Shown piece after piece: positions 1-64,000 of a stretch of 64,000 bases of DNA. The notes under the pieces were generated by a model. It ran no database searches and had not been told where the DNA came from. It saw nothing but the letters and a program-made list of their open reading frames with translations. Numbering within the stretch: the stretch's first letter is position 1; each line of letters begins with the position of its first letter. The DNA is from Alcaligenaceae bacterium (lineage in GTDB: Bacteria; Pseudomonadota; Gammaproteobacteria; Burkholderiales; Burkholderiaceae_B). Where the stretch lies: the NCBI GenBank assembly GCA_013416405.1, contig JACCET010000002.1, positions 186,001 to 250,000 of the forward strand. Direction: 5' to 3'. The translations under genes were made by a program, and so were the position numbers.

Positions 1-426
1 CTGCCTGTCGCCCGTAGACGGCTTGTGACCCTGGATGTCACCGCCCCGGTGATCCAAGCAGCAAAGCTCCTGAGTGCTCCCAATACCAATCTCGTCATCG
101 CCTGCGATCCCGACGGTCTCATGGTGGGGGTATTGACCAAGGCAGACATCGTCCAGCAAATCAGTCGCTGCACCGGGTGTAGTTGTGTCACAGCCGTTGC
201 CGACATCATGACACGCGACATCATCAAGTGTTGCCCCGAGGATCGATTGCAAGATATATGGGGTGTCATGAAAAGCAAGGCGTTAAGGCAGATTCCGGTC
301 AGCGACCAGCAATCCAGGCCACTAGGCCTGCTTGATGCCAGCGATGCATTGCAAGTGCTGTTGAAAGAAGTCGAATACGAAGAAGACTTGCTGCGCGATT
401 ACGTGATGGGTATTGGTTACCGCTAG
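1..426 (+). CDS. CBS-domain pair protein, 5' end outside window
   Basis: The reading frame is open from the first base, so the true start probably lies upstream; a GTG at 25 is the first internal candidate. The product consists of two CBS motifs in tandem. The first has the usual GVLTKADI-type end near residue 40 of the GTG-started form. The second begins with VADIMTRDI and ends near GLLDASD. Such free-standing CBS pairs of about 140 residues bind adenosyl nucleotides and act as energy or redox sensors; the target here is unknown. The C-terminal tail ([17 protein letters not shown]) is typical of the short CBS proteins of Burkholderiales. The stop codon overlaps the end of the convergent ferritin gene by 4 bases. 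The family call is firm, the exact role is not. Confidence 0.85.
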
Positions 427-899
427 GCTGCGGACCCCATCTGCGCCTGCTTGTAATTCTGCAAGCCTACGAGCTCGATCAGGCGCAGCTGCTTTTCCAG
501 CCAGTATGTGTGATCTTCTTCCGTATCGGTCAACTGAGCCTGGAGCAGATCGCGCGAGGTGTAGTCGTGCAGCGACTCGCATAAGGCCATGGCGGTCTGC
601 AGGTTCTCGCGCACCTGATATTCAGTGGCCAGGTCTTTACGCAGCATTTCCTGTACCGTGCCGCCGGGAGTGAATTCGTGGGGGCGCATGTCGGGCTTGC
701 CGCCCAGGAACAGGATGCGGCGCAGGATGACGTCGGCATGCTGGGTCTCTTCTTCCATCTCGTGACTCATGCGCTCATAAAGACGCAGGTAACCCTGGTC
801 TTCGTACTGGCGTGAATGTATGAAGTACTGATCCCGCGCGGCAAGTTCGCCGCGCAGCAATTCTTTCAGGGATTCGATAACTTGGGGATGACCTTGCAT
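423..899 (-). CDS. ftnA: Bacterioferritin-family ferritin, FtnA-like
   Basis: This is a 158-residue four-helix ferritin subunit that stores iron in a 24-mer cytosolic shell. The diiron ferroxidase ligands expected in bacterioferritins are all visible: E18, E51, H54, E93, E127 and H130. Position 52, where heme-binding bacterioferritins carry the axial methionine, is threonine in the stretch EEETQHAD. From memory this stretch and the N-terminus MQGHP resemble Pseudomonas aeruginosa FtnA, the heme-free member of the family, so the shell probably binds no heme or needs a second Met52-bearing subunit. The gene is divergent from the small gene at 1012 across a 112-base spacer and convergent with the CBS gene. 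No clear Fur box was seen in the spacer. Confidence 0.93.
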
Positions 900-1011
900 G
901 GACAGCTTCCGGATTCAGTGACTGATAAAGATGGATAAGTATAGTCTGCGATTATAGGAAAGCGCCGTTTGGCGCAGTATGATTCAGGCCTACATCAACA
1001 GGAGCGAAATC

Positions 1012-1212
1012 ATGGCCCGAAAGCGTGAAAAACTGGATCCGGACGAAGTCGCCCTGATTCAATGGTGCACCGAAATTGAAGAGCTGTTCGTGGCGGCGGG
1101 TGCGTCGCGGGAAGAGGCTCAGCAGCATATCGAAGACGAGGCCGAATGGTTTACCGATATGTTTTACGAAGGCCTGAGCCCGGTGGACGCGGCCAAGGCT
1201 GCCTTGAATTAA
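1012..1212 (+). CDS. Small conserved hypothetical protein (66 aa)
   Basis: The start chosen is the ATG at 1012, preceded by AGGAGCGAAATC; a longer frame from 979 has no ribosome-binding site. The product is acidic and soluble, beginning MARKREKLDPDEVALI. It looks largely helical, with no signal peptide, no membrane segment and no cysteine pair (one Cys only). I do not recognise a named domain. It stands alone, divergent from the ferritin gene, and is followed directly by a strong inverted repeat that looks like its terminator. Length, codon use and RBS support a real gene; the function is unknown. Confidence 0.75.
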   Translation: MARKREKLDPDEVALIQWCTEIEELFVAAGASREEAQQHIEDEAEWFTDMFYEGLSPVDAAKAALN

Positions 1213-1213
1213 G

Positions 1214-1250
1214 GCGCTGACTGTTGGCCGCATGTGCCAACAGTCAGCGC
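1214..1250 (+). terminator. 15-bp perfect inverted repeat, terminator-like
   Basis: The arms GCGCTGACTGTTGGC (1214-1228) and GCCAACAGTCAGCGC (1236-1250) are perfectly complementary around a 7-base loop. The hairpin starts 1 base after the stop codon of the small gene. No U-run follows on the forward strand, so it may be a weak or Rho-assisted terminator or an mRNA-stabilising hairpin. Confidence 0.6.
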
Positions 1251-1329
1251 TGGCCCAATGGGCAAGGGCGGTAGAATGCAATCATGGTTTCCACGGAAAC
1301 CCGATTTCAACACGACAGGAACTTGCACC

Positions 1330-2379
1330 ATGACGATAAAAGCTTACGGAGCCCATGCCGGCGACCGCCCTCTGGAATCCATGGATATCACCCGGCGTGC
1401 GCCCGGTGTGCACGACGTGCAAATAGAGATCGCCTATTGCGGCGTATGCCACTCCGATCTGCATCAGGTTCGTTCCGAGTGGGCAGGCACACTCTTCCCT
1501 TGCGTGCCAGGGCACGAGATCGTGGGGCGTGTGTCGGCAGTGGGCGCGCATGTGTCGGGCTTCCAGCCAGGCGATCTGGTCGGTGTCGGCTGCATGGTAG
1601 ATAGTTGCCAGCACTGCGAAGAGTGTGACGCAGGGATGGAGAACTACTGCGATGACATGGTGGCCACCTATAACAGCCCCATTTCCGACGCACCCGGCCA
1701 TACATTGGGCGGCTATGCCCAACAGATCGTCGTGCACGAGCGCTATGTACTGCGTGTGCGCCATCCTGAAGATCAACTGGCTGCCGTGGCTCCGCTGCTG
1801 TGCGCGGGCATAACCACCTACTCGCCGCTCCGTCACTGGAAGGTAGGGCCAGGCCAGAAGGTAGGTGTTGTCGGAATTGGTGGCCTCGGCCATATGGGCA
1901 TCAAGCTAGCGCACGCAATGGGCGCGCACGTGGTGGCCTTTACCACGTCTGAATCCAAACGCCAGGAAGCACTGGCGCTGGGGGCCGATGAGGTTGTGGT
2001 GTCGCGCAATGCCGACGAGATGAAGGCCCATAGCAAGAGTCTGGATTTCATTCTGAATACCGTGGCGGCGCCGCACGATCTGGATGCCTTTTTTGTGCTG
2101 CTCAAGCGCGACGGCACCATGACGCTGGTGGGGGCGCCGGCTTCGCCTCATCCTTCGCCGCAGATCTTCAATCTGATCATGAAGCGCCGTAGTCTGGCCG
2201 GCTCTTTGATAGGCAGCATTCCCGAAACACAAGAGATGCTGGATTTCTGCGCCGAGCACGGCATAGTGGCCGACATCGAAATGATACGCGCCGATGAAAT
2301 CAACGCCGCCTACGAGCGTATGCTCAAGGGCGACGTGAAGTACCGCTTTGTCATCGACAGCGCGACCCTGGCGTCCTGA
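1330..2379 (+). CDS. Zinc-dependent alcohol dehydrogenase, YahK/CAD type
   Basis: This is a 349-residue medium-chain dehydrogenase that oxidises alcohols or reduces aldehydes with NAD(P). The catalytic zinc site is visible as C40-H41 in GVCHSD and H62-E63 in GHE. The structural zinc lobe has C93, C96, C99 and C107. A Rossmann glycine motif (GIGGLGHMG) follows near residue 180. The ATG at 1330 is preceded by AGGAACTTGCACC and matches the family N-terminus (MTIKAYGA), so the longer frame from 1234 was rejected. The protein resembles E. coli YahK, a broad NADPH aldehyde reductase. It is convergent with the dioxygenase gene and shares a 26-bp palindrome with it at the stop codon. The physiological substrate is not deducible. 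Confidence 0.93.
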   Translation: MTIKAYGAHAGDRPLESMDITRRAPGVHDVQIEIAYCGVCHSDLHQVRSEWAGTLFPCVPGHEIVGRVSAVGAHVSGFQPGDLVGVGCMVDSCQHCEECDAGMENYCDDMVATYNSPISDAPGHTLGGYAQQIVVHERYVLRVRHPEDQLAAVAPLLCAGITTYSPLRHWKVGPGQKVGVVGIGGLGHMGIKLAHAMGAHVVAFTTSESKRQEALALGADEVVVSRNADEMKAHSKSLDFILNTVAAPHDLDAFFVLLKRDGTMTLVGAPASPHPSPQIFNLIMKRRSLAGSLIGSIPETQEMLDFCAEHGIVADIEMIRADEINAAYERMLKGDVKYRFVIDSATLAS

Positions 2380-2392
2380 TCAGGACGCCAGG
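2367..2392. terminator. 26-bp perfect palindrome over stop codon
   Basis: The sequence from 2367 to 2392 reads identically on both strands (centre CTGATCAG, arms CCTGGCGTC/GACGCCAGG). It contains the TGA stop of the alcohol dehydrogenase gene and lies 12 bases from the end of the convergent dioxygenase gene. It could act as a bidirectional terminator stem, though it lacks flanking T-runs. Confidence 0.5.
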
Positions 2393-2403
2393 TTTGCAAA
2401 GCC

Positions 2404-3282
2404 CTAACCGTCGGCCATGGCCGTAATCGGTTCGAGGGAAGTTTCAAGCGCGCTTTCCGGCAGGCCATCTTTCCAGGGGATGTCTACCGGATACGGCTTG
2501 AGCAGGCAGTCATCAGGCAACAATTCTATGGGGGTGAAATCGCGGTGCGCAATGTATTCGGGCCGTTTATAGCGGCGGATATGGTTGCTGACGGTGCACA
2601 GGCTTAAGTACACGGCCACACGATTGAAGGGCGACAGATTGCTGCCCGAAGCATGAACCAGGCAGCTGTGAAACAGAATCATCGAGCCGGCCGGACCTTT
2701 GGGAGCGACCATGCCACCATTGCGGCCACCGGCGCGTTCCACCAACTGGCGGATTAGCGCGTTGTCGACAGTCCAGAGTGGATAGCTGGTGGTGGTCAGA
2801 TCGTGCTGGGCGTCGATCACCCCTTTACGGTGGCTGCCGGGGATGAACATCAGCGGTCCGTTGAATTCGTCGACGTCATCCAGAAATATGGCCACATTCA
2901 TGGCGCGCTCGGTAGGCATCTGGTCGTCGTTAAGCCAAGTGCCGTAGTCTTGGTGCCATTGCCAGACATCGCCTTCGAAGGCCATCTTGCCGTTGATCTT
3001 GAACTGATGCATGTAGACCTCTTCGTCGAAGAGATCCATGACGGGTTCGACCATGCGGGGGTGCCGTGCCAGTTTTGCAAATGGCTCGCTATGCAGATGT
3101 GCCGCAAAATTGGTGCGTACCGCGTCGGAGTCTTTTTCGCGTATGTTCCAGGCCTCGCGTTTTTCATAGATGGCGGGAACCGCATCGGTCAGTACGCGCG
3201 TTTCTTCGGCGGAAAAGTGTCCAGGAAAGAATAGGTACCCATCCTGCTCAAATTGCTGGCGTTGTGCTTCGGTTAGCTTCAA
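2404..3282 (-). CDS. Phytanoyl-CoA dioxygenase (PhyH) family, EctD-like
   Basis: This is a 292-residue non-heme Fe(II)/2-oxoglutarate-dependent dioxygenase. The iron triad is H110 and D112 (in WHQD) and H210 (in LVHASGSN). R221 is the likely 2-oxoglutarate anchor. The stretch HQFKINGKMAFEG through WHQDYGTW and NGPLMFIPGSHR closely recalls ectoine hydroxylase EctD, but no ectoine biosynthesis gene is present in the window, so the substrate may be another small polar or acyl compound. Its start overlaps the stop of the upstream GntR gene by 4 bases, so the two are co-transcribed and probably co-regulated. The fold assignment is firm and the substrate open. Confidence 0.9.
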   Translation of the reverse strand: MKLTEAQRQQFEQDGYLFFPGHFSAEETRVLTDAVPAIYEKREAWNIREKDSDAVRTNFAAHLHSEPFAKLARHPRMVEPVMDLFDEEVYMHQFKINGKMAFEGDVWQWHQDYGTWLNDDQMPTERAMNVAIFLDDVDEFNGPLMFIPGSHRKGVIDAQHDLTTTSYPLWTVDNALIRQLVERAGGRNGGMVAPKGPAGSMILFHSCLVHASGSNLSPFNRVAVYLSLCTVSNHIRRYKRPEYIAHRDFTPIELLPDDCLLKPYPVDIPWKDGLPESALETSLEPITAMADG

Positions 3283-3965
3283 GATCGGTCTCCTTGCGCA
3301 CGGGGTGCTAAAAGTTGAGTCAGCTTGTCGTCCAGGGCCTTGCTGGCCCTGATGGTGTGGTCGTCACTTAACTGGGCAGCCTGCACGGCATAGCCGTCTG
3401 CAATGGCCAGGGCAATGCCTTCGTGTTCGTCCCAGAGCGTCTCGTGGTGGGCCTGCGAGCGCAGGACGGCGCCCATGGCCCGGCGCAGGTGCATCCAGTG
3501 CCGCTCGGCGCTTTGCACGATGAGCTCATTTTCCGAGGCCATGTAAATGGCCGTGTGGAAGGCCATGTCGGCGTCTATCATGGCCTGGACATTGCCGGTA
3601 TACACGGCGTGCCGGCCATTTTCGATGAGCTGCACAGGAACTTGAAAGCGTCGTTGGGCAGCCAGCCTGGCTGCCAGGGCATCGAGGGCGCCGCGCACTT
3701 CATAGACTTTGCGCATCCTGGCGGGCTCAAGGGGAGCGACCTGTACCCCGCGGCCGGGCGCATCTTGCACGAAACCGTCTTTTTTCAGTAGCCGCAGTGC
3801 CTGTAGCACAGGCTGACGCGAGACATCCATGCGCAGCGCTATATCTTCCTGTGCCAGGCGCTCGCCGGCTGCCAGTGCGCCATCGCAGATGGCATCAAGC
3901 AGGCCGCGATAAACCTGGTCGACCAGGTCGGGGGCCGGGGCAATCTGTATCAGGTGGGCGGGCAT
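3279..3965 (-). CDS. GntR-family regulator with FCD domain
   Basis: The N-terminal winged helix (residues about 12-75) contains the GntR signature around LVDQVYRGLLDAI and the recognition region RMDVSRQPVLQALRLLKKDGFV. A C-terminal all-helical FCD ligand-sensing domain follows (EVRGALDALAARLAA onward). I prefer the ATG at 3965 (228 aa), preceded by GGAAG; an upstream ATG at 3986 adds 7 residues. The gene is translationally coupled to the PhyH dioxygenase downstream. A perfect palindrome just upstream is the likely autoregulatory operator. FCD regulators typically sense organic acids and release DNA on binding the pathway substrate, which suggests that the dioxygenase serves catabolism of such a compound. 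Confidence 0.92.
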   Translation of the reverse strand: MPAHLIQIAPAPDLVDQVYRGLLDAICDGALAAGERLAQEDIALRMDVSRQPVLQALRLLKKDGFVQDAPGRGVQVAPLEPARMRKVYEVRGALDALAARLAAQRRFQVPVQLIENGRHAVYTGNVQAMIDADMAFHTAIYMASENELIVQSAERHWMHLRRAMGAVLRSQAHHETLWDEHEGIALAIADGYAVQAAQLSDDHTIRASKALDDKLTQLLAPRAQGDRS

Positions 3966-3990
3966 ATATGAGTACTTCCAACACATTGAA

Positions 3991-4004
3991 TACTGTATAC
4001 AGTA
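3991..4004. promoter_or_regulatory. Candidate GntR operator, 14-bp perfect palindrome
   Basis: TACTGTATACAGTA is a perfect 14-bp palindrome centred on GTATAC, the core often found in FCD-GntR operators. It lies 26 bases upstream of the preferred regulator start, where promoter elements would be expected, so binding would block transcription of the regulator-dioxygenase pair. Confidence 0.6.
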
Positions 4005-4065
4005 CTTGTGGCCGGCAAGTTAGTATCTAGGGGTTTTTGCTAGGTGCCCCGGTGGACGGCCTGAA

Positions 4066-4950
4066 TCAGCCCCGAATCTCGACCCCTGCCCATGATTCAA
4101 CCACGCGGCATATCGAGGTGTAGTCTGAATCCGCTCCGTACACAGAGTTGGTAATGGCCAGCATTTCACGCACGGCGGCGCCTACGACCATGGGTACGCC
4201 CAGCTGCTCGGCCTCGTCTATGCACAAGCGTACGTCTTTGTAAGCCAGGCCTGTGCCGAATCCGTAATCGAAGGTTCCCGGCAGAATCGAGCGTGGGAAC
4301 TTGTCTTGGGTGGCACTATTGCGCCCCGATCCCGCGTTGATGACTTCCAGCATGACGCGCGGATCCAGCCCACCTTTTACCGCCATGGCCATGGCTTCGG
4401 ACGAAATGGCAATGGCCGCGGCCGACAACAGGTTGTTGGCAAGCTTGGCGGTCTGGGCCTGGCCGGGCTTTTCGCCCACATGAATCGGCTTACCCAGAAT
4501 CTGCAGCAGGGGCAGCAATTGCTCATGCAATGCAGTGGGACACGAAACCATCAGTGCCAACGTTCCTGCGGTTGCCCCGGGTACCCCGCCACTTACGGGG
4601 CAGTCGATATAAGTGCAATCGTTTTTTCCAAGGATTTCGGCGACCTTGACGGCGGCACCCGGCCCTATGGTGGAAAAATCAACGACGCGCTTGCTCAGTT
4701 TGCCTGTTGCCAGTTCCTGGGCAACAGTCTGCACGATGGCCGGATTGGGTAAGCTGAGCAAGACGGTGCTGGCCTTGTTGGCTACGTCAACCACCGACTG
4801 CGCTGGCTGCGCGCCGCCCTGCACCAGCGCCTGAACGGCTGCCTCGTCAAGGTCATAGACGATCACGTCCCAACCGGCGTTCAAGAGCCGTGTGGCCATG
4901 GGCCGGCCCATATTACCCAGGCCGATAAAACCCAGAATTCCTTTGTTCAT
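4066..4950 (-). CDS. 3-hydroxyisobutyrate dehydrogenase-family oxidoreductase
   Basis: This is a 294-residue beta-hydroxyacid dehydrogenase. The N-terminal Rossmann motif GFIGLGNMGRPMA binds NAD(P). The substrate-binding signature DCPVSGGVPGATAGTL is at residues 116-131 and the catalytic lysine is K169 in AQTAKLANN. Family members oxidise or reduce 3-hydroxyisobutyrate, tartronate semialdehyde, 4-hydroxybutyrate or beta-hydroxyacyl compounds; the sequence does not decide between them. It lies on the same strand as the LysR and MFS genes upstream (80-base gap) and the GntR-dioxygenase pair downstream (about 100 bases), which suggests a small catabolic neighbourhood. There is no methylmalonate semialdehyde dehydrogenase nearby, so valine breakdown is not indicated. 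Confidence 0.9.
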   Translation of the reverse strand: MNKGILGFIGLGNMGRPMATRLLNAGWDVIVYDLDEAAVQALVQGGAQPAQSVVDVANKASTVLLSLPNPAIVQTVAQELATGKLSKRVVDFSTIGPGAAVKVAEILGKNDCTYIDCPVSGGVPGATAGTLALMVSCPTALHEQLLPLLQILGKPIHVGEKPGQAQTAKLANNLLSAAAIAISSEAMAMAVKGGLDPRVMLEVINAGSGRNSATQDKFPRSILPGTFDYGFGTGLAYKDVRLCIDEAEQLGVPMVVGAAVREMLAITNSVYGADSDYTSICRVVESWAGVEIRG

Positions 4951-5030
4951 GTGTCACCTCGCGTTCTATAGCCGAACAATTATGCGGGACGGGGGCGGGA
5001 CACACTATTTGTATTTGCTGAATTTCAACT

Positions 5031-5942
5031 TCAGGCGGTACTAACCGTGCTTTCCGCGTTGTGCAGCATATCGACCAGCCGCTGTACGAACAGGGGCAGC
5101 GCCTCGGCACTGCGCACGCAGATCCATGATGGCCGGGTAGACCAGTCATCACGAAGCACGGCTATGCGAATATTCATGATGTCGGCGTAGCGCCTGGCCA
5201 CCGAAGCCGGCAGGACGCTGATGCCTATATCGGCTTCAACCATGCGACACACCGCATCGAAGCTTGCAGTATGAATGCGGACATTCAGACTTTTACCCAA
5301 TGACTGGGCATGTTTCTTGAGAAACATGCCTATCGCGCTGTTTTCGTGCAGGCTGACATAGCCATAGTCCAGCGTGTCTTCAAACCGAACGGGTGTGTCT
5401 TGGGCCAGGTCGTGGTGGGCGCAAGTCACCAGCACGAGTTTCTCACGTCGGTAAGGGATCAGGTGCAGTCCTTCGGCGTGGGTGTTTTCGGCAACGATGG
5501 CAAGGTCTACCGTGCCGTCTGCCACGGCCCTGGCGGCGTCATCGCTGAGCTTCTCGCTCAGGCTGATGTCGATGTTCGGATACGCGGCCAGGTATTGGCG
5601 CAATATCAATGGCAGTGTTGCATTGATTGATGTTGCATTGGCCGCCATGCGTATGTGGCCACGAAACCCTTCCACGTGCTCGTGCAGATCGCCGCGCAAG
5701 GCTTCCAGCTGATTCAGCACGATTCTTGCGTGTTTCAGGACGGTATCGCCCGTAGGTGTAAGCGTTACGCCCTGCTTGCTGCGAATCATGAGCTTTCCGC
5801 CTACGGCCTCTTCAAAGAGTTTGATCCGCATGCTGGCTGCCGGCAAAGACAGGCTGGAGCGCTCGGCCGCCCGGGTCAGGCTTTGCTCTTCGGCAATATA
5901 AACCAGCAATTGCAGATCAACCAGATTAAAGGTGGCGCGCAT
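5031..5942 (-). CDS. LysR-family transcriptional regulator
   Basis: The 303-residue protein has an N-terminal winged helix-turn-helix (residues about 8-65, with SLTRAAERSSLSLPAASMRIKLFEE) and a two-lobed LysR substrate-binding domain from about residue 92. The HTH is somewhat unusual in carrying LPAASMRI where SQPAVSxxI is common. It sits 41 bases downstream of an MFS exporter gene on the same strand and 80 bases upstream of the hydroxyacid dehydrogenase gene. LysR proteins usually control an adjacent gene, so either is a candidate target; the ligand is unknown. Confidence 0.93.
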   Translation of the reverse strand: MRATFNLVDLQLLVYIAEEQSLTRAAERSSLSLPAASMRIKLFEEAVGGKLMIRSKQGVTLTPTGDTVLKHARIVLNQLEALRGDLHEHVEGFRGHIRMAANATSINATLPLILRQYLAAYPNIDISLSEKLSDDAARAVADGTVDLAIVAENTHAEGLHLIPYRREKLVLVTCAHHDLAQDTPVRFEDTLDYGYVSLHENSAIGMFLKKHAQSLGKSLNVRIHTASFDAVCRMVEADIGISVLPASVARRYADIMNIRIAVLRDDWSTRPSWICVRSAEALPLFVQRLVDMLHNAESTVSTA

Positions 5943-5983
5943 TCCTACAGTCCTGTCGTGTTGGCGAACTGTACGATTGTGCC

Positions 5984-7186
5984 TTAATGCCGGTTTGCGC
6001 GAGCAATACTATTTTTTTTATCCAGGCGAACCGAGAGCAGGAACAGCAGCAAGCCGCCCAGCGCCAGAAGGGCTCCCACCCAGCCCGTCGATGCCCAGCC
6101 ATAGCCGCGTGCGATTGCCATGCCGCCCAACAAGGGGCCCAGGGCATTGGCAAAATTGAAGGCCGAATGGTTCAGGGCAGCGGCCAGGCCCTGGGCGTTG
6201 CGGGCAATGTCCATCAGGCGGGTCTGGAGTACGGTGCCCAGGGCACCGCCCATGCCGATGAGAAATACCGTGACGGAGATCCCCCACATGCTGGCTGCCG
6301 TGAAGCTGAACAGGGCTGTGGTGGCGGCGCTCCAGACCAGCACGCCGCTTATCGTGGGCATGAGCGCATGGTCAGCCAGCTTGGGCACCAGAATATTGCC
6401 CGCCGTCATGCCCAGGCCGAAAATGCCCAGCACCAGGGGCACTGTTTCGGGGGAAGCCATGGTGACTTGCATCAGGGTGTCAGCAAGGTAAGTGTAGACA
6501 GCAAACAGGCCGCCAAAGCCGATGGCGCCTACGGCCAGCGTCAGCCAGACTTGGCCGTGCTTGAGCGCACCCAGTTCGCGCAGCGGGCTGGCTCCTGCCG
6601 CGGCAGGGGTATTGGGGGCCAACAGGGCAAGCAGCGCGACGGTCAGCAGGCTGGTCAAGGCAACCAGTGCGAATCCCCAGCGCCATCCTATCGACTGACC
6701 CAGCCAGTTTGCCAGCGGTACGCCAATAATGGTGGCTACGGTAAGGCCAAGAAACATTTGTCCTACAGCCTGATTGCGTTTGTTCAGGGGCACCAGTGAT
6801 ACTGCGACCAAAGCCCCGATGCCAAAGTAGGCGCCGTGCGGCAGGCCACTGAGAAAACGCAGGGCCAGCATCCATTCGTAGCTGGGCGCGAAAGCTGAAA
6901 GGCCATTGAAGAGGGCGAATGTGGCCATGAGCCAGATCAGCATGACGCGTCGTCGCACGCGCGCGCCCGCCACCGTAAGGATGGGGGCCCCTACGACCAC
7001 TCCCAGTGCATAGGCACTGATCACATGTCCGGCCGTGGGCGCATCGATGCCCAGGTCCTTCGCAAAATAGGGCAGCAGGCTCATGGTGGCGAACTCTGTT
7101 GTCCCAATGGCAAATGCTCCAACCGCCAGGGCGAAGATGACCCAGCCGGGTGTGCAGGTTTTGTTTCTTTGCGGGAAGGTGGGCAT
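5984..7186 (-). CDS. MFS transporter, DHA1 (AraJ/YdhP-like) family
   Basis: This is a 400-residue inner-membrane protein with 12 predicted hydrophobic segments. It starts with the family-typical WVIFALAVGAFAIGTTEF and contains the MFS loop-2/3 basic turn (GARVRRRVML). AraJ/YdhP-type DHA1 members are proton-coupled exporters of sugars, drugs or metabolites. The gene precedes the LysR gene at 5031 on the same strand. Divergent from it, 179 bases away, is the thiol-dioxygenase-like gene; the shared spacer contains both promoters. The substrate is unknown. Confidence 0.9.
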   Translation of the reverse strand: MPTFPQRNKTCTPGWVIFALAVGAFAIGTTEFATMSLLPYFAKDLGIDAPTAGHVISAYALGVVVGAPILTVAGARVRRRVMLIWLMATFALFNGLSAFAPSYEWMLALRFLSGLPHGAYFGIGALVAVSLVPLNKRNQAVGQMFLGLTVATIIGVPLANWLGQSIGWRWGFALVALTSLLTVALLALLAPNTPAAAGASPLRELGALKHGQVWLTLAVGAIGFGGLFAVYTYLADTLMQVTMASPETVPLVLGIFGLGMTAGNILVPKLADHALMPTISGVLVWSAATTALFSFTAASMWGISVTVFLIGMGGALGTVLQTRLMDIARNAQGLAAALNHSAFNFANALGPLLGGMAIARGYGWASTGWVGALLALGGLLLFLLSVRLDKKNSIARANRH

Positions 7187-7365
7187 GATTCAGCAGCTTG
7201 CTGTGGATCAGGGTAAACCCTGCACTGAGGTGATCGAGGATTGTACCTGAAGGTTGTGGTTCCATCCCGCTTTGAAAGGACAGAAGCAAACCCGGATCAT
7301 CGGCTTGTCTTAGTAGGCGTCGGGACTGATAATGTTCAGATAACTAAACATACTCCGGAGGAAAG

Positions 7366-7962
7366 ATGACCCAAGATTTGGCCGGGACGCGGGCTGGCGC
7401 CGTCCAGAACACCATCAGCAGCATAAAACACATTCTCGAAAAGCAGACGCTCGACAGGGAAAAGCTGGCGCGGGTCATGGATCAGGTAGTGGCGCTGGCC
7501 GGCCAAACCGAGCTCTGGACTGCATCCAATTTTGCCGAACCTGAAGGCGACGCCCGCCAGGCCCGCTACATGATCCACGAAGAACCAGACCACAGCTATG
7601 CGCTATATCTGAACATCATGCTGCCGGGCAAGAAGATAGTGCCGCACAATCACACTACCTGGGCCTGTATTGCCGCAGTGCAAGGAGTTGAAAACAACTT
7701 TGTCTATCGCCGCACCGATGATGGCCGCACACCGGGCGTGGGCACACTGGAACTGGATGAAACCGTAGTGGTTGGGCCGGGCAAGGGCATCGCCCTGATG
7801 CCTGATGATATTCATGCCGTACAGATCGAAGGCGAGCAGCCCATCCGCCATCTGCACATGTATGGCAAGGCGCTGGAAACCCTGACCGACCGTATCTGTT
7901 TTGACCTGGATGCGGGCCGCTGCGAGCCCATGTCGATAGGCGTTAAGACGCGCCGCGCCTGA
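7366..7962 (+). CDS. Cysteine dioxygenase-type cupin (thiol dioxygenase)
   Basis: This is a 198-residue single-domain cupin. The metal site is H94, H96 (PHNHTTWA) and, in my alignment, H150, giving the three-histidine Fe site of thiol dioxygenases. By eye C101 and Y166 fall where mammalian cysteine dioxygenase has its Cys93-Tyr157 crosslink, and H164 where it has H155; R67 could anchor a carboxylate. The enzyme would oxidise a small thiol such as cysteine or 3-mercaptopropionate to its sulfinate. The start is supported by CCGGAGGAAAG just upstream. The gene is monocistronic and divergent from an MFS gene. The family call is good; the substrate is uncertain. Confidence 0.82.
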
Positions 7963-8018
7963 TCATTGCGCGCCAGGCCGGGCCATGCTTGCTTGTGCGC
8001 GATGCCGTTCTTGGCGCC

Positions 8019-8192
8019 CTAGAACCCGCAAAGCGCTGCAAAGTTTGCCCATTGCACCCGCATTTCCGGTGACAGGTAGCCGGCAAATGCCAATGCCATC
8101 ACGACCAGCAGCGCCGCAATACCCACGTAGTGCCACGGCCCTTTCCTGTGCATGGGCGCATGGGTTTCACGAGTAGGGTGCTGTGCGGTCAT
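8019..8192 (-). CDS. Small single-pass membrane protein (57 aa)
   Basis: The start at 8192 is preceded by TAAGGAGTCCACC, a strong ribosome-binding site; a longer frame to 8267 would overlap the upstream gene. The protein has a polar His-rich N-terminus, one hydrophobic helix at about residues 18-38 (YVGIAALLVVMALAFAGYL) and a short C-terminal tail ending ALCGF. It begins 10 bases after the stop of the MFS gene and is presumably co-transcribed with it. I do not recognise a family. It may be an accessory subunit or modulator of the transporter; this is inference from adjacency only. Confidence 0.7.
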   Translation of the reverse strand: MTAQHPTRETHAPMHRKGPWHYVGIAALLVVMALAFAGYLSPEMRVQWANFAALCGF

Positions 8193-8202
8193 GGTGGACT
8201 CC

Positions 8203-9399
8203 TTAGGCGGGAACAGGCAAGGCCCTGGCTTGTTCTTTGATAGGCAGGCAAAGCACGGCGGCAACAACGGCCAATACGATGCCAGCCCACCAGACTATTG
8301 TATAGCTGCCGGTCGTTTGGTACACGTAGCCGCCCATCCAGACGCCGATAAAGCTGCCTATCTGGTGTCCCAGGAAGACTATGCCTGATAGCGTGGCCGC
8401 GTAGCGCAAGCCATATATCTGGCCGATCAGCCCTTGTGTGAGCGGAACGGTACCCAGCCAGAATACCCCCATCCAGGCAGCGAATGCATAGGCAACCATG
8501 GGGGTGGTAGGCAATGCAATCAGGAAGATAATGCCGAAGGCGCGCAGGAAGTAGACGGCGGCCAGCAGCGTTTTCTTGCTGTAACGCTCGCCCAGCCATC
8601 CTGAGTAGTAGCAACCCAGAACATTGAACAGGCCGATAAAGGCAATGGCCGTGGCGCCATGAGTGGCCGTCAACCCGCCATCGACCAGAAAGGCGGGCAG
8701 ATGCAGCGTGATGAAAGCCGTATGGAAGCCGCAGACGGCATAGCTCCAGAACAGAAAATGAAATGACCGGTCTGCCACGGCGTGCCGGATAGCGGCCTTC
8801 AGGCTGTGCTCGCCCCTTTGGGCTTCCGGCTTGCCTTTAAGGAAGTAGGCCAGCGGTGCGCCAGCGGCGATGAACAGGGAAAGTATCCAAAGCGCGCCCG
8901 TCCAATCCGTTTGGCTGATCAGCAACTGACCGGTCGGGACGACGGCGAACTGGCCCAGCGAACCGCCCGCACTGGCTATGCCCATGGCAGTGCTGCGGTA
9001 GGCTGCCGGAACGGCCCGGGCCACGACGGGAAGAATAACCGGAAATGTCGTGCCGGCCTGGCCCAGGCCAACCAGCACGCCTGCCGTCAGGTACAAGGAC
9101 AATTCGTCGGTCGACAAGCGCATGCCGATCAGGCCCAGTGTGCCCAATATGGCGCCCAATACTATGGTTCGTCCGGCGCCATAACGGTCGGCCATCATGC
9201 CGAAGAAAATGCAGCCTATGCCCCAAGTCAGGTTCTGTATGGCGAAAGCCATGGAGAATACGTCCCGGCCCCAGCCATGGGCGGCCCCCATGGGTTGCAT
9301 GAACAGGCCGAAGGTGGCTCGTACGCCCATGACCAGCAGGACGATAAGCGCGCCCATCAGCAAGGTGCGCATATAAGGCGTGGGAGTGGAAGTGGACAT
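8203..9399 (-). CDS. MFS transporter, monocarboxylate/oxalate-formate-like
   Basis: This is a 398-residue inner-membrane carrier with 12 hydrophobic segments. The N-terminal part (TFGLFMQPMGAAHGWGRDVFS) and the loop MMADRYGAGRT are characteristic of the MFS branch that includes oxalate/formate antiporter and monocarboxylate porter relatives. The ATG at 9399 (MSTSTPTPYMRT) is preferred over 9441 because the extra N-terminus is not membrane-like and lacks an RBS. The small membrane gene at 8019 follows directly. It is probably an organic acid importer or exporter; the substrate is unknown. Confidence 0.88.
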   Translation of the reverse strand: MSTSTPTPYMRTLLMGALIVLLVMGVRATFGLFMQPMGAAHGWGRDVFSMAFAIQNLTWGIGCIFFGMMADRYGAGRTIVLGAILGTLGLIGMRLSTDELSLYLTAGVLVGLGQAGTTFPVILPVVARAVPAAYRSTAMGIASAGGSLGQFAVVPTGQLLISQTDWTGALWILSLFIAAGAPLAYFLKGKPEAQRGEHSLKAAIRHAVADRSFHFLFWSYAVCGFHTAFITLHLPAFLVDGGLTATHGATAIAFIGLFNVLGCYYSGWLGERYSKKTLLAAVYFLRAFGIIFLIALPTTPMVAYAFAAWMGVFWLGTVPLTQGLIGQIYGLRYAATLSGIVFLGHQIGSFIGVWMGGYVYQTTGSYTIVWWAGIVLAVVAAVLCLPIKEQARALPVPA

Positions 9400-9473
9400 G
9401 CGGGTGAGCCTGAATGAGCCCCGGGGTGGGGCGCCTGCCAATTAAGAACGCTCGATATTAGCACCAGTCATTG

Positions 9474-9507
9474 AAAAAGGTATTGGTGCCCGATGAACAC
9501 CAATACC
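9474..9507 (-). terminator. Rho-independent terminator of Bug gene
   Basis: Perfect 10-bp arms, GGTATTGGTG (9479-9488) and CACCAATACC (9498-9507), enclose a 9-base loop. On the minus strand the stem is followed by TTTTT. It lies 31 bases past the stop of the Bug receptor gene. Confidence 0.85.
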
Positions 9508-9538
9508 TCGAAATCAAGCCCAGGCTTGTCGCTGGCAA

Positions 9539-10504
9539 TTACTGCTTGGGGATGTCTGCGGCTTTTGCTGCGGCGCCCCAGCGCTCTATTTCGCTGAGCT
9601 GAAATTTGCCCAGCTCTTCAGCGCCGGCGGGAAAGGCGAACCAGTTGGTTCTATCCAGAAACTCCTGGGCTTCCGCCTCTTTGTAGATCTCGACAAAATG
9701 CTCGGACAGCATGTTGACGATGGGCTGAGGCGTACCTGCCGGAGCAAAGGCGGCGGTCCAGTTGATCATATAGTAGTTTTCAGTGCCTGCTTCTTGCAGG
9801 GTGGGTACGTCGGGTACGCTTTTGACACGCTCGTTGCCGGTGACTGCAAGTATGCGCATATTGCCCGACTGCTCAAAGGGTATGACTGCGCCCAGATCGG
9901 CAAAAACAAAGTCCACGTGGCCGCCTGCGAGGTCTGTCAGGGCAGGCGATGCACCCTTGTAGGGAATGAACTCCGCTTTGATGCCGTTTTGCGTCAGGAA
10001 GAGTTCGGTGGCTATGCGATAGGAAGCGCTGCCACCGCCATAGTTAAGCGAGTTGGGGTTGCTCTTGGCCGAGTCCACCAGATCCTGCACCGTTTTGAAC
10101 GGCGAGTCCTTGTGCACCGCAAGCGCCATGGGCCCATACGCCAGCTTGGCAATCGGCGTCAGTTGCTTGACGGGGTCATAGGGCAATTTTTCGAACATGA
10201 CGACGTTGGTCGTGACGGGCGAATTACTTGCAAGCAATAAGGTGTAGCCATCGGGTGCTGCGCTCACCACGGCTTCGGCGGCGATAAAGCTGTTGGCACC
10301 CGGCCGGTTCTCCACCACAACGGGCACGCCAATTCGTTCGCTCAGCTTCTTGGCGGCGTAGCGGGCGTTGGTATCGGTGCCGCTGCCGGGAGGGAAAGAA
10401 ACCACCATGCGTATGGGCTTTTCGGGGTAGGCGGCATTGGCAATGCCTGCCAGGGCCAGGCAAGCGCCGGCGCCTATGAGTATTTTTTTGAATAATGTAT
10501 ACAT
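9539..10504 (-). CDS. Bug-family tripartite tricarboxylate transporter receptor
   Basis: This is a 321-residue periplasmic solute-binding protein. A Sec signal peptide (KKILIGAGACLALAGIANA) ends near residue 24. The mature protein begins with the Bug hallmark YPEKPIRMVVSFPPGSGTD, followed by VVVENRPGANSFIAAEAV. The start has a strong GGAGGATACA ribosome-binding site. Bug proteins capture carboxylates or aromatic acids and are hugely amplified in Bordetella and relatives, often without their TctAB membrane partners, which are also absent here. The gene lies 59 bases downstream of the crotonase gene on the same strand, so the ligand may be the acid degraded by the adjacent CoA-dependent cluster. 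Confidence 0.94.
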   Translation of the reverse strand: MYTLFKKILIGAGACLALAGIANAAYPEKPIRMVVSFPPGSGTDTNARYAAKKLSERIGVPVVVENRPGANSFIAAEAVVSAAPDGYTLLLASNSPVTTNVVMFEKLPYDPVKQLTPIAKLAYGPMALAVHKDSPFKTVQDLVDSAKSNPNSLNYGGGSASYRIATELFLTQNGIKAEFIPYKGASPALTDLAGGHVDFVFADLGAVIPFEQSGNMRILAVTGNERVKSVPDVPTLQEAGTENYYMINWTAAFAPAGTPQPIVNMLSEHFVEIYKEAEAQEFLDRTNWFAFPAGAEELGKFQLSEIERWGAAAKAADIPKQ

Positions 10505-10563
10505 TGTATCCTCCAGGGTTGACCAGCGGGCTTGGTGTAAACCGCGACTGGCTTGTATTTGAA

Positions 10564-11358
10564 TTAAGTACGCGGTTTGGACCGCTTTTCCATGAATGCC
10601 TGAACCGCCTGGGCATGGTCGTCTGATTTGTGGGCCATGGCCTGGAATGCGGCAGACAGCTCCAGCAACGTGTCAAGACGGCTATGCTGCCCTTCGCGAA
10701 GCAGGCGTTTGCTCATGCGTACGGCTTCAGGTGGGTTGGCCGCGATCCGCATGGCAACCTTGCGACTTTCGTTCAGCAGCTCGTCGGCGGGTACGACTTT
10801 CGACACCAGGCCCCACGCATGGGCTTGCTGGGCATCTATCATGTCGCCGGTCAGGGTCATTTCAGCGGCGCGCGACATGCCGATCAAACGGGGCAGGAAC
10901 CAGGCTCCGCCGTCACCCGGAACGATGCCGAGCTTGACGAAGCTTTCAGCGAACTTTGCGTGTTCAGAGGCGATGCGAATATCGCACATGCAGCTCAGGT
11001 CGAAGCCGGCACCGATGGCCGCGCCATTGACTGCAGCGATCGTAGGCACTTCAAGCCGGTGCAGAGCCAGAGGCAGGCGTTGTATGCCTTCGCGGTATTC
11101 ATGGCGCAATGCCATGCTTTCGTATTCGGGTTTAAGCTGGCGCTCCATTTCGTCGATGCTGCCGCCTGACGAAAATACCTTGCCGGCGCCAGTAATGATG
11201 ACTACGCGAGCGGTATGTTCGGTTTCTATGCGATGGAATGCAGCCAGGAACGCATCGACCATGGTGTTGCCCGTCAGTGCATTGCGGGTGGGCGGATAGT
11301 CCATGGTCAGCGTGACTATGCCGTGCTCGTCCTGTTCGAAATGTAGTATTTGATCCAT
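10564..11358 (-). CDS. Enoyl-CoA hydratase/isomerase (crotonase) family
   Basis: This is a 264-residue crotonase-fold enzyme acting on acyl-CoA thioesters. The CoA and oxyanion segments are visible as FSSGGSIDEM and AAVNGAAIGAGFDLS. The two catalytic glutamates of classical enoyl-CoA hydratase are not conserved: by alignment to rat hydratase the first is Asp (GAGFDLSCMCD) and the second Phe (KFAESFVKLG). GIVPGDGGAWFLPRLIG resembles PaaG-type isomerases. It may therefore isomerise or hydrate an unusual substrate. The gene is divergent from the acyl-CoA dehydrogenase operon across a 224-base spacer carrying repeated TTGATAT motifs. Confidence 0.9.
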   Translation of the reverse strand: MDQILHFEQDEHGIVTLTMDYPPTRNALTGNTMVDAFLAAFHRIETEHTARVVIITGAGKVFSSGGSIDEMERQLKPEYESMALRHEYREGIQRLPLALHRLEVPTIAAVNGAAIGAGFDLSCMCDIRIASEHAKFAESFVKLGIVPGDGGAWFLPRLIGMSRAAEMTLTGDMIDAQQAHAWGLVSKVVPADELLNESRKVAMRIAANPPEAVRMSKRLLREGQHSRLDTLLELSAAFQAMAHKSDDHAQAVQAFMEKRSKPRT

Positions 11359-11440
11359 GTCTCGCTCTTTGTAAGTTCTTGCCTAACTAAGTAAGTGTAA
11401 AAGTCTGGATCATGCCTATCCAATATTATTTTTCTTCTCA

Positions 11441-11495
11441 GCGATATATATTTGATATCGCTTGTCCAAAACTCTATTGATATTCAATTGATATC
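11441..11495. promoter_or_regulatory. Repeated TTGATAT motifs, candidate LysR binding sites
   Basis: The AT-rich spacer between the crotonase and acyl-CoA dehydrogenase genes holds TTGATATCG (11452), TTGATATT (11477) and TTGATATC (11488). The first lies in the dyad GCGATAT-N7-ATATCGC (11441-11461). TTGATATCGC recurs just upstream of the LysR gene at 15108, so this is a plausible binding region for that regulator controlling both divergent units. Confidence 0.55.
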
Positions 11496-11582
11496 AGCTT
11501 TCAAACAAATAATATTAGACAGATTGCCAGCTAACCGTTGATAGTAGCGGTCATTATCTGAACAAAACGAGAGCAGACCGCA

Positions 11583-12737
11583 ATGATGATAGCTAAGCTT
11601 GAGCTCACAGAGATTCCGGCCGAAGATGAAGCCTTACGTGCCGAGATTCGCGCTTTCCTTGCGCAGACCGTGGGCCAGCTGGAACCGGATATCCGGGCCC
11701 GTTCCTGGATGGGCTTTGACGCGAATTTCAGTCGTAGCCTGGCTGAGCGCGGCTGGTTGGGTTTGACCTTGCCAGCCCGCTACGGCGGTGCTGACAAAGG
11801 CCCGTTCGCCCGGTTTGTGCTGTCCGAAGAGCTGTTGGCAGCCGGGGCGCCGGTGTCGGCACACTGGATCGCCGACCGCCAAAGCGGGCCGCTCATCCTC
11901 AAGTACGGTACCGAGGCGCAGAAGCAGTTTTATCTGCCCCGCATCAGCAAAGCGGAAGCGTTTTTCTGCATAGGCATGAGCGAGCCGAATTCGGGATCGG
12001 ATCTGGCAAGCATTAAAACCCGTGCCACGCATACCGGGCAAGGCTGGACGCTTAACGGCAGCAAGATCTGGACGACCAATGCGCAGCACTCGCATTACAT
12101 GATTGCCTTGGTGCGTACGTCTGGGGAAGCGGCCGATCGTTACAAGGGTTTATCGCAAATTATTGTCGACCTGAGCCTGCCGGGCGTTACTGTGCGGCCG
12201 ATCAAGGATATGGCCGGCGATGCGCATTTTTCCGAAGTGTTCTTCGAAGACGTGCAGTGTGCGGCCGATGCCTTGATAGGCACCGAGGGCGATGGCTGGG
12301 CGCAAGTCAATGCCGAGCTGGCGTTCGAGCGTAGTGGTCCCGAGCGTTTGTACTCCAGCATGGTGCTGCTGGAAAGCTGGCTATTGCATTGCCGCCAAAC
12401 GGGGGCAAATGATGCGCAAACGGCTGCAGCGCTAGGCACGATAGTATCGTGGCTTGCTGTATTGCGATCCATGTCCATTTCGCTGACTGCCAAGCTGGCT
12501 CGTGGCGAAAGTCCCGCCATAGAGGCAACCCTGGTCAAGGATTTGGGTACAGAAATCGAGCAGGCTATTCCCAGAATTATCGGTGACGTGCTGGGTACCA
12601 CGCCAGATGTCGAAATACCTGCATCTTTGCGTAGAACGCTGGTCTATCTTGAGCAGTTGGCACCTTCGTTCTCGTTGCGTGGCGGTACTCGTGAAATTTT
12701 GCGTGGCATCATCGCACGCGGCCTGGGATTGCGATAG
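11583..12737 (+). CDS. Acyl-CoA dehydrogenase, large subunit-like
   Basis: This is a 384-residue FAD enzyme oxidising an acyl-CoA to the enoyl-CoA. The N-terminal helical domain, the middle beta domain (FFCIGMSEPNSGSDLASIKTRA and WTTNAQHSHYM) and the C-terminal helical domain are all recognisable. The C-terminal site where medium-chain enzymes have the catalytic Glu (YEGT) reads RGGT, so the base must be elsewhere, possibly in FERSGPER. It is followed after 8 bases by a second, shorter acyl-CoA dehydrogenase and then a CoA-transferase, all co-translated. Paired dehydrogenases of this kind often form heterotetramers with composite active sites, as known for actinobacterial steroid side-chain enzymes. 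The substrate is unknown. Confidence 0.92.
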   Translation: MMIAKLELTEIPAEDEALRAEIRAFLAQTVGQLEPDIRARSWMGFDANFSRSLAERGWLGLTLPARYGGADKGPFARFVLSEELLAAGAPVSAHWIADRQSGPLILKYGTEAQKQFYLPRISKAEAFFCIGMSEPNSGSDLASIKTRATHTGQGWTLNGSKIWTTNAQHSHYMIALVRTSGEAADRYKGLSQIIVDLSLPGVTVRPIKDMAGDAHFSEVFFEDVQCAADALIGTEGDGWAQVNAELAFERSGPERLYSSMVLLESWLLHCRQTGANDAQTAAALGTIVSWLAVLRSMSISLTAKLARGESPAIEATLVKDLGTEIEQAIPRIIGDVLGTTPDVEIPASLRRTLVYLEQLAPSFSLRGGTREILRGIIARGLGLR

Positions 12738-12745
12738 GAGCAAAC

Positions 12746-13768
12746 ATGGATAACTTGTTTACAGATTCGGTAGATCGCCTGTTTGCCCAGGCCGTTACGC
12801 CGCAGGTCATACGCGCCATCGAGGCGGGCGGCAGCCGTGATGCGCTTTGGCAGGAGCTGGAAGAGTCCGGGTTTTTGGATGCCTTGTTGCCCGAAGCATC
12901 CGATGGCGCCGGTTTGTCGCTGACAGACGCCTTCCCCCTGTTTTTGTTGGCGGGGCAATATGCCGTGCCCGTCCCCTTTGTGCAGACCATGCTCGCCCGC
13001 GCCTGGCTCAATGCCGCTGGCGTAAAGGCTCCGGCGGGTGCCATCACCATAGCGGCTTTTGGTGTTCGCAAGGATGCACAATCACTGAACGCTGACGCCG
13101 TGCCGTTTGGGCGTGTGGCTGATTGGGTGCTGACGCATAACCAAGACGGGTGCGTGTTATTGCCGGTGGCCGCTGCTCAATCCGTCTCTGTGGCTAGTCA
13201 CGGCAGCCTTAACGCGAACTTGCGCTGGAATCAGTTGCCCGCCGATGCCGTAACGATTGCGCCCGCTGCCTTGCCAGACATCGACCTGGCCGGCCTGGCG
13301 GCGGCAAGCTATGCGCCGTTGCTGGCGGGCGCGGCCAATCGTGTATTGGAACTGACGCTGGATTACGCCAATCAACGTGTTCAGTTCGGTAAGAATATAG
13401 GCCGTTTCCAGGCGGTGCAAAGCCAGATCAGTGTGATGGCTGAACGTACTTGGGCTGCGCGTATGGCCGCAGCACTGGCGTGCCAGGGCAACGGTTGGGC
13501 TCCCGGCCATCTGGGGGCGGCTGTTGGAAAATGCCGGTGCAGCGAAGCGGCGGTTCATGTTGCCGATATCGGTCATGCCGTGCATGGTGCAATTGGAATT
13601 ACCGAAGAGTACGACCTGCAGCTATACACCAGACGCTTGCGGGAGTGGCGTATGGCGGCGGGCACGGAAACCTACTGGGCTGGTCAGATCGGAGCGCGCT
13701 TGTTGCAGCAATCCGGGCACACAGCGCTTTCCTTTATTTGTGCCGAGCTCTCGGCGGTGCAGGCATGA
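12746..13768 (+). CDS. Acyl-CoA dehydrogenase, small divergent subunit
   Basis: This 340-residue acyl-CoA dehydrogenase homologue has a degenerate N-terminal half lacking the clear FAD motifs of its neighbour. The C-terminal half is better conserved: QRVQFGKNIGRFQAVQ and HAVHGAIGITEEYDLQLYTRRL. It starts 8 bases after the larger subunit with AGGAGCAAAC as RBS and ends in an ATGA overlap with the CoA-transferase gene. The arrangement suggests a heteromeric alpha/beta acyl-CoA dehydrogenase in which one subunit supplies part of the FAD or substrate site. It could instead be an independent enzyme on a related intermediate. Confidence 0.88.
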   Translation: MDNLFTDSVDRLFAQAVTPQVIRAIEAGGSRDALWQELEESGFLDALLPEASDGAGLSLTDAFPLFLLAGQYAVPVPFVQTMLARAWLNAAGVKAPAGAITIAAFGVRKDAQSLNADAVPFGRVADWVLTHNQDGCVLLPVAAAQSVSVASHGSLNANLRWNQLPADAVTIAPAALPDIDLAGLAAASYAPLLAGAANRVLELTLDYANQRVQFGKNIGRFQAVQSQISVMAERTWAARMAAALACQGNGWAPGHLGAAVGKCRCSEAAVHVADIGHAVHGAIGITEEYDLQLYTRRLREWRMAAGTETYWAGQIGARLLQQSGHTALSFICAELSAVQA

Positions 13769-14997
13769 GCCATCCTGCAGGCCATAACGATAATCAGCAA
13801 GGCCGGCCGGGGCCGCTGGAAGGCATACGTGTGCTTGACCTTAGCCGGGTTCTGGCAGGTCCATGGTGCACGCAAACCATGGCGGATCTTGGCGCCGAAG
13901 TATGGAAAATAGAGGCACCAGGGCAGGGCGATGACACGCGCACTTGGTTGCCGCCCGATCTGGACGGTGAGTCAACGTACTTCATGTGTACCAATCGCAG
14001 CAAGCAGTCCATGGCGGTCAACTTCAAGCACCCGGAAGGGCAAGCCCTGCTAAGGCAACTGGCACTGCAGGCAGATGTGTTAGTAGAAAACTACCGCTTG
14101 GGTGCGCTGGCAAAGTTCGGGCTGGATTACGACACGCTGTCTGCACTGAACCCGCGCCTGATTTATTGTTCGATATCCGGTTATGGACGCACGGGGCCGC
14201 GGGCTTCCGAGCCAGGCTACGATTTTGTGATTCAGGCCGAGAGCGGACTCATGTCCATTACGGGCGAAGAGCAGGGTGATCCCATGAAGCTGGGTGTGGC
14301 CATCACAGATCTGGTCACGGGCATGAACGCGGTTCAGGCAGTCCTGGCGGCCTTGTTTGCGCGTGAACGCGACGGACGTGGTCAGTTGATAGACTTGGCC
14401 TTGCTTGACGGAGCCGTAAGCGTTCTGGCAAACATCGGCACCGGCTATCTGGCGGCAGGCCATCACCCCGAGCGCTTTGGCAACGGGCATCCCACCGTCG
14501 TGCCATACCAGATCATGTCTACGGCCGATGGCCGGTTTGCACTGGCGGTGGGCAATGACAGGCAGTTTGCCGCCTTGTGCTCAGTACTGGCCTGCCCTGA
14601 GCTTGCCAGTGATGCACGTTATCGTACGAATCGTGCCCGCGTGCTGAATCGAAAGACGCTGATCCCTCGGCTTGAGGGTATTCTGGCAAGCCAGCCCAAT
14701 GCCTATTGGTTGGAAAAAATACGCGCTGCCGGCATCCCGGCAGGGTCGGTGCGTAGCGTTCCCGAAGCGTTGGACGCGCCTGAAATTGCGGCGCGAGGAC
14801 TGATTGCCGATACGCCCGATGCGCGCCATGGCAGCGTTCGTCTGATGCGATCGCCTTTGAATTTGCGTGGCACGCCACCTCGTGCACCGGTGGCACCGCC
14901 ACGCTTGGGCGAGCATACCGAGCACATTCTGCACTCTGTGTTGAATAGCTCACAAGAGCAAATCCAGGCGTGGCGTGACGCCGGAGTGATTGCCTGA
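13765..14997 (+). CDS. CaiB/BaiF (class III) CoA-transferase
   Basis: This is a 410-residue formyl-CoA-transferase-type enzyme that moves CoA between acids through aspartyl-CoA anhydrides. The family start GIRVLDLSRVLAGPWCTQTMADLGAEVWKIE is visible in pieces from residue 20. The catalytic aspartate is expected in PGYDFVIQAESGLM. GQLIDLALLDGAVSVL and the C-terminal PRLGEHTEHIL are also typical. The ATG at 13765 overlaps the previous stop (ATGA), indicating translational coupling; the longer frame from 13450 is spurious. It probably activates the substrate acid to its CoA ester for the two dehydrogenases upstream. Confidence 0.93.
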   Translation: MSHPAGHNDNQQGRPGPLEGIRVLDLSRVLAGPWCTQTMADLGAEVWKIEAPGQGDDTRTWLPPDLDGESTYFMCTNRSKQSMAVNFKHPEGQALLRQLALQADVLVENYRLGALAKFGLDYDTLSALNPRLIYCSISGYGRTGPRASEPGYDFVIQAESGLMSITGEEQGDPMKLGVAITDLVTGMNAVQAVLAALFARERDGRGQLIDLALLDGAVSVLANIGTGYLAAGHHPERFGNGHPTVVPYQIMSTADGRFALAVGNDRQFAALCSVLACPELASDARYRTNRARVLNRKTLIPRLEGILASQPNAYWLEKIRAAGIPAGSVRSVPEALDAPEIAARGLIADTPDARHGSVRLMRSPLNLRGTPPRAPVAPPRLGEHTEHILHSVLNSSQEQIQAWRDAGVIA

Positions 14998-15062
14998 TTC
15001 TGGCCATGATTTGATCCACGGCCTTGATGGTTGTGATGAATGTAATATTGATGTCTATCGTT

Positions 15063-15089
15063 TTGATATGATTTTCGTATTGATATCGC
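15063..15089. promoter_or_regulatory. TTGATAT motif pair upstream of LysR gene
   Basis: TTGATATG (15063-15070) and TTGATATCGC (15080-15089) lie 17-bp apart start to start and 18 bases before the LysR start codon. The second is a ten-base match to the site at 11452. This position suits LysR autoregulation. Confidence 0.5.
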
Positions 15090-15107
15090 ATTCGGGCGCC
15101 ACAAACC

Positions 15108-15992
15108 ATGGATTTCCGTCATCTTAAGCAATTTGTCGTCCTTGCTGAAACCCTTAACTTCCGCAAGGCGGCAGAAAAGCTGCACATGTCTCAGCCGCCG
15201 CTGTCGGTATCCATACGCAAGCTCGAGGCCGAACTCGGCGTAGAGCTGTTTTTGCGTGGAAAAGATGGCGTCAAGTTAACGGAAAGCGGCGAAGCTGCTC
15301 TGGCGGACGCCCGTCGTGCACTGTTCCATGCCGGGCAATTCAAGCAAGCCGCCGTTGCGGCGTCCACCGGCGAAGGCGGAGTTTTACGGGTGGGCTTTGT
15401 GGGTTCGGCCACACACGCGATTTTGCCCGACATTCTGTCGCGGTTCAGGCAGCGGTATCCGAAGGTACAGCTGGTGTTGCGAGAAGCCACCTCGATACGC
15501 ATCGTGCAGGAACTGGCAGACGAGAGTCTGGGTGTGGGTGTGGTGCGTGTGCCGGTTTCCACCGATTCTCGTATACGCTTATTAACTTTGCTAACCGAGA
15601 ACTTTGTACTGGCAATGCCCAAGTCGCATCCTCTGGCGCAACGTCAAACGCTAAGGCTCAAGGACTTGGCCGAGGAAGATTTCATCCTGTATTCGGCGTC
15701 GAACGCGACAGGTTTGCGCATGGCTGCGATCCATGCTTGCCAGTTGGCGGGGTTCACTCCACGGGTAGCGCAAGAAGCGGTACAGGTTCAGACCGTACTT
15801 GGCCTGGTCGAGGCGGGTTTGGGACTTGCGCTGGTTCCATCCATTAGCCGTCGATTCACCAGCAAGCAGTTGGTCTACAAAACCCTCGACGATTTTCCGG
15901 CGAGTGCCTCGATAGGCATTTCTTTGGCCTGGAATCCTTTGACAGACGTTGCGGCTGTCAGAAATTTTCGCAACGTAGCTGCAAAACTGTAG
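15108..15992 (+). CDS. LysR-family regulator of the acyl-CoA cluster
   Basis: This is a 294-residue regulator with the N-terminal winged helix (MDFRHLKQFVVLAETLNFRK, then MSQPPLSVSIRKLEAELGVELF) and a C-terminal LysR effector domain beginning at about residue 90 (LRVGFVGSATHAILPDIL). The resemblance is to BenM/CatR-type regulators of aromatic or carboxylic acid breakdown. It lies about 110 bases downstream of the CoA-transferase gene with its own upstream region carrying TTGATATCGC, a motif repeated in the divergent promoter region of the cluster. It therefore probably activates the acyl-CoA dehydrogenase operon in response to the substrate acid or its CoA ester. Confidence 0.93.
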   Translation: MDFRHLKQFVVLAETLNFRKAAEKLHMSQPPLSVSIRKLEAELGVELFLRGKDGVKLTESGEAALADARRALFHAGQFKQAAVAASTGEGGVLRVGFVGSATHAILPDILSRFRQRYPKVQLVLREATSIRIVQELADESLGVGVVRVPVSTDSRIRLLTLLTENFVLAMPKSHPLAQRQTLRLKDLAEEDFILYSASNATGLRMAAIHACQLAGFTPRVAQEAVQVQTVLGLVEAGLGLALVPSISRRFTSKQLVYKTLDDFPASASIGISLAWNPLTDVAAVRNFRNVAAKL

Positions 15993-16006
15993 TCAAGTGT
16001 GGGCCA

Positions 16007-17068
16007 TCAAGGCAGGTTTTCGTTCAACACCACGCTGATATGCATGGGTTCGACCCCGGCCATGGCATCACGTCCGGCACGAAGATTGGCAAAGATACGC
16101 ACGCTGTTCATGATGGTGGAGTGCAGATTCTGATTCAGCAGTGCATCGAGCGAGCCGTCGACCAGCAGGGCGCGGGTATCGGGTGTTAAGCCGTGCCCGA
16201 TGAAAACCGTATTCTGGTCGCGCCCGGCTTCTTTCAGGGCTTGCGCCACGCCGTCGGATGCACCACCGATGTTGTAGATGCCAACCAGATCGGGGTATTG
16301 CTTGAGCAGTTGTTTGGACTGGCGATAATTGATGCTTGCGTCGTCGTGCCCTTCGCGCAGGCCGACGACGGTCAGGTTGGGAAATTTTTCTTCAAGAATA
16401 TGCTGGAAGCCCATTTCGCGCTCTTCGTGGCCGCGATAGTTGCGGCTGCCCGCGATCATGGCGACTTTGCCTGCGCGCGGCCCGACAAAGCGGCCCATTA
16501 ATAGGCCGGCGCTGCGGCCCGCAGCGCGATTATCCAGGCCAACATAAGCGGCGCGGCGCGAGCTGGACAAGTCTGAAATCAGGGTCAGCGTGTGCACGTT
16601 CTTTTCAGCCAGTGTGTTGACGGCTTCGCGCACCAACGGGTGTTCCAGCGCCATGAAGGCTATGCCATCGGCGCGCCGGCTTTCGCGCAGCAGGCTTTCG
16701 ACCAGTATTTGCGGGTTGAAGCCTTCAATGTAGCGGCATCGACATTGCACGTTGAAGGGTTCGAATTGATCGTGTGCGATGCTGACAAAGTCGCCCAACA
16801 TATTCAGGAAGCGGTTGGTGCCGGCAGGCAACAGAAATACCAACCGCATGGGCTGCGGGCGTAATGCCCGATAAAGATCGTCTTGTGGCAGGTAGCCCAG
16901 ATCGGCGGCTGCTTTCAGCACAGCCTGAACGGTGGCTGGCCTGACGCCTGGCCTATGGTTCAGCACCCGATCAACGGTCGCTGTGGATACGCCCGCGCGT
17001 GCGGCGACTTCGGCGATGCCTATGCGTGATTTTTCGCTGCCGACTTTCATTCCATCATATTCCATCAT
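16007..17068 (-). CDS. LacI-family transcriptional regulator
   Basis: This is a 353-residue regulator. The N-terminal LacI helix-turn-helix and hinge are clear (IAEVAARAGVSTATVDRVLN, then VRPATVQAVLKAAADLGY). A periplasmic-binding-protein-like sensor domain follows from about residue 70 (LRPQPMRLVFLLPAGTNRF). It resembles the branch with ribose/galactose-like sensor domains. It is divergent from the transporter-RuBisCO-like operon, and a perfect 20-bp palindrome lies 22 bases upstream of its start, so it most likely represses that operon and itself until the substrate, probably a sugar acid, is bound. Either ATG at 17068 or one at 17050 could be the start; no strong RBS decides. Confidence 0.92.
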   Translation of the reverse strand: MMEYDGMKVGSEKSRIGIAEVAARAGVSTATVDRVLNHRPGVRPATVQAVLKAAADLGYLPQDDLYRALRPQPMRLVFLLPAGTNRFLNMLGDFVSIAHDQFEPFNVQCRCRYIEGFNPQILVESLLRESRRADGIAFMALEHPLVREAVNTLAEKNVHTLTLISDLSSSRRAAYVGLDNRAAGRSAGLLMGRFVGPRAGKVAMIAGSRNYRGHEEREMGFQHILEEKFPNLTVVGLREGHDDASINYRQSKQLLKQYPDLVGIYNIGGASDGVAQALKEAGRDQNTVFIGHGLTPDTRALLVDGSLDALLNQNLHSTIMNSVRIFANLRAGRDAMAGVEPMHISVVLNENLP

Positions 17069-17089
17069 GTGAATATCTTGCCATCTAGT

Positions 17090-17109
17090 ATGCCTAAAAT
17101 TTTAGGCAT
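17090..17109. promoter_or_regulatory. 20-bp perfect palindrome, candidate LacI operator
   Basis: ATGCCTAAAATTTTAGGCAT is perfectly self-complementary and lies between the divergent LacI gene and the transporter operon. Its right half overlaps a possible -35 (TTAGGC, 17102) that is 17 bases from TAGAAT (17125-17130), so binding would repress the operon. A second dyad, TGATGTTTT-N14-AAAACATCA (17132-17163), lies downstream and could be an auxiliary site. Confidence 0.72.
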
Positions 17110-17258
17110 TGCAATACGTAGATATAGAATTTGATGTTTTCTGTAAACCATCAAAAAACATCATTTTTGAATCTGGACATCAATCAGGCATGCAGCTACC
17201 ATGATCTACCGATAAACAAAAATATGCAGTCGGAACCGAGACAAAACCTGATATCAGC

Positions 17259-17942
17259 ATGAATTACGAATTCGATTTTTCATCCGTATTGGCCCAATGG
17301 CCAGTGTTCCTTGAAGGAGCCTGGCTGACCATACAGCTGTCGGTTCCGGCCACGATAGTGGGTCTGGTACTAGGTACGCTTTTCGCCATAGGCCGGCGCA
17401 GCACCATACGTTCGCTTTCCCGGTTCTGCGGTTTCTATGTCGAGATCGTGCGCAACACACCTTTCCTGGTGCAGATATTTCTGGTCTTTTTTGGCATGGC
17501 CAATCTGGGTTGGAGAGTCTCGGCATTTGCGGCGGGTTTGCTGGCCCTGATCATTAACGTTGCAGCATATACCTGCGAAATCATGCGAGCAGGCATGGAC
17601 TCGGTTCATCCAGGGCAGATCGAGGCCGCCGAATGCCTGGGGCTGACGAAAAGACAGGTTTACTGGCATGTTATTTTGTTGCCGGCCATGGAAAAGGTCT
17701 ATCCCGCCCTGACCAGCCAGTTTGTGCTGCTGATGTTGGCCTCATCCATTACGTCGCAGATCTCGGTCGAAGAGCTGACGGCCGTCGCCAGCCGGGTGCA
17801 GTCCGAGACCTTCCGCCCCTTCGAAGCCTATATTCTGGTAGCCGTCGTCTACCTGGCGCTGTCGCTGCTGATGCGTATAGGCATGTGGGGATTCGGGCAG
17901 TTGGTGTTTGCTCGTCGTCGCCGTTTGAAGACTACAGGGTGA
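17259..17942 (+). CDS. Polar amino acid-type ABC transporter permease 1
   Basis: This is a 227-residue inner-membrane permease of the HisM/GlnP (PAAT) family with about five hydrophobic segments. The early segment WLTIQLSVPATIVGLVLGTL and the EAA loop (GQIEAAECLGLTKRQVYWHVILLPAM) that docks the ATPase are clear. It is the first gene of the operon, 150 bases from the operator palindrome, and is followed after 4 bases by a second permease. PAAT transporters normally import amino acids or opines; the downstream enzymes here point to a sugar-acid-like substrate. Confidence 0.93.
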   Translation: MNYEFDFSSVLAQWPVFLEGAWLTIQLSVPATIVGLVLGTLFAIGRRSTIRSLSRFCGFYVEIVRNTPFLVQIFLVFFGMANLGWRVSAFAAGLLALIINVAAYTCEIMRAGMDSVHPGQIEAAECLGLTKRQVYWHVILLPAMEKVYPALTSQFVLLMLASSITSQISVEELTAVASRVQSETFRPFEAYILVAVVYLALSLLMRIGMWGFGQLVFARRRRLKTTG

Positions 17943-17946
17943 AGCC

Positions 17947-18618
17947 ATGATATCCGGTGGATTTACATACGCGCATTTCGAGTTCCTGCTGCAAGGTGCG
18001 GTCTGGACGATATGCCTATCGCTGATCGCCTTTATCGGCGGCGGGGTGGCCGGCGGCATAGTAGCCTTGCTGCGCATCAGCTCCATGGCTCCGGTCAGAT
18101 GGCTGTCTTATCTTTATGTGCAGGTGATACAGGGCACACCGTTGTTGGTGCTGCTGTTTGTGGCGTACTTCGGTTTGAGCATAGCGGGCCTGACCCTTAC
18201 GGGTCTGGCCGCAGCCGGCATTGCAATGGTGATTTATGTCAGCGCCTATCTGGGTGAAATATGGCGTGGCTGCATAGAGTCGGTTGCCAAAACCCAATGG
18301 GAAGCAGCCGAGTGCCTGGCACTGTCGCGCAGCCAGCGCATGCGCCTGGTCATTTTGCCGCAGGCCATGCGTATTGCCACGCCGCCCACGGTGGGCTTCA
18401 TGGTGCAAATCGTCAAGAACACCTCGCTGGCTTCCATAGTGGGCTTTGTGGAGCTGGTGCGGGCCGGGCAGTTGATCAACAACTCCATTTTCCAGCCCTT
18501 CCTGGTCTATGTCTTGATAGCGCTGTTTTATTTTGCGATGTGCTATCCCTTGTCGGTGTGGAGCCGCAAGCTCGAACGCAAGCTTCAGTACGGCGCACGT
18601 TCCACACTGAGCGCATAA
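17947..18618 (+). CDS. Polar amino acid-type ABC transporter permease 2
   Basis: This is a 223-residue partner permease of the same family. Its N-terminal segment reads FLLQGAVWTICLSLIAFIGG, and the EAA loop is TQWEAAECLALSRSQRMRLVILPQAM. It forms the membrane channel with the preceding gene as a heterodimer, to judge from the tight spacing and similar topology. The ATPase gene begins 11 bases downstream. Nothing in the sequence indicates the ligand. Confidence 0.93.
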   Translation: MISGGFTYAHFEFLLQGAVWTICLSLIAFIGGGVAGGIVALLRISSMAPVRWLSYLYVQVIQGTPLLVLLFVAYFGLSIAGLTLTGLAAAGIAMVIYVSAYLGEIWRGCIESVAKTQWEAAECLALSRSQRMRLVILPQAMRIATPPTVGFMVQIVKNTSLASIVGFVELVRAGQLINNSIFQPFLVYVLIALFYFAMCYPLSVWSRKLERKLQYGARSTLSA

Positions 18619-18629
18619 AAGGAAAAACT

Positions 18630-19358
18630 ATGTCGATAGTGGTTGAACTGAAAGACGTTCATAAAAGCTTTGGCGCCAACCAAGTGTTGAAAGGCGTGTC
18701 GTTTGAGGTTGCCAAGGGGCAGGTCGTGGCCATCATCGGGCAAAGCGGCTCAGGTAAAAGCACGGCTTTGCGTTGCATAGACCACCTGGAGGTCATCGAT
18801 CAGGGGCAGATCAATGTATGCGGGCATCGCGTGCACGATGACGGGATCAACCTGCGTTCGTTGCGTACCGACGTGGGCATAGTCTTTCAAAGCTACAACC
18901 TGTTCCCGCATCTTACGGTTGCACAGAACGTAATGCTTGCTCCGCGCGCGGTCAAGAAAAAGTCCAAGGAAGAAGCGCTGGCTATCAGCAACCGCACCCT
19001 GAAGCAGGTGGGCCTGCTGGAAAAAGCGGATGCCTATCCCGAGCAGCTCTCGGGCGGACAGCAACAGCGCGTCGCGATTGCACGGTCATTGGCCATGGAG
19101 CCCAAGGTCATGCTGTTCGATGAGGTCACGTCGGCGCTGGATCCGCAACTGACGGGGGAAGTCCTACGTGTTATCGAGCAACTGGCCGCCGAAGGTATGA
19201 CTATGGTGCTGGTTACCCATGAAATGGAGTTTGCGGCAAAAGTGGCCGACACCATTATCTACATGCACCAGGGCAAGGTCTGGGAAACGGGCAGCGGCGA
19301 GATGCTGCGCAAGCCGCAGACGGCCGAATTGCAGGAATTTCTGGCGTTTGGGCTGTGA
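18630..19358 (+). CDS. Polar amino acid-type ABC transporter ATPase
   Basis: This is a 242-residue nucleotide-binding subunit. Walker A is GQSGSGKST (near residue 38), the Q-loop is FQSYNLFPHLTVAQNV, the ABC signature is LSGGQQQR and Walker B is VMLFDEVTSALD; the switch histidine is in VTHEMEFA. The ATG at 18630 follows AAAGGAAAAACT and gives the family N-terminus, so the long upstream frame from 18261, which runs antisense-like through the permease, was rejected. It powers uptake through the two permeases upstream. Confidence 0.95.
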   Translation: MSIVVELKDVHKSFGANQVLKGVSFEVAKGQVVAIIGQSGSGKSTALRCIDHLEVIDQGQINVCGHRVHDDGINLRSLRTDVGIVFQSYNLFPHLTVAQNVMLAPRAVKKKSKEEALAISNRTLKQVGLLEKADAYPEQLSGGQQQRVAIARSLAMEPKVMLFDEVTSALDPQLTGEVLRVIEQLAAEGMTMVLVTHEMEFAAKVADTIIYMHQGKVWETGSGEMLRKPQTAELQEFLAFGL

Positions 19359-19417
19359 ACACAGCGCTACGCCTTTTTTACGTGACATCACTTTATGCTA
19401 GAGCAACGGAGACAATC

Positions 19418-20215
19418 ATGAAACTGAAAAAAATACTATCCCTGGGTACGCTGGCGCTGTGCCTGGGTGCCTTTACCGGCGCGGCTTCAGCCGATGCGCT
19501 GGCCGATATCAAAGCGGCCAAGAAAGTGCGGGTCGGTATCGATCTGGGTGCGCCTTTTTACGGCTATATCGATGGGAAAATGCAGGCGGTCGGTTCCGAC
19601 GTCGAGGCTGCGAAATTGCTGGCCGAAGATCTGGGCGTTGAACTGGAAATTGTTCAAACGACCAACTCTGCACGCATTCCCAATCTTCTGTCGAACAAGG
19701 CCGATCTGATCATTTCGTCACTGTCCATTACGCCAGAACGTGCCAAGGCGGTTGATTTTTCGATTCCTTACGGCGCCATTCAGGCAGCGGTTGGCGCGCC
19801 CAAGAGCCTGGATATCAAGGGCATGGATGACCTGGCCGGCAAGTCGGTTGCGGTGACCCGTGGCGGGCCGCAAGACAAGCTGGTTTCTGAAGGCGCGCCC
19901 AAAGCCAAGGTCGTACGCTTTGACGACGAGGCCGCTTCCATCACAGCCGCTGCTACCGGACAAACCGATATCGTGGCAATTACGCCACCCATTATCAGCG
20001 CCATCAGCAAACGCAATCCCGAGCGCGAGTTCGAGGTCAAGTTTGTCATTCAGTCTTATCAACTGGGTGTTGCCATGCGCAAGAACGAGCCGCAACTGAA
20101 GGAATGGGTTAATGAATGGATACGTACCAATCTGAAGAATGGCAAGCTTAACGACATTCATGTGAAGTACGCCGGCGTGCCTATCCCCGAAGAAATCGTA
20201 CAAGGCACCAACTGA
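19418..20215 (+). CDS. Periplasmic receptor, amino acid-type (SBP_bac_3)
   Basis: This is a 265-residue solute-binding protein. A Sec signal peptide (KKILSLGTLALCLGAFTGAASA) ends near residue 24. The mature domain shows the SBP_bac_3 pattern: VRVGIDLGAPFYGYIDGKMQAVGSDVEAAKLLAEDLG in outline, then DLIISSLSITPERAKAVDFSIPY, where the arginine normally clamps an alpha-carboxylate. The ATG at 19418 (AACGGAGACAATC upstream) is preferred to 19355, which lies in the end of the ATPase gene. It delivers the ligand to the permeases. A carboxylate-bearing ligand is suggested by the conserved Arg and by the enzymes downstream. Confidence 0.94.
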   Translation: MKLKKILSLGTLALCLGAFTGAASADALADIKAAKKVRVGIDLGAPFYGYIDGKMQAVGSDVEAAKLLAEDLGVELEIVQTTNSARIPNLLSNKADLIISSLSITPERAKAVDFSIPYGAIQAAVGAPKSLDIKGMDDLAGKSVAVTRGGPQDKLVSEGAPKAKVVRFDDEAASITAAATGQTDIVAITPPIISAISKRNPEREFEVKFVIQSYQLGVAMRKNEPQLKEWVNEWIRTNLKNGKLNDIHVKYAGVPIPEEIVQGTN

Positions 20216-20292
20216 TAGTCGGCTATATGGAAGCAAGCCCGCCATGTCGCATGATAGGCGTTCAGTCGGGCCACTAATCTTTAGGAACAGGA

Positions 20293-20832
20293 ATGAGCAA
20301 GTTTTTTGGCGAGATTCGTCAGTTGGGTTATGTCGTCAAGGATATCGAGGCGGCCATGGAGTACTGGAGCAACACCTTGGGTGTCGGCCCCTGGTATTAC
20401 AACCCCAAGGTGCCTATCAAGAATTACCGCTATCGCGACGAAATCTACGAGCCGCATAATTCCGTGGCGCTGGCCAATTCAGGTTTTGTGCAGGTCGAGC
20501 TGATTCAATGCCGCAACGACGTGCCATCGATGTACCGCGATTTCCTGCAGGCCGGCAACACCGGTTTGCAACACGTGGCTTACTGGACGGAAAGCTATGA
20601 CAACGATCTTGCCAGGCTGGTGGCGCAGGGCTTTCGCCCGGTCATGAGCGGTGAAGTGGGCGAGCGCGGGCGCTTTGTGTACTTCGATACCGAATATCAC
20701 CCGGGTACGGTCATCGAACTGTCGGAAGTGGCCGGGCCCAAGGGCAAGCTGTTTGACCTGATCCGCAATGAGTCGCAAGAATGGGATGGTCACGATCCCG
20801 TGCGTGCTTTCCCCGATCTGAGCACACTGTAG
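20293..20832 (+). CDS. VOC-fold (glyoxalase-like) protein
   Basis: This is a 179-residue vicinal-oxygen-chelate protein with two beta-alpha-beta-beta-beta units. It begins like methylmalonyl-CoA epimerases (LGYVVKDIEAAMEYWSNTLGVGPW). The metal-ligand positions read Q10, E69 (QVELIQ), H94 (LQHVAYW) and E142 (TVIELSE), compared with His, Gln, His and Glu in methylmalonyl-CoA epimerase, so a metal site is retained but altered. It has AGGAACAGGA upstream of the start. Lying between the receptor and the RuBisCO-like gene, it may epimerise or isomerise an intermediate of the same pathway. The actual reaction is not deducible. Confidence 0.85.
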   Translation: MSKFFGEIRQLGYVVKDIEAAMEYWSNTLGVGPWYYNPKVPIKNYRYRDEIYEPHNSVALANSGFVQVELIQCRNDVPSMYRDFLQAGNTGLQHVAYWTESYDNDLARLVAQGFRPVMSGEVGERGRFVYFDTEYHPGTVIELSEVAGPKGKLFDLIRNESQEWDGHDPVRAFPDLSTL

Positions 20833-20883
20833 CCTGCTCACAGGCCCCGACTTCCTGAATATGTCCTACTTTTGCGCACACCT

Positions 20884-22152
20884 ATGAATTCAGAACGCTT
20901 TCATGCCACCTATCTAATAGAGACCCCTCTGGATCCAGCCAAGGTGGCGAATGTCATGGCCGGGGAACAGTCTTGCGGCACGTTTACACGAGTGCATGGC
21001 GAGACCGATGAGTTGCGGGAACGGGCCCGCGCAACCGTAGAGCAGCTGGACGTGCTGGATGTGTCAGATAGCCCTGCGCTGCCTAATGCCTGGCTGGACA
21101 GGCAAGGCAACAAAGGGCCCTGGCAGCGTGCCAGGGTGCGCATTTCCTTCCCGGTGGACAATATCGGAGCCAATCTGCCCACGCTGGCGTCTACGGTAGC
21201 AGGCAATCTGTACGACCTGGGCGAGACCACGGGCATGCGCCTTGAAACGCTGCATTTACCCGCCGCCTATCGCCAGCGCTTTGACATGCCCAGGCACGGG
21301 GTGGCCGGTACGCGCCGCCTGGCCGGTGTGGAACAAGGCCCTTTGCTGGGTACCATCATCAAGCCCAACGTTGGCTTGTCGCCGGCTCAGACAGCCGAGT
21401 TGGTCGGGCAGCTATGCCAGGCTGGCGTTGATTTCATCAAAGACGATGAAATCTGTGCCGACCCGGTGCATGCGCCGTTGGCCGAGCGCGTGGCCGCCGT
21501 GATGGCGGTGGTGCGCGAGCATGAGCAGCGCATCGGCAAGGCCGTCATGGTGGCATTCAATATCACCGACGAAACCGATGCCATGCGTCGCCATGCCGAG
21601 TTGGTGGAGCGCGAAGGTGGCAGTTGCGTCATGGTCAGTCTTAATTATTGCGGGTACTCTGCGGTGCAGACCTTGCGCCGCAGTACCTCTCTGGTTTTGC
21701 ATGGCCACCGCAACGGCTACGGCGCCATGGCGCGTCATCCCTTGCTGGGTATTTCGTTTCAGGCCTACCAGACGCTTTGGCGTCTGTCCGGTGTCGATCA
21801 CATGCACGTTCATGGCCTGCAAGGCAAGTTTTCCCAGGAAGATCAAGAGGTCGTGGACTCGGCTCGTGATTGCCTTGCGCCGCTGGCCGACGGACTTGAC
21901 GACCAGGTCATGCCAGCATTTTCATCCGGGCAGTGGGCGGGTACGGTGCCGGCCACATTCGATGCCGTAGGCAGCGATGACTTGCTGTTCATGTCGGGTG
22001 GCGGCATATTGGCCCACCCCGATGGTCCTGCCGCCGGGATAGTCAGCTTGCGCCAGGCCTGGAGCGCGGCCCACAGCGGCGTGCCGTTATCCGACTACGC
22101 CGTGAACGCGCCGGAATTGCGTCGCGCGCTGGAATTCTTCGGCGGCAGGTAA
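20884..22152 (+). CDS. oiaX: RuBisCO-like protein (RLP), candidate OiaX
   Basis: This is a 422-residue form-IV RuBisCO homologue. Key active-site positions are retained: K160 in GTIIKPNVGL (RuBisCO K175), the carbamate motif K186-D188-E189 in DFIKDDE (K201, D203, E204), H275-R276 in HGHRNG (H294, R295), K315 in a loop-6-like GKFSQE, and SGGG at 371. The N-terminal domain is divergent, so CO2 fixation is not expected. RLPs next to DUF1537 kinases are known to act on 3-oxo-isoapionate 4-phosphate in D-apiose breakdown (OiaX), cleaving off or hydrolysing a carboxyl unit. The DUF1537 kinase follows after 4 bases. The symbol is tentative because the wider gene context differs from the described clusters. 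Confidence 0.85.
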   Translation: MNSERFHATYLIETPLDPAKVANVMAGEQSCGTFTRVHGETDELRERARATVEQLDVLDVSDSPALPNAWLDRQGNKGPWQRARVRISFPVDNIGANLPTLASTVAGNLYDLGETTGMRLETLHLPAAYRQRFDMPRHGVAGTRRLAGVEQGPLLGTIIKPNVGLSPAQTAELVGQLCQAGVDFIKDDEICADPVHAPLAERVAAVMAVVREHEQRIGKAVMVAFNITDETDAMRRHAELVEREGGSCVMVSLNYCGYSAVQTLRRSTSLVLHGHRNGYGAMARHPLLGISFQAYQTLWRLSGVDHMHVHGLQGKFSQEDQEVVDSARDCLAPLADGLDDQVMPAFSSGQWAGTVPATFDAVGSDDLLFMSGGGILAHPDGPAAGIVSLRQAWSAAHSGVPLSDYAVNAPELRRALEFFGGR

Positions 22153-22156
22153 GCGC

Positions 22157-23482
22157 ATGGCGCGGCACAAAACCCGACTGGCTTTCTACGCCGACGATTT
22201 CACCGGCGCAACCGATACCTTGTCGACGGTAGCCCGCGCCGGTTATCGCAGCATGTTGTTCCTGCGCCTGCCGACCAGCCGGCAATTGCACGATGCCGGT
22301 GCGCTGGATTGTCTGGGTATTGCGGGTGCTGCCCGTTCCATGCACGAACCAGAGCAAGTCGCGGAGCTGGAGTCGGCGGGTCGGTTCTTGCGCGAAGTGG
22401 GCGCAAGCGTTACGCATTACAAAACCTGCTCCACCTTCGATAGTTCGCCTGACACGGGCAGCATAGGCCGTGCCGTTCAGACGTTGCGCAAGCAACTACG
22501 GCCGGTGCAGTTTATGCCCATAGTCGGGGGGCAGCCCAATCTGGGTCGATACTGTGTGTTCGGCAATCTGTTCGCGGCCTTTCGTACGGGGGACGCGGCC
22601 TTTCGCCTGGATCGCCATCCCACCATGAGCCGGCATCCCGTGACGCCCATGCACGAGGCCGATCTGCGCCTGCATCTGGCACAGCAGGGGCTAGAGCAAG
22701 TCGGTTTGGTGGAATATCCCGCCTATGCATTGGCACCGGCGCAATTCCATGCCTTGTTGGATCAGACCATTACCGAACATCCCGACGGCGTTCTGTTTGA
22801 CGTGGGGCAGTCCGAGCATCTGGCCACGGTGGGCCAAGCCATCTGGCGGCATGCCCGCAATCAGCCGCTGCTGGCCGTTGGGCCCAGCAGCGTGGCCCAG
22901 GCGCTCATTGCGCATTGGAATGAATCCGGCAAGGGCGCTGCGCAAGCTCAGGCTCACGCCATGGTGTCAGCGCAAGACCCCGTCTTCGTCATGTCGGGCA
23001 GTCGCTCACCCGTGACGGCGATGCAAATCGCAGCCGCGAACTCTTATGAGCGCATCCCCATGAATGCGGCACTTTTGTGTGCAGGGGCGGGCGATGCCTA
23101 TGACGCCCTGCTGGGCCAGGTCGTGGCCGGTTTGGCTGGGGGCAGGCATGTGCTGACCTACGTGGCCGACGAGCCGCAGCAGGCGCGCCCGGTTGCGGCA
23201 TCCGTTTTGGCTCAGGCTTGCGGGCGCTTCCTGGCTCGGGTGCTGGTGCAAGGCCGGCCGGCCAGGGTGGGCGTCGCCGGCGGTGATACCTCCAGCCTGG
23301 CATTGAAGTCGCTTGATGTATGGGGTTTGTCGTATATGGGCCAAGTGGATCCGGGGGCAGCTCTGTGCCGCATGCATTCTGATCTTGACTACCTGTCGGG
23401 CGTGGAAGTCATGCTCAAGGGCGGGCAAATGGGTTCGGAGCAGGTATTCGAGAAACTGATTGCGCCCGATCGGGCATGCTAG
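22157..23482 (+). CDS. oiaK: DUF1537 four-carbon acid sugar kinase, candidate OiaK
   Basis: This is a 441-residue two-domain kinase of the DUF1537 family, which phosphorylates tetronate-type and branched acid sugars with ATP. The N-terminal substrate domain has YADDFTGATDTL (residues 11-22) and HYKTCSTFDSSPDTGSIG around K89. The C-terminal nucleotide domain has the glycine-rich GVAGGDTSS and KGGQMG motifs. It is translationally close to the RuBisCO-like gene (4-base gap). Known partners are PdxA2, class II aldolases or RLPs; with an RLP the described substrate is 3-oxo-isoapionate. The start is the ATG at 22157. The family assignment is secure and the exact substrate is inferred. Confidence 0.88.
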   Translation: MARHKTRLAFYADDFTGATDTLSTVARAGYRSMLFLRLPTSRQLHDAGALDCLGIAGAARSMHEPEQVAELESAGRFLREVGASVTHYKTCSTFDSSPDTGSIGRAVQTLRKQLRPVQFMPIVGGQPNLGRYCVFGNLFAAFRTGDAAFRLDRHPTMSRHPVTPMHEADLRLHLAQQGLEQVGLVEYPAYALAPAQFHALLDQTITEHPDGVLFDVGQSEHLATVGQAIWRHARNQPLLAVGPSSVAQALIAHWNESGKGAAQAQAHAMVSAQDPVFVMSGSRSPVTAMQIAAANSYERIPMNAALLCAGAGDAYDALLGQVVAGLAGGRHVLTYVADEPQQARPVAASVLAQACGRFLARVLVQGRPARVGVAGGDTSSLALKSLDVWGLSYMGQVDPGAALCRMHSDLDYLSGVEVMLKGGQMGSEQVFEKLIAPDRAC

Positions 23483-23518
23483 CATCGTAGCCATTCTGTC
23501 TCGAAAGATGAAAGACTC

Positions 23519-24352
23519 ATGCTTAGGTGGCTTGCGGGGCGTGGCGCCTCTTCCCGAAAAGTATCGAACGAACTGGCGAAAATCTCTTCTGATACCTGGC
23601 AAACGGTGGTTGGTGGCCTGCCTTTTCTGGCCGGTCTGACACCCCTGGAAAACCAGGCACTGCGCCATCGGGCGGCATGGTTGTTGGCCAGCAAGAATTT
23701 CAGCGGCGCGCAAGGGCTGGTGCTGACGGATCAGATCATGCTCTCGATTGCCGTGCAGGCCGCATTGCCTGTGCTCAATCTGAACCCCACCTTATACGAA
23801 GGCTGGATAGATATCATTGTCTATCCTGGCGGGTTCGTGACGCCACGAGTTGAGGTCGATGAAAGTGGTGTCGTGCATGAGTTCATGGCTGAAGCCAGTG
23901 GCGAGGCATGGGAAGGCGGGCCTGTCATCCTGTCCTGGGAAGACGCTGGCCCTGGTCGTGGGCAAGCCGATAATGTGGTCATTCATGAGTTTGCACACAA
24001 GCTGGATCAATACGGCAGCGATATCGATGGCATGCCCAACCTGGCCACTCATCCACAGCTGAACCCCCGTCAGTGGAGCAGAGTGCTGGATGAGTCGCTG
24101 GAGGCATTCAGCCAGGCGCTCGATGCGGTGGAAGCCGCTATACCGGGCGATGTCGATCCCGAATCCGAAGAAGGACAGGTCTGGTTCGATAGCTTGCCGC
24201 TGGATCCTTATGCGGCTACGGACGAGGCCGAGTTTTTTGCTGTTAGCTCGGAGGCCTTTTTTGTAGACCCGCAGCGGCTGGCCAGCGGCTTGCCGCAATG
24301 GTATGCCCTGTTGATGCAATACTATCAGCAAGACCCGCTGCGCAGGCTGTAG
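23519..24352 (+). CDS. mtfA: M90 zinc metallopeptidase MtfA
   Basis: This is a 277-residue cytosolic zinc peptidase. The zincin motif HEFAH is at residues 156-160, with H156, E157 and H160 directly visible; a downstream Glu in DEAEFFAVSSEAFF is the expected third ligand. N-terminal features WQTVVGGLPFLAGLTPLE match the family. In E. coli MtfA (YeeI) is an aminopeptidase that binds the glucose-PTS regulator Mlc; there is no evidence of that partner here. The gene lies 36 bases after the kinase gene but probably has nothing to do with that pathway, since mtfA is widespread and its neighbours vary. Confidence 0.92.
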   Translation: MLRWLAGRGASSRKVSNELAKISSDTWQTVVGGLPFLAGLTPLENQALRHRAAWLLASKNFSGAQGLVLTDQIMLSIAVQAALPVLNLNPTLYEGWIDIIVYPGGFVTPRVEVDESGVVHEFMAEASGEAWEGGPVILSWEDAGPGRGQADNVVIHEFAHKLDQYGSDIDGMPNLATHPQLNPRQWSRVLDESLEAFSQALDAVEAAIPGDVDPESEEGQVWFDSLPLDPYAATDEAEFFAVSSEAFFVDPQRLASGLPQWYALLMQYYQQDPLRRL

Positions 24353-24359
24353 CTAGGGC

Positions 24360-25118
24360 CTAGCCGCGTCCGACGAACGGCATTTTTGTGGCCATAACGG
24401 TCATGAACTGTACATTGGCATCCAGCGGCAGACTGGCCATGTAAAGCACGGCGTTCGCAACGTGCTCAACATTCATCAAAGGTTCAGGCCGGGTCGAGCC
24501 GTCGGCCTGCAGCACGCCACGGCCCATGACTTCGGTCATCTCGCTCGCGGCGTTGCCGATATCGATCTGGCCGCAGGCAATATCATATTTGCGCCCGTCG
24601 AGCGAAGTGGCTTTGGTCAGCCCTGTGATGGCATGCTTGGTTGCTGTGTACGAGACGGCGTTGGGGCGCGGCGCATGGGCTGAAATAGAGCCATTGTTGA
24701 TGATGCGGCCGCCTTGCGGCTGCTGTGCCTTCATCAGGCGAAAGGCACCTTGCGTGCATAGAAAGGCACCGGTCAGGTTAATGTCGACGGCCGCCTTCCA
24801 TTGCTCGTACTCCAGTTCTTCGAGCGAGACCGAGCGGGCAAATATACCGGCATTGTTGAACAACAGGTCAAGCCGGCCAAAGTGTTCCGAAATCTGTTCG
24901 AAAAGGTGTTGAACCGCGGCGGGGTCGCTGACGTCGGCGGGCACGACCAGTGTGCGAACGCCGTGTGCCTGAGCCTGCTGCGCCGTGGCTTCCAGGGGTT
25001 CTGTTCTTCGCCCGGTCAGCGCAACGCAGTAGCCCGCGCCGGCCAGCGCCAGGGCGATGCTTTTGCCTATGCCTGAGCCCGCGCCGGTAATCAGTGCGAA
25101 TTTTTCCTGTGTACTCAT
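24360..25118 (-). CDS. Short-chain dehydrogenase/reductase
   Basis: This is a 252-residue classical SDR. The cofactor motif [10 protein letters not shown] is at residues 11-20 and NNAG at 88-91. The catalytic residues are S144, Y157 and K161 in the pattern S-x12-Y-T-A-T-K. The sequence after the active site ([13 protein letters not shown]) departs from the usual PGxV/IxT loop. The gene is convergent with mtfA and stands alone. It is a possible oxidoreductase for the acid-sugar locus just upstream, but its opposite orientation and the intervening mtfA make that speculative. Confidence 0.92.
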
Positions 25119-25272
25119 TGCCTGCTCCTGTGGCTTTTATTCCATTCCCAAATCAATCGTGCGCTTTGTCGGCTTTGCTTGCCTTACGCTAGTAATGTCT
25201 GCGCTTCGCCTTCGCGTTCACGATTGATCTGGAAATGGAATTATACGTGTGGACCCACCCTTGAAGACGCAA

Positions 25273-25980
25273 TCAGCGCTGTGCGGGCGGTTTCATGTGC
25301 TGCGACCATTCCCAGGCGATGTCGCGGCGTGCATGCCTGTTGATGGCAGCGGCAGTAAGCATGGCCAGCAGCGCGCCTAGGGCGGCCAGTCCCATGTCTT
25401 TGTGAGCGTCCCAGATGTCACCCTGGGTGCCCAGATAGTGCATGCCCAGATCGCCGCCGAAGACCTCGGCCGCTCCCCATTCAATCAGTTCGTATAAGGC
25501 CGACGTGCTCAGCGTAAAGTCCAGTGGCAGGAAGTAAGCCCAAAAGCCGCGCACTTCGACGATGCGCAAAAAGAATTCGCGTATAGGATACGCCAGCAGC
25601 AGTCCATATGAAAAGTGCACCAGCCGGTCGTAGTGGTTGCGTTCCCATCCGAATACGCTGTTCAGGGTATGGCCAGTCAGGGCTTGCCACCATTGATCGT
25701 AGGGGACTTCGGAATAGGTGTAATGCGAGCCTAGGGTATGCAGAGACAGAAACAGCAGTATCAGCAGCAGCGAGGCGTTCGAGAACCGGAACTGGCGCCG
25801 GATGAACCACAGCAGACAGAACAGCAGCAGGACCAGCGCATTTTCCAGGAGCCAGGCGGAGCGGTCTGCAGGATTGATGGCCAGAACCGTCCACAGCAGG
25901 GCGTAGGCGGCGGCTGCGATCATGGTGGCGGTACGGCCTGCCGGGCGTTCAAGTGCTGCTGACTGGGCCTGGATTGACAT
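25273..25980 (-). CDS. DUF2238 (YjdF-like) integral membrane protein
   Basis: This is a 235-residue inner-membrane protein with about six hydrophobic segments. Conserved family features are YDRLVHFSYGLLLAYP and the acidic segment LYELIEWGAAEVFGG followed by GTQGDIWDAHKDM. The ATG at 25980 is preceded by AAAGGACAAGC, so the longer frame to 26130, which overlaps the divergent MFS gene, is rejected. The biochemical role of DUF2238 proteins is not known to me. It is divergent from the MFS gene with a short shared promoter region. Confidence 0.87.
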   Translation of the reverse strand: MSIQAQSAALERPAGRTATMIAAAAYALLWTVLAINPADRSAWLLENALVLLLFCLLWFIRRQFRFSNASLLLILLFLSLHTLGSHYTYSEVPYDQWWQALTGHTLNSVFGWERNHYDRLVHFSYGLLLAYPIREFFLRIVEVRGFWAYFLPLDFTLSTSALYELIEWGAAEVFGGDLGMHYLGTQGDIWDAHKDMGLAALGALLAMLTAAAINRHARRDIAWEWSQHMKPPAQR

Positions 25981-26132
25981 GCTTGTCCTTTGGGGCTGGT
26001 GTTCCGACTGTGTATGCCAGGGGGGCGTGGCGGGGCACTGAAGGATTGTCGCAGAAAAGAGTGGCAAAATACGGCATGGCCTGCTTGACGTCGCTGCGGA
26101 TGGCCGCCGACCAGTATGGGCTTGTTGCACAC

Positions 26133-27329
26133 ATGACTGAAACTCCCTTTCGGTGGCGCCAGATAGCCATTCCCGCCTTCGGCCCGTCTTTGCTGTTTGG
26201 TATCGCCAATGGCGCCATTCTTCCGGTTATTGCCCTTAGCGCCATCGCGCTCGGCGCTTCCCATGCCATGTCGGGGGTCATTGCGGCGCTGATAGGCCTG
26301 GGTTCGCTAATGTGCAATATTCCGGCGGCCATGATTACGTCGCGGTTTGGCGAGCGGCACTCGCTGATAGGCGCGGCTGCCGTCAGTGTGGCGGCGCTGA
26401 TCATCTGCGTGCTGGCCAGGCATCCGGCGGTGCTGGCAGCGGGTGTCTTGCTCATGGGCATGGCGACAGCCATTTTTTATCTGGCCCGGCAGGCTTTCCT
26501 GATGGAAGCGGTGCCGGCGCACATGCGGGCGCGGGCCTTCGCCACGTTGGGCGGCACGCAGCGCATAGGCATGTTCATAGGCCCCTTCGCCTCGGCCGGC
26601 CTGATGCACTTCATGGGCTTGAGCGGCGCCTATGTGGTCGCTATCGTGGCCTTGGCAGCGGCGGGTGCCTTGTCGTTTGTCTTGCCGGAACTGCAGCCGC
26701 GCACGGAAGGAGATGAGGCCAAGGCGATACGCCCCAGCGTGTTGGCCTTGGCCGTCGAGCACAAGCGGGCCTACCTGACTTTGGGGCTGGGTTGCATGCT
26801 GATCGCCGCCATGCGGGCGTCGCGCCAGGTTGCCATACCCTTGTGGGCCGACGCCATAGGCCTGAGCCCCACCGCCACAGCCCTGGTCTTTGGCTGCGTG
26901 TCGGCAATAGACATGCTGGTCTTCTATCCGGCCGGGAAAGTCATGGATCAATATGGGCGCCTGTGGGTGGCCTTGCCTTGCGCCCTGACACTGGCCGTGT
27001 CCTTTATTGCCATACCCCTGACCACAGCGCTGGTGCCATTCGTGCTGGTCTGCCTGCTTATGGGCCTGGGCAACGGCATAGGTTCGGGCATAGTAATGAC
27101 GCTGGGCGCCGATGCCGCGCCGGTCAACGGCCGCAATGAGTTCCTGGGTATCTGGCGCCTGATCACCGATGCGGGCACCAGTACCGGCCCATTCATGCTG
27201 GCTGGCCTGACTGCCGTGGTGTCGCTGGGTGCCGGCATTGCCGCCACCGGTGCCTTCGGGCTGGTGGCGGCGGGCATTTTCTGGTGCAATTTGCCCCGTA
27301 CTCGCAAACAGGGCGACCGCGTAATCTAA
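26133..27329 (+). CDS. MFS transporter
   Basis: This is a 398-residue major facilitator with 12 hydrophobic segments. Family features include SRFGERHSLIGAAAV after the second helix and LMGMATAIFYLARQAFL. The start at 26133 (MTETPFRW) is a choice; in-frame ATGs at 26076 and 26100 are also possible, and none has a strong RBS, but the residues before MTETPF do not look like protein. It is probably a drug- or metabolite-exporting DHA1-like carrier. It is convergent with ppc, with 40 bases between the stop codons. Confidence 0.85.
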   Translation: MTETPFRWRQIAIPAFGPSLLFGIANGAILPVIALSAIALGASHAMSGVIAALIGLGSLMCNIPAAMITSRFGERHSLIGAAAVSVAALIICVLARHPAVLAAGVLLMGMATAIFYLARQAFLMEAVPAHMRARAFATLGGTQRIGMFIGPFASAGLMHFMGLSGAYVVAIVALAAAGALSFVLPELQPRTEGDEAKAIRPSVLALAVEHKRAYLTLGLGCMLIAAMRASRQVAIPLWADAIGLSPTATALVFGCVSAIDMLVFYPAGKVMDQYGRLWVALPCALTLAVSFIAIPLTTALVPFVLVCLLMGLGNGIGSGIVMTLGADAAPVNGRNEFLGIWRLITDAGTSTGPFMLAGLTAVVSLGAGIAATGAFGLVAAGIFWCNLPRTRKQGDRVI

Positions 27330-27369
27330 GCAGCCTCGTTTGCTGGCACGGCTGTTGGCAAGCAGGACA

Positions 27370-30225
27370 CTAGCCGGAGTTTCTCAGGCCGGCGGCGATG
27401 CCATTGATGGTCATGTGTATGGCACGTTGACTGCGGCTTTCTTCTTCGTTGCTCTGGTTTTCATGGGCAAGCCGGTGGCGCCGCAACAGTTCGACCTGTA
27501 AGTGGTTTAATGGGTCGATATAGGCAAAGCGTTCGCTCAGTGCTGCGCCCAGTAGTTCGTCTTTGGCCAGCAATTCATGCTGGCTTACCTTCTTGAACAT
27601 ATCCAGTGTCAGGATAAATTCGGCCTCTATGCGTCCGAAGACATGCTTGCGCAGTTTTTTGTCGAGAACCAGGCTGGCATAGCGTCGGGCGATATCCAGA
27701 TCGGTCTTGGCCAGCACCTGCTCCATGTTCGAGAGCAAAGTTTTGAAGAAGGGCCAGACTTGTGCCATTTCACGCAGTTGTGCCAGGCGTAGCTTGGCTG
27801 TCGCGGGGCTGCCGTCGTGGCCTTTTTCAATATAGGCCTGCAAGGCCGAGCCCATGCCATACCAGCCGGTTAGCATCAAGCGGCATTGCGCCCATGAAAA
27901 ACCCCAAGGTATCGCGCGCAGATCTTCGATCTTCTGGCTGGATTTGCGTGCGGCGGGACGCGAGCCGATGTTCAGGCCGGAAATTTCCAGTATCGGGGTA
28001 GAGGCAAAAAAGTACTCGTTAAAGCCTGGGGTCTGATAGACCAGGTCGCGGTAGCTTGCTTGTGCAATGTCCGACATATAGCTGACGGTTTTGCCGAACC
28101 GCGCCATGTTCTTGTCCTCGGTTTGCGAGGCATTGGGTCCTGTGGCCAGACTGGTTTCAAGCGTGGCGGCCACAAAGTTCTCAAGGTGCCAGCGGCCTAC
28201 TTCAGCATCTTTGTATTTGCCCTGTATGACTTCTCCTTGTTCGGTCAGGCGTATCTGCCCATTGACCGTGCCCGGCGGCTGGGCCTGTATGGCTTCGAAG
28301 CTGGGGCCGCCGCCTCGGGCAACCGAACCGCCACGGCCGTGGAAAAGTCGCAGCCTGACCTTGTGCTTCTTGAACACCTGCACCAGTTGGCGTTCGGCAT
28401 AATATAAAGACCAGTTCGACGTCAGGTAGCCACCGTCTTTATTGCTGTCTGAATAGCCCAGCATGACTTCTTGTATGCCGTCCTGGGTCTGCCGCACGCG
28501 GGTGTTGATTTCGGGAAGACTGAGCCAGGCATCCATGATTTCGGCGCCGCACATCAGGTCGGGTATGGTTTCAAACAATGGCACAACCATCAGGCCCGAT
28601 GCTGTCGTGCCGCTGCCATTGGCGACGTCGGGAGCGATCAGGCCGGTTTCCTGCTGCAATACCACTACCTCAAGAAGGTCGCTGAGCGTTTCGGTGTGCG
28701 ACACGATGGACTGCCGGATGGCGGCTGCGCCGTATCGGCGTCGACATTCGGCTGCCATGCGTAGTATGGCCAGTTCTTTCTCGGTTTCATCCGAATAGCG
28801 TATCCATGGAGAAACCAGCGGGCGAATTTGTTTGACCTCGTTGCGCAACAAGGCAACGCGCGCTTCTTCGGACAGCTCGCCATAGTTAACGGGCTTATTG
28901 TCCACGCGTACGTCGGCTGCCATGAAGAGCTCGGTCAGTACGCGTTCGTGCACGTCAGAACTTTGCCGTAGGTCTACGGTGGCCAGGTGGAAGCCAAAGA
29001 TGCTGACGGCCTGCAACAATCCTGACAGCCGTAGCTGGGCAATCAGATTGCCATGATGCTGATCCAATGAATCGGCAATAACTTGCAGGTCGTGCCGAAA
29101 TTCTTCGGGTGCGGCATAAGGCGGTGCCTGGTAAGTGGGTCGCAGTGCTTGTTGCTGCCCGGTCAGTACCACAGAGGTGGCGGCAAGTCTGGCATACACG
29201 TGTATGAACGCACGCCGATAAGGTTCGTCGACCCGGTGCGCCGAGTTATCTTGGCTGACCAGCGACAAGGCCTGCAGCTCGGGGCTGATGCTGCCCAGCG
29301 AACGTGATAGCGAGAGTTCGGTACCCAGCGTTTTGACTTCTTGCAGGTAGTGGCGCAGCACATGCCTGGATTGGCGCAGCAGGGCTTGCTCCAGCGTGGA
29401 TGCATCGACTTTGGGATTGCCGTCGCGGTCACCGCCTATCCAACTACCCATTTGCAGGAAGGCAGGCAGCGGTTTGGTCTGCGTGTCGAAAAGCTTGTGG
29501 CCTGCTGGCTGCAAGCGTGTTGCCAAGTCTTGATACAGGCGCGGGATGGCAGTCAAGAAGGTGCTGGTGTAGTAGGTCAGGGCGTTATCGATTTCGTCCA
29601 GTACGGTTAGCTTCTCGCGGCGTAGCATGCGTGTCTGCCAAAGTGTGGCAACCAACCCGGTCAGGGTCTGATCCAGCAATTTTTTCTCGGAAGCCGTCAG
29701 GTTGGCATCGCCTTGCGCCAGATGATGCGCAATGGCGCGATGCAGATCCAGCGTGCTTTTGCGCTGGACCTCGGTGGGGTGGGCAGTCAGCACCGGCACG
29801 ATGCAGGCGGTTTCAAGATAACGCAGCACTTTGCGGCTGTTGACGCCCTTGCTGTGCAAGAGGTTTAGCGCATGCTGCAGGCTGCCGCGCATGGGCGTAT
29901 CGGAGTGCAGCTCGTGGTGCCGCTGGCGCCGGTTCTGGTCGCGGTCTTCGGCAATATTGGACAAATGCAGGAAATAAGTGAATGCTCGGGCAACCGAGTT
30001 CGACTCTTCGTCGGGGAGCTTGGCGATTTGCCGTTCCAGGACGCGACTGTCGGTATCCAGGCCTTCACGACGAAACTTAACGGCGGCACGCCGCAGCTTT
30101 TCGATGACATCGTAGATCGCTTTGCCTTCGCATTCCTTGATTACATCGCCCAGTGTTTTTCCCAGGTGCCGGATATCATTGCGCAAGGAAGTCGATTCCA
30201 TGTCGGGTGCTTCGGGGTGATTCAC
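27370..30225 (-). CDS. ppc: Phosphoenolpyruvate carboxylase
   Basis: This is a 951-residue cytosolic enzyme that makes oxaloacetate from PEP and bicarbonate to refill the TCA cycle. Signatures visible are [14 protein letters not shown] (catalytic His), [29 protein letters not shown], the PEP-binding [14 protein letters not shown] and [13 protein letters not shown]. The C-terminus ends NSG where NTG is usual. The start is most likely the GTG at 30225, which has AGGAG 5 bases upstream; an ATG at 30201 is the alternative, and the longer frame from 30309 is unlikely. It is monocistronic and divergent from the OmpA-like gene. Confidence 0.97.
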
Positions 30226-30424
30226 AAAGTCTCCTGTCGTGTTGCGGTTATAGGGCAATATTAGCAATTCGAGGCGTCGCCGAAGCCACTGGGCTGATTT
30301 TCGTGTCAAGAACCGTCAATTTCGGGCATGCTGAACCAAAATGTAACACTCCTGGCGATGGCTGCTTGCTAGCATAAGCAAGCAGTCATCACGTCTGCTG
30401 GAAAAAAGGAATAGGGAGAACTAC

Positions 30425-31087
30425 ATGAAAGTATCCATGCGAGCAGGAAGAATAACTACCCTCGTTGCCGTTGTGGCGCTGATGGCGGGTTGTGCCAATA
30501 TGAACGAAATGGGCACTGGCGGCAAGACGGCTATGGGCGCGGGTGCTGGCGCCGCCCTTGGTGCTGGCCTGGGTGCACTGATAGGCGATAGCAGCAAGGC
30601 TGCTGCCATAGGCGCGGGCATAGGCGCCGTTGCTGGCGGTATCGCCGGCTATAACTGGAAAGGCGTGAAGAACGACGTTGAAAAATCGGGCGCCAGCAGT
30701 CTGGGCGTCGATGTGACAGAAATGCCCGATGGCACCTTGCGCGTGAATATTCCCAGCCATGTGTCGTTTGACACGGGCAAGTATGCGCTCAAGCCAGCCT
30801 TGCTGCCCGTGCTCGACAGCGTAGCCCGTGCCTTGGTGCAACATCCCGAGTTGCGCGCCAAGTCCATAGGCTATACCGACAGTACTGGTTCCGATCAGGT
30901 CAACCAGACGCTTTCGGTTAATCGTGCTCGCGCTGTGGGCAACTATTTGTCGCAGCAGGGCGTGCCAGTGGGCAACCTGACCGCTGAAGGCCGCGGCCCC
31001 AGCAACCCTGTGGGCGATAACGCCACTGCAGAAGGTCGGGCGATGAATCGTCGAGTCGAACTTTATCTGTACGCTGTACAGCAGTAA
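30425..31087 (+). CDS. OmpA-family lipoprotein with glycine zipper (YiaD-like)
   Basis: This is a 220-residue outer-membrane lipoprotein. The lipobox VALMAGC places the lipidated cysteine at residue 23. A glycine-zipper segment follows (AMGAGAGAALGAGLGALIGD, about residues 36-55, and a second GAGIGAVAGGIAGY). The C-terminal OmpA domain starts near residue 95 and contains the peptidoglycan-binding motif VNQTLSVNRARAVGNYL with the closing NRRVELYL. It anchors the outer membrane to the cell wall. It has GGGAGAACTAC as RBS and a strong terminator 16 bases after the stop. An 8-bp dyad (CTGCTTGC/GCAAGCAG, 30362-30385) lies upstream with no known role. Confidence 0.93.
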   Translation: MKVSMRAGRITTLVAVVALMAGCANMNEMGTGGKTAMGAGAGAALGAGLGALIGDSSKAAAIGAGIGAVAGGIAGYNWKGVKNDVEKSGASSLGVDVTEMPDGTLRVNIPSHVSFDTGKYALKPALLPVLDSVARALVQHPELRAKSIGYTDSTGSDQVNQTLSVNRARAVGNYLSQQGVPVGNLTAEGRGPSNPVGDNATAEGRAMNRRVELYLYAVQQ

Positions 31088-31102
31088 ACGCGAAGCAGTC
31101 TC

Positions 31103-31140
31103 AAAAAAATAGGGCGACCTTCTGGTCGCCCTATTTTTTT
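31103..31140. terminator. Strong bidirectional Rho-independent terminator
   Basis: Perfect 17-bp arms (31103-31119 and 31124-31140) with GC core AGGGCGACC/GGTCGCCCT enclose a TTCT loop, with A7 before and T7 after the stem. It ends the OmpA-lipoprotein transcript. Confidence 0.95.
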
Positions 31141-31164
31141 GGGTATTCCTGATGAAAATAATGC

Positions 31165-31220
31165 TTGCAAACGTTATAATCAAATGTAAACTAACGTAAA
31201 AATTATATTCATAACGTTAA
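31165..31220 (+). promoter_or_regulatory. AT-rich promoter region with three AACGT repeats
   Basis: The 248-base spacer before the orphan regulator is unusually AT-rich. AACGTTA (31170), AACGTAA (31193) and AACGTTA (31213) recur about two helical turns apart. A TATAAT at 31175-31180 overlaps the first copy. The regular spacing suggests a regulator binding array, perhaps for autoregulation. Confidence 0.45.
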
Positions 31221-31335
31221 TTTATTCTTACGATTGGGCATGTAATAAATCTATCTGCCCGAACAGGCATCCGTGTATCTTCCGGAAGCCTGTTCGTTAT
31301 CAAGATGAGGTCGATTAGACCCAATAGGACACCTC

Positions 31336-32082
31336 ATGAAGCAAGGCCTGAACGTACTGTTTTTTGCACCCAAAGCCCCGGCCGGTACAGCACCGGCAAG
31401 CAGCGACAGGGTCAGGGGTTTGCAAGATAGCGGCTTCCAAGTGCAGCGCTGCGCGACCATCCCAGCCCTGCATAAATGCATACAGGCGAATGTGTCGGCC
31501 GATATGCCGGCGGCCGTAGTTCTTGCCGGCAGTCTGCCTGAAAACTGCTCTGCCGCCACGTATTTGCGCACAATGCATCCCGATGCAGGCATTGTCGCAC
31601 AATCGAACGGGCTGCAAGATGCCGATGTTATCCGGCTGCTGCAAAGCGGGGTCGACAATTACTTCGGCCACGATGCATCGCATGATTTGCTCGCCGCCAT
31701 TTTGTTCCGCCTGTTTTCCCGGGCCGACAACGGACACGATCATTTTGCGTCTATGCCGGAAGGCACGGCAGCCGCTGGCTGGTCGTTACAGGATCAGGCC
31801 TGGAAGCTCAGTAGCCCCGAGGGCACGCGCATTACCCTGACAACAGGCGAAAGAGCTTTCCTGATGGTACTGTTCAACGCGCCCGACCGGCGTGCAACAC
31901 ACCGCCAGCTTGCCGATGCAGTTAATCAAGACTACGCCCTGGCTGCGTCCCAGGCGCCCCAAGGGCGGCTGGGGGTGCTGGTCAGTCGCTTGCGGCGTAA
32001 GTGCGCAAGCCAGGGCGAGCCGCTGCCGCTCAAGTCGCTACATAACTGGGGTTATATGTTTACCGGGCCTGTGCAGGGCTAG
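31336..32082 (+). CDS. Orphan OmpR-type winged-helix regulator, pseudo-receiver
   Basis: This is a 248-residue protein. The C-terminal part (about residues 148-245) is an OmpR/PhoB-type winged helix, with TLTTGERAFLMVLFNAPDRRATHRQLADAV and LVSRLRRKC then LKSLHNWGYMF. The N-terminal part has the length and secondary-structure rhythm of a receiver domain. However, it lacks the acidic pair after strand 1 (VLFFAPKA), the phospho-acceptor Asp (AAVVLAGSLPE) and the conserved Lys (DNYFGH). It therefore probably cannot be phosphorylated by a kinase, and no kinase gene is adjacent. The signal and targets are unknown; the nearby AACGT array is a candidate binding region. Confidence 0.82.
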   Translation: MKQGLNVLFFAPKAPAGTAPASSDRVRGLQDSGFQVQRCATIPALHKCIQANVSADMPAAVVLAGSLPENCSAATYLRTMHPDAGIVAQSNGLQDADVIRLLQSGVDNYFGHDASHDLLAAILFRLFSRADNGHDHFASMPEGTAAAGWSLQDQAWKLSSPEGTRITLTTGERAFLMVLFNAPDRRATHRQLADAVNQDYALAASQAPQGRLGVLVSRLRRKCASQGEPLPLKSLHNWGYMFTGPVQG

Positions 32083-32102
32083 CTGCAGCGCAGCCTGCCT
32101 GC

Positions 32103-33353
32103 TTACTGATACCTAAGTACCGACAAATCTTCGCTGCGTATGGCGGTGGGTTTTCCTGAAACAATATCTGCAATCAGCTGACCGCTGCCGCAAGCCATGG
32201 TCCAGCCCAGCGTGCCGTGCCCGGTATTCAGGAATAAATTCGGCAAACGTGTAGCCCCAACTATCGGAGTGCTGTCGGGAGTCTTGGGGCGCAGACCCGT
32301 CCAGAATCCAACATCGCCTGCTTTGCGGCTGCCCGGGAACAGGTCGTCCAAAACCATTTCCAGCGTCTTGCGGCGTCGTTCGTCCAGGCGTTTGTCGAAA
32401 CCGACGATTTCGGCCATGCCACCCACGCGTATGCGCTGATCGAAACGGGTCACCGCGATTTTGTAGCTTTCGTCAAGCAAGGTAGAGATCGGTGCGCAGC
32501 TTTCGTCGGCGATGGGAACGGTGATTGAATAGCCTTTCAGCGGGTAGACCGGCAGCTTGCCTATATGCTTGAGCAGCGGTGTCGACCAGGAGCCCAGTGC
32601 GACCACGTAGGCGTCGGCCGTCATGAGCCCGGCGTCGGTTTCCACGCCACTTATGCCCGAGCCATCGGCATGCATGGCTTTAATGGTGGTGTCGTAGCAA
32701 AAGGTCACGCCCAGTTTTACGGCTTCGGCCGCCAACTGGGTGGTGAACAGATTGCAGTCGCCGGTTTCGTCGTTGGGCGTGCGCAGCCCGCCCATCAGCT
32801 TGTTCTTGGTGCGTGCCAAGGCCGGCTCGGCCTTTTCCAGCTCATCCCGGCCCAGCAGTTCGTAATAAATACCTGCATCGCTCAGTACTTTCATATCCTG
32901 CCCAGCGGCATCGAGTTGTTGCTGCGTGCGAAATACTTGCAAGGTGCCTTGGCGGCGGCCTTCGTATTGAATGCCCAGCTCGTCGCGCAGCGCATCAAGG
33001 CAAACACGGCTGTAGCTCGAGAGCCTGAGCATGCGCTCTTTGTTGGTGGCGTAGCAGCTGGCCGTGCAATTGCGCCACATCTTGTACATCCATTGCAATT
33101 GGAACAGGGAGCCATCGGGTCGTATGGTCAGGGGCGGGTGCTTGGCGAACATCCATTTGATGGCCTTGAGCGGCACGCCTGGAGCAGCCCAGGGGCTGGA
33201 GTAGCCGTAAGATACTTGTCCGGCGTTGGCAAAGCTGGTTTCCAGCGCAGGCCCGGCAAGGCGATCGATGACGGTGACTTCATGGCCCTGGCGGGCCAGA
33301 TAATAGGCGCTGCTGATGCCGACGGCGCCAGCTCCCAACACGATGATTTTCAT
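32103..33353 (-). CDS. dadA: D-amino acid dehydrogenase small subunit DadA
   Basis: This is a 416-residue FAD flavoprotein that oxidises D-amino acids (mainly D-alanine) at the membrane, feeding electrons to the respiratory chain. The N-terminal dinucleotide motif [20 protein letters not shown] is at residues 7-26. The C-terminal FAD-contact segment reads [22 protein letters not shown]. The ATG at 33353 (MKIIVLGAG) fits the family; the frame extending to 33464 is spurious. It is divergent from an Lrp-type regulator gene with a near-consensus Lrp site between them. No alanine racemase gene (dadX) follows on this strand within the window. Confidence 0.95.
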
Positions 33354-33472
33354 ATGATCCAGAAAAATATGGCTTAATCTAGGCATGGTAAGACAATAGC
33401 CCCGGAACTTTTTTATGAAAAAATCAGTTTTCCCATGTTTTATCCTGCCTGCGCAGCAAAGCAACAGGATTT

Positions 33473-33487
33473 CAGCAATAATTGCTG
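33473..33487. promoter_or_regulatory. Lrp-like binding site
   Basis: CAGCAATAATTGCTG has perfect 7-base arms around a central A and matches 12 of 15 positions of the E. coli Lrp consensus YAGHAWATTWTDCTR. It lies in the spacer between dadA and the divergent Lrp-family gene. Confidence 0.6.
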
Positions 33488-33547
33488 GTATGGGGGTTCT
33501 GCCGTAAAAATCACCGTTACGGCATGCTTATCTTCAAGGAAAACAGC

Positions 33548-34036
33548 ATGAGAATACAGCGCACGCCTGTATCTACTTTAGATAAATTAGACCGGCATAT
33601 ACTGGATCTTTTGCAACGCGATGGGCGCATGTCCATGACCGATCTTGCCGATGCCGTGGGCCTGACGGTAACGCCTTGCATAGAGCGTGTGCGGCGCCTT
33701 GAGCGCGACGGCGTGATCGCAGGCTATCATGCGCGCGTATCGCCCGAGGCGCTGGATGCCGGCTTGTTGGTGTTCGTGGAAATATCCATGTCCAGCAAGT
33801 CCGATCGCACCTTCGATGACTTTCGTCGTGAAATCCTGTGCATACCGCAGGTGCAGGAATGCCACCTGGTTTCAGGCGACTTCGACTATCTGGTCAAGGC
33901 CCGCATCAAAGAGATCAGTCAGTATCGTAACTTGCTGGGCGACATCTTGCTGCGCCTGCCGGGTGTAACCCAGACCAAAAGCTGTGTGGTCATGGAAGAG
34001 ATCAAAGAGACCCTGTTCATTGCGGCACAGAAGTAG
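33548..34036 (+). CDS. Lrp/AsnC-family regulator, probable dadA regulator
   Basis: This is a 162-residue feast/famine regulator. The N-terminal helix-turn-helix is LDRHILDLLQRDGRMSMTDL followed by VGLTVTPCIERVRRLERDG. The C-terminal RAM domain (VFVEISMSS through VSGDFDYLVKARI) binds an amino acid. The start at 33548 has AAGGAAAACAGC upstream; the longer frame from 33482 lacks one. Divergent placement from dadA with an Lrp-like operator between suggests that it senses alanine or another amino acid and activates dadA, as Lrp does in enterics and DadR in Pseudomonas. Confidence 0.93.
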   Translation: MRIQRTPVSTLDKLDRHILDLLQRDGRMSMTDLADAVGLTVTPCIERVRRLERDGVIAGYHARVSPEALDAGLLVFVEISMSSKSDRTFDDFRREILCIPQVQECHLVSGDFDYLVKARIKEISQYRNLLGDILLRLPGVTQTKSCVVMEEIKETLFIAAQK

Positions 34037-34048
34037 TGCGCCAGCGTA

Positions 34049-35206
34049 TCAGACGGATGTCGTGCCGGTTTTTCGCGCGAACACCATATTGTCGCGATGC
34101 ATGAGCTCGGGATCCGACATGGATCCCAGTATTTCAGCTATACGATTGCTGGGCTGGCGCATGATGCGACGGGTATCGGCAGCCGAATAGTTGATGAGCC
34201 CTCGCCCGCATTCGACCCCATGCTGGTCTACGCAGGCCACCACATCGCCGCGCTCGAACTCGCCTTCTACGGCTATTACACCTATAGACAGCAGGCTCTT
34301 GTGGCCTTGCGTCAGGGCCTTTACGGCGCCGTCATCAAGGGTGACGCGCCCGCGCAAGCGTAAATGGTTGGCCAGCCAGCGCTGGCGCGCCGAACGCACA
34401 GGCAGTATGGCGCGCAGTTCCGTGCCGACTGCTTCGCCCTCGGCCAGCCTGAGCAGGACATTGGGTTCGCGGCCCGACGCAATAATGGTGTGGCCACCGC
34501 TATTGGCCGCCCGCTTGGCCGCCAGTATCTTGGTCAGCATGCCGCCGGTGCCTATGTTGCTGCCTGAGCCGCTGGCCATGGCTTCCAGGGCGGGGTCGCC
34601 TGCCTGTCCGTGAGTGATGAACTGCGCATCGGGATGCTTGCGTGGATCGGCGCTGTACAGGCCAGGCTGGTCGGTCAGGATGATCAGGGCTTCGGCTTCG
34701 ATCAGATTGGTGACCAGGGCACCCAGCGTGTCGTTGTCACCCAGCCGGATTTCATCCGTTACTACAGTGTCGTTTTCATTGACGATGGGCACCACGCCCA
34801 GGCCGAGCAGGGTATACAGCGTGCTGCGCGCATTCAGGTAACGGCGGCGATCGGCCAGGTCTTCGTGGGTTAGAAGAATTTGTGCCGTGCGTATGCCATG
34901 GTGTGCAAAAGCAGCTTCGTAGGCTTGGGCCAGGCCCATCTGCCCCACGGCTGCCGCCGCCTGCAGCTCATGCATGGCATTGGGGCGGCGCGGCCATCCC
35001 AGCCTGGCCATACCCTCGGCAATCGCGCCGCTGGATACCAGTACCATTTGCTTGCCTTGTCCGTGCAGTTGGGCGATTTGCTCGGCCCATTGCTCGACGG
35101 CTTGGGTGTCTATGCCCTTGCCCTCGTTGGTAACCAGCGAGGAGCCTACTTTGACGACCAGACGTTTGGCGTGTGTAACAGCAGAGGATGAAGCTTGGAT
35201 GGCCAT
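34049..35206 (-). CDS. proB: Glutamate 5-kinase
   Basis: This is a 385-residue cytosolic kinase for the first step of proline synthesis (glutamate to glutamyl 5-phosphate). The amino-acid-kinase domain has [13 protein letters not shown] at residues 17-29, [24 protein letters not shown] and [11 protein letters not shown]-terminal PUA domain starts near residue 285 ([14 protein letters not shown]). It lies 12 bases downstream of obgE in the conserved rplU-rpmA-obgE-proB order seen in many Burkholderiales. Confidence 0.97.
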
Positions 35207-35218
35207 GGAGCGATCAAG

Positions 35219-36331
35219 TCAGGATTCAGTGGAGTCGGAGCGCGTATCGTCGAAACGGGGATCCTCGGCAACGTAGCTGCCATCGGCCTTGTCCTGGGCC
35301 AGATTGGCTTGCTCACGCTCGGCGTCCAGCCATTCTTGCAGGCGCCAGATCAGCTCTTGTGCGCCGTCGCCGGTCAGGGCAGAGATGGCGAAGACAGGGC
35401 CGGTCCAGCCCAGTGCCTCGCATAGGCGTTCTTTAACATCTTCTGCGTTCTCGACCATGTCGAGCTTATTCAGCACCAGCCAGCGCGGTTTGTCGTACAG
35501 GTCTTGGTCGTACAGACGCAGCTCTTCGGCAATGGCGCGCGCGTCGTTGGCTGCCTGCTCGACGGGGTCGATGGAGGGATCTGGAGAGGCGACATCGACC
35601 AGGTGCAAAAGTACACGTGTGCGTGACAGATGACGCAAGAACAGATGCCCCAGGCCGGCGCCTTCGGATGCGCCTTCGATCAGCCCAGGAATATCGGCAA
35701 TCACAAAGCTGTGGGAAGGCGAGGTGCGCACCACGCCCAGATTGGGATGCAGGGTGGTGAAAGGGTAGTCGGCGATTTTGGGTCGCGCGTTGGATACTTT
35801 GCTGATCAGTGTGGACTTGCCGGCGTTGGGTAAACCCAGCAGCCCGACATCGGCCAGCACTTTCAGTTCCAGTCGCAGCTTGCGCTGCTCGCCTTCCTGG
35901 CCGGGTGTGAACTGGCGGGGTGCACGGTTGGTGCTGGACTTGAAATGCAGATTGCCCAGGCCGCCGTGGCCGCCTGCTGCCAGGGTAACGCGCTCGTTGT
36001 GGCGATCAAGGTCGAACAGCTGTTCGCCGGTTTCGGCGTCGAACACGGTGGTGCCTACAGGCACGCGCAGTGTGATGTCGGTGGCGGCGGCGCCATACTG
36101 ATCGGATCCACGACCGTTTTCGCCGTTTCTGCCTTTGTGCAGGCGGGCAAAGCGATAGTCCACCAGTGTATTAATGTTGCGGTCGGCAATAGCGTAAATG
36201 CTGGCGCCCCGGCCGCCGTCTCCGCCATCGGGCCCACCCCTGGGAATGAATTTTTCGCGGCGAAAGCTCGCCGCGCCATTGCCGCCTTTGCCGGCGATGA
36301 CTTCGATGGTTGCTTCGTCTACGAATTTCAT
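35219..36331 (-). CDS. obgE: Obg/CgtA GTPase
   Basis: This is a 370-residue ribosome-associated GTPase of 50S assembly and stringent control. The glycine-rich Obg domain is at residues 1-158 ([31 protein letters not shown]). The G domain has G1 [10 protein letters not shown]3 [16 protein letters not shown] and G4 NKLD. The tail after residue 340 is short and acidic. The ATG at 36331 (MKFVDEA) matches the family; the frame to 36361 is discarded. It follows rpmA with a terminator-like hairpin in between, which suggests partial read-through from the ribosomal protein promoter. Confidence 0.97.
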
Positions 36332-36432
36332 TTTCTGTGACTTATAAAGTAGGGAGGGCATCCTGGCTTGCGCGGTGCCCGGCAGGCTGGGGCCCGGTGC
36401 GAATGCCCGGGGTTTGCCAATCTATTCTAAAA

Positions 36433-36462
36433 CAAAAAGCCCCGCCTCAAGGGCGGGGCTTT
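36433..36462 (-). terminator. Rho-independent terminator after rpmA
   Basis: Arms AAAGCCCCGCC (36436-36446) and GGCGGGGCTTT (36452-36462) form an 11-bp stem. On the minus strand it is followed by TTGTTTT. It lies 23 bases after rpmA and before obgE, so it likely attenuates transcription into obgE-proB. Confidence 0.88.
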
Positions 36463-36484
36463 GCGGGGATGTGCTTGCCGGAGA

Positions 36485-36745
36485 TTACTCGGCCGCAACC
36501 ACCGATACGGTGCGCTTGTTAAGTGCGCCCTTGATGGCGAACTTGACAGTGCCGTTTACCAGAGAGAACAAAGTGTGATCTTTGCCTATGCCGACGTTCA
36601 CACCGGGGTGGAACTGCGTACCACGCTGGCGAACAATGATGGAACCAGCCGAGATGGCTTGACCACCGTAGGTTTTCACACCTAGCCGTTTCGATTCTGA
36701 GTCGCGGCCGTTACGCGTTGAGCCGCCGCCTTTTTTCTGTGCCAT
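36485..36745 (-). CDS. rpmA: 50S ribosomal protein L27
   Basis: This is an 86-residue ribosomal protein near the peptidyl-transferase centre. It has the standard N-terminus [20 protein letters not shown] with no cleavable extension, and the family core [10 protein letters not shown]. It lies 37 bases after rplU and is co-transcribed with it. Confidence 0.99.
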
Positions 36746-36782
36746 GTTTAGCTCCTGCTATACAAAACCGTTGAGTCTATCG

Positions 36783-37094
36783 TTAGGCCGTGATGGCTTC
36801 GATGCGGACTTCGGTGTAATTCTGACGATGACCTTGACGCTTTTGGTAGTGCTTGCGACGGCGCATCTTGAAAATCTTGACCTTGTCGTGGCGGCCTTGT
36901 GCAAGAACGGTTGCCTTAACCAGGGCACCGGCGACCAAAGGCGTGCCAATTTGCAGCTGCTCGCCTTCGCCAACCGATAAAACCTGGTCTAGCGTGATTT
37001 CTTGCCCAATGTCTGCCGGTATCTGTTCTATCTTGAGTTTTTGACCTGCAGCAACACGATACTGTTTGCCGCCGGTTTTTATGACCGCGTACAT
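36783..37094 (-). CDS. rplU: 50S ribosomal protein L21
   Basis: This is a 103-residue ribosomal protein that binds 23S rRNA. Its start [14 protein letters not shown] and the C-terminal [17 protein letters not shown] are diagnostic. It is the first gene of the rplU-rpmA-obgE-proB unit, with a clear sigma-70-type promoter upstream. Confidence 0.99.
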
Positions 37095-37139
37095 GTGGGA
37101 ATTCCTAAAATAAATCCTGGCTAAAATGCCAAGCTCATG

Positions 37140-37169
37140 ATTCTACCGTGTTTTATTGAAACCAGTCAA
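37140..37169 (-). promoter_or_regulatory. Sigma-70 promoter for rplU-rpmA
   Basis: On the minus strand, TTGACT (complement of 37164-37169) and TAGAAT (complement of 37140-37145) are separated by 18 bases. The -10 box lies 45 bases upstream of the rplU start. Confidence 0.7.
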
Positions 37170-37187
37170 GCAGTACCAAGGTGCGGG

Positions 37188-38414
37188 CTAGGATCGGTAA
37201 TCGGCGTTGATGGTGACATATTCATGCGAAAAGTCGCAGGTGTAGACGGTTTCGTGGGCGTCACCCCGGCCCAGAGCAATACGCATGGGAATTTCGGCTT
37301 GCTGCATAACGCGCTGGCCGTCTTCTTCTTTGTACTGGGGGTGGCGACCGCCCTGACTGGCTACCATGACGTCGCCCAGCCATAAGTTGACACCGCTGAC
37401 ATCCAGGTCGGCGATGCCGGCATAGCCTATGGCGCACAGAATACGGCCCAGGTTGGGGTCGGAGGCGTAGAAGGCGGTTTTGACCAGAGGGGATTGGGCC
37501 ACCGAATAGGCAACTTGCAGTGCTTCTTCAGGCGTTTTGGCCTGCTCGACACGTATGGTCATGAACTTGGTGGCGCCTTCGGCATCGCGCACGATTTTTT
37601 GGGCTAACTCGGTGGCGGCTTCGGCCAGGGCCTGGTACAGGGGCGCATACAGCGGATCGGATACGGACTCGATGCGTATGGGGCTTGCGCCCGTGGCCAC
37701 AATGATGAAGGAATCGTTGGTGGATGTGTCGCCGTCGACGGTAATGCGGTTGAATGACAGGTTGGCAATGCTGCGTGCCATATCCTGAAGCAATTCAGGC
37801 GCAACGCCGGCGTCGGTGGCCAAAAAGCCCAGCATGGTGGCCATATTGGGCCGTATCATGCCCGCGCCCTTGCTGATGCCGGTGATGGTAACAGTGTGGT
37901 CGCCCAGGGTTATGCGGCGCGACGAGATTTTTGGCTGTGTGTCGGTGGTCATGATGCTGTGGGCAGCCATGAACCAGTTGTTGTCGGCGGCGTCGGCAAC
38001 GGCCTGGGGCAGTGCCGCCGTCAGGCGGTCCAGTGGCAGGGGTTCAAGAATGACGCCGGTCGAAAACGGCAGTATTTGCTGCGGTTTTACCTTAAGGATG
38101 CCGGCCAGCTCCACGCAGGTTTGGGTAGCGGCCTGCAGGCCGCTTTCACCGGTGCCGGCATTGGCGTTGCCGGTATTGATGACCAAGGCGCGTATGCCCT
38201 GGCCTGCGGCAAGATGGGTTTCGCACACTTGCACCGGCGCGGCGCGAAAGCGATTGAGCGTGAAGACGCCCGCAACGTTGCTGCCTTCGGCCAGGCGAAA
38301 TACGGTCAGGTCGCGATGGTTGGCCTTGCGTATGCCGGCTTCGGCGGCGCCAATCTGGACGCCCGCGACGGGGTGGATATCTGATTCCAAAGGAATGTTT
38401 AGATTGACGGCCAT
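37188..38414 (-). CDS. argJ: Bifunctional ornithine/N-acetylglutamate acetyltransferase
   Basis: This is a 408-residue self-cleaving enzyme that recycles the acetyl group in arginine synthesis. The autoproteolytic site is ATMLGF with the nucleophile T193 preceded by [10 protein letters not shown]. Other family segments are [12 protein letters not shown] and [10 protein letters not shown]. The presence of ArgJ implies the cyclic acetyl pathway. Whether it also does the N-acetylglutamate synthase step cannot be judged from sequence. It is monocistronic, between rplU and hemL. Confidence 0.97.
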
Positions 38415-38504
38415 AAAATACGCTTAGCAGTAAGGGTCTGAAAACCCTGATTTTAACCTGATAGTACGCCTATGGCTGGTTCCGGTCAGTGTCTTGTTTG
38501 GGCA

Positions 38505-39782
38505 CTAGAGCGTGGCGAATACCTCTTCGGCCGCATCCAGCGTGGCCTGAATGACGGCGTCGTCGTGCGTGCCCGATATAAAGCCGGCTTCGAAGGCAGA
38601 CGGAGCAAAATACACGCCACGGTTCAGCATGCCATGGAAAAATTTCTTGAAGCGCTCGGTATTGCAGGTCGAGACTTCGTCAAAAGAAGTGGGTACTGAG
38701 CCGCAGAAATACAGGCCGAACATGCCGCCTACGTAATCCGTGCACATTTCTATGCCGGCGGCTGTGGCGCGCTGAGCCAGACCTTCGGTCAATTTGCGGT
38801 TCTGCTCTGACAGCTGCTCATAAAAGCCGGGTTCGGCCAACAGCTTCAGGGTGACCAGCCCCGCCGCCACGGCCACGGGGTTGCCCGACAGCGTGCCGGC
38901 CTGATAGACGTCGCCCAAAGGCGCAATATGATCCATGATGTCGGCGCGTCCGCCAAACGCGCCCACGGGCATGCCTCCGCCTATGACTTTGGCCAAAGTC
39001 GTCAGGTCGGGTGTGACCCCTGTCAGGCCTTGTACGCCTTGTGGCCCCGCGCGAAAACCTGTCATGACTTCGTCGAAAATCAACAAGGCGCCGTATTGGG
39101 TGCACAAAGCCCGCAACCCTTCAAGAAAGCCCGGTACGGGCTTGATCAAGTTCATGTTGCCGGCTATGGGTTCGACAATAATGCAGGCGATATCCTGGCC
39201 ATGCTCTTTAAATGCCGCTTCCACTGCATCGAGCTTGTTGTAGTCCAGCACCAGCGTGTGTTTGATGAACTCCGGCGGCACGCCGGCCGATGTGGGATTA
39301 CCAAAGGTCAGCATGCCAGAGCCGGCTTTGACCAACAGGCTGTCGGCATGACCGTGGTAGCAGCCTTCAAATTTGATGATTTTGGAGCGGCCGGTAAAAC
39401 CGCGTGCCAGCCTGATGGCCGACATGGTGGATTCGGTGCCCGAGCTGACCAGCCTGACCTTTTTTATGGAAGGCAGGCGCGCGGCAATAGCTTCCGCTAT
39501 TTCGATTTCGCCTTCTGTGGGGGCGCCGAATGACAGGCCGTGAACAGCGGTTTCCTGCACGACGCGCACGACTTCCGGATGGGCGTGGCCCAGAATGGCG
39601 GGGCCCCAGGATCCTACGTAATCAATATATTGCGTGTCTTCGGCATCCCAGATGTAAGGCCCTTGCGCGCGCTTGATGAAGCGAGGGGTTCCGCCCACCG
39701 AGCGGAAAGCCCTGACGGGTGAGTTCACGCCACCAGGTATGGTCTGGCAGGCTCGTTCAAATAATTGTGTATTGCGGGACAT
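38505..39782 (-). CDS. hemL: Glutamate-1-semialdehyde 2,1-aminomutase
   Basis: This is a 425-residue PLP enzyme that makes 5-aminolevulinate for tetrapyrrole synthesis by the C5 pathway. The cofactor lysine is K265 in [27 protein letters not shown] supplies the PLP-ring Asp and [15 protein letters not shown] the phosphate site. It sits upstream of thiE and thiD on the minus strand order thiD-thiE-hemL, but gaps of about 70-90 bases leave room for separate promoters. Confidence 0.98.
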
Positions 39783-39850
39783 GATTCAGGACTCTTTGCG
39801 GAATATGAGGATCGTGGGCTACAGGATAGCAAGTGCCGGTGGATAGTGTT

Positions 39851-40498
39851 CTAGTCGAATAGCGCCGCGCACTGTGCTGCGGTCGCCTGTATGTTGCTGC
39901 TCTCGAACAGGCCACTGATCAGCGCAATGCTGTCTGCTCCGGCATGTACGAGCGGGCCGGCATTGTCGGCGGTAATGCCGCCTATGGCGACCACGGCGGC
40001 GCGTGGCCGTTTGCCGCCGCCCTCGGCCAGCATGCGGCCTTGTTCGATATGTTCAAGCGTGGCGCGCACCGCGTCGGGTTTCACCCGTGAAGGGTACATG
40101 GCGCCGAAGGCGATGTAGTCTGCCCCTGCCGTCAGGGCCTGTTTGGCCAGTGCCGGCTGGTCGTAACACGAGCAGCCTATGATTTTTTCCTGGCCTAGCG
40201 CCTGGCGGGCCTGAACCAGACTGCCATCTTCGCGCCCCAAGTGTACGCCGTCGGCGTCAAGCAATTCCGCCAACTTCCAGTCATCATTGATGATGGAAAC
40301 GACGTTCAGTTGGCGACAGGCCTGAACCACTTGCCTTGCCTGGGCCAGGCCAGCATCGGGCGTGGTGGTTTTGCGGCGCCATTGCAGGGCTTTCATGCCC
40401 CCGTTGGCTGCGGCGGTAATCGCTGCAAGCAGCTTGTCGGTATCGTCCCATTCGGGGGTTACGCCGTACAAGCCTTGTGGAAATTTTAACGTCGTCAT
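39851..40498 (-). CDS. thiE: Thiamine phosphate synthase
   Basis: This is a 215-residue TIM-barrel enzyme that joins HMP-pyrophosphate and thiazole phosphate. Conserved parts are LQWRRKT (pyrophosphate contacts), IINDDWKLAELLDADGVHLGREDG, and the C-terminal AIGGITADNAGPLVHAGADSIALISGLF split across the phosphate site. Its start overlaps the stop of the thiD-like gene by 4 bases, so the two are translationally coupled. Confidence 0.95.
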   Translation of the reverse strand: MTTLKFPQGLYGVTPEWDDTDKLLAAITAAANGGMKALQWRRKTTTPDAGLAQARQVVQACRQLNVVSIINDDWKLAELLDADGVHLGREDGSLVQARQALGQEKIIGCSCYDQPALAKQALTAGADYIAFGAMYPSRVKPDAVRATLEHIEQGRMLAEGGGKRPRAAVVAIGGITADNAGPLVHAGADSIALISGLFESSNIQATAAQCAALFD

Positions 40499-41304
40499 GG
40501 TGCGGATCGATTGATAAGGCGTTGTCCCATACCGGGTTGAAAAGTGCGCGTCGCCAGTGGGGCGGCTGCCGCAATAGCGGCTTCGACAGCTTGCGGAACA
40601 GTACGGCCCAGCGCCAGTTGGGCCGTAATCGCACAGGCCAGCGGGCCGTCGGGGTCGGCCAGGCGTGTGGCGGGCGGCTGCCAGCTCCAGCTGGCGGTTT
40701 CATTGCCCGGCCCTTGCAGAAGATGGCTGCCATGGCCGGGGCGCAGGGGTGCACCGGTGGACAATACCCATGTGGCGCCATACTGCAACAGCGACTGGGC
40801 CGGCGTGCCTGCGTGAGCCAGAACTCCCTGCGCGTCCCATTGCTCCAGCAGATGATGGTCAGCGACGACGATATCGGTCTGGGGCAGCAGCAGATCCAGT
40901 ATTGCAAGCTGCAGGGTTTCGGCGTCCAGATCCTGAAGCAGGGACTCATCGGGCGTTGGCGCCAGGTGCAATACCAGCGGCACGTGGTTGTAGTCGGCTG
41001 CGATCTGGGCCAGCACGCTAACCGCCTCGGGCGTGTATACGGGTCCAACCTTGATGGCCTGCACGTTCATGTCTTCGAGCAGGCAGCGGGCCTGGTCGTC
41101 GATCAGTTCGGCGGAAAGTGGCTGAATGTCTTCGATTCCGGCGGTGTCTTGCACCAGCGTGGCTGTCAGGGCGGCCAGCGGGTGGCAGCCCAGCGAAGCA
41201 CAGGTAACCGCGTCGGCGGGCAGGCTACTCGAACCGCTAGGGTCGAAAGGGCCGAAAATAAGCACTAGTGGTGGATTGGGAGCTGGCACAGCAGGAGTAA
41301 TCAC
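40495..41304 (-). CDS. thiD: ThiD-like hydroxymethylpyrimidine kinase, divergent
   Basis: This is a 269-residue ribokinase-fold protein whose position coupled to thiE argues for HMP/HMP-phosphate kinase. The family motifs are recognisable but altered. DPSGGAGIQAD reads DPSGSSSLPAD. The loop KxGM reads KVGPVY. The anion-hole motif GTGCT before the C-terminal helix reads DGPLACA. LTATLVQDTAGIEDI is well conserved. It may have reduced or changed activity, or the lineage may use these variants normally. It is divergent from the rubredoxin gene. Confidence 0.8.
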   Translation of the reverse strand: MITPAVPAPNPPLVLIFGPFDPSGSSSLPADAVTCASLGCHPLAALTATLVQDTAGIEDIQPLSAELIDDQARCLLEDMNVQAIKVGPVYTPEAVSVLAQIAADYNHVPLVLHLAPTPDESLLQDLDAETLQLAILDLLLPQTDIVVADHHLLEQWDAQGVLAHAGTPAQSLLQYGATWVLSTGAPLRPGHGSHLLQGPGNETASWSWQPPATRLADPDGPLACAITAQLALGRTVPQAVEAAIAAAAPLATRTFQPGMGQRLINRSAP

Positions 41305-41436
41305 ACAAGAGCATAGTCATATTTGGTTAATATCCAAATGTATGGCTATTGGGTTTAGTAATATAGCCCCCATTCTAATAGAAGCTCAGGGAATCCGTCG
41401 GGTTCCGGATTTATACTTTTCAGTGAGTAACAAGAT

Positions 41437-41601
41437 ATGCGTACATGGATGTGTCTGATTTGCGGTTGGATATATGATGAGGAAGCGGGACTGCCTGAAG
41501 AAGGTATTGCGCCGGGCACCCTCTGGGAAGATGTCCCGCCCAACTGGGTGTGTCCTGAGTGTGGGGCGCGCAAGGAAGATTTTGAATTGATCGAGGTCTA
41601 A
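41437..41601 (+). CDS. rubA: Rubredoxin
   Basis: This is a 54-residue cytosolic iron protein with one Fe(SCys)4 site formed by the pairs C6-LI-C9 and C39-PE-C42. The knuckle sequences CLICGWIYDEEAG and PPNWVCPECGARKEDFE are diagnostic. Such small rubredoxins carry electrons to hydroxylases or peroxide- and superoxide-detoxifying enzymes. It lies between the divergent thiD gene and yqgE, an arrangement common in Burkholderiales. Confidence 0.96.
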   Translation: MRTWMCLICGWIYDEEAGLPEEGIAPGTLWEDVPPNWVCPECGARKEDFELIEV

Positions 41602-41646
41602 GCCTATAGCAGTGATAACGGATGCTTTGTTCCAGGAGGGCGCATC

Positions 41647-42240
41647 ATGAGCTCGTCAGTCAATCGGTCCGGTTCCGAATCCGGCGTCAATTTGTCCCAG
41701 CAACTGTTGCTGGCCATGCCCGGAAAGGTGTCTGGCAACCTGGCCAATACCGTTATCTATCTGTGCGAGCACACCGACCAGGGAGCTCTCGGGTTGGTCA
41801 TCAATCGGCCCACCGACCTTACGGTCAAAGACCTCCTGAAGCGCATCGACCTCGATCTCTCGCTCGAGATCGGGCCAGTCCAGGATGCGCCGGTATATTT
41901 TGGCGGCCCCGTGCAAACCGACAGAGGCTTTGTGCTGCACGCTCCTACGGGCGGCTACAGCTCCAGCATTCAGTTGGGCGAGGTGGCGCTGACCACTTCG
42001 CGCGATGTGCTGCAAGACGTAGCGCAGGGCAAGGGCCCCGCGCAGTTGCTGGTCACGCTGGGCTATGCGGGTTGGGGAGCCGGGCAGCTGGAAAGCGAAA
42101 TATCCCAGAACGCATGGCTCAATGTAGACGCCACCAACGATATCCTGTTCAAGACGCCTTGCGAAAACATGTACCAGGTGGCATTGGCACAGTTGGGCAT
42201 AGACCCGCTTATGCTGACGGGTGCGGCGGGCCATGCCTGA
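41647..42240 (+). CDS. yqgE: YqgE/AlgH family protein (UPF0301)
   Basis: This is a 197-residue UPF0301 protein. Typical segments are QQLLLAMPGKVSGNLANTVIYLCEH, GALGLVINRPTDLT, VYFGGPVQTDRGFVLH and LVTLGYAGWGAGQLESEI, seen in order. The molecular function is not established. In many proteobacteria the gene precedes ruvX as here. Its stop overlaps the ruvX start by 8 bases, indicating translational coupling. An RBS (AGGAGGGCGCATC) supports the start. Confidence 0.94.
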   Translation: MSSSVNRSGSESGVNLSQQLLLAMPGKVSGNLANTVIYLCEHTDQGALGLVINRPTDLTVKDLLKRIDLDLSLEIGPVQDAPVYFGGPVQTDRGFVLHAPTGGYSSSIQLGEVALTTSRDVLQDVAQGKGPAQLLVTLGYAGWGAGQLESEISQNAWLNVDATNDILFKTPCENMYQVALAQLGIDPLMLTGAAGHA

Positions 42241-42637
42241 CAGCACCTTGTTGGCCTTCGATTACGGCACCAAAAAAATTGGTGTAGCCATAGGCAATAC
42301 CCTGACCGGCCTGGCCAGGCCACTCGATATCCTTTTCCCCGTCACGCGGGTGCAGCGCTTTGCCGCCATCGAGAAACTGCTGCAAGAATGGCAGCCCGAC
42401 AAAGTGGTGGTGGGTCTACCTCTGGCCACCGATGGCTCGGAACAATACGCCAGCCTGCGTTGCCGTCGTTTTGCGCATCAGCTGCACGGACGTTTTGGCG
42501 TTGAAGCCGTGCTGGTCGATGAGCGGGGATCCAGCATGGAGGCCCAGCAAATGCTGGGCAACAACGACCATGACGATGCCGTAGCCGCAGCCATTATTCT
42601 GCAGCGCTATCTCGACGGGCTTGCTCCGGAACACTAA
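42233..42637 (+). CDS. ruvX: RuvX/YqgF Holliday-junction resolvase-like nuclease
   Basis: This is a 134-residue RNase H-fold protein implicated in pre-16S rRNA 5'-end maturation and junction resolution. The catalytic acids lie in AFDYGTKKIGVAIG (D10), in VDERGSSMEA, and in the terminal NNDHDDAVAAAIIL. The ATG at 42233 is inside the end of yqgE. The next gene starts 12 bases downstream. Confidence 0.95.
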   Translation: MPDSTLLAFDYGTKKIGVAIGNTLTGLARPLDILFPVTRVQRFAAIEKLLQEWQPDKVVVGLPLATDGSEQYASLRCRRFAHQLHGRFGVEAVLVDERGSSMEAQQMLGNNDHDDAVAAAIILQRYLDGLAPEH

Positions 42638-42649
42638 AGAGAGACGAAT

Positions 42650-43402
42650 TTGGGGATACTGCTTTTTGTGTTGCGTGCATGTTGTGTCGTGTTAATGCTG
42701 ATTTTCGGTTTGCTGTCCGTCGCCGTGATTTTTCCCCTGGCGTCCTCAGGCGTGCGTTCGGCCATGGGCATGTACTGGTCGCGCCTGCTGATGTGGTTCT
42801 GCGGTGTGGGTTTGCGTGTGCAAGGTAAACCGGCGTCGGCGGGTGCCGCGTTGTGGATCGTCAACCATGTTTCATGGGTCGATATTTTTGTACTGAACAG
42901 TGTTCGCACGACGGCCTTTGTGGCCAAGAGCGATATCAGGCGCTGGCCGCTTATCGGCTGGCTGGCTGTGGGCATGAACACGGTATTCATTGAACGAGGC
43001 AATCGCGCTGCCATCCGGGCGGTCACCGAGCAAATGAAGAGCTGCTTCGGTAAGGGCGAGGCCGTCAGCCTGTTCCCCGAGGGAACCACCTCCAGCGGCC
43101 GGGATGTCGGCCCCTTTCATTCCAGCCTGTTCGATGCCGCGCTACGCGCGCAGGTCGATGTGCAGCCGGTGGCCTTGCGATTTTTTCATCGCGGGCAGCG
43201 CAGCGACTATGTGGCATTCGTGGGCGAGCAGACGCTGGTGCAGAACCTATGGTATTTGCTGGGCACGACTGGCGTTCAAGTCGAGGTCGTGTTTCTTGAG
43301 GTGATGTCGGCGCAATACTGTGAACAGTTGGGGCGCAGCCAGGTGGCGGCCCATGCGCATCGCGTCATACGTCAGGCGGTGACTGGCGCAGCCGGTCAGT
43401 GA
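42650..43402 (+). CDS. 1-acyl-sn-glycerol-3-phosphate acyltransferase (PlsC family)
   Basis: This is a 250-residue membrane-associated acyltransferase of phospholipid synthesis. There is an N-terminal hydrophobic helix, the catalytic H-x4-D motif in NHVSWVDIF, the FIERGN motif and the substrate motif FPEGTTSSG. Translation apparently starts at a TTG (42650) with GAGAG a few bases upstream; no ATG occurs before the first conserved hydrophobic segment. It follows ruvX closely and its end overlaps the convergent apaH by 7 bases. It may be the main PlsC or an accessory paralogue such as an ornithine-lipid acyltransferase. Confidence 0.9.
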
Positions 43403-44244
43403 CGCCCTGGACTCTGGTATTGATCGCAGGCGATTTGCAGTACTTTGTGATCTTCCAGGCGGACGGCAGTCAGTTGCCTGCCCCATACACAACCCGTGTC
43501 CAGACAAATGGCATCGGGACGCAGCATCAGGCCTAACGTAGACCAGTGTCCGAATACGACGGTGGTGTCGTGCATGGCCCGGCCGGGTACGTCGAACCAG
43601 GGCATAAGGTCAGGGTCGCCATTGGGCGCACCCTTGTGCGAAAACTCCATATGCCCCTGGCTGGAGCACATGCGTATGCGGGTCAGGGCATTGATGATAA
43701 CGCGCAGCCGTGCGTGGCCGCGCAGCGCATCATCCCAGTACGCCGGTTCATTGCCATACATGTGCTCCAGCGTGTTTTTCCAGTCTGGGCCTTGCAGCGC
43801 CGCCTCTGCCTCGACGGCCAGCGCAAGGGTTTTTTCCAGGGTCCAGGCGGACAGCACGCCTGCATGCACCATCAGATGTCCCTGTTCGTAGTGTGCCAGC
43901 GGACGGTGGCGCAGCCAGGTCATCAGCTCATGGACATCGGGTGCATTCAGGATATCGCTGATCGTGTCCGATTTTCCCGGCTTCCTGATCCCGGCAGCGA
44001 TTGCCAGCAGATGCAAGTCGTGGTTGCCCAGTACGACAGATGCCCGGTCTTTCAGCGCCATGACTGCGCGCAGGGTGCCCAACGAATCGGGCCCGCGGTT
44101 GATCAGGTCGCCTGCGAACCAGAAACGTGCGTTCGGGTCGTTGGCAATCTCGGGGTGCGCCAGCAAAGCCTGCAAGGGCGCACAGCAGCCTTGCAGGTCG
44201 CCTACCATCCAGATGCTGGAACTGCCGGTTTCCACAGAGCTCAT
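43396..44244 (-). CDS. apaH: Symmetrical diadenosine tetraphosphatase
   Basis: This is a 282-residue metallophosphoesterase that cleaves Ap4A to two ADP and also decaps Np4-capped RNA in E. coli. The three metal motifs are clear: [25 protein letters not shown] and [10 protein letters not shown], followed by VHAGVL. Its start overlaps the stop of lptG by 4 bases, so the two are co-translated. Confidence 0.95.
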
Positions 44245-45419
44245 ACTGAGGACTTGCTCCAGGGCCAGCGCGTTTGATTAAAGCGCCGCACGTTATGCTG
44301 ATTCTCCATGAGTGTCAGTGCTCCCAGCGCCAGGCACAGTGCGCCCAGGTTGGGAACAAGCGCCGTCACCCACGGAGGCCACTGATTGAGCATACCCACG
44401 TTCAGTGCGAGTTGGTTAAGCATGAAAAAGCCCACGCCCAGCAAAATGCCTATGAAGACCTTGCTGCCCACGCCGCCGCGCCGTGTCTGCATGAAGCTGA
44501 TGGGTGCGGCAATGGTGATCATGACCAGTAATGTGAAGGGGTAGGCCATTTTCCGCCACAGGGCGACCACTTGTCTTTCAGTCTGCAGGTGATTGCTTTT
44601 CAGATAACCGATATAGTCCAGCAGCACACGTATGGACATGCGTTCGGGCGTAAGAATACGGGCAATCAGCCTTTCGGGTGTCAGGCTGGTTTGTACGGTG
44701 CGCTCGGGCAGCGTCTGGATACTGGTAAGGGGTGTGTGGGGCTGGACGGCGTCGGCCAGGGTCGAGATGGAGTTGACCTCTATGGACGTTTGCTGCACTT
44801 CGCTCAGCACCAGTGAGTTATTGGCAAAATGCCCTTGCTTGGCAACCGAGTAAGTGGCCAGCTCTTGCCCATTCTTGAATTCATACAGCGTGACGTCGGC
44901 AACATTGCCGCCAGACTTGAGCTGCGCAATATTGATGATGCGAGTTCCGCCGTGATCGTCGGATTCCTTGAACCAGTAACCGCTGTTCAGGCGACCGCCC
45001 CCCGCTTTGCCCAGTAGCGTCAAGCTGGCTTCGCTGGACTTGATCTCGGCGGCTGGGGTAACGATTTCGGATAGCAGGAAGGCGCCAAACACCAGGGGTA
45101 TGGTCAGTATCCAGAGCATGGCCAGCAGCTTCATTCCACTGACACCCGAGACGCGCAAGATGACCAGCTCGTTGCGCTGCGCCAGTCCGGCCAGCGCCAG
45201 GATGGCGCCTATCAGCAAGCCTATGGGCAGAAGGTCGTACAGTGTTGTGGGCAAGGCCAGCGCCTGCATGTAGAACAGATTGAGCAAGGTGAACTGATTG
45301 CTGATGTTGTCCAGTTGTTCGATCAGGGCGAAAAAGGTGAACAGGCCGATCAGCGCCATCAGAACGACTGCGGTGGATCGATAGATTTCTTTGGCAAGGT
45401 AACGGCGAGCTGTACGCAT
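44241..45419 (-). CDS. lptG: LPS export ABC permease LptG
   Basis: This is a 392-residue inner-membrane subunit of the LptB2FG complex that extracts lipopolysaccharide for transport. There are three N-terminal membrane helices ([19 protein letters not shown] and following), a periplasmic beta-jellyroll domain (about residues 130-260) and three C-terminal helices ([21 protein letters not shown]). Family assignment to LptG rather than LptF rests on overall resemblance. The usual partner lptF is not adjacent: mtgA lies 63 bases upstream on the same strand. Confidence 0.9.
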
Positions 45420-45482
45420 TGAATTGATTTTATGCCTGAACAGGACAGCACTGGTGAAACCGCAAGCTTAACATTTGCCGGC

Positions 45483-46202
45483 TTACGGAATGGCTACCTG
45501 GTGCATGCGCTTTTGTATGGTGCCGGTGCGCGAGCCCAGGTACGAGGTGTTGCGATGTTTGTCGTAGTAAGCCGGGTTGGGCAGCATGGCGGCCAGTCGG
45601 GCTGACTGGTATTGGCTCAGGCGGCCGGCGCTGGTCTTGAAATAATGCCGCGCAGCCGCTTCGGCGCCGAACGCGTCAGTACCCCATTGGGCAATGTTCA
45701 AGTAGAGTTCGAGTATGCGCTCTTTGCTCATGACCAGTTCTATCATGTAAGCCAGAACCAGTTCCTGGCCCTTGCGCAAATAGGTGCGTGATCCGGATAG
45801 GAACAGGTTTTTGGCCAGTTGCTGTGTAATCGTTGAGCCTCCGCGCCTTTTGCTTTTGCCTCGATCAGCTTGTTTTTGATTGTATTCCCAGGCCTTGCGT
45901 ATGGCGTCCCATTCAACGCCTTCGTGCGCGACAAAGCCCGAGTCTTCCGATGCCACCACGGCACGCTTCAGATTCTTGCTGATTTGATCGTAGGGCACCC
46001 ATTGATATTTGATGGATGCCTGGGGGTCGGACGCCCTGAGTTCGTTCAGGGTGGCTTTCATGAAGGCACTGCTGCTTGGGTTCTTCACGCTCAGCCACAG
46101 CACCATGACTAACAAGCCGAACAGATACAGCAGACTTGCGGCCACTGCCGCCAGCAGAGCCACTCCCACCACTTTGGTCTTGTTGATTCTTCGGGCACTC
46201 AT
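45483..46202 (-). CDS. mtgA: Monofunctional peptidoglycan glycosyltransferase
   Basis: This is a 239-residue family-51 glycosyltransferase that polymerises lipid II. One N-terminal membrane helix spans about residues 11-37. The catalytic Glu is E86 in VVASEDSGF, followed by RRGGSTITQQLAKNLFL and KERILELYLNIAQWG. No transpeptidase domain is present. It follows aroE by 3 bases in the same operon, the usual arrangement in Burkholderiales. Confidence 0.96.
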   Translation of the reverse strand: MSARRINKTKVVGVALLAAVAASLLYLFGLLVMVLWLSVKNPSSSAFMKATLNELRASDPQASIKYQWVPYDQISKNLKRAVVASEDSGFVAHEGVEWDAIRKAWEYNQKQADRGKSKRRGGSTITQQLAKNLFLSGSRTYLRKGQELVLAYMIELVMSKERILELYLNIAQWGTDAFGAEAAARHYFKTSAGRLSQYQSARLAAMLPNPAYYDKHRNTSYLGSRTGTIQKRMHQVAIP

Positions 46203-46205
46203 GGC

Positions 46206-47057
46206 TTAAGTATAAGAGGCCGAGCCGCGCAAGGCTTGAAGCACAGGGGTCATGTCGGGCCGCAGGCCGTGCCAGATGGCGAAGCTGGCGGCTGCCTGGC
46301 CTACCAGCATGCCCAGCCCGTCGGCCACACTGGCCGCGCCTTGTGCCTTGGCCTGTGTCATGAAGGGCGTGTCCTGGCTGGCATACATCATGTCGTAGGC
46401 CAGGGCATCGGGCGTGTAAAGCCCAGCCGGCAGGTCGGGAGGACTACCGCCCAGGCTGCTGGATGTGGCATTGATGACGATGTCCCATGGGCCTTGTGCT
46501 TGGCTCAGTCCGCCCGCCGTGAGCCTGGCAGCGAACTCGGGCAGCTGTTCAAGCACATGATCCAGCAACTGGGTGGCGCGATCAGGACTACGATTGATAA
46601 TGCGTAGCCTGGCGCAGCCTGCGTCCAACAAGGGAAAAACGGCCCCTCGGGCTGCACCGCCTGCGCCCACCAGCAATACTTGCTTGCCGGCAGGGTCGTG
46701 GCCCAGGCGCCTGAGGTCGTTCAGCAGGCCCTCGCCATCGGTATTGCAACCGTGTATGTGGCCATCTTCCATCCACAGCGTATTGACGGCGCCTGCCAGG
46801 CGTCCACGCGTCGTCAGGTGGTCTTGCGCCAGCGTGTAAGCCTGCTCCTTGAAGGGCACGGTGATGTTCAGGCCCGAGCCGCCTTGCTGAAAAAAATCGT
46901 GGCAGGTGTGATCGAAGGCGTCCAGTGGCGCCAGGATACGCTCGTAGTGCAGGGCGATGCCGGTCTGGGCGGCGAATGCTTCGTGTATGGAAGGCGAGCG
47001 GCTGTGTTTGATCGGGTTGCCGACCACGCCAAAGCGCAGGGGAGATGTCGTCGTCAT
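46206..47057 (-). CDS. aroE: Shikimate dehydrogenase
   Basis: This is a 283-residue NADP enzyme reducing 3-dehydroshikimate in aromatic amino acid synthesis. The shikimate site is seen in VVGNPIKHSRSP, NITVPFK (K70) and NTDGEG (D107). The nucleotide motif is LLVGAGGAARG. The ATG at 47057 overlaps the previous stop (ATGA), which fixes the start; the frame to 47096 is discarded. It lies between the TonB-like gene and mtgA in one operon. Confidence 0.97.
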   Translation of the reverse strand: MTTTSPLRFGVVGNPIKHSRSPSIHEAFAAQTGIALHYERILAPLDAFDHTCHDFFQQGGSGLNITVPFKEQAYTLAQDHLTTRGRLAGAVNTLWMEDGHIHGCNTDGEGLLNDLRRLGHDPAGKQVLLVGAGGAARGAVFPLLDAGCARLRIINRSPDRATQLLDHVLEQLPEFAARLTAGGLSQAQGPWDIVINATSSSLGGSPPDLPAGLYTPDALAYDMMYASQDTPFMTQAKAQGAASVADGLGMLVGQAAASFAIWHGLRPDMTPVLQALRGSASYT

Positions 47058-47941
47058 GGGGAGTTTGTGGTCAATGTCTCGTTTTCGAAATGCCATGTGC
47101 GCGTAATGGCCAGCACATCGGTGTGGGCGGTAATGGATGGTGGCAGGGGGGCGAAAGGGGCCGCCAACTGGACTATGCGCGCGGCCGCCAGGTTCAGGAC
47201 AGCATGGCTGGACGGCTGGTCGATCTCCACCTTGAGCAGCGAGCCGTCCTGTTGTATGTAGACCGTCAGTTGCAGGCTGCCATACAGTTTGCCGCGTGCC
47301 TCGGCCGGGTAATGCTCGGTGCCCAATAGCTGTATTTTGCTGCGCCAGGCCTCAACATACTCGGCGTAGTCCACCGCCCGCGTGGAAGGCCCCGTGAATT
47401 GTCGCCTGGGTTGTGCGTTGTATTGTTCTATGCGCTCTTTGATGGCGCTGATTTGCGCATTCAATATAAGGCTGTCCTGCTCCAGGTCGTCATCGCCCAG
47501 CTCGGCAGCCGGCTCATTCAGGCCCGACTGCTGGCGCTCGGGCAAGGTCTGCTGACGTGACACCAGCAATGTGTACAAGCGCTGCTGTTCTTCTTCCAGC
47601 GCTTGCTGACGCTTGCGCAGCGCTGCCAGAACAAGCTGGTCGGCCGATTCGGTCGCGGTGCGCGGCAGCGGTGACGCGGCCTGTCCGGTTTGGGCTTCAC
47701 CGCCGCCATGCAGTTGGTTCTGCGCCAGCATTTTGGGCTGTAACGGTGCGGCTTCGGACTGTGCGTTGACCAGCGTAACCTCCAGCGCTGTGGCTGCCGG
47801 CGGCACCGCCTGCGGTAACGCGAACTGCAGGGTCAGCAGCAACGCGTGTATCGCCAGGGACAGCACCAGTGCGATGCGCAGGTAGTCGTTCCGGGTTGGC
47901 GGTATCCGCAGCAGGGTGGCAAGGGCTGGCGTGGTCGGCAT
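47054..47941 (-). CDS. TonB-like energy transducer family protein
   Basis: This is a 295-residue protein with one N-terminal membrane anchor (residues about 21-42, YLRIALVLSLAIHALLLTL). It has a periplasmic linker with a predicted coiled coil (ALRKRQQALEEEQQRLYTLL, around residue 110) and a C-terminal TonB domain (YPAEARGKLYGSLQLTVYIQQDGSLLKVEI). The linker lacks the Pro/Lys repeats of classical TonB, and no exbB or exbD is nearby. The gene is coupled to aroE and mtgA. A cell-envelope role other than siderophore uptake is possible; this is inference. Confidence 0.87.
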   Translation of the reverse strand: MPTTPALATLLRIPPTRNDYLRIALVLSLAIHALLLTLQFALPQAVPPAATALEVTLVNAQSEAAPLQPKMLAQNQLHGGGEAQTGQAASPLPRTATESADQLVLAALRKRQQALEEEQQRLYTLLVSRQQTLPERQQSGLNEPAAELGDDDLEQDSLILNAQISAIKERIEQYNAQPRRQFTGPSTRAVDYAEYVEAWRSKIQLLGTEHYPAEARGKLYGSLQLTVYIQQDGSLLKVEIDQPSSHAVLNLAAARIVQLAAPFAPLPPSITAHTDVLAITRTWHFENETLTTNSP

Positions 47942-47959
47942 ACCGGTCTGTGTGGCGCC

Positions 47960-49846
47960 TTAGGCCGCAACGACTTCACGCAGTCGGCAGTCCAGTTCCA
48001 GAGCCAATTCGTCGACGCCCAGAATGTCCAGACTGACGATCTGGCCGCGTTCCAGTTCCGGCATGGAAGCTACCCGGGTCACAAAGGGCGCGCCGTCCAG
48101 GCGTACCAGGTCATCACGAATGATGCTGCCCTGGATGGTGCTGATGCCCTGTTGCTGCATCCAGCGCAGGCACCAGTAGCGTTCCATGGCCGACTGATAG
48201 TCGCCCCAGGCGGTGTACTGTGATTCGAAGGCGCCGATAATGGCGTACAGATCGGCATCTTTGGGCTTGAAGGGAGCGACCAGGCGGGCTGAAACGCCAT
48301 GCTCGGCTGCCGCCAGTATCTGTCCCTGGTTGATCAGGTCCACATAGCGCCTGAGCGGCGATGTGGACCAGGCGTACTGGGGCACGCCTATGGCTTCATG
48401 CGGCAGGGCCTGGGTAGACATGCGCACACGGCCAGTTTGCTGCGAGCGATAGATGCCGGGTACGCCATGCTGGGCCAGCAGGCCACCCCAGGTGTTGTTG
48501 GCAAGTATCATGTACTCGGCCACCAGCCTGTCCAACGGCGCATTGCGCCGGCGCGGCACCAGGTGCACGATGGATGCGGGGTCGTCATGTGGTCCGTCGA
48601 GCACAAACGAATACTCGACCCGGTTGTTGTTCTCGGGCTTGCCACGCACCTGCTCGCGCTGTGCGGCCAGGTGCATGGCCAGACGCCATAACGGACGCAA
48701 CCATTCGCCGTAGGGCAAGGCAGCCTGCGGATTTTCCAGCGCTTCTTCGGTAACCTGCTCATCCAGCGTGTTGTGGCGCAGGTTTTCTTTTACCGTGATC
48801 CGTTCCAGACGGGTTTCGGAAGACAGCAGTTCGCCGGTCGCCAGATTGGCCGTAACGTATAGCGACAGCGCAGGGCGGAGTTGTCCGGCATCGAGCGAGA
48901 AGGCACTGATTAATTCGCCCGGCAGCATGGGAATCTTCAGGCCGGGTATATAGACGGTGGACATGCGGCTGCGGGCCAGCTTGTCGAACTCGTTGTCGCG
49001 GCTTATGGCCAGGCCGGGCACGGCAATGTGTACGCCCACCTTGACGATATCGCCTTCCATGGGCGTAATCGACAAGGCATCGTCGACCTCGATGGTGCTG
49101 GAGTCATCAACCGAATAGGCGGTAACGTCGGCCAGTGGCAGATCATTGCCGATCTCGCCCAGCGATATCGGGGCGAACTGCGTGCCCTTGGGGAAGTGGG
49201 TGGATAAAAACTTATGCTGATGCAGGGCCAGGGCGTGTGGCCAAGCCCCTAGCGACAACAGCAGTTTTTCAGGACTGGTGCCGACCTTGTCGACGGCCGC
49301 CTCGAAAGCCTTCCATTGCATGGAGTTTTTGTCGGGATGAGTCAGCAGCGTGCTGGCCACTTCAGCGATGGGTTCGGGCAGCGCGCCGGCCACCATCTGG
49401 TCTATCCATGTCTGTTGCAGGGCGGCCTGTGCCTGTTTCTTTTCGATGGCGGCCAGCGCGGCAGCCAGTATATCGGGCGGTGCAGGCCGGTAGCAGCCTT
49501 TCCCGCGCCGATGGAAATAGGCGGGGGCGCTGTTCAATGCAAAGATTAGCGCAGCCTTTTCCACCGCATTGGGCACGTGGCCGAAATATTCTTCGGCGAA
49601 GACGGTGGCCTCAAACTCTTCCTGTGGCGCGCATTCCCAGAGAAAATCGATCTCTAGTGTTTGCGACAATGCCTGTGCCTGCTCGAGCAGTTCGGCGGGT
49701 GCGGGCTGTTCGAAGTTGAACAGCACGGCGGTGTTTTTTATTTTGCTGCGCTTGCCCGACTCCGACTCAACCTGCATGGTGGAGTCGCTTTGGGAGAAGA
49801 CTTTCTGGGCCTTGAAGCTGCCGCTTTCTTCGTAAAGAACGTACAT
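47960..49846 (-). CDS. RNB-domain (RNase II-type) exoribonuclease
   Basis: This is a 628-residue 3'-5' exoribonuclease. The RNB catalytic motif reads VDDSSTIEVDDALS: compared with E. coli RNase II the aspartate at the D207 position is glutamate, while the neighbouring Asp residues are kept. Further down are YIPGLKIPMLP and YAWSTSPLRRYVDLINQGQI. The S1 domain at the C-terminus seems short or degenerate. The N-terminal 150 residues are a lineage-specific extension. It heads the operon with the TonB-like, aroE and mtgA genes. Glutamate at this position also occurs in some organellar/cyanobacterial RNB enzymes as I recall. Confidence 0.9.
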   Translation of the reverse strand: MYVLYEESGSFKAQKVFSQSDSTMQVESESGKRSKIKNTAVLFNFEQPAPAELLEQAQALSQTLEIDFLWECAPQEEFEATVFAEEYFGHVPNAVEKAALIFALNSAPAYFHRRGKGCYRPAPPDILAAALAAIEKKQAQAALQQTWIDQMVAGALPEPIAEVASTLLTHPDKNSMQWKAFEAAVDKVGTSPEKLLLSLGAWPHALALHQHKFLSTHFPKGTQFAPISLGEIGNDLPLADVTAYSVDDSSTIEVDDALSITPMEGDIVKVGVHIAVPGLAISRDNEFDKLARSRMSTVYIPGLKIPMLPGELISAFSLDAGQLRPALSLYVTANLATGELLSSETRLERITVKENLRHNTLDEQVTEEALENPQAALPYGEWLRPLWRLAMHLAAQREQVRGKPENNNRVEYSFVLDGPHDDPASIVHLVPRRRNAPLDRLVAEYMILANNTWGGLLAQHGVPGIYRSQQTGRVRMSTQALPHEAIGVPQYAWSTSPLRRYVDLINQGQILAAAEHGVSARLVAPFKPKDADLYAIIGAFESQYTAWGDYQSAMERYWCLRWMQQQGISTIQGSIIRDDLVRLDGAPFVTRVASMPELERGQIVSLDILGVDELALELDCRLREVVAA

Positions 49847-49893
49847 AATGATCCGATGGGATACGCGTGGCTGCGTATCGTTGGGTAAAGGTT

Positions 49894-50505
49894 TTATTTT
49901 AGTGCGGGAAGTTTTTGCGGGTGCAGCGCGAACGCCAGAACATCAGGCAGATGCTGATCGAAATCTGAAATGCCGTGATCGCTGCCTTCCAGGATGCGGC
50001 CCTGAGAGCCTTGATACCAGTCGGCCATTTCATGCCAGTCCAGCACTTCATCGCCCTTGGCCGCCAGCAGATAATATCGTTCTGGGTGCCCTGGCTTGCC
50101 GACGGCCATGGCGGCCAGTTCGTCGACGTGCTCGGGCAAAAACACAAAGGGCGAGTCCGAATGATACATGGTGTGCTCACCCACCTGGGTAGCCAGATCG
50201 CGTGAGGCGTACACCACAGGATTCATGACAACGGCCCGGGATTTCCAGTGTTCGGCCAGGCAGGTGGCGTAGTAGCCGCCCAGCGACGAACCGGCAACGA
50301 CCAGATCTTGCGCGGGCCGCAGGCCGCGAGTTTGTACCGCCTGCTCTATAAGATGGTGGCACAACGCCAGCGCGCGCTGGGGGCTGGCCGGCAGTTGCGG
50401 ACAGACCCATAGGTCGGCCAGCCCCTGGTCGCGCAGGGCCTGGGCCATCAGGGTGGCTTTGTACGACTCAGGAGAAGAGCGAAAACCGTGCAGATAGAGA
50501 ATCAT
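49894..50505 (-). CDS. YqiA/UPF0227-type alpha/beta-hydrolase
   Basis: This is a 203-residue small esterase-like hydrolase. It begins MILYLHGFRSSPES, with the oxyanion HGF. The nucleophile is S74 in AGSSLGGYYA; D152 (AKGDEVLDW) and H177 (EGSDHGISDF) complete the likely triad. E. coli YqiA has acyl-CoA/p-nitrophenyl esterase activity in vitro but its physiological role is unclear. It follows mpl on the same strand with 37 bases between. Confidence 0.9.
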   Translation of the reverse strand: MILYLHGFRSSPESYKATLMAQALRDQGLADLWVCPQLPASPQRALALCHHLIEQAVQTRGLRPAQDLVVAGSSLGGYYATCLAEHWKSRAVVMNPVVYASRDLATQVGEHTMYHSDSPFVFLPEHVDELAAMAVGKPGHPERYYLLAAKGDEVLDWHEMADWYQGSQGRILEGSDHGISDFDQHLPDVLAFALHPQKLPALK

Positions 50506-50542
50506 GGCATGCCTGTCGTTAAGGAAGGGCCCAAGTCCGGGC

Positions 50543-51901
50543 TTATAAACGGTTCAACAGTTTCTGGTGTATGCCGTCGAAGCCGCCGTTGCTCATGACC
50601 AAGACGGAATCGCCAGGCTGGGCCGCCTGGCAGATGGCACCCACCATTTTATCCAGATCGTCGTAGCTGGAAGCCCGGGCGCCCAATGGGGCCAGTACCT
50701 GAGTCGGATCCCAGCCCAGCGCATGCTTGCCGCTGGCGGCGCCAAAGCAAAATACCAGATCCGCCTGGTTCAGGGCCTCGGGCAGGCGCGCGGCCATGGC
50801 ACCCAGCTTCATGGTGTTGGATCGGGGCTCCAGTACGGCCAGGATGCGACGCTGGCCCACCTGCTTGCGCAGGCCGTCCAGCGTGGTGGCAATGGCGGTC
50901 GGATGGTGAGCAAAATCGTCGTAGACATCGACTTCGCGCATGGTGCCGCGCAACTCCATGCGTCGCTTCACACCCTTGAATGCCGAGAGGGCTTCGGTGC
51001 CGGCCTCGGGCGCTATGCCCAGGTGCTCGGCGGCTGCCAGGGCGGCCAGGGCGTTCATGCGGTTATGTTCTCCGGTAAGCGCCCACCTGACCGAGCCGAC
51101 ACTTTTATCTTGACGCGTCACCTCGAAATGACTGGCGTGGTCGCTGCCTTGTGCCTGCCATAGACCTTCCGGGCCAAAGGTATGCACTGGCGTCCAGCAG
51201 CCGCGCGCCAGGACGCTGTCCAGTGCCGCGTCGGTGGCAGGACGTATGATGCGGCCCTGTGCCGCAATGGTGCGCACTAAATGATGAAACTGAGTTTCGA
51301 TGGCGGCCAGGTCGGGAAAGATATCGGCGTGGTCGAATTCAAGGTTGTTCAGGATGGCCGTGCGGGGACGATAGTGAACGAACTTGGAGCGCTTGTCGAA
51401 GAAGGCCGTATCGTATTCGTCGGCTTCGATCACGAACAGCGGCTTGTTGGGCTGGTAGCGTGCCGAGACCTGGAGGTCGTCGGCAATGCCGCCGATCAGG
51501 AAGTTGGGTTGTCGGCCCGCATGCTCAAGTATCCAGGCCAGCATGGAACTGGTGGTGGTCTTGCCGTGTGTGCCGGCCACCGCCAGTACGTGCTGGCCGT
51601 GCAGCACATGCTCGCCCAGCCACTGGGGCCCCGAGGTATAGGGCAGCCCCTGATCCAGGATAGCCTCCATCAGGGGATTGCCCCGGGTGACCACATTGCC
51701 CACCACGAACAGGTCGGGCTTGAGCGCAAGCTGGTCGGCCTCGAAGCCTTCCACCAGTTGTATGCCCTGTTCCTGCAACTGGGTGCTCATGGGAGGGTAC
51801 ACGCCGGCGTCGCAACCGGTTACGGTATGCCCCGCCGAGCGGGCGATCAAGGCCAACCCACCCATAAAGGTGCCGCAGATCCCAAGTATATGTAGATGCA
51901 T
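50543..51901 (-). CDS. mpl: Murein peptide ligase Mpl
   Basis: This is a 452-residue Mur-ligase-family enzyme that attaches recycled murein tripeptide to UDP-MurNAc. The N-terminal Rossmann part is MHLHILGICGTFMGGLALI. The ATP P-loop is AGTHGKTTTSSM, the central domain has IEADEYDTAFFDKRSKFVHY, and the C-terminal domain has VYDDFAHHPTAIATTL. The ATG at 51901 follows CCGGAGGATAGAA, so the frame from 51961 is discarded. Mpl rather than MurC is indicated by the N-terminal motif and by isolation from the division cluster. Confidence 0.95.
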   Translation of the reverse strand: MHLHILGICGTFMGGLALIARSAGHTVTGCDAGVYPPMSTQLQEQGIQLVEGFEADQLALKPDLFVVGNVVTRGNPLMEAILDQGLPYTSGPQWLGEHVLHGQHVLAVAGTHGKTTTSSMLAWILEHAGRQPNFLIGGIADDLQVSARYQPNKPLFVIEADEYDTAFFDKRSKFVHYRPRTAILNNLEFDHADIFPDLAAIETQFHHLVRTIAAQGRIIRPATDAALDSVLARGCWTPVHTFGPEGLWQAQGSDHASHFEVTRQDKSVGSVRWALTGEHNRMNALAALAAAEHLGIAPEAGTEALSAFKGVKRRMELRGTMREVDVYDDFAHHPTAIATTLDGLRKQVGQRRILAVLEPRSNTMKLGAMAARLPEALNQADLVFCFGAASGKHALGWDPTQVLAPLGARASSYDDLDKMVGAICQAAQPGDSVLVMSNGGFDGIHQKLLNRL

Positions 51902-51998
51902 TTCTATCCTCCGGGGTTTATTGTAGTGATTCTGGCTGGCCCGTTGAGGCGGTGCTATCATGATCGGGCTATTTGACCCTTACCGGACACCTATTACC

Positions 51999-52499
51999 AT
52001 GATACGGCGAGTATTTCTGCGCCAAGCCGCAGCCACTGTGGCAGGCGCTGCCGGGCTGCTCGGGCCCGTCTGGCAGGCCCACGCAGCCACCGACCCCTTC
52101 TATGGCCATACCTACCCCGATCTACAGGGTGGGGAAGTCGAGCTCACCCAATATCTGGGCAAACCGCTGGTGCTGAATTTCTGGGCCACCTGGTGTCCGC
52201 CTTGTGTCAAGGAAATGCCCGATCTCGATGCCTTGCACAAAAAGCATACATCCGTGCACTTTGTTGGCCTAGCGGTAGATACGGCCAAGAACGTTGATAA
52301 ATTCATCGAAAAGGTGCAGGTCAGTTACCCTTTGCTGGTTGCGGGCCACGGGGGTATCAAGCAAATGCGCGATTTGGGCAATAAAACCGGCGGCCTGCCT
52401 TTTACCGTGATTTTCGACGAAAAAGGCCAGATCGCCACGAAAATACTGGGTCAAATCAAACCCGACGAACTCGACAGCTACCTTACGGGCATGCGCTGA
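51999..52499 (+). CDS. TlpA/ResA-type periplasmic thioredoxin
   Basis: This is a 166-residue exported thiol-disulfide oxidoreductase. The N-terminus MIRRVFLRQAAATVAGAAG ends in an AHA cleavage site near residue 29; the RR-x-FLR pattern suggests possible Tat export. The active site is WCPPC (C66, C69) in a thioredoxin fold, with the cis-proline at GGLPFTVIF. Such proteins reduce cytochrome c apoprotein or other envelope disulfides. It is divergent from mpl. The ATG at 51999 begins the signal peptide; the longer frame is rejected. Confidence 0.92.
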   Translation: MIRRVFLRQAAATVAGAAGLLGPVWQAHAATDPFYGHTYPDLQGGEVELTQYLGKPLVLNFWATWCPPCVKEMPDLDALHKKHTSVHFVGLAVDTAKNVDKFIEKVQVSYPLLVAGHGGIKQMRDLGNKTGGLPFTVIFDEKGQIATKILGQIKPDELDSYLTGMR

Positions 52500-52651
52500 C
52501 CTTGCCGGTAGTGCTCACGGTGGATTCTGGTGTTTTCCAGGGTAGCTCTGTCCTAAAAATCGACGGAACGCAGCTTGAATTTACTTGGCTTTAATGGACA
52601 AATACCGCTATTTAGCGTAAAAAGACGATCTGTCTTCACAAAAAATTTGCC

Positions 52652-53086
52652 ATGGCGCAGCACATCCTCGTTTTGCACGGCCCCAACCTGAACCTGCTCG
52701 GCACGCGCGAGCCAGCTATCTACGGTCGGCAAACCCTGGCGGATATCAATCATCATTTGGCACAATTGGCCACAGAAAACGGCGCCGTGCTTACCGCTTT
52801 CCAAAGCAATCACGAAGGTGAGTTGGTTGACCGGGTGCAGGCTGCCCGCCAGGATCAAACCGATTTCATCATCATCAATGCTGCGGCGTACACGCATACC
52901 AGCATCGCTTTACGCGACGCCCTGGCTGCCGTAGATGTTCCTTTTGTCGAAGTACATTTGTCCAATGTACATAAACGGGAATCCTTCCGTCACCATTCCT
53001 ATTTGGCCGATACGGCACAGGGCGTGATCGCGGGGCTGGGTTCTTTCGGATATGAAGCGGCCTTGCGCTATGCTTTAAGCAATTAG
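52652..53086 (+). CDS. aroQ: Type II 3-dehydroquinate dehydratase
   Basis: This is a 144-residue dodecameric enzyme of the shikimate pathway. Conserved sites are [17 protein letters not shown] (with the catalytic Tyr), the [11 protein letters not shown] segment, [16 protein letters not shown] and [14 protein letters not shown]. It lies just upstream of accB-accC, an order conserved widely in proteobacteria. The spacer of 152 bases before it contains no gene that I can support. Confidence 0.98.
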
Positions 53087-53167
53087 CCACAAGAACGCAT
53101 TTTAATTTTTCAACTATCAACGCTCACTCTGTGCCATGGCGACAGTGTGATGTCACGGGAAGTTCGT

Positions 53168-53602
53168 ATGGATCTTAGAAAACTGAAAACCTTGATTGAC
53201 CTCGTTGCGGATTCGGGTATTGCCGAACTCGAAATCACCGAGGGCGAAGGCAAAGTCAGAATCGTCAAATTCTCGCAGTCCGTGCAGCCTGTTGCCTATG
53301 CCGTTCCCGAAGCAGCGGCACCTGTTGCGGCTGCGCCGGCGGCACCCGCTGCGCCAGCCGCTCCATCAGGTCACGCCGTCAAGGCACCCATGGTGGGTAC
53401 TTTCTACCGCGCGCCCAATCCTGGCGCATCCCCCTTTGTTGAAGTGGGCCAGGCAGTCAAGGAAGGCGAGCCACTGTGCATCATCGAAGCCATGAAGCTG
53501 CTCAACGAAATCGAAGCCGACAAGTCGGGCGTGATCAAGGAAATCCTGGTTGAGAACGGCGAGCCCGTTGAATATGGCCAACCCCTGTTCATTATTGGTT
53601 AA
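53168..53602 (+). CDS. accB: Biotin carboxyl carrier protein of acetyl-CoA carboxylase
   Basis: This is a 144-residue carrier for fatty acid synthesis. The N-terminal dimerisation part ([17 protein letters not shown]) is followed by an Ala/Pro-rich linker (residues about 46-67). The biotinyl domain carries the modified K110 in [17 protein letters not shown]. coli has MKMM at this place. The start at 53168 is preceded by GGGAAG. It is 3 bases from accC and co-translated. Confidence 0.98.
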
Positions 53603-53605
53603 TCC

Positions 53606-54952
53606 ATGTTTGAAAAAATCCTCATAGCCAATCGCGGCGAGATCGCTTTGCGCATTCAGCGCGCCTGCCGCGAGCTGGGCATCAAAACGGTGGTCGTCCA
53701 CTCCGAGGCTGATCGCGAAGCCAAGTATGTGCGCCTGGCCGATGAGTCGGTGTGCATAGGGCCGGCCCCGGCACGTGACAGCTACTTGAACATGCCTGCC
53801 ATTATTTCGGCGGCCGAGGTCACTGATTCCGAAGCCATTCATCCCGGCTACGGTTTCCTGGCTGAAAACGCCGACTTCGCCGACCGTGTGGAAAAAAGCG
53901 GCTTCGTCTTCATTGGACCTCGTCCGGAAACCATACGCACCATGGGCGACAAGGTCTGCGCCAAGAAGGCCATGATAGAAGCGGGCGTGCCTGTCGTGCC
54001 TGGTTCCGAGGGCGCCTTGCCGGAAGACCCAGAAGAAATCATGCGCACGGCGCGTGAGGTCGGCTATCCCGTCATCATCAAGGCCGCAGGCGGCGGCGGT
54101 GGTCGCGGTATGCGTGTCGTCTACACCGAGGCTGCCCTGCTCAATGCCGTCGCCATGACGCGCAACGAGGCAGGCGCTGCATTCAACAATCCTGAAGTCT
54201 ATATGGAGAAGTTCCTCGAGAACCCGCGCCATATCGAGATTCAGGTGCTGGCCGATGGCGGACGCAATGCCGTCTGGTTGGGCGAGCGCGACTGCTCCAT
54301 GCAGCGGCGTCACCAGAAAGTCGTCGAAGAGGCTCCGGCACCCGGTATCGCCAGGCGCCTTATCGAGCGTATAGGTGAACGTTGCGCCGAGGCCTGCCGC
54401 AAGATGGGTTATCGCGGTGCGGGCACTTTTGAATTTCTGTATGAAAACGGCGAGTTCTTTTTCATAGAAATGAATACCCGCATCCAGGTCGAGCACACGG
54501 TTACGGAAATGATCACGGGGCTGGATCTGGTACAGCAGCAGATCAAGATCGCCGCCGGCGAGAAGTTCCTATTGCGCCAGCGCGACGTGGTTTTTCATGG
54601 CCACTCCATAGAGTGCCGCATCAACGCCGAAGATCCGTTCAAGTTCACGCCCAGCCCGGGTCGCATCACCAATTGGCATACGCCGGGTGGGCCTGGTGTG
54701 CGTATGGATTCGCACGTTTTCACGGGTTACACGGTGCCGCCCAACTACGATTCCATGATAGCCAAACTCATCACTTACGGTGACTCGCGCGAGCAGGCGA
54801 TCGCCCGCATGGAAATCGCCTTGTCCGAGATGGTTGTGGAAGGGGTGCAAACCAATATTCCGCTGCATCGCGAACTTATGCAAGATGCGCGCTTTATCGA
54901 AGGCGGCACCAGCATTCACTACCTGGAGCACAAGCTCTCGCAGCGGCCGTAA
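53606..54952 (+). CDS. accC: Biotin carboxylase of acetyl-CoA carboxylase
   Basis: This is a 448-residue ATP-grasp enzyme that carboxylates the AccB biotin. The N-terminal [19 protein letters not shown], the glycine-rich ATP loop [29 protein letters not shown] and [16 protein letters not shown] are all in place. Length and sequence are standard. It is followed 11 bases later by prmA. Confidence 0.99.
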
Positions 54953-54963
54953 GGAAGAACACC

Positions 54964-55890
54964 ATGCGCGAACTCGTGCTCAATTGTCCCGAGGCGCAGG
55001 CCGAGGCTTTGTCCGATCTTTTGCTCGAGGCCGGCGTGCTGTCGGTTTCAGTCGAAGACGCCGACGGCAATACCGACGCCGAGCGTCCCCTCTTTGGCGA
55101 GCCCGGGCTTGAGCCCGAAGTGCAAGCCTGGGATAGAAATGTGCTGGTGGCGCTGCTGCCCGATGGGCTGGATCCGGCGCAAATCATCGAGCAACTGGGC
55201 GACGCCGGCTACGCCGATTACCAGGCAGGGCAATGGAGCATGCGCGAGGTGCCCGATGCAGACTGGGTGCGCCTGACGCAATCGCAGTTTCAGCCCATAC
55301 AAGTGGGCGAACGCATCTGGATCGTACCCAGCTGGCATCGCGACAACCCCGATGTGCCGGCCAGGCAAGATGATGCAAGCGCCGAAGGCGCGATTCATAT
55401 TGAGCTTGATCCCGGCCTGGCCTTCGGCACAGGCAGCCACCCTACCACCCATCTGTGCCTGGAATGGCTGTCGACTCATGTGCAAGGCCAGGAAACACTG
55501 CTTGATTATGGCTGTGGCTCAGGCATATTGGCGATTGCAGCCAAAAAACTGGGCGCGGGCGATACCCATGCGGTCGATATCGACGAGCAGGCGGTGCAAT
55601 CAACCCGCTACAATGCACAGGTGAATCAGGTGGCGCTGGAAGCCATGCTGCCTAACGATCTTTCCGATGGACAGTATCAACTGGTCGTTGCCAATATACT
55701 GTCCAATCCGCTGAAGTTGCTGGCGCCCATGCTGTCTAACCGGGTCTTGCCCGGAGGCCACCTGGTGCTCTCTGGCGTCCTGGAGCGCCAGGCCCTCGAG
55801 GTTGCGCAAGCCTATGCGCCTTGGTTGGCCATGGATGTCTGGCAGGCCCGCGAAGGCTGGGTATGCCTGCACGGACGCCGTCCTGCCTGA
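54964..55890 (+). CDS. prmA: Ribosomal protein L11 methyltransferase
   Basis: This is a 308-residue SAM-dependent enzyme that trimethylates ribosomal protein L11. The N-terminal substrate domain (RELVLNCPEAQAEALSDLLL) precedes the catalytic domain, which has AFGTGSHPTTHLCLEWL, the SAM loop LDYGCGSGILAIAAKKLGA and the NPPY-equivalent VANILSNPLKLL. It is co-transcribed with accBC, a widely conserved linkage. Confidence 0.97.
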   Translation: MRELVLNCPEAQAEALSDLLLEAGVLSVSVEDADGNTDAERPLFGEPGLEPEVQAWDRNVLVALLPDGLDPAQIIEQLGDAGYADYQAGQWSMREVPDADWVRLTQSQFQPIQVGERIWIVPSWHRDNPDVPARQDDASAEGAIHIELDPGLAFGTGSHPTTHLCLEWLSTHVQGQETLLDYGCGSGILAIAAKKLGAGDTHAVDIDEQAVQSTRYNAQVNQVALEAMLPNDLSDGQYQLVVANILSNPLKLLAPMLSNRVLPGGHLVLSGVLERQALEVAQAYAPWLAMDVWQAREGWVCLHGRRPA

Positions 55891-55912
55891 GCGCCGCTCA
55901 TTTTTTACGCTT

Positions 55913-57097
55913 ATGGACCTGACCACGCGCTGCCCTGAATGCGGCACTACGTTTTCCGCCAGTCTTGCGCAGCTGCAGTTGCGCAAAGGCTATATACGTT
56001 GCATCAAGTGCGCTCATATCTTTGACGGCTACGAGGCAGTGGTGTCTGCGGGTGTTGGCGCTGTGTCCAGCGAGATATCGACTGAGCCGGCAACGTCTGA
56101 GCCGGTGCCGCAGAAGAGCGTCGTGAACCAAGAACCCTCTCTGCCTCCGGTGCTGACTGTGCCAAACGCGCCAGACGCGCCAGACGCGCCGCAAGAGCCG
56201 TCCGTATCCATGCCCAGTGTTTTAAGGCAACGCCCTAGGCCGGCCAATGAGCCGGTGCATCATATATCAGCTGCCCAGACAGGCCCCGATCCGGCATTCA
56301 CCATTTCAACACAAGCCGTGGCGTCAACGCCAGCCTCTGGGCAGGCTCGCACCTTCCATCTGGGGCAGGGGCATACCCAGGCCCGGCCCGAGCCTACGTT
56401 GGGCGCTGCGCGCACCGAAGCTGTGGAGCCCGTGGTTCACAGCACAGATACCGGCCATGATGTGCGGGCGTCCGGACTTTATGTCGAACCCAGGTCTGGG
56501 GTTGCGGGTAACCGACCCGCTGATAACGCCCGCAGCGTCGGTGCGCCTGAGCATGGCGGTGCTGCGCAGGGGAGTATGGGCCGACTGCTGTGGGGAGGTC
56601 TGGTGTTTCTGGGCGTGCTGCTTTTGCTGGCGCAGCTGGCTTATATATACCGCGCGCAAATAGCGAACAATGTGCCTGCCTTGCGTCCGGTGCTCGAGCG
56701 TGCTTGCATCCCGCTGGAGTGCCAGATTCCTTATGCACGGCAGATAGATCAAATTTCCATTATGAGTTCTTCCTTGCGCTCGGGCGCCGAGGCCGCTGCG
56801 GCAGGCGCAACTAAGCAGACCCCAGCCGCCGATGGGCAGACGCCGGCCACCATGTTGTTGCAGCTGACCATGCGCAACAGCTACGACAAACCGCAGGAGT
56901 GGCCCACGCTGGTGCTGGACTTGACCGATTTATCAGGTACCCGGGTGGTCAGGAAGAACCTACCGCCTCAAGGCTATTTGCCGGCAGAGGTCGTGGGCCA
57001 GCCTTTCAAGGCGGGTAGTGAAATCACGGTAGAGGTGCCGATAGTGATGAAAGATGTAAAAGTAAATGGCTACCAACTCGACAAATTTTTTCAATGA
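55913..57097 (+). CDS. Zinc-ribbon / DUF3426 membrane protein
   Basis: This is a 394-residue protein in three parts. An N-terminal zinc ribbon of MJ0042 type has C7, C10, C30 and C33. A long low-complexity Pro/Ala/Thr-rich stretch follows (about residues 50-215). One membrane helix (LLWGGLVFLGVLLLLAQLAYIY, about 223-245) precedes a C-terminal DUF3426 domain ending QLDKFFQ. The start at 55913 gives the intact zinc ribbon. The function is unknown, but a gene of this type after prmA is conserved in Burkholderiales. Its stop overlaps the start of the PfkB kinase gene (ATGA). Confidence 0.9.
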   Translation: MDLTTRCPECGTTFSASLAQLQLRKGYIRCIKCAHIFDGYEAVVSAGVGAVSSEISTEPATSEPVPQKSVVNQEPSLPPVLTVPNAPDAPDAPQEPSVSMPSVLRQRPRPANEPVHHISAAQTGPDPAFTISTQAVASTPASGQARTFHLGQGHTQARPEPTLGAARTEAVEPVVHSTDTGHDVRASGLYVEPRSGVAGNRPADNARSVGAPEHGGAAQGSMGRLLWGGLVFLGVLLLLAQLAYIYRAQIANNVPALRPVLERACIPLECQIPYARQIDQISIMSSSLRSGAEAAAAGATKQTPAADGQTPATMLLQLTMRNSYDKPQEWPTLVLDLTDLSGTRVVRKNLPPQGYLPAEVVGQPFKAGSEITVEVPIVMKDVKVNGYQLDKFFQ

Positions 57098-58047
57098 AGC
57101 AAGCTATGTCTGACAAAGTTCTTATTTGCGGTTCGGTGGCTTTCGACACCATCACGGTGTTCGAAGGGCATTTCAAAGATCATATTCTGGCCGACAGCAT
57201 ACAGTCGCTCAGTGTTTCATTCTTGGCGCCCACTATGCGCAAAGAGTATGGCGGGTGCGCCGGCAATATCGCCTATAACCTGAGCCTGTTGGGCGGCCAT
57301 GCGGTGCCGGTGGGCACGGTAGGATCAGACGCGTCGGACTATCTCTTGCACCTGCAGCAGCTGGGCATAGATACCAGCATGATTCGGGTGCTGCCCGACA
57401 TGTATACGCCCCAATGTTTTATTACGACCGATCTGGACAACAATCAGATTGCGTCGTTTCACCCCGGTGCCATGATGCGCTCAGCGGAAAACGACCTGAG
57501 CGGGCAAAGCGCGGCATGGGCCATCGTGGCGCCTGATTCCAAGGACGGCATGTTTGCGCATGCCCGCCGCCTGCATGCTCAGGGCACTCCTTTTATCTTT
57601 GACCTGGGCCAGGCCATGCCGCTGTTTTCGGGCGAAGACTTGGAAGAGATGCTGCCGCTGGCCCAGATACTGACGGCCAACGACTATGAAGCCAGCGTCA
57701 TCGAACAGCGTACCGGACGCAGCATGGCCGATATTGCACTAGGCATGCAGGCCGTTGTGGTGACGCGGGGGGCGGAAGGCGCCACACTTTATACGGGTGA
57801 TGCCGAAACCCACATAGCGCCGGTCAAGGCCGAAAGCATTGTCGACCCCACTGGTTGTGGCGATGCGCATCGCGCTGGCTTGTTATATGGGCTTACCAAA
57901 AACTGGTCACTGATAGATGCATGCCGTTTGGCTAACGCTATGGGTAGCTTTAAAATTGCTTCCAGAGGGCCGCAAAATCATCACCCCAGTCGTGAAGAGA
58001 TCAGCACGACCCTGAAGCAGTACTATGGCCTGACATTTAAGGAGTGA
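57094..58047 (+). CDS. PfkB-family carbohydrate/adenosine kinase
   Basis: This is a 317-residue ribokinase-fold sugar or nucleoside kinase. The substrate region GGCAGNIAYNLSLLGG and the PfkB signature VDPTGCGDAHRAG are visible, the latter with catalytic base D257; the usual GAGDAF reads GCGDAH. The protein looks closest to adenosine/ribokinase-like kinases of Burkholderiales, but the substrate cannot be told by eye. It is coupled to the zinc-ribbon gene upstream and followed by a lipoprotein gene after 4 bases. Confidence 0.92.
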   Translation: MKQAMSDKVLICGSVAFDTITVFEGHFKDHILADSIQSLSVSFLAPTMRKEYGGCAGNIAYNLSLLGGHAVPVGTVGSDASDYLLHLQQLGIDTSMIRVLPDMYTPQCFITTDLDNNQIASFHPGAMMRSAENDLSGQSAAWAIVAPDSKDGMFAHARRLHAQGTPFIFDLGQAMPLFSGEDLEEMLPLAQILTANDYEASVIEQRTGRSMADIALGMQAVVVTRGAEGATLYTGDAETHIAPVKAESIVDPTGCGDAHRAGLLYGLTKNWSLIDACRLANAMGSFKIASRGPQNHHPSREEISTTLKQYYGLTFKE

Positions 58048-58051
58048 TTCC

Positions 58052-58552
58052 ATGAGTTCATCTTTTCTTTCGCCCGCAGGCGGGCGTCCTGCTCGCCTCC
58101 TTGCCATGGCCGCGCTTGCCGGTTCCCTGACGGTGCTCGCGGGTTGCGCCAATGATACCGCCTCGTCATCTGTGTACAGCTACGGCCAGGCTCAGCGTGA
58201 ACAGATAGTCCGTTTGGGCACAGTCGATGCGGTACGCTCGGTCACCATCCAAAACGACCGCTCCAGCGGCGCCGGCGCTCTGGCGGGTGGTGCACTGGGC
58301 GGTGTGGCCGCCAGCACCATAGGTGGTGGCACCGGACAGGTTCTGGCAACCATAGGTGGTGGCTTGCTGGGTGCCATGGCGGGTAATGCAGTTGAAAATA
58401 ATATGGGGAAAAGCCAGGGGTTGGAAATAACCGTCAGGCTCGACAACGGCGAGACCCGCGTGATTGCGCAGGCAGCCGATGTTGCCATCAGCGCGGGCCA
58501 GCGCGTACGCGTTATCAGCGGCAACGGCCCGACACGTGTCGTGCCCATGTAG
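58052..58552 (+). CDS. Glycine-zipper outer-membrane lipoprotein (SlyB/Pcp-like)
   Basis: This is a 166-residue lipoprotein. The signal peptide ends in the lipobox TVLAGC near residue 32. A 17-kDa-antigen-like glycine-zipper region follows (ALAGGALGGVAASTIGGGTG, then ATIGGGLLGAMAGN). The C-terminal part (ITVRLDNGETRVIAQ through GQRVRVISGNG) is the usual small beta domain. SlyB-type proteins help keep outer-membrane integrity. It is the last gene of the operon, ending at a long palindrome. Confidence 0.93.
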   Translation: MSSSFLSPAGGRPARLLAMAALAGSLTVLAGCANDTASSSVYSYGQAQREQIVRLGTVDAVRSVTIQNDRSSGAGALAGGALGGVAASTIGGGTGQVLATIGGGLLGAMAGNAVENNMGKSQGLEITVRLDNGETRVIAQAADVAISAGQRVRVISGNGPTRVVPM

Positions 58553-58568
58553 CCGCGTCCCCTTTGCG

Positions 58569-58612
58569 GCAGGTAAAACAACAGGCGCTCAGGCGCCTGT
58601 TGTTTTACCTGC
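58569..58612. terminator. 20-bp perfect hairpin between convergent genes
   Basis: Arms 58569-58588 and 58593-58612 are perfectly complementary around a TCAG loop. The outer stem contains TAAAAC/GTTTTA. It lies between the lipoprotein gene and the convergent YggT gene and is a probable bidirectional terminator. Confidence 0.8.
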
Positions 58613-58625
58613 GTTTTGCGCAGCG

Positions 58626-59189
58626 CTATACGCCGAACAGTGAGTAGGCGAAACGCTGAACCACCATCATGGCCACCTGTGCCAGCACCAGCAAAACCAG
58701 CGGTGAAAGATCAAGCCCGCCCAGGTTGGGCATGATGCGACGTATGGGATCAAGCAAGGGTGCTGTCAAGGTGTGCAGCACCGGCATGATGGGCGCCATG
58801 GGGTTCACCCACGACAATATCGCCTGTATCAGGGTCGCCCACAAAATAAGATTGAATGCCCACTTGAGCATGGTCAGGAGCGCAGCCAGCACTGCCGGCA
58901 GCAGGCTTTGCACAGCCGGCAGGGCGCCAGTCAGCAGGAACCAGGATAGCAGCAGGAAGATCAGTGCAGTCAGCCAGCACGCCAGCAGTGTGGGCCAGTC
59001 TATTCGATCGCCCGGGCCGAGGATTTTGCGCAAGGGCTGAACCAGCCAGTTGGTTAGGCGCAGCACCGCCTGCGAGTAGGGGTTGAATGGATGCAGGCGT
59101 ATTGCATACACCCAGGCCCGAATAAGCAAGGCTATGCCGAACAACGAGAAAACAATGCTGACAATGAAATGAAGGATATCACTTAGCAT
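58626..59189 (-). CDS. YggT-family integral membrane protein
   Basis: This is a 187-residue inner-membrane protein made of two YGGT repeats. Each has two hydrophobic helices and the basic loop: first NWLVQPLRKILGPGDRIDW, second LTAPLLDPIRRIMPNLGGLDLSP. YggT proteins are linked with envelope or osmotic homeostasis, but the mechanism is not established. It stands alone, convergent with the lipoprotein operon. Confidence 0.95.
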   Translation of the reverse strand: MLSDILHFIVSIVFSLFGIALLIRAWVYAIRLHPFNPYSQAVLRLTNWLVQPLRKILGPGDRIDWPTLLACWLTALIFLLLSWFLLTGALPAVQSLLPAVLAALLTMLKWAFNLILWATLIQAILSWVNPMAPIMPVLHTLTAPLLDPIRRIMPNLGGLDLSPLVLLVLAQVAMMVVQRFAYSLFGV

Positions 59190-59265
59190 GGGGTTGGATT
59201 GCGTGTAATTTCAAACGACCATTGTCGCATGCCTGGCTGAAAAATATTAAATTGGCCGCCCAAAA

Positions 59266-59293
59266 GAGAACTGCCCGACGATGTCGGGCAGTT
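59266..59293 (-). terminator. Weak terminator hairpin after histone-like gene
   Basis: AACTGCCCGAC (59269-59279) and GTCGGGCAGTT (59283-59293) form an 11-bp stem with a 3-base loop. On the minus strand CTCTTTTG follows. It is 33 bases past the stop codon. Confidence 0.6.
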
Positions 59294-59325
59294 GGGTCAA
59301 GCACTTATGAAAAACACATTACACG

Positions 59326-60015
59326 TTAGGGGCGGCCGCCTGTTGGGAAGGGCCACGATGCTGCCGGGTTAATGGTTTTCTTTGCGTCAGAAGCAGGGTT
59401 GTTGGCCTTGGCTGCTTTGGCTGCCGCTTTGGCGCTAGGCTTTTTGGGCGCTGCCGCTTTCTTGGCAGGAGCCTTTTTGGCTGGCGCTTTCTTTGCGGGT
59501 GCTGCCTTGGTTGGCGCAGCTTTCTTTGCTGGTGCGGCCTTCTTGGCTACTGCCTTTTTGGCCGGGGCTTTCTTAGCTGGTGCTTTCTTTGCAACGGCTT
59601 TCTTTGCAACGGCTTTTTTGGCAGGCGCTTTCTTGGCAACGACCTTCTTGGCTACTGCTTTTTTTGCAGGTGCTTTTTTAGCGACGACCTTTTTGGCGAC
59701 GACTTTTTTCGCAGGTGCTTTCTTTGCAACGGCTTTCTTGGCTACCGCTTTCTTCGCTACTGCCTTTTTAGCAACCACTTTCTTTGCGGGTGCTTTTTTG
59801 GCTACTGCCTTTTTCGCAACGGCTTTCTTTGCAGGCGCTTTCTTGGCAACGACTTTCTTTGCCGGTGATTTTTTAGCTACTGCTTTCTTGGCTGGTGCGG
59901 CTTTCTTGGCAGCAACGGCTTTCTTTACAGCGACTTTTTTAGCGGGTACTGCCTTCTTGGCGGGTGCAGCTTTTTTAGCTGCCGCTTTCTTGGCGGCCTT
60001 TTTGGCTGTTGCCAT
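59326..60015 (-). CDS. Histone H1-like DNA-binding repeat protein
   Basis: This is a 229-residue protein made almost wholly of Lys, Ala, Pro and Val in pentapeptide-like repeats ([15 protein letters not shown]), related to the eukaryotic H1 C-terminal tail and to Bordetella BpH1 and chlamydial Hc2. It is expected to bind and condense DNA without sequence preference. The C-terminal 40 residues (from about 190) are the only non-repetitive part. The start at 60015 has AAGGAGCATTACT upstream. Repeat number is known to vary between strains for such genes. The repeat makes both the protein length and the assembly of this stretch worth caution. Confidence 0.93.
59450..60010. repeat. In-frame imperfect 15-bp-type tandem repeats
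   Basis: The coding DNA of the histone-like gene is an array of imperfect repeats of about 15 bases, with core GCTTTCTTGGC and variants, reading AVAKK or APAKK on the minus strand. Such arrays can expand or contract by slippage in multiples of 15 bases without breaking the frame. Confidence 0.8.
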
Positions 60016-60172
60016 AGTAATGCTCCTTGAGGTCGAGTCTAAGAGGACGTCCACCCATTTGATATAGCCCCCACGCAATGTGTGCGACCCATCTCAAATG
60101 GCGCAAGCGTGCAAAGCATATAGCACCTTGCACGCCTAGAGTCTAACGTAAGCTTTTACTATCTTCCAAGCA

Positions 60173-61327
60173 TTATTCCCAGCTTAATGCTCCGCCGGTC
60201 TGATATTCGATGACTCGCGTCTCGAAAAAGTTGCGCTCTTTCTTCAGGTCTATCATTTCCGCCATCCATGGAAATGGATTCTCTTCTTGTGCAAAAAGAG
60301 GCTCGAGACCGATTTGCTGGCAACGTCGATTGGCAATAAAACGCAAATATGATTTGAACATTGACGCGTTCAATCCAAGCACGCCGCGAGGCATGGTGTC
60401 TTCAGCGTAAGCATATTCAAGGTCTACGGCCTTTTTGAACAGTTCACGCAACTCTTCGCGAAACTCGGCTGTCCATAAATGCGGGTTCTCGAGTTTGATC
60501 GTGTTGATGAGATCGATGCCGAAGTTGCAGTGCATGGATTCATCGCGAAGTATGTACATGTATTGCTCGGCGGCGCCCGTCATTTTATTTTGGCGACCCA
60601 ACGCAAGTATTTGCGTAAAACCAACATAAAAGAACAAACCTTCCATCAGGCAAGCAAAAACAATCAGCGATTTAAGCAAGGTCTGATCGGCTTGTGGCGT
60701 GCCTGTCTGGAAGTGAGGGTCGGCAATGGCGTCGATGAATGGAATCAGGAATTCATCTTTGGCGCGTATGGATGGCACTTCGTTGTAGGCGTTGAAGATC
60801 TCGGCTTCATCAAGATCAAGACTTTCAACAATGTACTGGTAAGCGTGCGTGTGTATGGCTTCTTCAAAGGCCTGGCGCAGCAGGAACTGCCTGCATTCTG
60901 GCGCGGTGATGTGTCGGTAAGTGCCCAGAACAATATTGTTGGCGGCCAGTGAGTCGGCGGTGACGAAGAAGCCCAGGTTACGCTTGACGATGCGGCGTTC
61001 GTCTTCAGTCAGTCCGTTGGGATTTTTCCAAAGCGCGATATCGCGCGACATGTTGACCTCTTGCGGCATCCAGTGGTTGGCGCAAGTAGCCAAATACTTT
61101 TCCCAGGCCCATTTGTATTTGAAAGGCACTAGTTGGTTGACGTCGGTCTTGCCATTGATGATGCGTTTGTCGGCGGCCCGCACGCGGCTGGTGGCGTCGG
61201 GCGATGCACTGGCGGCAGCGGCTTGCGCCGGTGCCAGAGCGTTGTTGTCCAGCCCTTGCTGCTGCGTTGCAGTGCCATGGCTGTTGGTGGCCGTGGTGGT
61301 GGCGGGGGTGTCGTCCCAGTTCAACAT
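60173..61327 (-). CDS. nrdB: Class Ia ribonucleotide reductase beta subunit
   Basis: This is a 384-residue radical-generating subunit. Diiron and radical-site segments are recognisable: the first ligand region around [35 protein letters not shown] with the E-x2-H pair, and [14 protein letters not shown] with a second E-x2-H pair. The N-terminal 75 residues are an Ala/Thr-rich extension. The ATG at 61327 (MLNWDD) is the natural start, 19 bases after the nrdA stop. It pairs with NrdA to make deoxyribonucleotides aerobically. Confidence 0.97.
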
Positions 61328-61346
61328 AATGATTTCCTGTATTCGT

Positions 61347-64000
<2,654 letters not shown>

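Follow-up and report, generated by a model that had tools for sequence, protein, structure and literature searches.

A conserved LacI-linked operon that probably imports an acidic sugar and degrades it with a RuBisCO-like protein by a route unlike the known apiose and tetronate pathways

Introduction

Which compound is consumed by an operon in which a RuBisCO-like protein (RLP) and a DUF1537 kinase stand beside a polar amino acid-type (PAAT) ABC importer and a VOC protein? The question is raised by a locus in a 64,000-nucleotide stretch of an Alcaligenaceae genome (GCA_013416405.1, JACCET010000002.1:186001-250000), hereafter the window. To our knowledge, few RLP functions have been established, and each one revealed new enolate chemistry. 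Two pathways offer points of comparison. Tetronate catabolism, reportedly described by Zhang et al. in 2016, is said to proceed through OtnK, OtnI, and OtnC, and D-apiose catabolism, according to Carter et al. 2018 as cited in PMC6302742, uses OiaK and OiaX. Here, we conclude that the operon in the window is real, conserved, and apparently uncharacterised, and that it probably imports an acidic sugar and degrades it by means of the RLP, along a route that differs from both.

Results

Open reading frame calls and Pfam/NCBIfam profiles identify, at positions 16007-23482, a LacI-family regulator on the minus strand (16007..17068; Pfam LacI and Peripla_BP_4) divergent from seven plus-strand genes separated by short gaps, which bears out the operon outlined in the initial annotation. 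The series comprises two PAAT ABC permeases (A, 17259..17942, and B, 17947..18618, both matching BPD_transp_1 and HEQRo_perm_3TM), a GlnQ-like ATPase (18630..19358, likely start 18630; ABC_tran, with GlnQ the top NCBIfam model at 297 bits, under its cut-off), the receptor, a family-3 solute-binding protein with a signal peptide (19418..20215, likely start 19418; SBP_bac_3), a methylmalonyl-CoA-epimerase-like VOC protein that is a putative isomerase or epimerase (20293..20832; Glyoxalase_4), the RLP, a putative C-C-cleaving enzyme (20884..22152, likely ATG at 20884), and the DUF1537, or four-carbon acid-sugar, kinase (22157..23482).

A search of GTDB contigs with the RLP returned 333 relatives. 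Among the best 80 of these 333 loci, the order of divergent LacI, transporter, VOC, RLP, and DUF1537 kinase is kept in every locus of sufficient length, with LacI orthologues in the corresponding position throughout. Four early-branching VOC operons (L168, L170-L172) have a LysR gene where LacI otherwise stands. Scores of bacteria from soil, plant-associated, and marine habitats have the intact gene set, and the same module is carried by named plasmids of Azospirillum, Alloyangia, Sulfitobacter, Neorhizobium, Paracoccus, and Roseomonas (Rhodospirillales, Rhodobacterales, and Rhizobiaceae). Across 151 Alcaligenaceae genomes, the VOC (called at 64% identity or more) and the RLP (62% or more) are present in an identical set of 42 and are neighbours by coordinates in each. 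The gene arrangement is conserved far beyond chance, and the co-occurrence which had been proposed as a check is indeed observed.

An SDR gene lies inside the operon in a minority of relatives (L038, L043, L064, L069, and Neorhizobium); most operons among the retrieved loci, including that of the window, have no dehydrogenase gene. Their substrate may therefore be an oxo acid from the outset or undergo oxidation by an enzyme encoded elsewhere; alternatively, the pathway may be incomplete. A search for the SDR orthologue in the window's own genome yielded paralogues only (at most 36%). In one exceptional locus, L154, the LacI, TRAP transporter, and VOC of the present operon are joined to an RLP and a kinase of the clade associated with the ApnO oxidoisomerase. 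These two were swapped as a pair, and hence VOC and RLP do not strictly form one specificity unit.

The importer varies as well. The slot between LacI and VOC is occupied by the PAAT ABC system in the window and in L001, L002, L011, L020, L053, L055, L068, L071, L073, and L076-L078, and by a TRAP transporter with a fused permease, or by another TRAP, in most relatives. Transporter type changes at least eight times on the RLP tree, with VOC, RLP, and kinase remaining constant, and the transporter is thus an exchangeable cassette; the PAAT importer is an operon member in the window, as initially annotated, but not a fixed one. In amino acid receptors, an Arg binds the carboxylate and an Asp binds the alpha-amino group. 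Alignment to the Thermotoga Arg-binding protein and to AncCDT-1 indicates that the window receptor retains the Arg (in the motif TPER) and has a Thr (in VAITPP), invariant in 18 orthologues, in place of the Asp, so that only half of the Arg and Asp pair expected of a polar amino acid ABC receptor is present. Because the Asp is lost and the Arg kept, the ligand is more likely to be a carboxylate lacking an alpha-amino group than an amino acid, and the TRAP replacement also fits such a carboxylate. As a swappable cassette with a receptor devoid of the alpha-amino-binding Asp, the importer does not point to an amino acid-like ligand.

Among solved structures, the best match to the common TRAP receptor is 4oan, RPB_2686 of Rhodopseudomonas palustris (61% identity over the aligned region), the modelled ligand of which is probably 2-acetolactate, a C2-branched 3-oxo acid. 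Since this ligand assignment is tentative and the TRAP receptor's closest relatives (about 60%) are also found beside acyl-CoA ligases, we give the clue little weight. AlphaFold models the TRAP receptor poorly (pLDDT 58).

No palindromic operator common to most loci was found. K-mer enrichment uncovered a direct repeat, CATCA-N5-CATCA; 86 of 90 LacI/transporter intergenic regions carry it with one mismatch or none, a count inflated by kinship among the loci, versus 1.8% of shuffled regions. It is common to all three transporter types, PAAT and TRAP variants alike. In the window, this 10-bp direct repeat, CATCAAAAAACATCA, lies at 17149..17163 in the corresponding intergenic region; we consider it a candidate operator through which LacI would control the operon. 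Further copies, sought genome-wide for missing pathway genes, turned out to be just unrelated sites, with one mismatch each.

The RLP belongs to form IV of the RuBisCO superfamily (RuBisCO_large, PF00016, 229 bits) and contains the carbamylation Lys and the metal ligands, retaining equivalents of RuBisCO K175, K201, D203, E204, H294, R295, H327, K334, and S379. In the window clade, Asn replaces K177, the latter of the two Lys residues in the KPK motif, consistent with no CO2 fixation. RuBisCO-type catalytic residues, among them the carbamylated Lys and the accompanying Asp and Glu, are retained across the RLP clades, and the loops are clade-specific: KPN/HVHG/LNwCG in the window clade, KPS/HVNG/LNSVG in ApnO-linked RLPs, and KPA/QING/INSIG in OiaX. 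In a maximum-likelihood tree, the RLPs associated with VOC constitute a clade (100/99) separate from the OiaX clade (100/100) and also apart from RLPs adjoining ApnO homologues. Against the OiaX model NF042437, the window RLP scores 433 bits, under the curated cut-off of 700, whereas genuine OiaX proteins score 772-789 bits. A near-orthologue has a solved structure, PDB 3nwr (693 bits), presumably from Burkholderia fungorum; the entry is titled 'A rubisco-like protein', and we know of no function for it.

The kinase gives a matching picture. It contains both domains of the DUF1537 acid-sugar kinases (SBD_N, 175.8 bits; NBD_C, 88.2 bits) and scores 302 bits against the OiaK model NF042436, the cut-off of which is 700. 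In a quick, midpoint-rooted tree, its clade is separate from OiaK, and the kinases split as the RLPs do, save those of L168 and L170-L172, which group with the other side. Both enzymes thus fall outside the characterised OiaX and OiaK clades, which, along with the conserved gene order, supports the earlier impression of an undescribed operon.

The VOC protein has a confident AlphaFold model (pLDDT 91), with 3gm5 the closest solved fold (Z 17.3) and methylmalonyl-CoA epimerases at Z about 13; its score against the methylmalonyl-CoA epimerase model TIGR03081 is 27.7 bits, under the curated cut-off of 114.95. Residues Q10, Q67, E69, H94, and E142 are invariant, and, by motif, Q10, Q67, H94, and E142 would occupy the expected metal positions. 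Distant VOC paralogues adjoin cupin, SDR, LacI, and Bug-type receptor genes, a neighbourhood that does not single out one VOC reaction.

How, then, does the operon relate to known pathways? With D-apiose catabolism it shares the adjacent RLP and DUF1537 kinase genes, but it lacks ApnO, lactonase, and apiose dehydrogenase and adds VOC and LacI. Neither lactonase nor apiose dehydrogenase was seen in the loci. The window's own genome has no ApnO: the ApnO query found no match in G000, G415, and G531 and did match in the positive controls G404, G528, and G347. RLPs of the OiaT-type apiose branch associated with ApnO (e.g., L146, L153, L173, L176, and L204 of Shinella) are about 50% identical to the window RLP, usually with a DUF1537 kinase gene adjacent, as in the window operon, but differ from the window clade, which is without ApnO, in their loops (KPS versus KPN and HVNG versus HVHG). 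With tetronate catabolism the operon shares the logic of an isomerase coupled to a DUF1537 kinase, but VOC and RLP stand in the places of OtnI and OtnC. The latter two, not found beside the operon kinase, occur separately on contig C44, in a classical tetronate cluster (L230) in which a DUF1537 kinase, a class II aldolase, a hydroxypyruvate-isomerase-like protein, and a dehydrogenase were named by reading the sequence. The tetronate role is therefore already filled elsewhere in the genome, and, given also the lack of ApnO, the operon is neither the apiose nor the tetronate pathway in rearranged form. The initial annotation was right that the other apiose and tetronate enzymes are missing at the locus, although the tetronate set exists on C44; a rearranged apiose pathway, which it had named as the outcome that would undo its reading, is countered by the separate RLP and kinase clades and the genome without ApnO. 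Finally, an Ochrobactrum RLP of the D-hamamelose pathway, as described in PMC8914248 (citing Kim et al. 2018), functions in acid-sugar catabolism leading to 3-phosphoglycerate and glycolate. By that description, which is the basis of the comparison, the likeness lies in the use of an RLP for acid-sugar catabolism; the Ochrobactrum locus is described amid hamamelose-assimilation genes, none of which was seen at the window locus.

Discussion

Taken together, these observations favour, with a probability of roughly 0.6, a LacI-controlled operon that breaks down a single class of (oxo-)sugar acid and differs from the catabolism of apiose and of tetronate, proceeding by import, VOC, kinase, and RLP cleavage. 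This sequence of import, conversion, phosphorylation, and cleavage, proposed in the initial annotation, stands as the best reading once the amino acid connotation of its importer is dropped; the substrate, the order of the steps, and the exact RLP chemistry are our inference. The route that we regard as likeliest is modelled on the chemistry of OtnI/OtnK/OtnC and ApnO/OiaK/OiaX. The carboxylate would enter through the exchangeable transporter, PAAT ABC in the window and TRAP elsewhere. The metal-dependent VOC would then generate a 3-oxo acid accepted by the kinase and the RLP, either by moving a proton, in a C2 epimerisation or an isomerisation from 2-oxo to 3-oxo, or by moving the carbon skeleton. 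Phosphorylation of the terminal hydroxyl by the DUF1537 kinase would be followed by enolisation and cleavage of the phosphorylated 3-oxo acid by the RLP, through decarboxylation or through hydrolysis as reported for OiaT, which reportedly yields 3-phosphoglycerate, and the end product would be a phosphorylated compound of central metabolism. The dehydrogenase is possibly supplied from elsewhere; in relatives with an SDR in the operon, that enzyme would perform the oxidation. More tentatively, and at slightly less than even odds, VOC isomerase, DUF1537 kinase, and RLP lyase may constitute an undescribed three-enzyme pathway in which bacteria use a sugar acid not recognised so far among their carbon sources and the RLP has a reaction or substrate unreported for the RuBisCO superfamily.

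An unlikely alternative is a variant branch-sugar pathway for a C2-branched acid (apionate, isoapionate, or a related compound), in which the VOC performs the isomerase half of the ApnO reaction, an alpha-ketol shift, the SDR oxidises, and the RLP acts like OiaX or OiaT. Such a pathway would account for the ApnO that accompanies the nearest other RLP clades, for the SDR within some operons, for the pairing of VOC with an ApnO-clade RLP and kinase in L154, and for the resemblance of the TRAP receptors to 4oan with its presumed branched ligand. However, the loops of the VOC-clade RLPs are unlike those of both OiaX and the ApnO-clade RLPs, the loci show neither lactonase nor apiose dehydrogenase, relatives of the VOC fold transfer protons and do not shift carbons, and 4oan-like receptors serve acyl-CoA-ligase loci as well.

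Less probable still is that the VOC acts last, with the kinase and the RLP using an imported 3-oxo acid and the VOC epimerising the chiral ketose phosphate released by the RLP, in place of EryH-like epimerases. The methylmalonyl-CoA-epimerase-like fold and an operon with no other product-processing enzyme are compatible with this order, but 3-phosphoglycerate, if it were the RLP product as reported for OiaT, would need no epimerase; the position of the VOC gene directly before those of RLP and kinase in all loci carries little information on reaction order. Amino acid or opine catabolism, with the PAAT receptor importing an amino acid conjugate, would suit the transporter type and its carboxylate-site Arg but is very improbable given the invariant Thr in the amino-binding position, the TRAP carboxylate transporters of most relatives, and an operon without aminotransferase, oxidase, or hydrolase.

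If the reading of sugar acid import followed by VOC, kinase, and RLP action is true, the PAAT receptor would be an example of re-purposing towards sugar acids, and a reaction would be assigned to a VOC subfamily that has had none so far. The RLP clade itself is widespread and accompanied by the same partners, and the near-orthologue structure 3nwr makes its substrate directly testable.

Variants and relatives of the operon

At one retrieved locus (L154, genome G185, 8082-15366), the LacI regulator, TRAP transporter and VOC protein of a window-type operon are combined with an RLP and a kinase from the ApnO-associated clade, which lies apart from the VOC-associated one; this RLP/kinase pair is a natural swap. 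L179 represents another RLP pathway variant, with RLP, DUF1537, a BKACE-like protein, 2 SDRs and a TRAP transporter encoded in one operon (9379-17722), and a further variant is L175 (9250-15751), where RLP is followed by a phytanoyl-CoA-dioxygenase-like protein, a TRAP transporter and a DUF1537 kinase. RLPs encoded on haloarchaeal plasmids (search matches H28, H30, H37, H44 and H46-H48) share 48-51% identity with the window RLP.

Downstream of the window operon lie genes for an MtfA-like M90 peptidase (23519-24352) and an SDR (24360-25118). Both are found near the operon in the related locus L001 and the SDR also in L162 (81%), these being, together with the window, the only such occurrences. 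In 3 Alcaligenaceae genomes, the RLP copy carries a single in-frame stop codon (G401 C1:4315148, G405 C1:1789502, G532 C9:336012) and VOC is nevertheless intact, a possible case of operon decay.

TRAP receptors ~60% identical to the RLP-operon receptor adjoin an acyl-CoA ligase, with no RLP beside them, in L206-L210, whose genomes come from a single family, probably a Bradyrhizobium-like one. At L224-L228, VOC paralogues with 46-52% identity are encoded in different gene clusters, alongside cupin, SDR, LacI and Bug-type receptors. This hints that a broader VOC subfamily takes part in oxo-compound catabolism.

Follow-up and report, generated by a model that had tools for sequence, protein, structure and literature searches.

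The window, a stretch of 64,000 nucleotides analysed as a whole, encodes at 20884–22152 on the forward strand a RuBisCO-like protein (RLP) of 422 residues that keeps 16 of 20 RuBisCO active-site positions and belongs to a clade, called N177 here, typically found between a VOC protein and a DUF1537 acid-sugar kinase. With a probability of roughly 60%, we read this RLP as an enzyme that would decarboxylate a phosphorylated 3-oxo acid, or transcarboxylate and hydrolyse it, acting as the carbon-chain-breaking enzyme in the catabolism of an imported acid.

Fold and active site of the RLP

The RLP is a form IV member of the RuBisCO superfamily: both domains are present, and the active site departs from that of RuBisCO at W66F, T173I, K177N and G380S. 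Its frame runs uninterrupted from the ATG at 20884 to the stop codon that ends at 22152, and the single reverse frame translated from the opposite strand of this region is interrupted by stops. Pfam finds RuBisCO_large (E = 7e-68) and RuBisCO_large_N (E = 1e-7), with PF00016 and PF02788 above their gathering scores. The predicted model (pLDDT 87.8) superposes on 3NWR, an RLP from Burkholderia fungorum, with Z 52.5 and 1.5 Å over 401 residues, and this is the closest solved structure among the matches listed. The two proteins share 70% identity over the aligned chain and all 20 active-site positions, and 3NWR falls within the N177 clade. Superposition on activated spinach RuBisCO (1AUS) gives Z 37.4 and 2.7 Å over 393 residues, and the RuBisCOs and other RLPs among the matches listed, 3NWR excepted, score Z 37–42. 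A literature search for the function of 3NWR or for a VOC-linked RLP found no paper.

The best NCBIfam match of the RLP is the OiaX equivalog NF042437, at 432.9 bits, which is 267 bits below the curated cut-off of 700; for comparison, the OiaX-type loci L119 and L121 score 784.7 and 759.4. The scores for MtnW (TIGR03332, 130.3 bits against 513.6) and form III RuBisCO (TIGR03326, 246.8 against 497.45) are also below their cut-offs, as is the score for every RuBisCO family in NCBIfam. The nearest named relative, at 95% identity, is from Pusillimonas sp. MFBS29. The 3.66-Mb genome that contains the window gave no second match to the RLP at E 0.001, although elsewhere the search does pick up distant homologues of RuBisCO (for example 33%, E = 3e-32, in G203).

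Regarding the active site, 20 positions were scored against two form I large subunits (L126 and L101), numbered throughout by what we take to be the spinach RuBisCO positions. Residues K160, K186, D188, E189, H275, R276 and K315 of the RLP correspond to K175, K201, D203, E204, H294, R295 and K334 in HMMER, MAFFT and BLAST alignments with form I, and the motif surroundings are gap-free. The first-pass annotation had described an RLP with nearly all catalytic positions of RuBisCO retained, and had staked its proposal on the match of these lysines with K175, K201 and K334; the score of 16 agrees with this description, every residue that it named lies where it had been placed, and all three methods align the lysines as proposed. 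Since the structural superposition yields ranges and no residue pairs, the match of the lysines is that of the sequence alignments. The SGGG motif of the same annotation is present at 371–374; it aligns, however, with RuBisCO 402–405 and not with S379–G381, which are S347–G349 here. Further positions kept are E28 (E60), T33 (T65), N108 (N123), H306 (H325), H308 (H327), S347 (S379), G349 (G381) and G372/G373 (G403/G404), and L335F joins the four substitutions given above.

Other RLPs keep fewer of the 20 positions: 11 in OiaX (L119), 10 in MtnW (L122) and nine in an RLP linked to a DXP synthase (L125), so the earlier remark that many RLPs have lost several of them is right for those compared. 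MtnW, the 2,3-diketo-5-methylthiopentyl-1-phosphate enolase, shares the RuBisCO fold and keeps K175, K201, D203, E204 and H294; in contrast to our RLP, it has lost R295, H327 and K334 and has methionine-salvage neighbours. The N177 clade thus combines a solved representative, 3NWR, with an active site nearer to that of RuBisCO than those of OiaX or MtnW, and with an operon signature, the VOC partner together with Asn177. RLPs are of interest here because they show which parts of the RuBisCO active site serve which step, and the retained E60, N123 and H327 could be tied to retained partial reactions of RuBisCO.

The cassette and the three types of RLP locus

The cassette consists of a LacI regulator, a TRAP or amino-acid-type ABC importer, the VOC protein, the RLP and the DUF1537 kinase, whereas the ApnO dehydrogenase and the isomerases that occur near OiaX are missing from it. 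In the window, the LacI-family gene (16007–17068, reverse strand) diverges from the others, which all lie on the forward strand: two ABC permeases (17259–17942 and 17947–18618), a GlnQ-like ATP-binding protein that scores below the cut-off (18630–19358, its start placed within an ORF beginning at 18261; profile searches used 18621), a family-3 periplasmic solute-binding protein (19418–20215, its start placed within an ORF beginning at 19355), the VOC/Glyoxalase_4 protein of 179 residues, a predicted isomerase (20293–20832), the RLP and, after a gap of 4 nucleotides, the four-carbon acid-sugar kinase with SBD_N and NBD_C domains (22157–23482). The best NCBIfam match of the kinase is the 3-oxo-isoapionate kinase OiaK (NF042436), at 302 bits against a cut-off of 700; the kinase adjoining OiaX in L119 itself scores just 473.5 bits. 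Between LacI and the importer lies a perfect 20-bp palindrome (17090–17109), a possible operator. It is missing from the closest sister locus, L002, and no conserved LacI operator was found among 77 intergenic regions compared.

A dehydrogenase of the SDR family is encoded at 24360–25118 on the reverse strand, two genes downstream of the kinase, and among 80 loci compared a close counterpart at the same site occurs only in L002. A dehydrogenase was rejected as a core member of the cassette: only four of these 80 loci (L038, L042, L053 and L074) have an SDR of the tested family between the LacI gene and the importer.

These 80 genome-contig loci come from other genomes (Pusillimonas, Variovorax, Azospirillum, Bosea, Bordetella, Polaromonas and others). 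The VOC gene immediately precedes the RLP gene in all 80 and the kinase follows it in 79, the exception (L007) being a contig that ends. LacI is present in 77, the other three (L004, L011 and L032) being short contigs. Fifteen loci carry an importer of the amino-acid ABC type and the rest a TRAP system, except L032, where the contig is cut; a TRAP binding protein without its permease is found in L062, L066 and L068, and in L235 from another search. The mean column identity among aligned members is highest for the VOC protein (87%, 37 sequences), followed by the RLP (80%, 41) and DctP (79%, 29). Residues Q10, E69, H94 and E142 of the VOC protein, which we take to be a glyoxalase-I-like metal set, are invariant in the 37 aligned orthologues, and the only significant PDB match of this protein is 3GM5. 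This conserved neighbour, absent from the first-pass annotation, sets the RLP apart.

An earlier count of 173 loci (these 80, 12 on plasmids, 80 further genome regions and the window) was extended to 179, which takes in all 71 RLP places in Hyphomicrobiales (that of G200 being L061) and all 17 places in Burkholderiales at 390 bits or more (that of G000 being the window). Neighbourhoods cover at most about 8–10 kb on each side, less on short contigs, and a genome may encode isomerases outside this range. Three types are distinguished by their active-site signature. The N177 type, that of our RLP, accounts for 97 of the 179 loci, of which 96 have VOC, 95 the kinase, 92 LacI and none ApnO or TIM/RpiB; the two loci without a kinase, L007 and L326, are contigs ending at the RLP. 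The S177 type accounts for 55, with ApnO in 36, VOC in one, the kinase in 52 and TIM/RpiB in none. The OiaX type, recognized by D60, G123 and Q327, accounts for 24, with ApnO in 11, TIM or RpiB in 10 and the kinase in 23. The difference in TIM/RpiB between the OiaX and S177 types (10/24 against 0/55) is significant over the 179 loci (Fisher test, 1e-6). It persists after the 173 loci are dereplicated at 86%, which leaves 32 N177 loci (all with VOC), 43 S177 loci (ApnO in 27, VOC in one, no isomerase) and 16 OiaX-type loci (ApnO in eight, an isomerase in seven); the p values are 3e-5 for OiaX against S177 and 2e-4 for OiaX against N177.

Because 82 of the 97 N177 loci were fetched by similarity to the RLP itself, they are not independent; one more is the window, and the other 14 came from searches with different queries, 13 of these having the VOC gene. 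L326, the one locus without it, is on a contig of 3,025 bases (genome G052) that has an N177 RLP at its end, and VOC, importer and LacI are absent from the 1.8 kb before the RLP. By eye, the upstream frames of this contig look like Sox sulfur-oxidation genes.

Trees were built from rows dereplicated at 86% (94 of the 173 loci) plus references, leaving out six loci added late. The N177 proteins and 3NWR form one clade with a support of 99, which occurs in many Burkholderiales and Alphaproteobacteria. The OiaX label was ruled out for our RLP by the NF042437 score, by the missing D60/G123/Q327 signature and by the tree. Nested in the S177 clade are three degenerate RLPs of Hyphomicrobiales (L233, L234 and L244), counted as a class of their own, which carry E204A, H294D and K334A or S, have no DUF1537 kinase nearby and probably do different chemistry. 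The RLPs in the plasmid records L112–L117 bear the annotation 'ribulose-bisphosphate carboxylase large subunit family protein'; calling RLPs ribulose-bisphosphate carboxylase can mislead and inflate surveys of CO2 fixation.

Predicted reaction and its alternatives

RLPs are described in the accessible part of PMC6302742 as decarboxylating, or transcarboxylating and hydrolysing, 3-oxo-isoapionate 4-phosphate. In our RLP, the kept carbamylation lysine, metal ligands, base and loop-6 lysine, together with the adjoining acid-sugar kinase and the chemistry of relatives at 40–44% identity, favour a phosphorylated 3-oxo acid as substrate and carboxyl chemistry as the reaction. The first-pass annotation had preferred such chemistry to that of an enolase or isomerase; the kept residues, the kinase and the related RLPs speak for this preference, but residues alone cannot separate a decarboxylase from a hydrolase or from other RLP chemistry, since OiaX does carboxyl chemistry despite the loss of E60, N123 and H327. 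Against our reading stand the curated cut-offs of OiaX and OiaK, both missed, and the changes of K177 to Asn, G380 to Ser and W66 to Phe.

The proposed pathway would begin with an organic acid imported via the TRAP or amino-acid-type ABC system; importers of both kinds commonly carry charged solutes. The VOC metalloenzyme may then catalyse a non-redox 1,2-shift that turns the acid into a 2-hydroxy-3-oxo sugar acid, the terminal hydroxyl of which would be phosphorylated by the DUF1537 kinase. With Mg2+ and a carbamylated K186, the RLP would remove the carboxylate to leave an enediolate and, more likely than stopping at decarboxylation like OiaX, could transfer the carboxyl back onto the adjacent carbon and hydrolyse the product. 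Worked out in this way, the products would be 3-phosphoglycerate and a small hydroxy acid, on what is possibly a new acid-catabolic route. The OiaT-like transcarboxylase/hydrolase subtype, taken alone, is a tentative assignment. It is suggested over the OiaX-like one by the kept E60, N123, H325, H327 and K334 and by the lack of a sugar-phosphate isomerase seen with the RLP; the absence of TIM/RpiB from all 97 N177 loci is consistent with a product that can be used without a C4-phosphate isomerase.

The S177 clade (L117 and 54 further loci) is the closest comparison for this subtype. Its proteins share 45% identity (L117) with our RLP and, in most cases, the same active-site set except at 177, and like N177 loci theirs have no TIM/RpiB; they differ in the frequent ApnO and the near absence of VOC. 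Operon content makes it probable that the S177/ApnO clade is OiaT-type: ApnO and the kinase often occur there without an isomerase, as expected for a transcarboxylase/hydrolase with directly usable products.

In the foremost alternative, the RLP would be a simple decarboxylase in the manner of OiaX that uses a different 3-oxo acid phosphate and yields a product, for example a ketose phosphate, that enters central metabolism without special isomerases. OiaX is the 3-oxo-isoapionate-4-phosphate decarboxylase, and its product is a C4 ketose phosphate, judging by the enzyme's name and the reaction cited; TIM- or RpiB-like genes accompany it in, for example, L119, L247 and L248. At 40–44% identity to our RLP, OiaX shares with it the lysines of carbamylation and loop 6 and the metal ligands, its loci have a kinase of the same family nearby, and OiaX is the family that scores best. 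A pentulose phosphate product would require no TIM/RpiB partner, and 14 of the 24 OiaX-type loci also do without these genes, so for any one locus their absence tells little. However, the OiaX type has D60, G123, A/S177, Q325 and Q327, and at these five positions our RLP differs from it and equals RuBisCO except at 177; moreover, the RLP lies outside the OiaX clade. We regard this alternative as rather unlikely.

It is improbable that our RLP, in the manner of MtnW or of the Rhodospirillum rubrum RLP, enolises or isomerises a phosphorylated diketo compound that another enzyme cleaves. Two RLPs with such functions are known, and an LsrF-like aldolase accompanies the kinase in related cassettes, an arrangement likened to the AI-2 route, where an isomerase precedes LsrF. 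However, R295, H327 and K334, lost from both MtnW and the DXP-linked RLP, are all kept in our protein, no separate cleaving enzyme is recognized in the cassette, and the seven aldolase loci have no adjoining RLP. Still less probable is an oxygenase, even though the active site could form an enediolate that reacts with O2 and an oxygenase RLP of the D-hamamelose pathway (Kim 2018) is cited in the accessible parts of PMC8914248 and PMC10176493: an SDR of the tested families at 40% identity or more occurs in only five of 95 N177 loci. A genuine CO2-fixing RuBisCO is hardly credible despite the 16 kept residues and the fold, given 28–30% identity to form I, the changed K177, W66, T173 and G380, a catabolic-looking operon and scores below all RuBisCO family cut-offs.

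Apparent exchange of RLP and aldolase beside the VOC gene

Three of 200 genomes in the Burkholderiales sample, including that of the window, carry a VOC gene at 65% identity or more, each beside an N177 RLP. The Hyphomicrobiales sample contains 22 VOC genes at 60% or more, 13 beside an RLP and nine without one. Seven of these nine (L311–L316 and L318, in seven genomes) have a TRAP importer, a DUF1537 kinase, a DeoR regulator and a DeoC/LacD-family aldolase (Pfam DeoC), the nearest solved structures of which are MJ0400 and LsrF. The aldolase belongs to another family than the RLP and has no RLP beside it; DeoR in all seven loci and PdxA in five (L311–L314 and L318) further distinguish them from the RLP cassette. 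The remaining two lack both kinase and aldolase nearby; L317 does have PdxA, which L319 lacks as well. Six VOC homologues at 47–52% (L320–L325) have no RLP nearby either; like L317 and L319, they caution against assuming that an RLP is a constant partner of the VOC protein. Of the seven genomes with aldolase loci, G354 and G289 carry an OiaX-type RLP elsewhere.

Gene order varies among these loci: in L315 and L316 the kinase and aldolase lie beyond the TRAP genes from VOC, and in L311–L314 a divergent PdxA lies between VOC and the kinase, so these genes may not form a single operon. In the VOC tree, L317 and L318 fall among the RLP-linked VOC proteins, apart from L311–L316; yet their PdxA proteins are 79–81% identical, and the L318 aldolase 82% identical, to those of L311. 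From this discrepancy, a cassette of the RLP type seems to have acquired the kinase–aldolase module. This apparent transfer is the best support, albeit indirect, for assigning RLP and aldolase to one and the same step of the pathway, and such an apparent natural swap narrows the possible chemistry. L311–L318, seven of the eight with kinase, DeoR and aldolase and often with PdxA, possibly represent an undescribed catabolic cassette.

One RLP can apparently also replace another. Locus L226 has a LacI–TRAP–VOC front, 59–81% identical to the versions of the window or of L009, followed by an RLP of the S177 clade, in place of an N177 protein, and by an OiaK-type kinase. Its RLP groups with the S177 proteins in the tree, and a single clade of all VOC-linked RLPs is rejected (p-AU 0.02, MtnW being omitted from the AU test).

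A more speculative proposal, on which we would not yet rely, is that the RLP and the LsrF-type class I aldolase are interchangeable for the same VOC product, with the RLP carrying out intramolecular carboxyl transfer and hydrolysis and the 3-oxo acid coming from the VOC isomerase instead of ApnO. If this were true, the transfer would be the carboxylation half-reaction of RuBisCO fed by the substrate's own carboxyl, and the same metabolic step would be filled by a RuBisCO homologue in some species and by an unrelated aldolase in others. In rhizobia, according to the accessible part of PMC8914248, mutants of RLP genes lose a biotin-independent growth recovery.

Finally, the TRAP solute-binding protein of the related cassette L009 is closest to 4OAN (Rhodopseudomonas palustris RPB_2686); its AlphaFold model is poor (pLDDT 49). 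The density bound in 4OAN was presumably modelled as 2-acetolactate, a 2-hydroxy-3-oxo acid. This ligand was rejected as a clue to the cassette substrate: the regions around close 4OAN relatives (L157–L166) gave no RLP match, and acyl-CoA synthetase, thiolase or IclR genes adjoin in the three annotated ones (L157, L159 and L161). Given these neighbourhoods, 4OAN looks like a paralogue and is not counted as evidence; the same context may reveal the ligand of the 4OAN relatives. Binding proteins related to that of L009 (48–56%) also lie beside S177 RLPs with dehydrogenase genes, in L115, L206, L230, L276 and L329.
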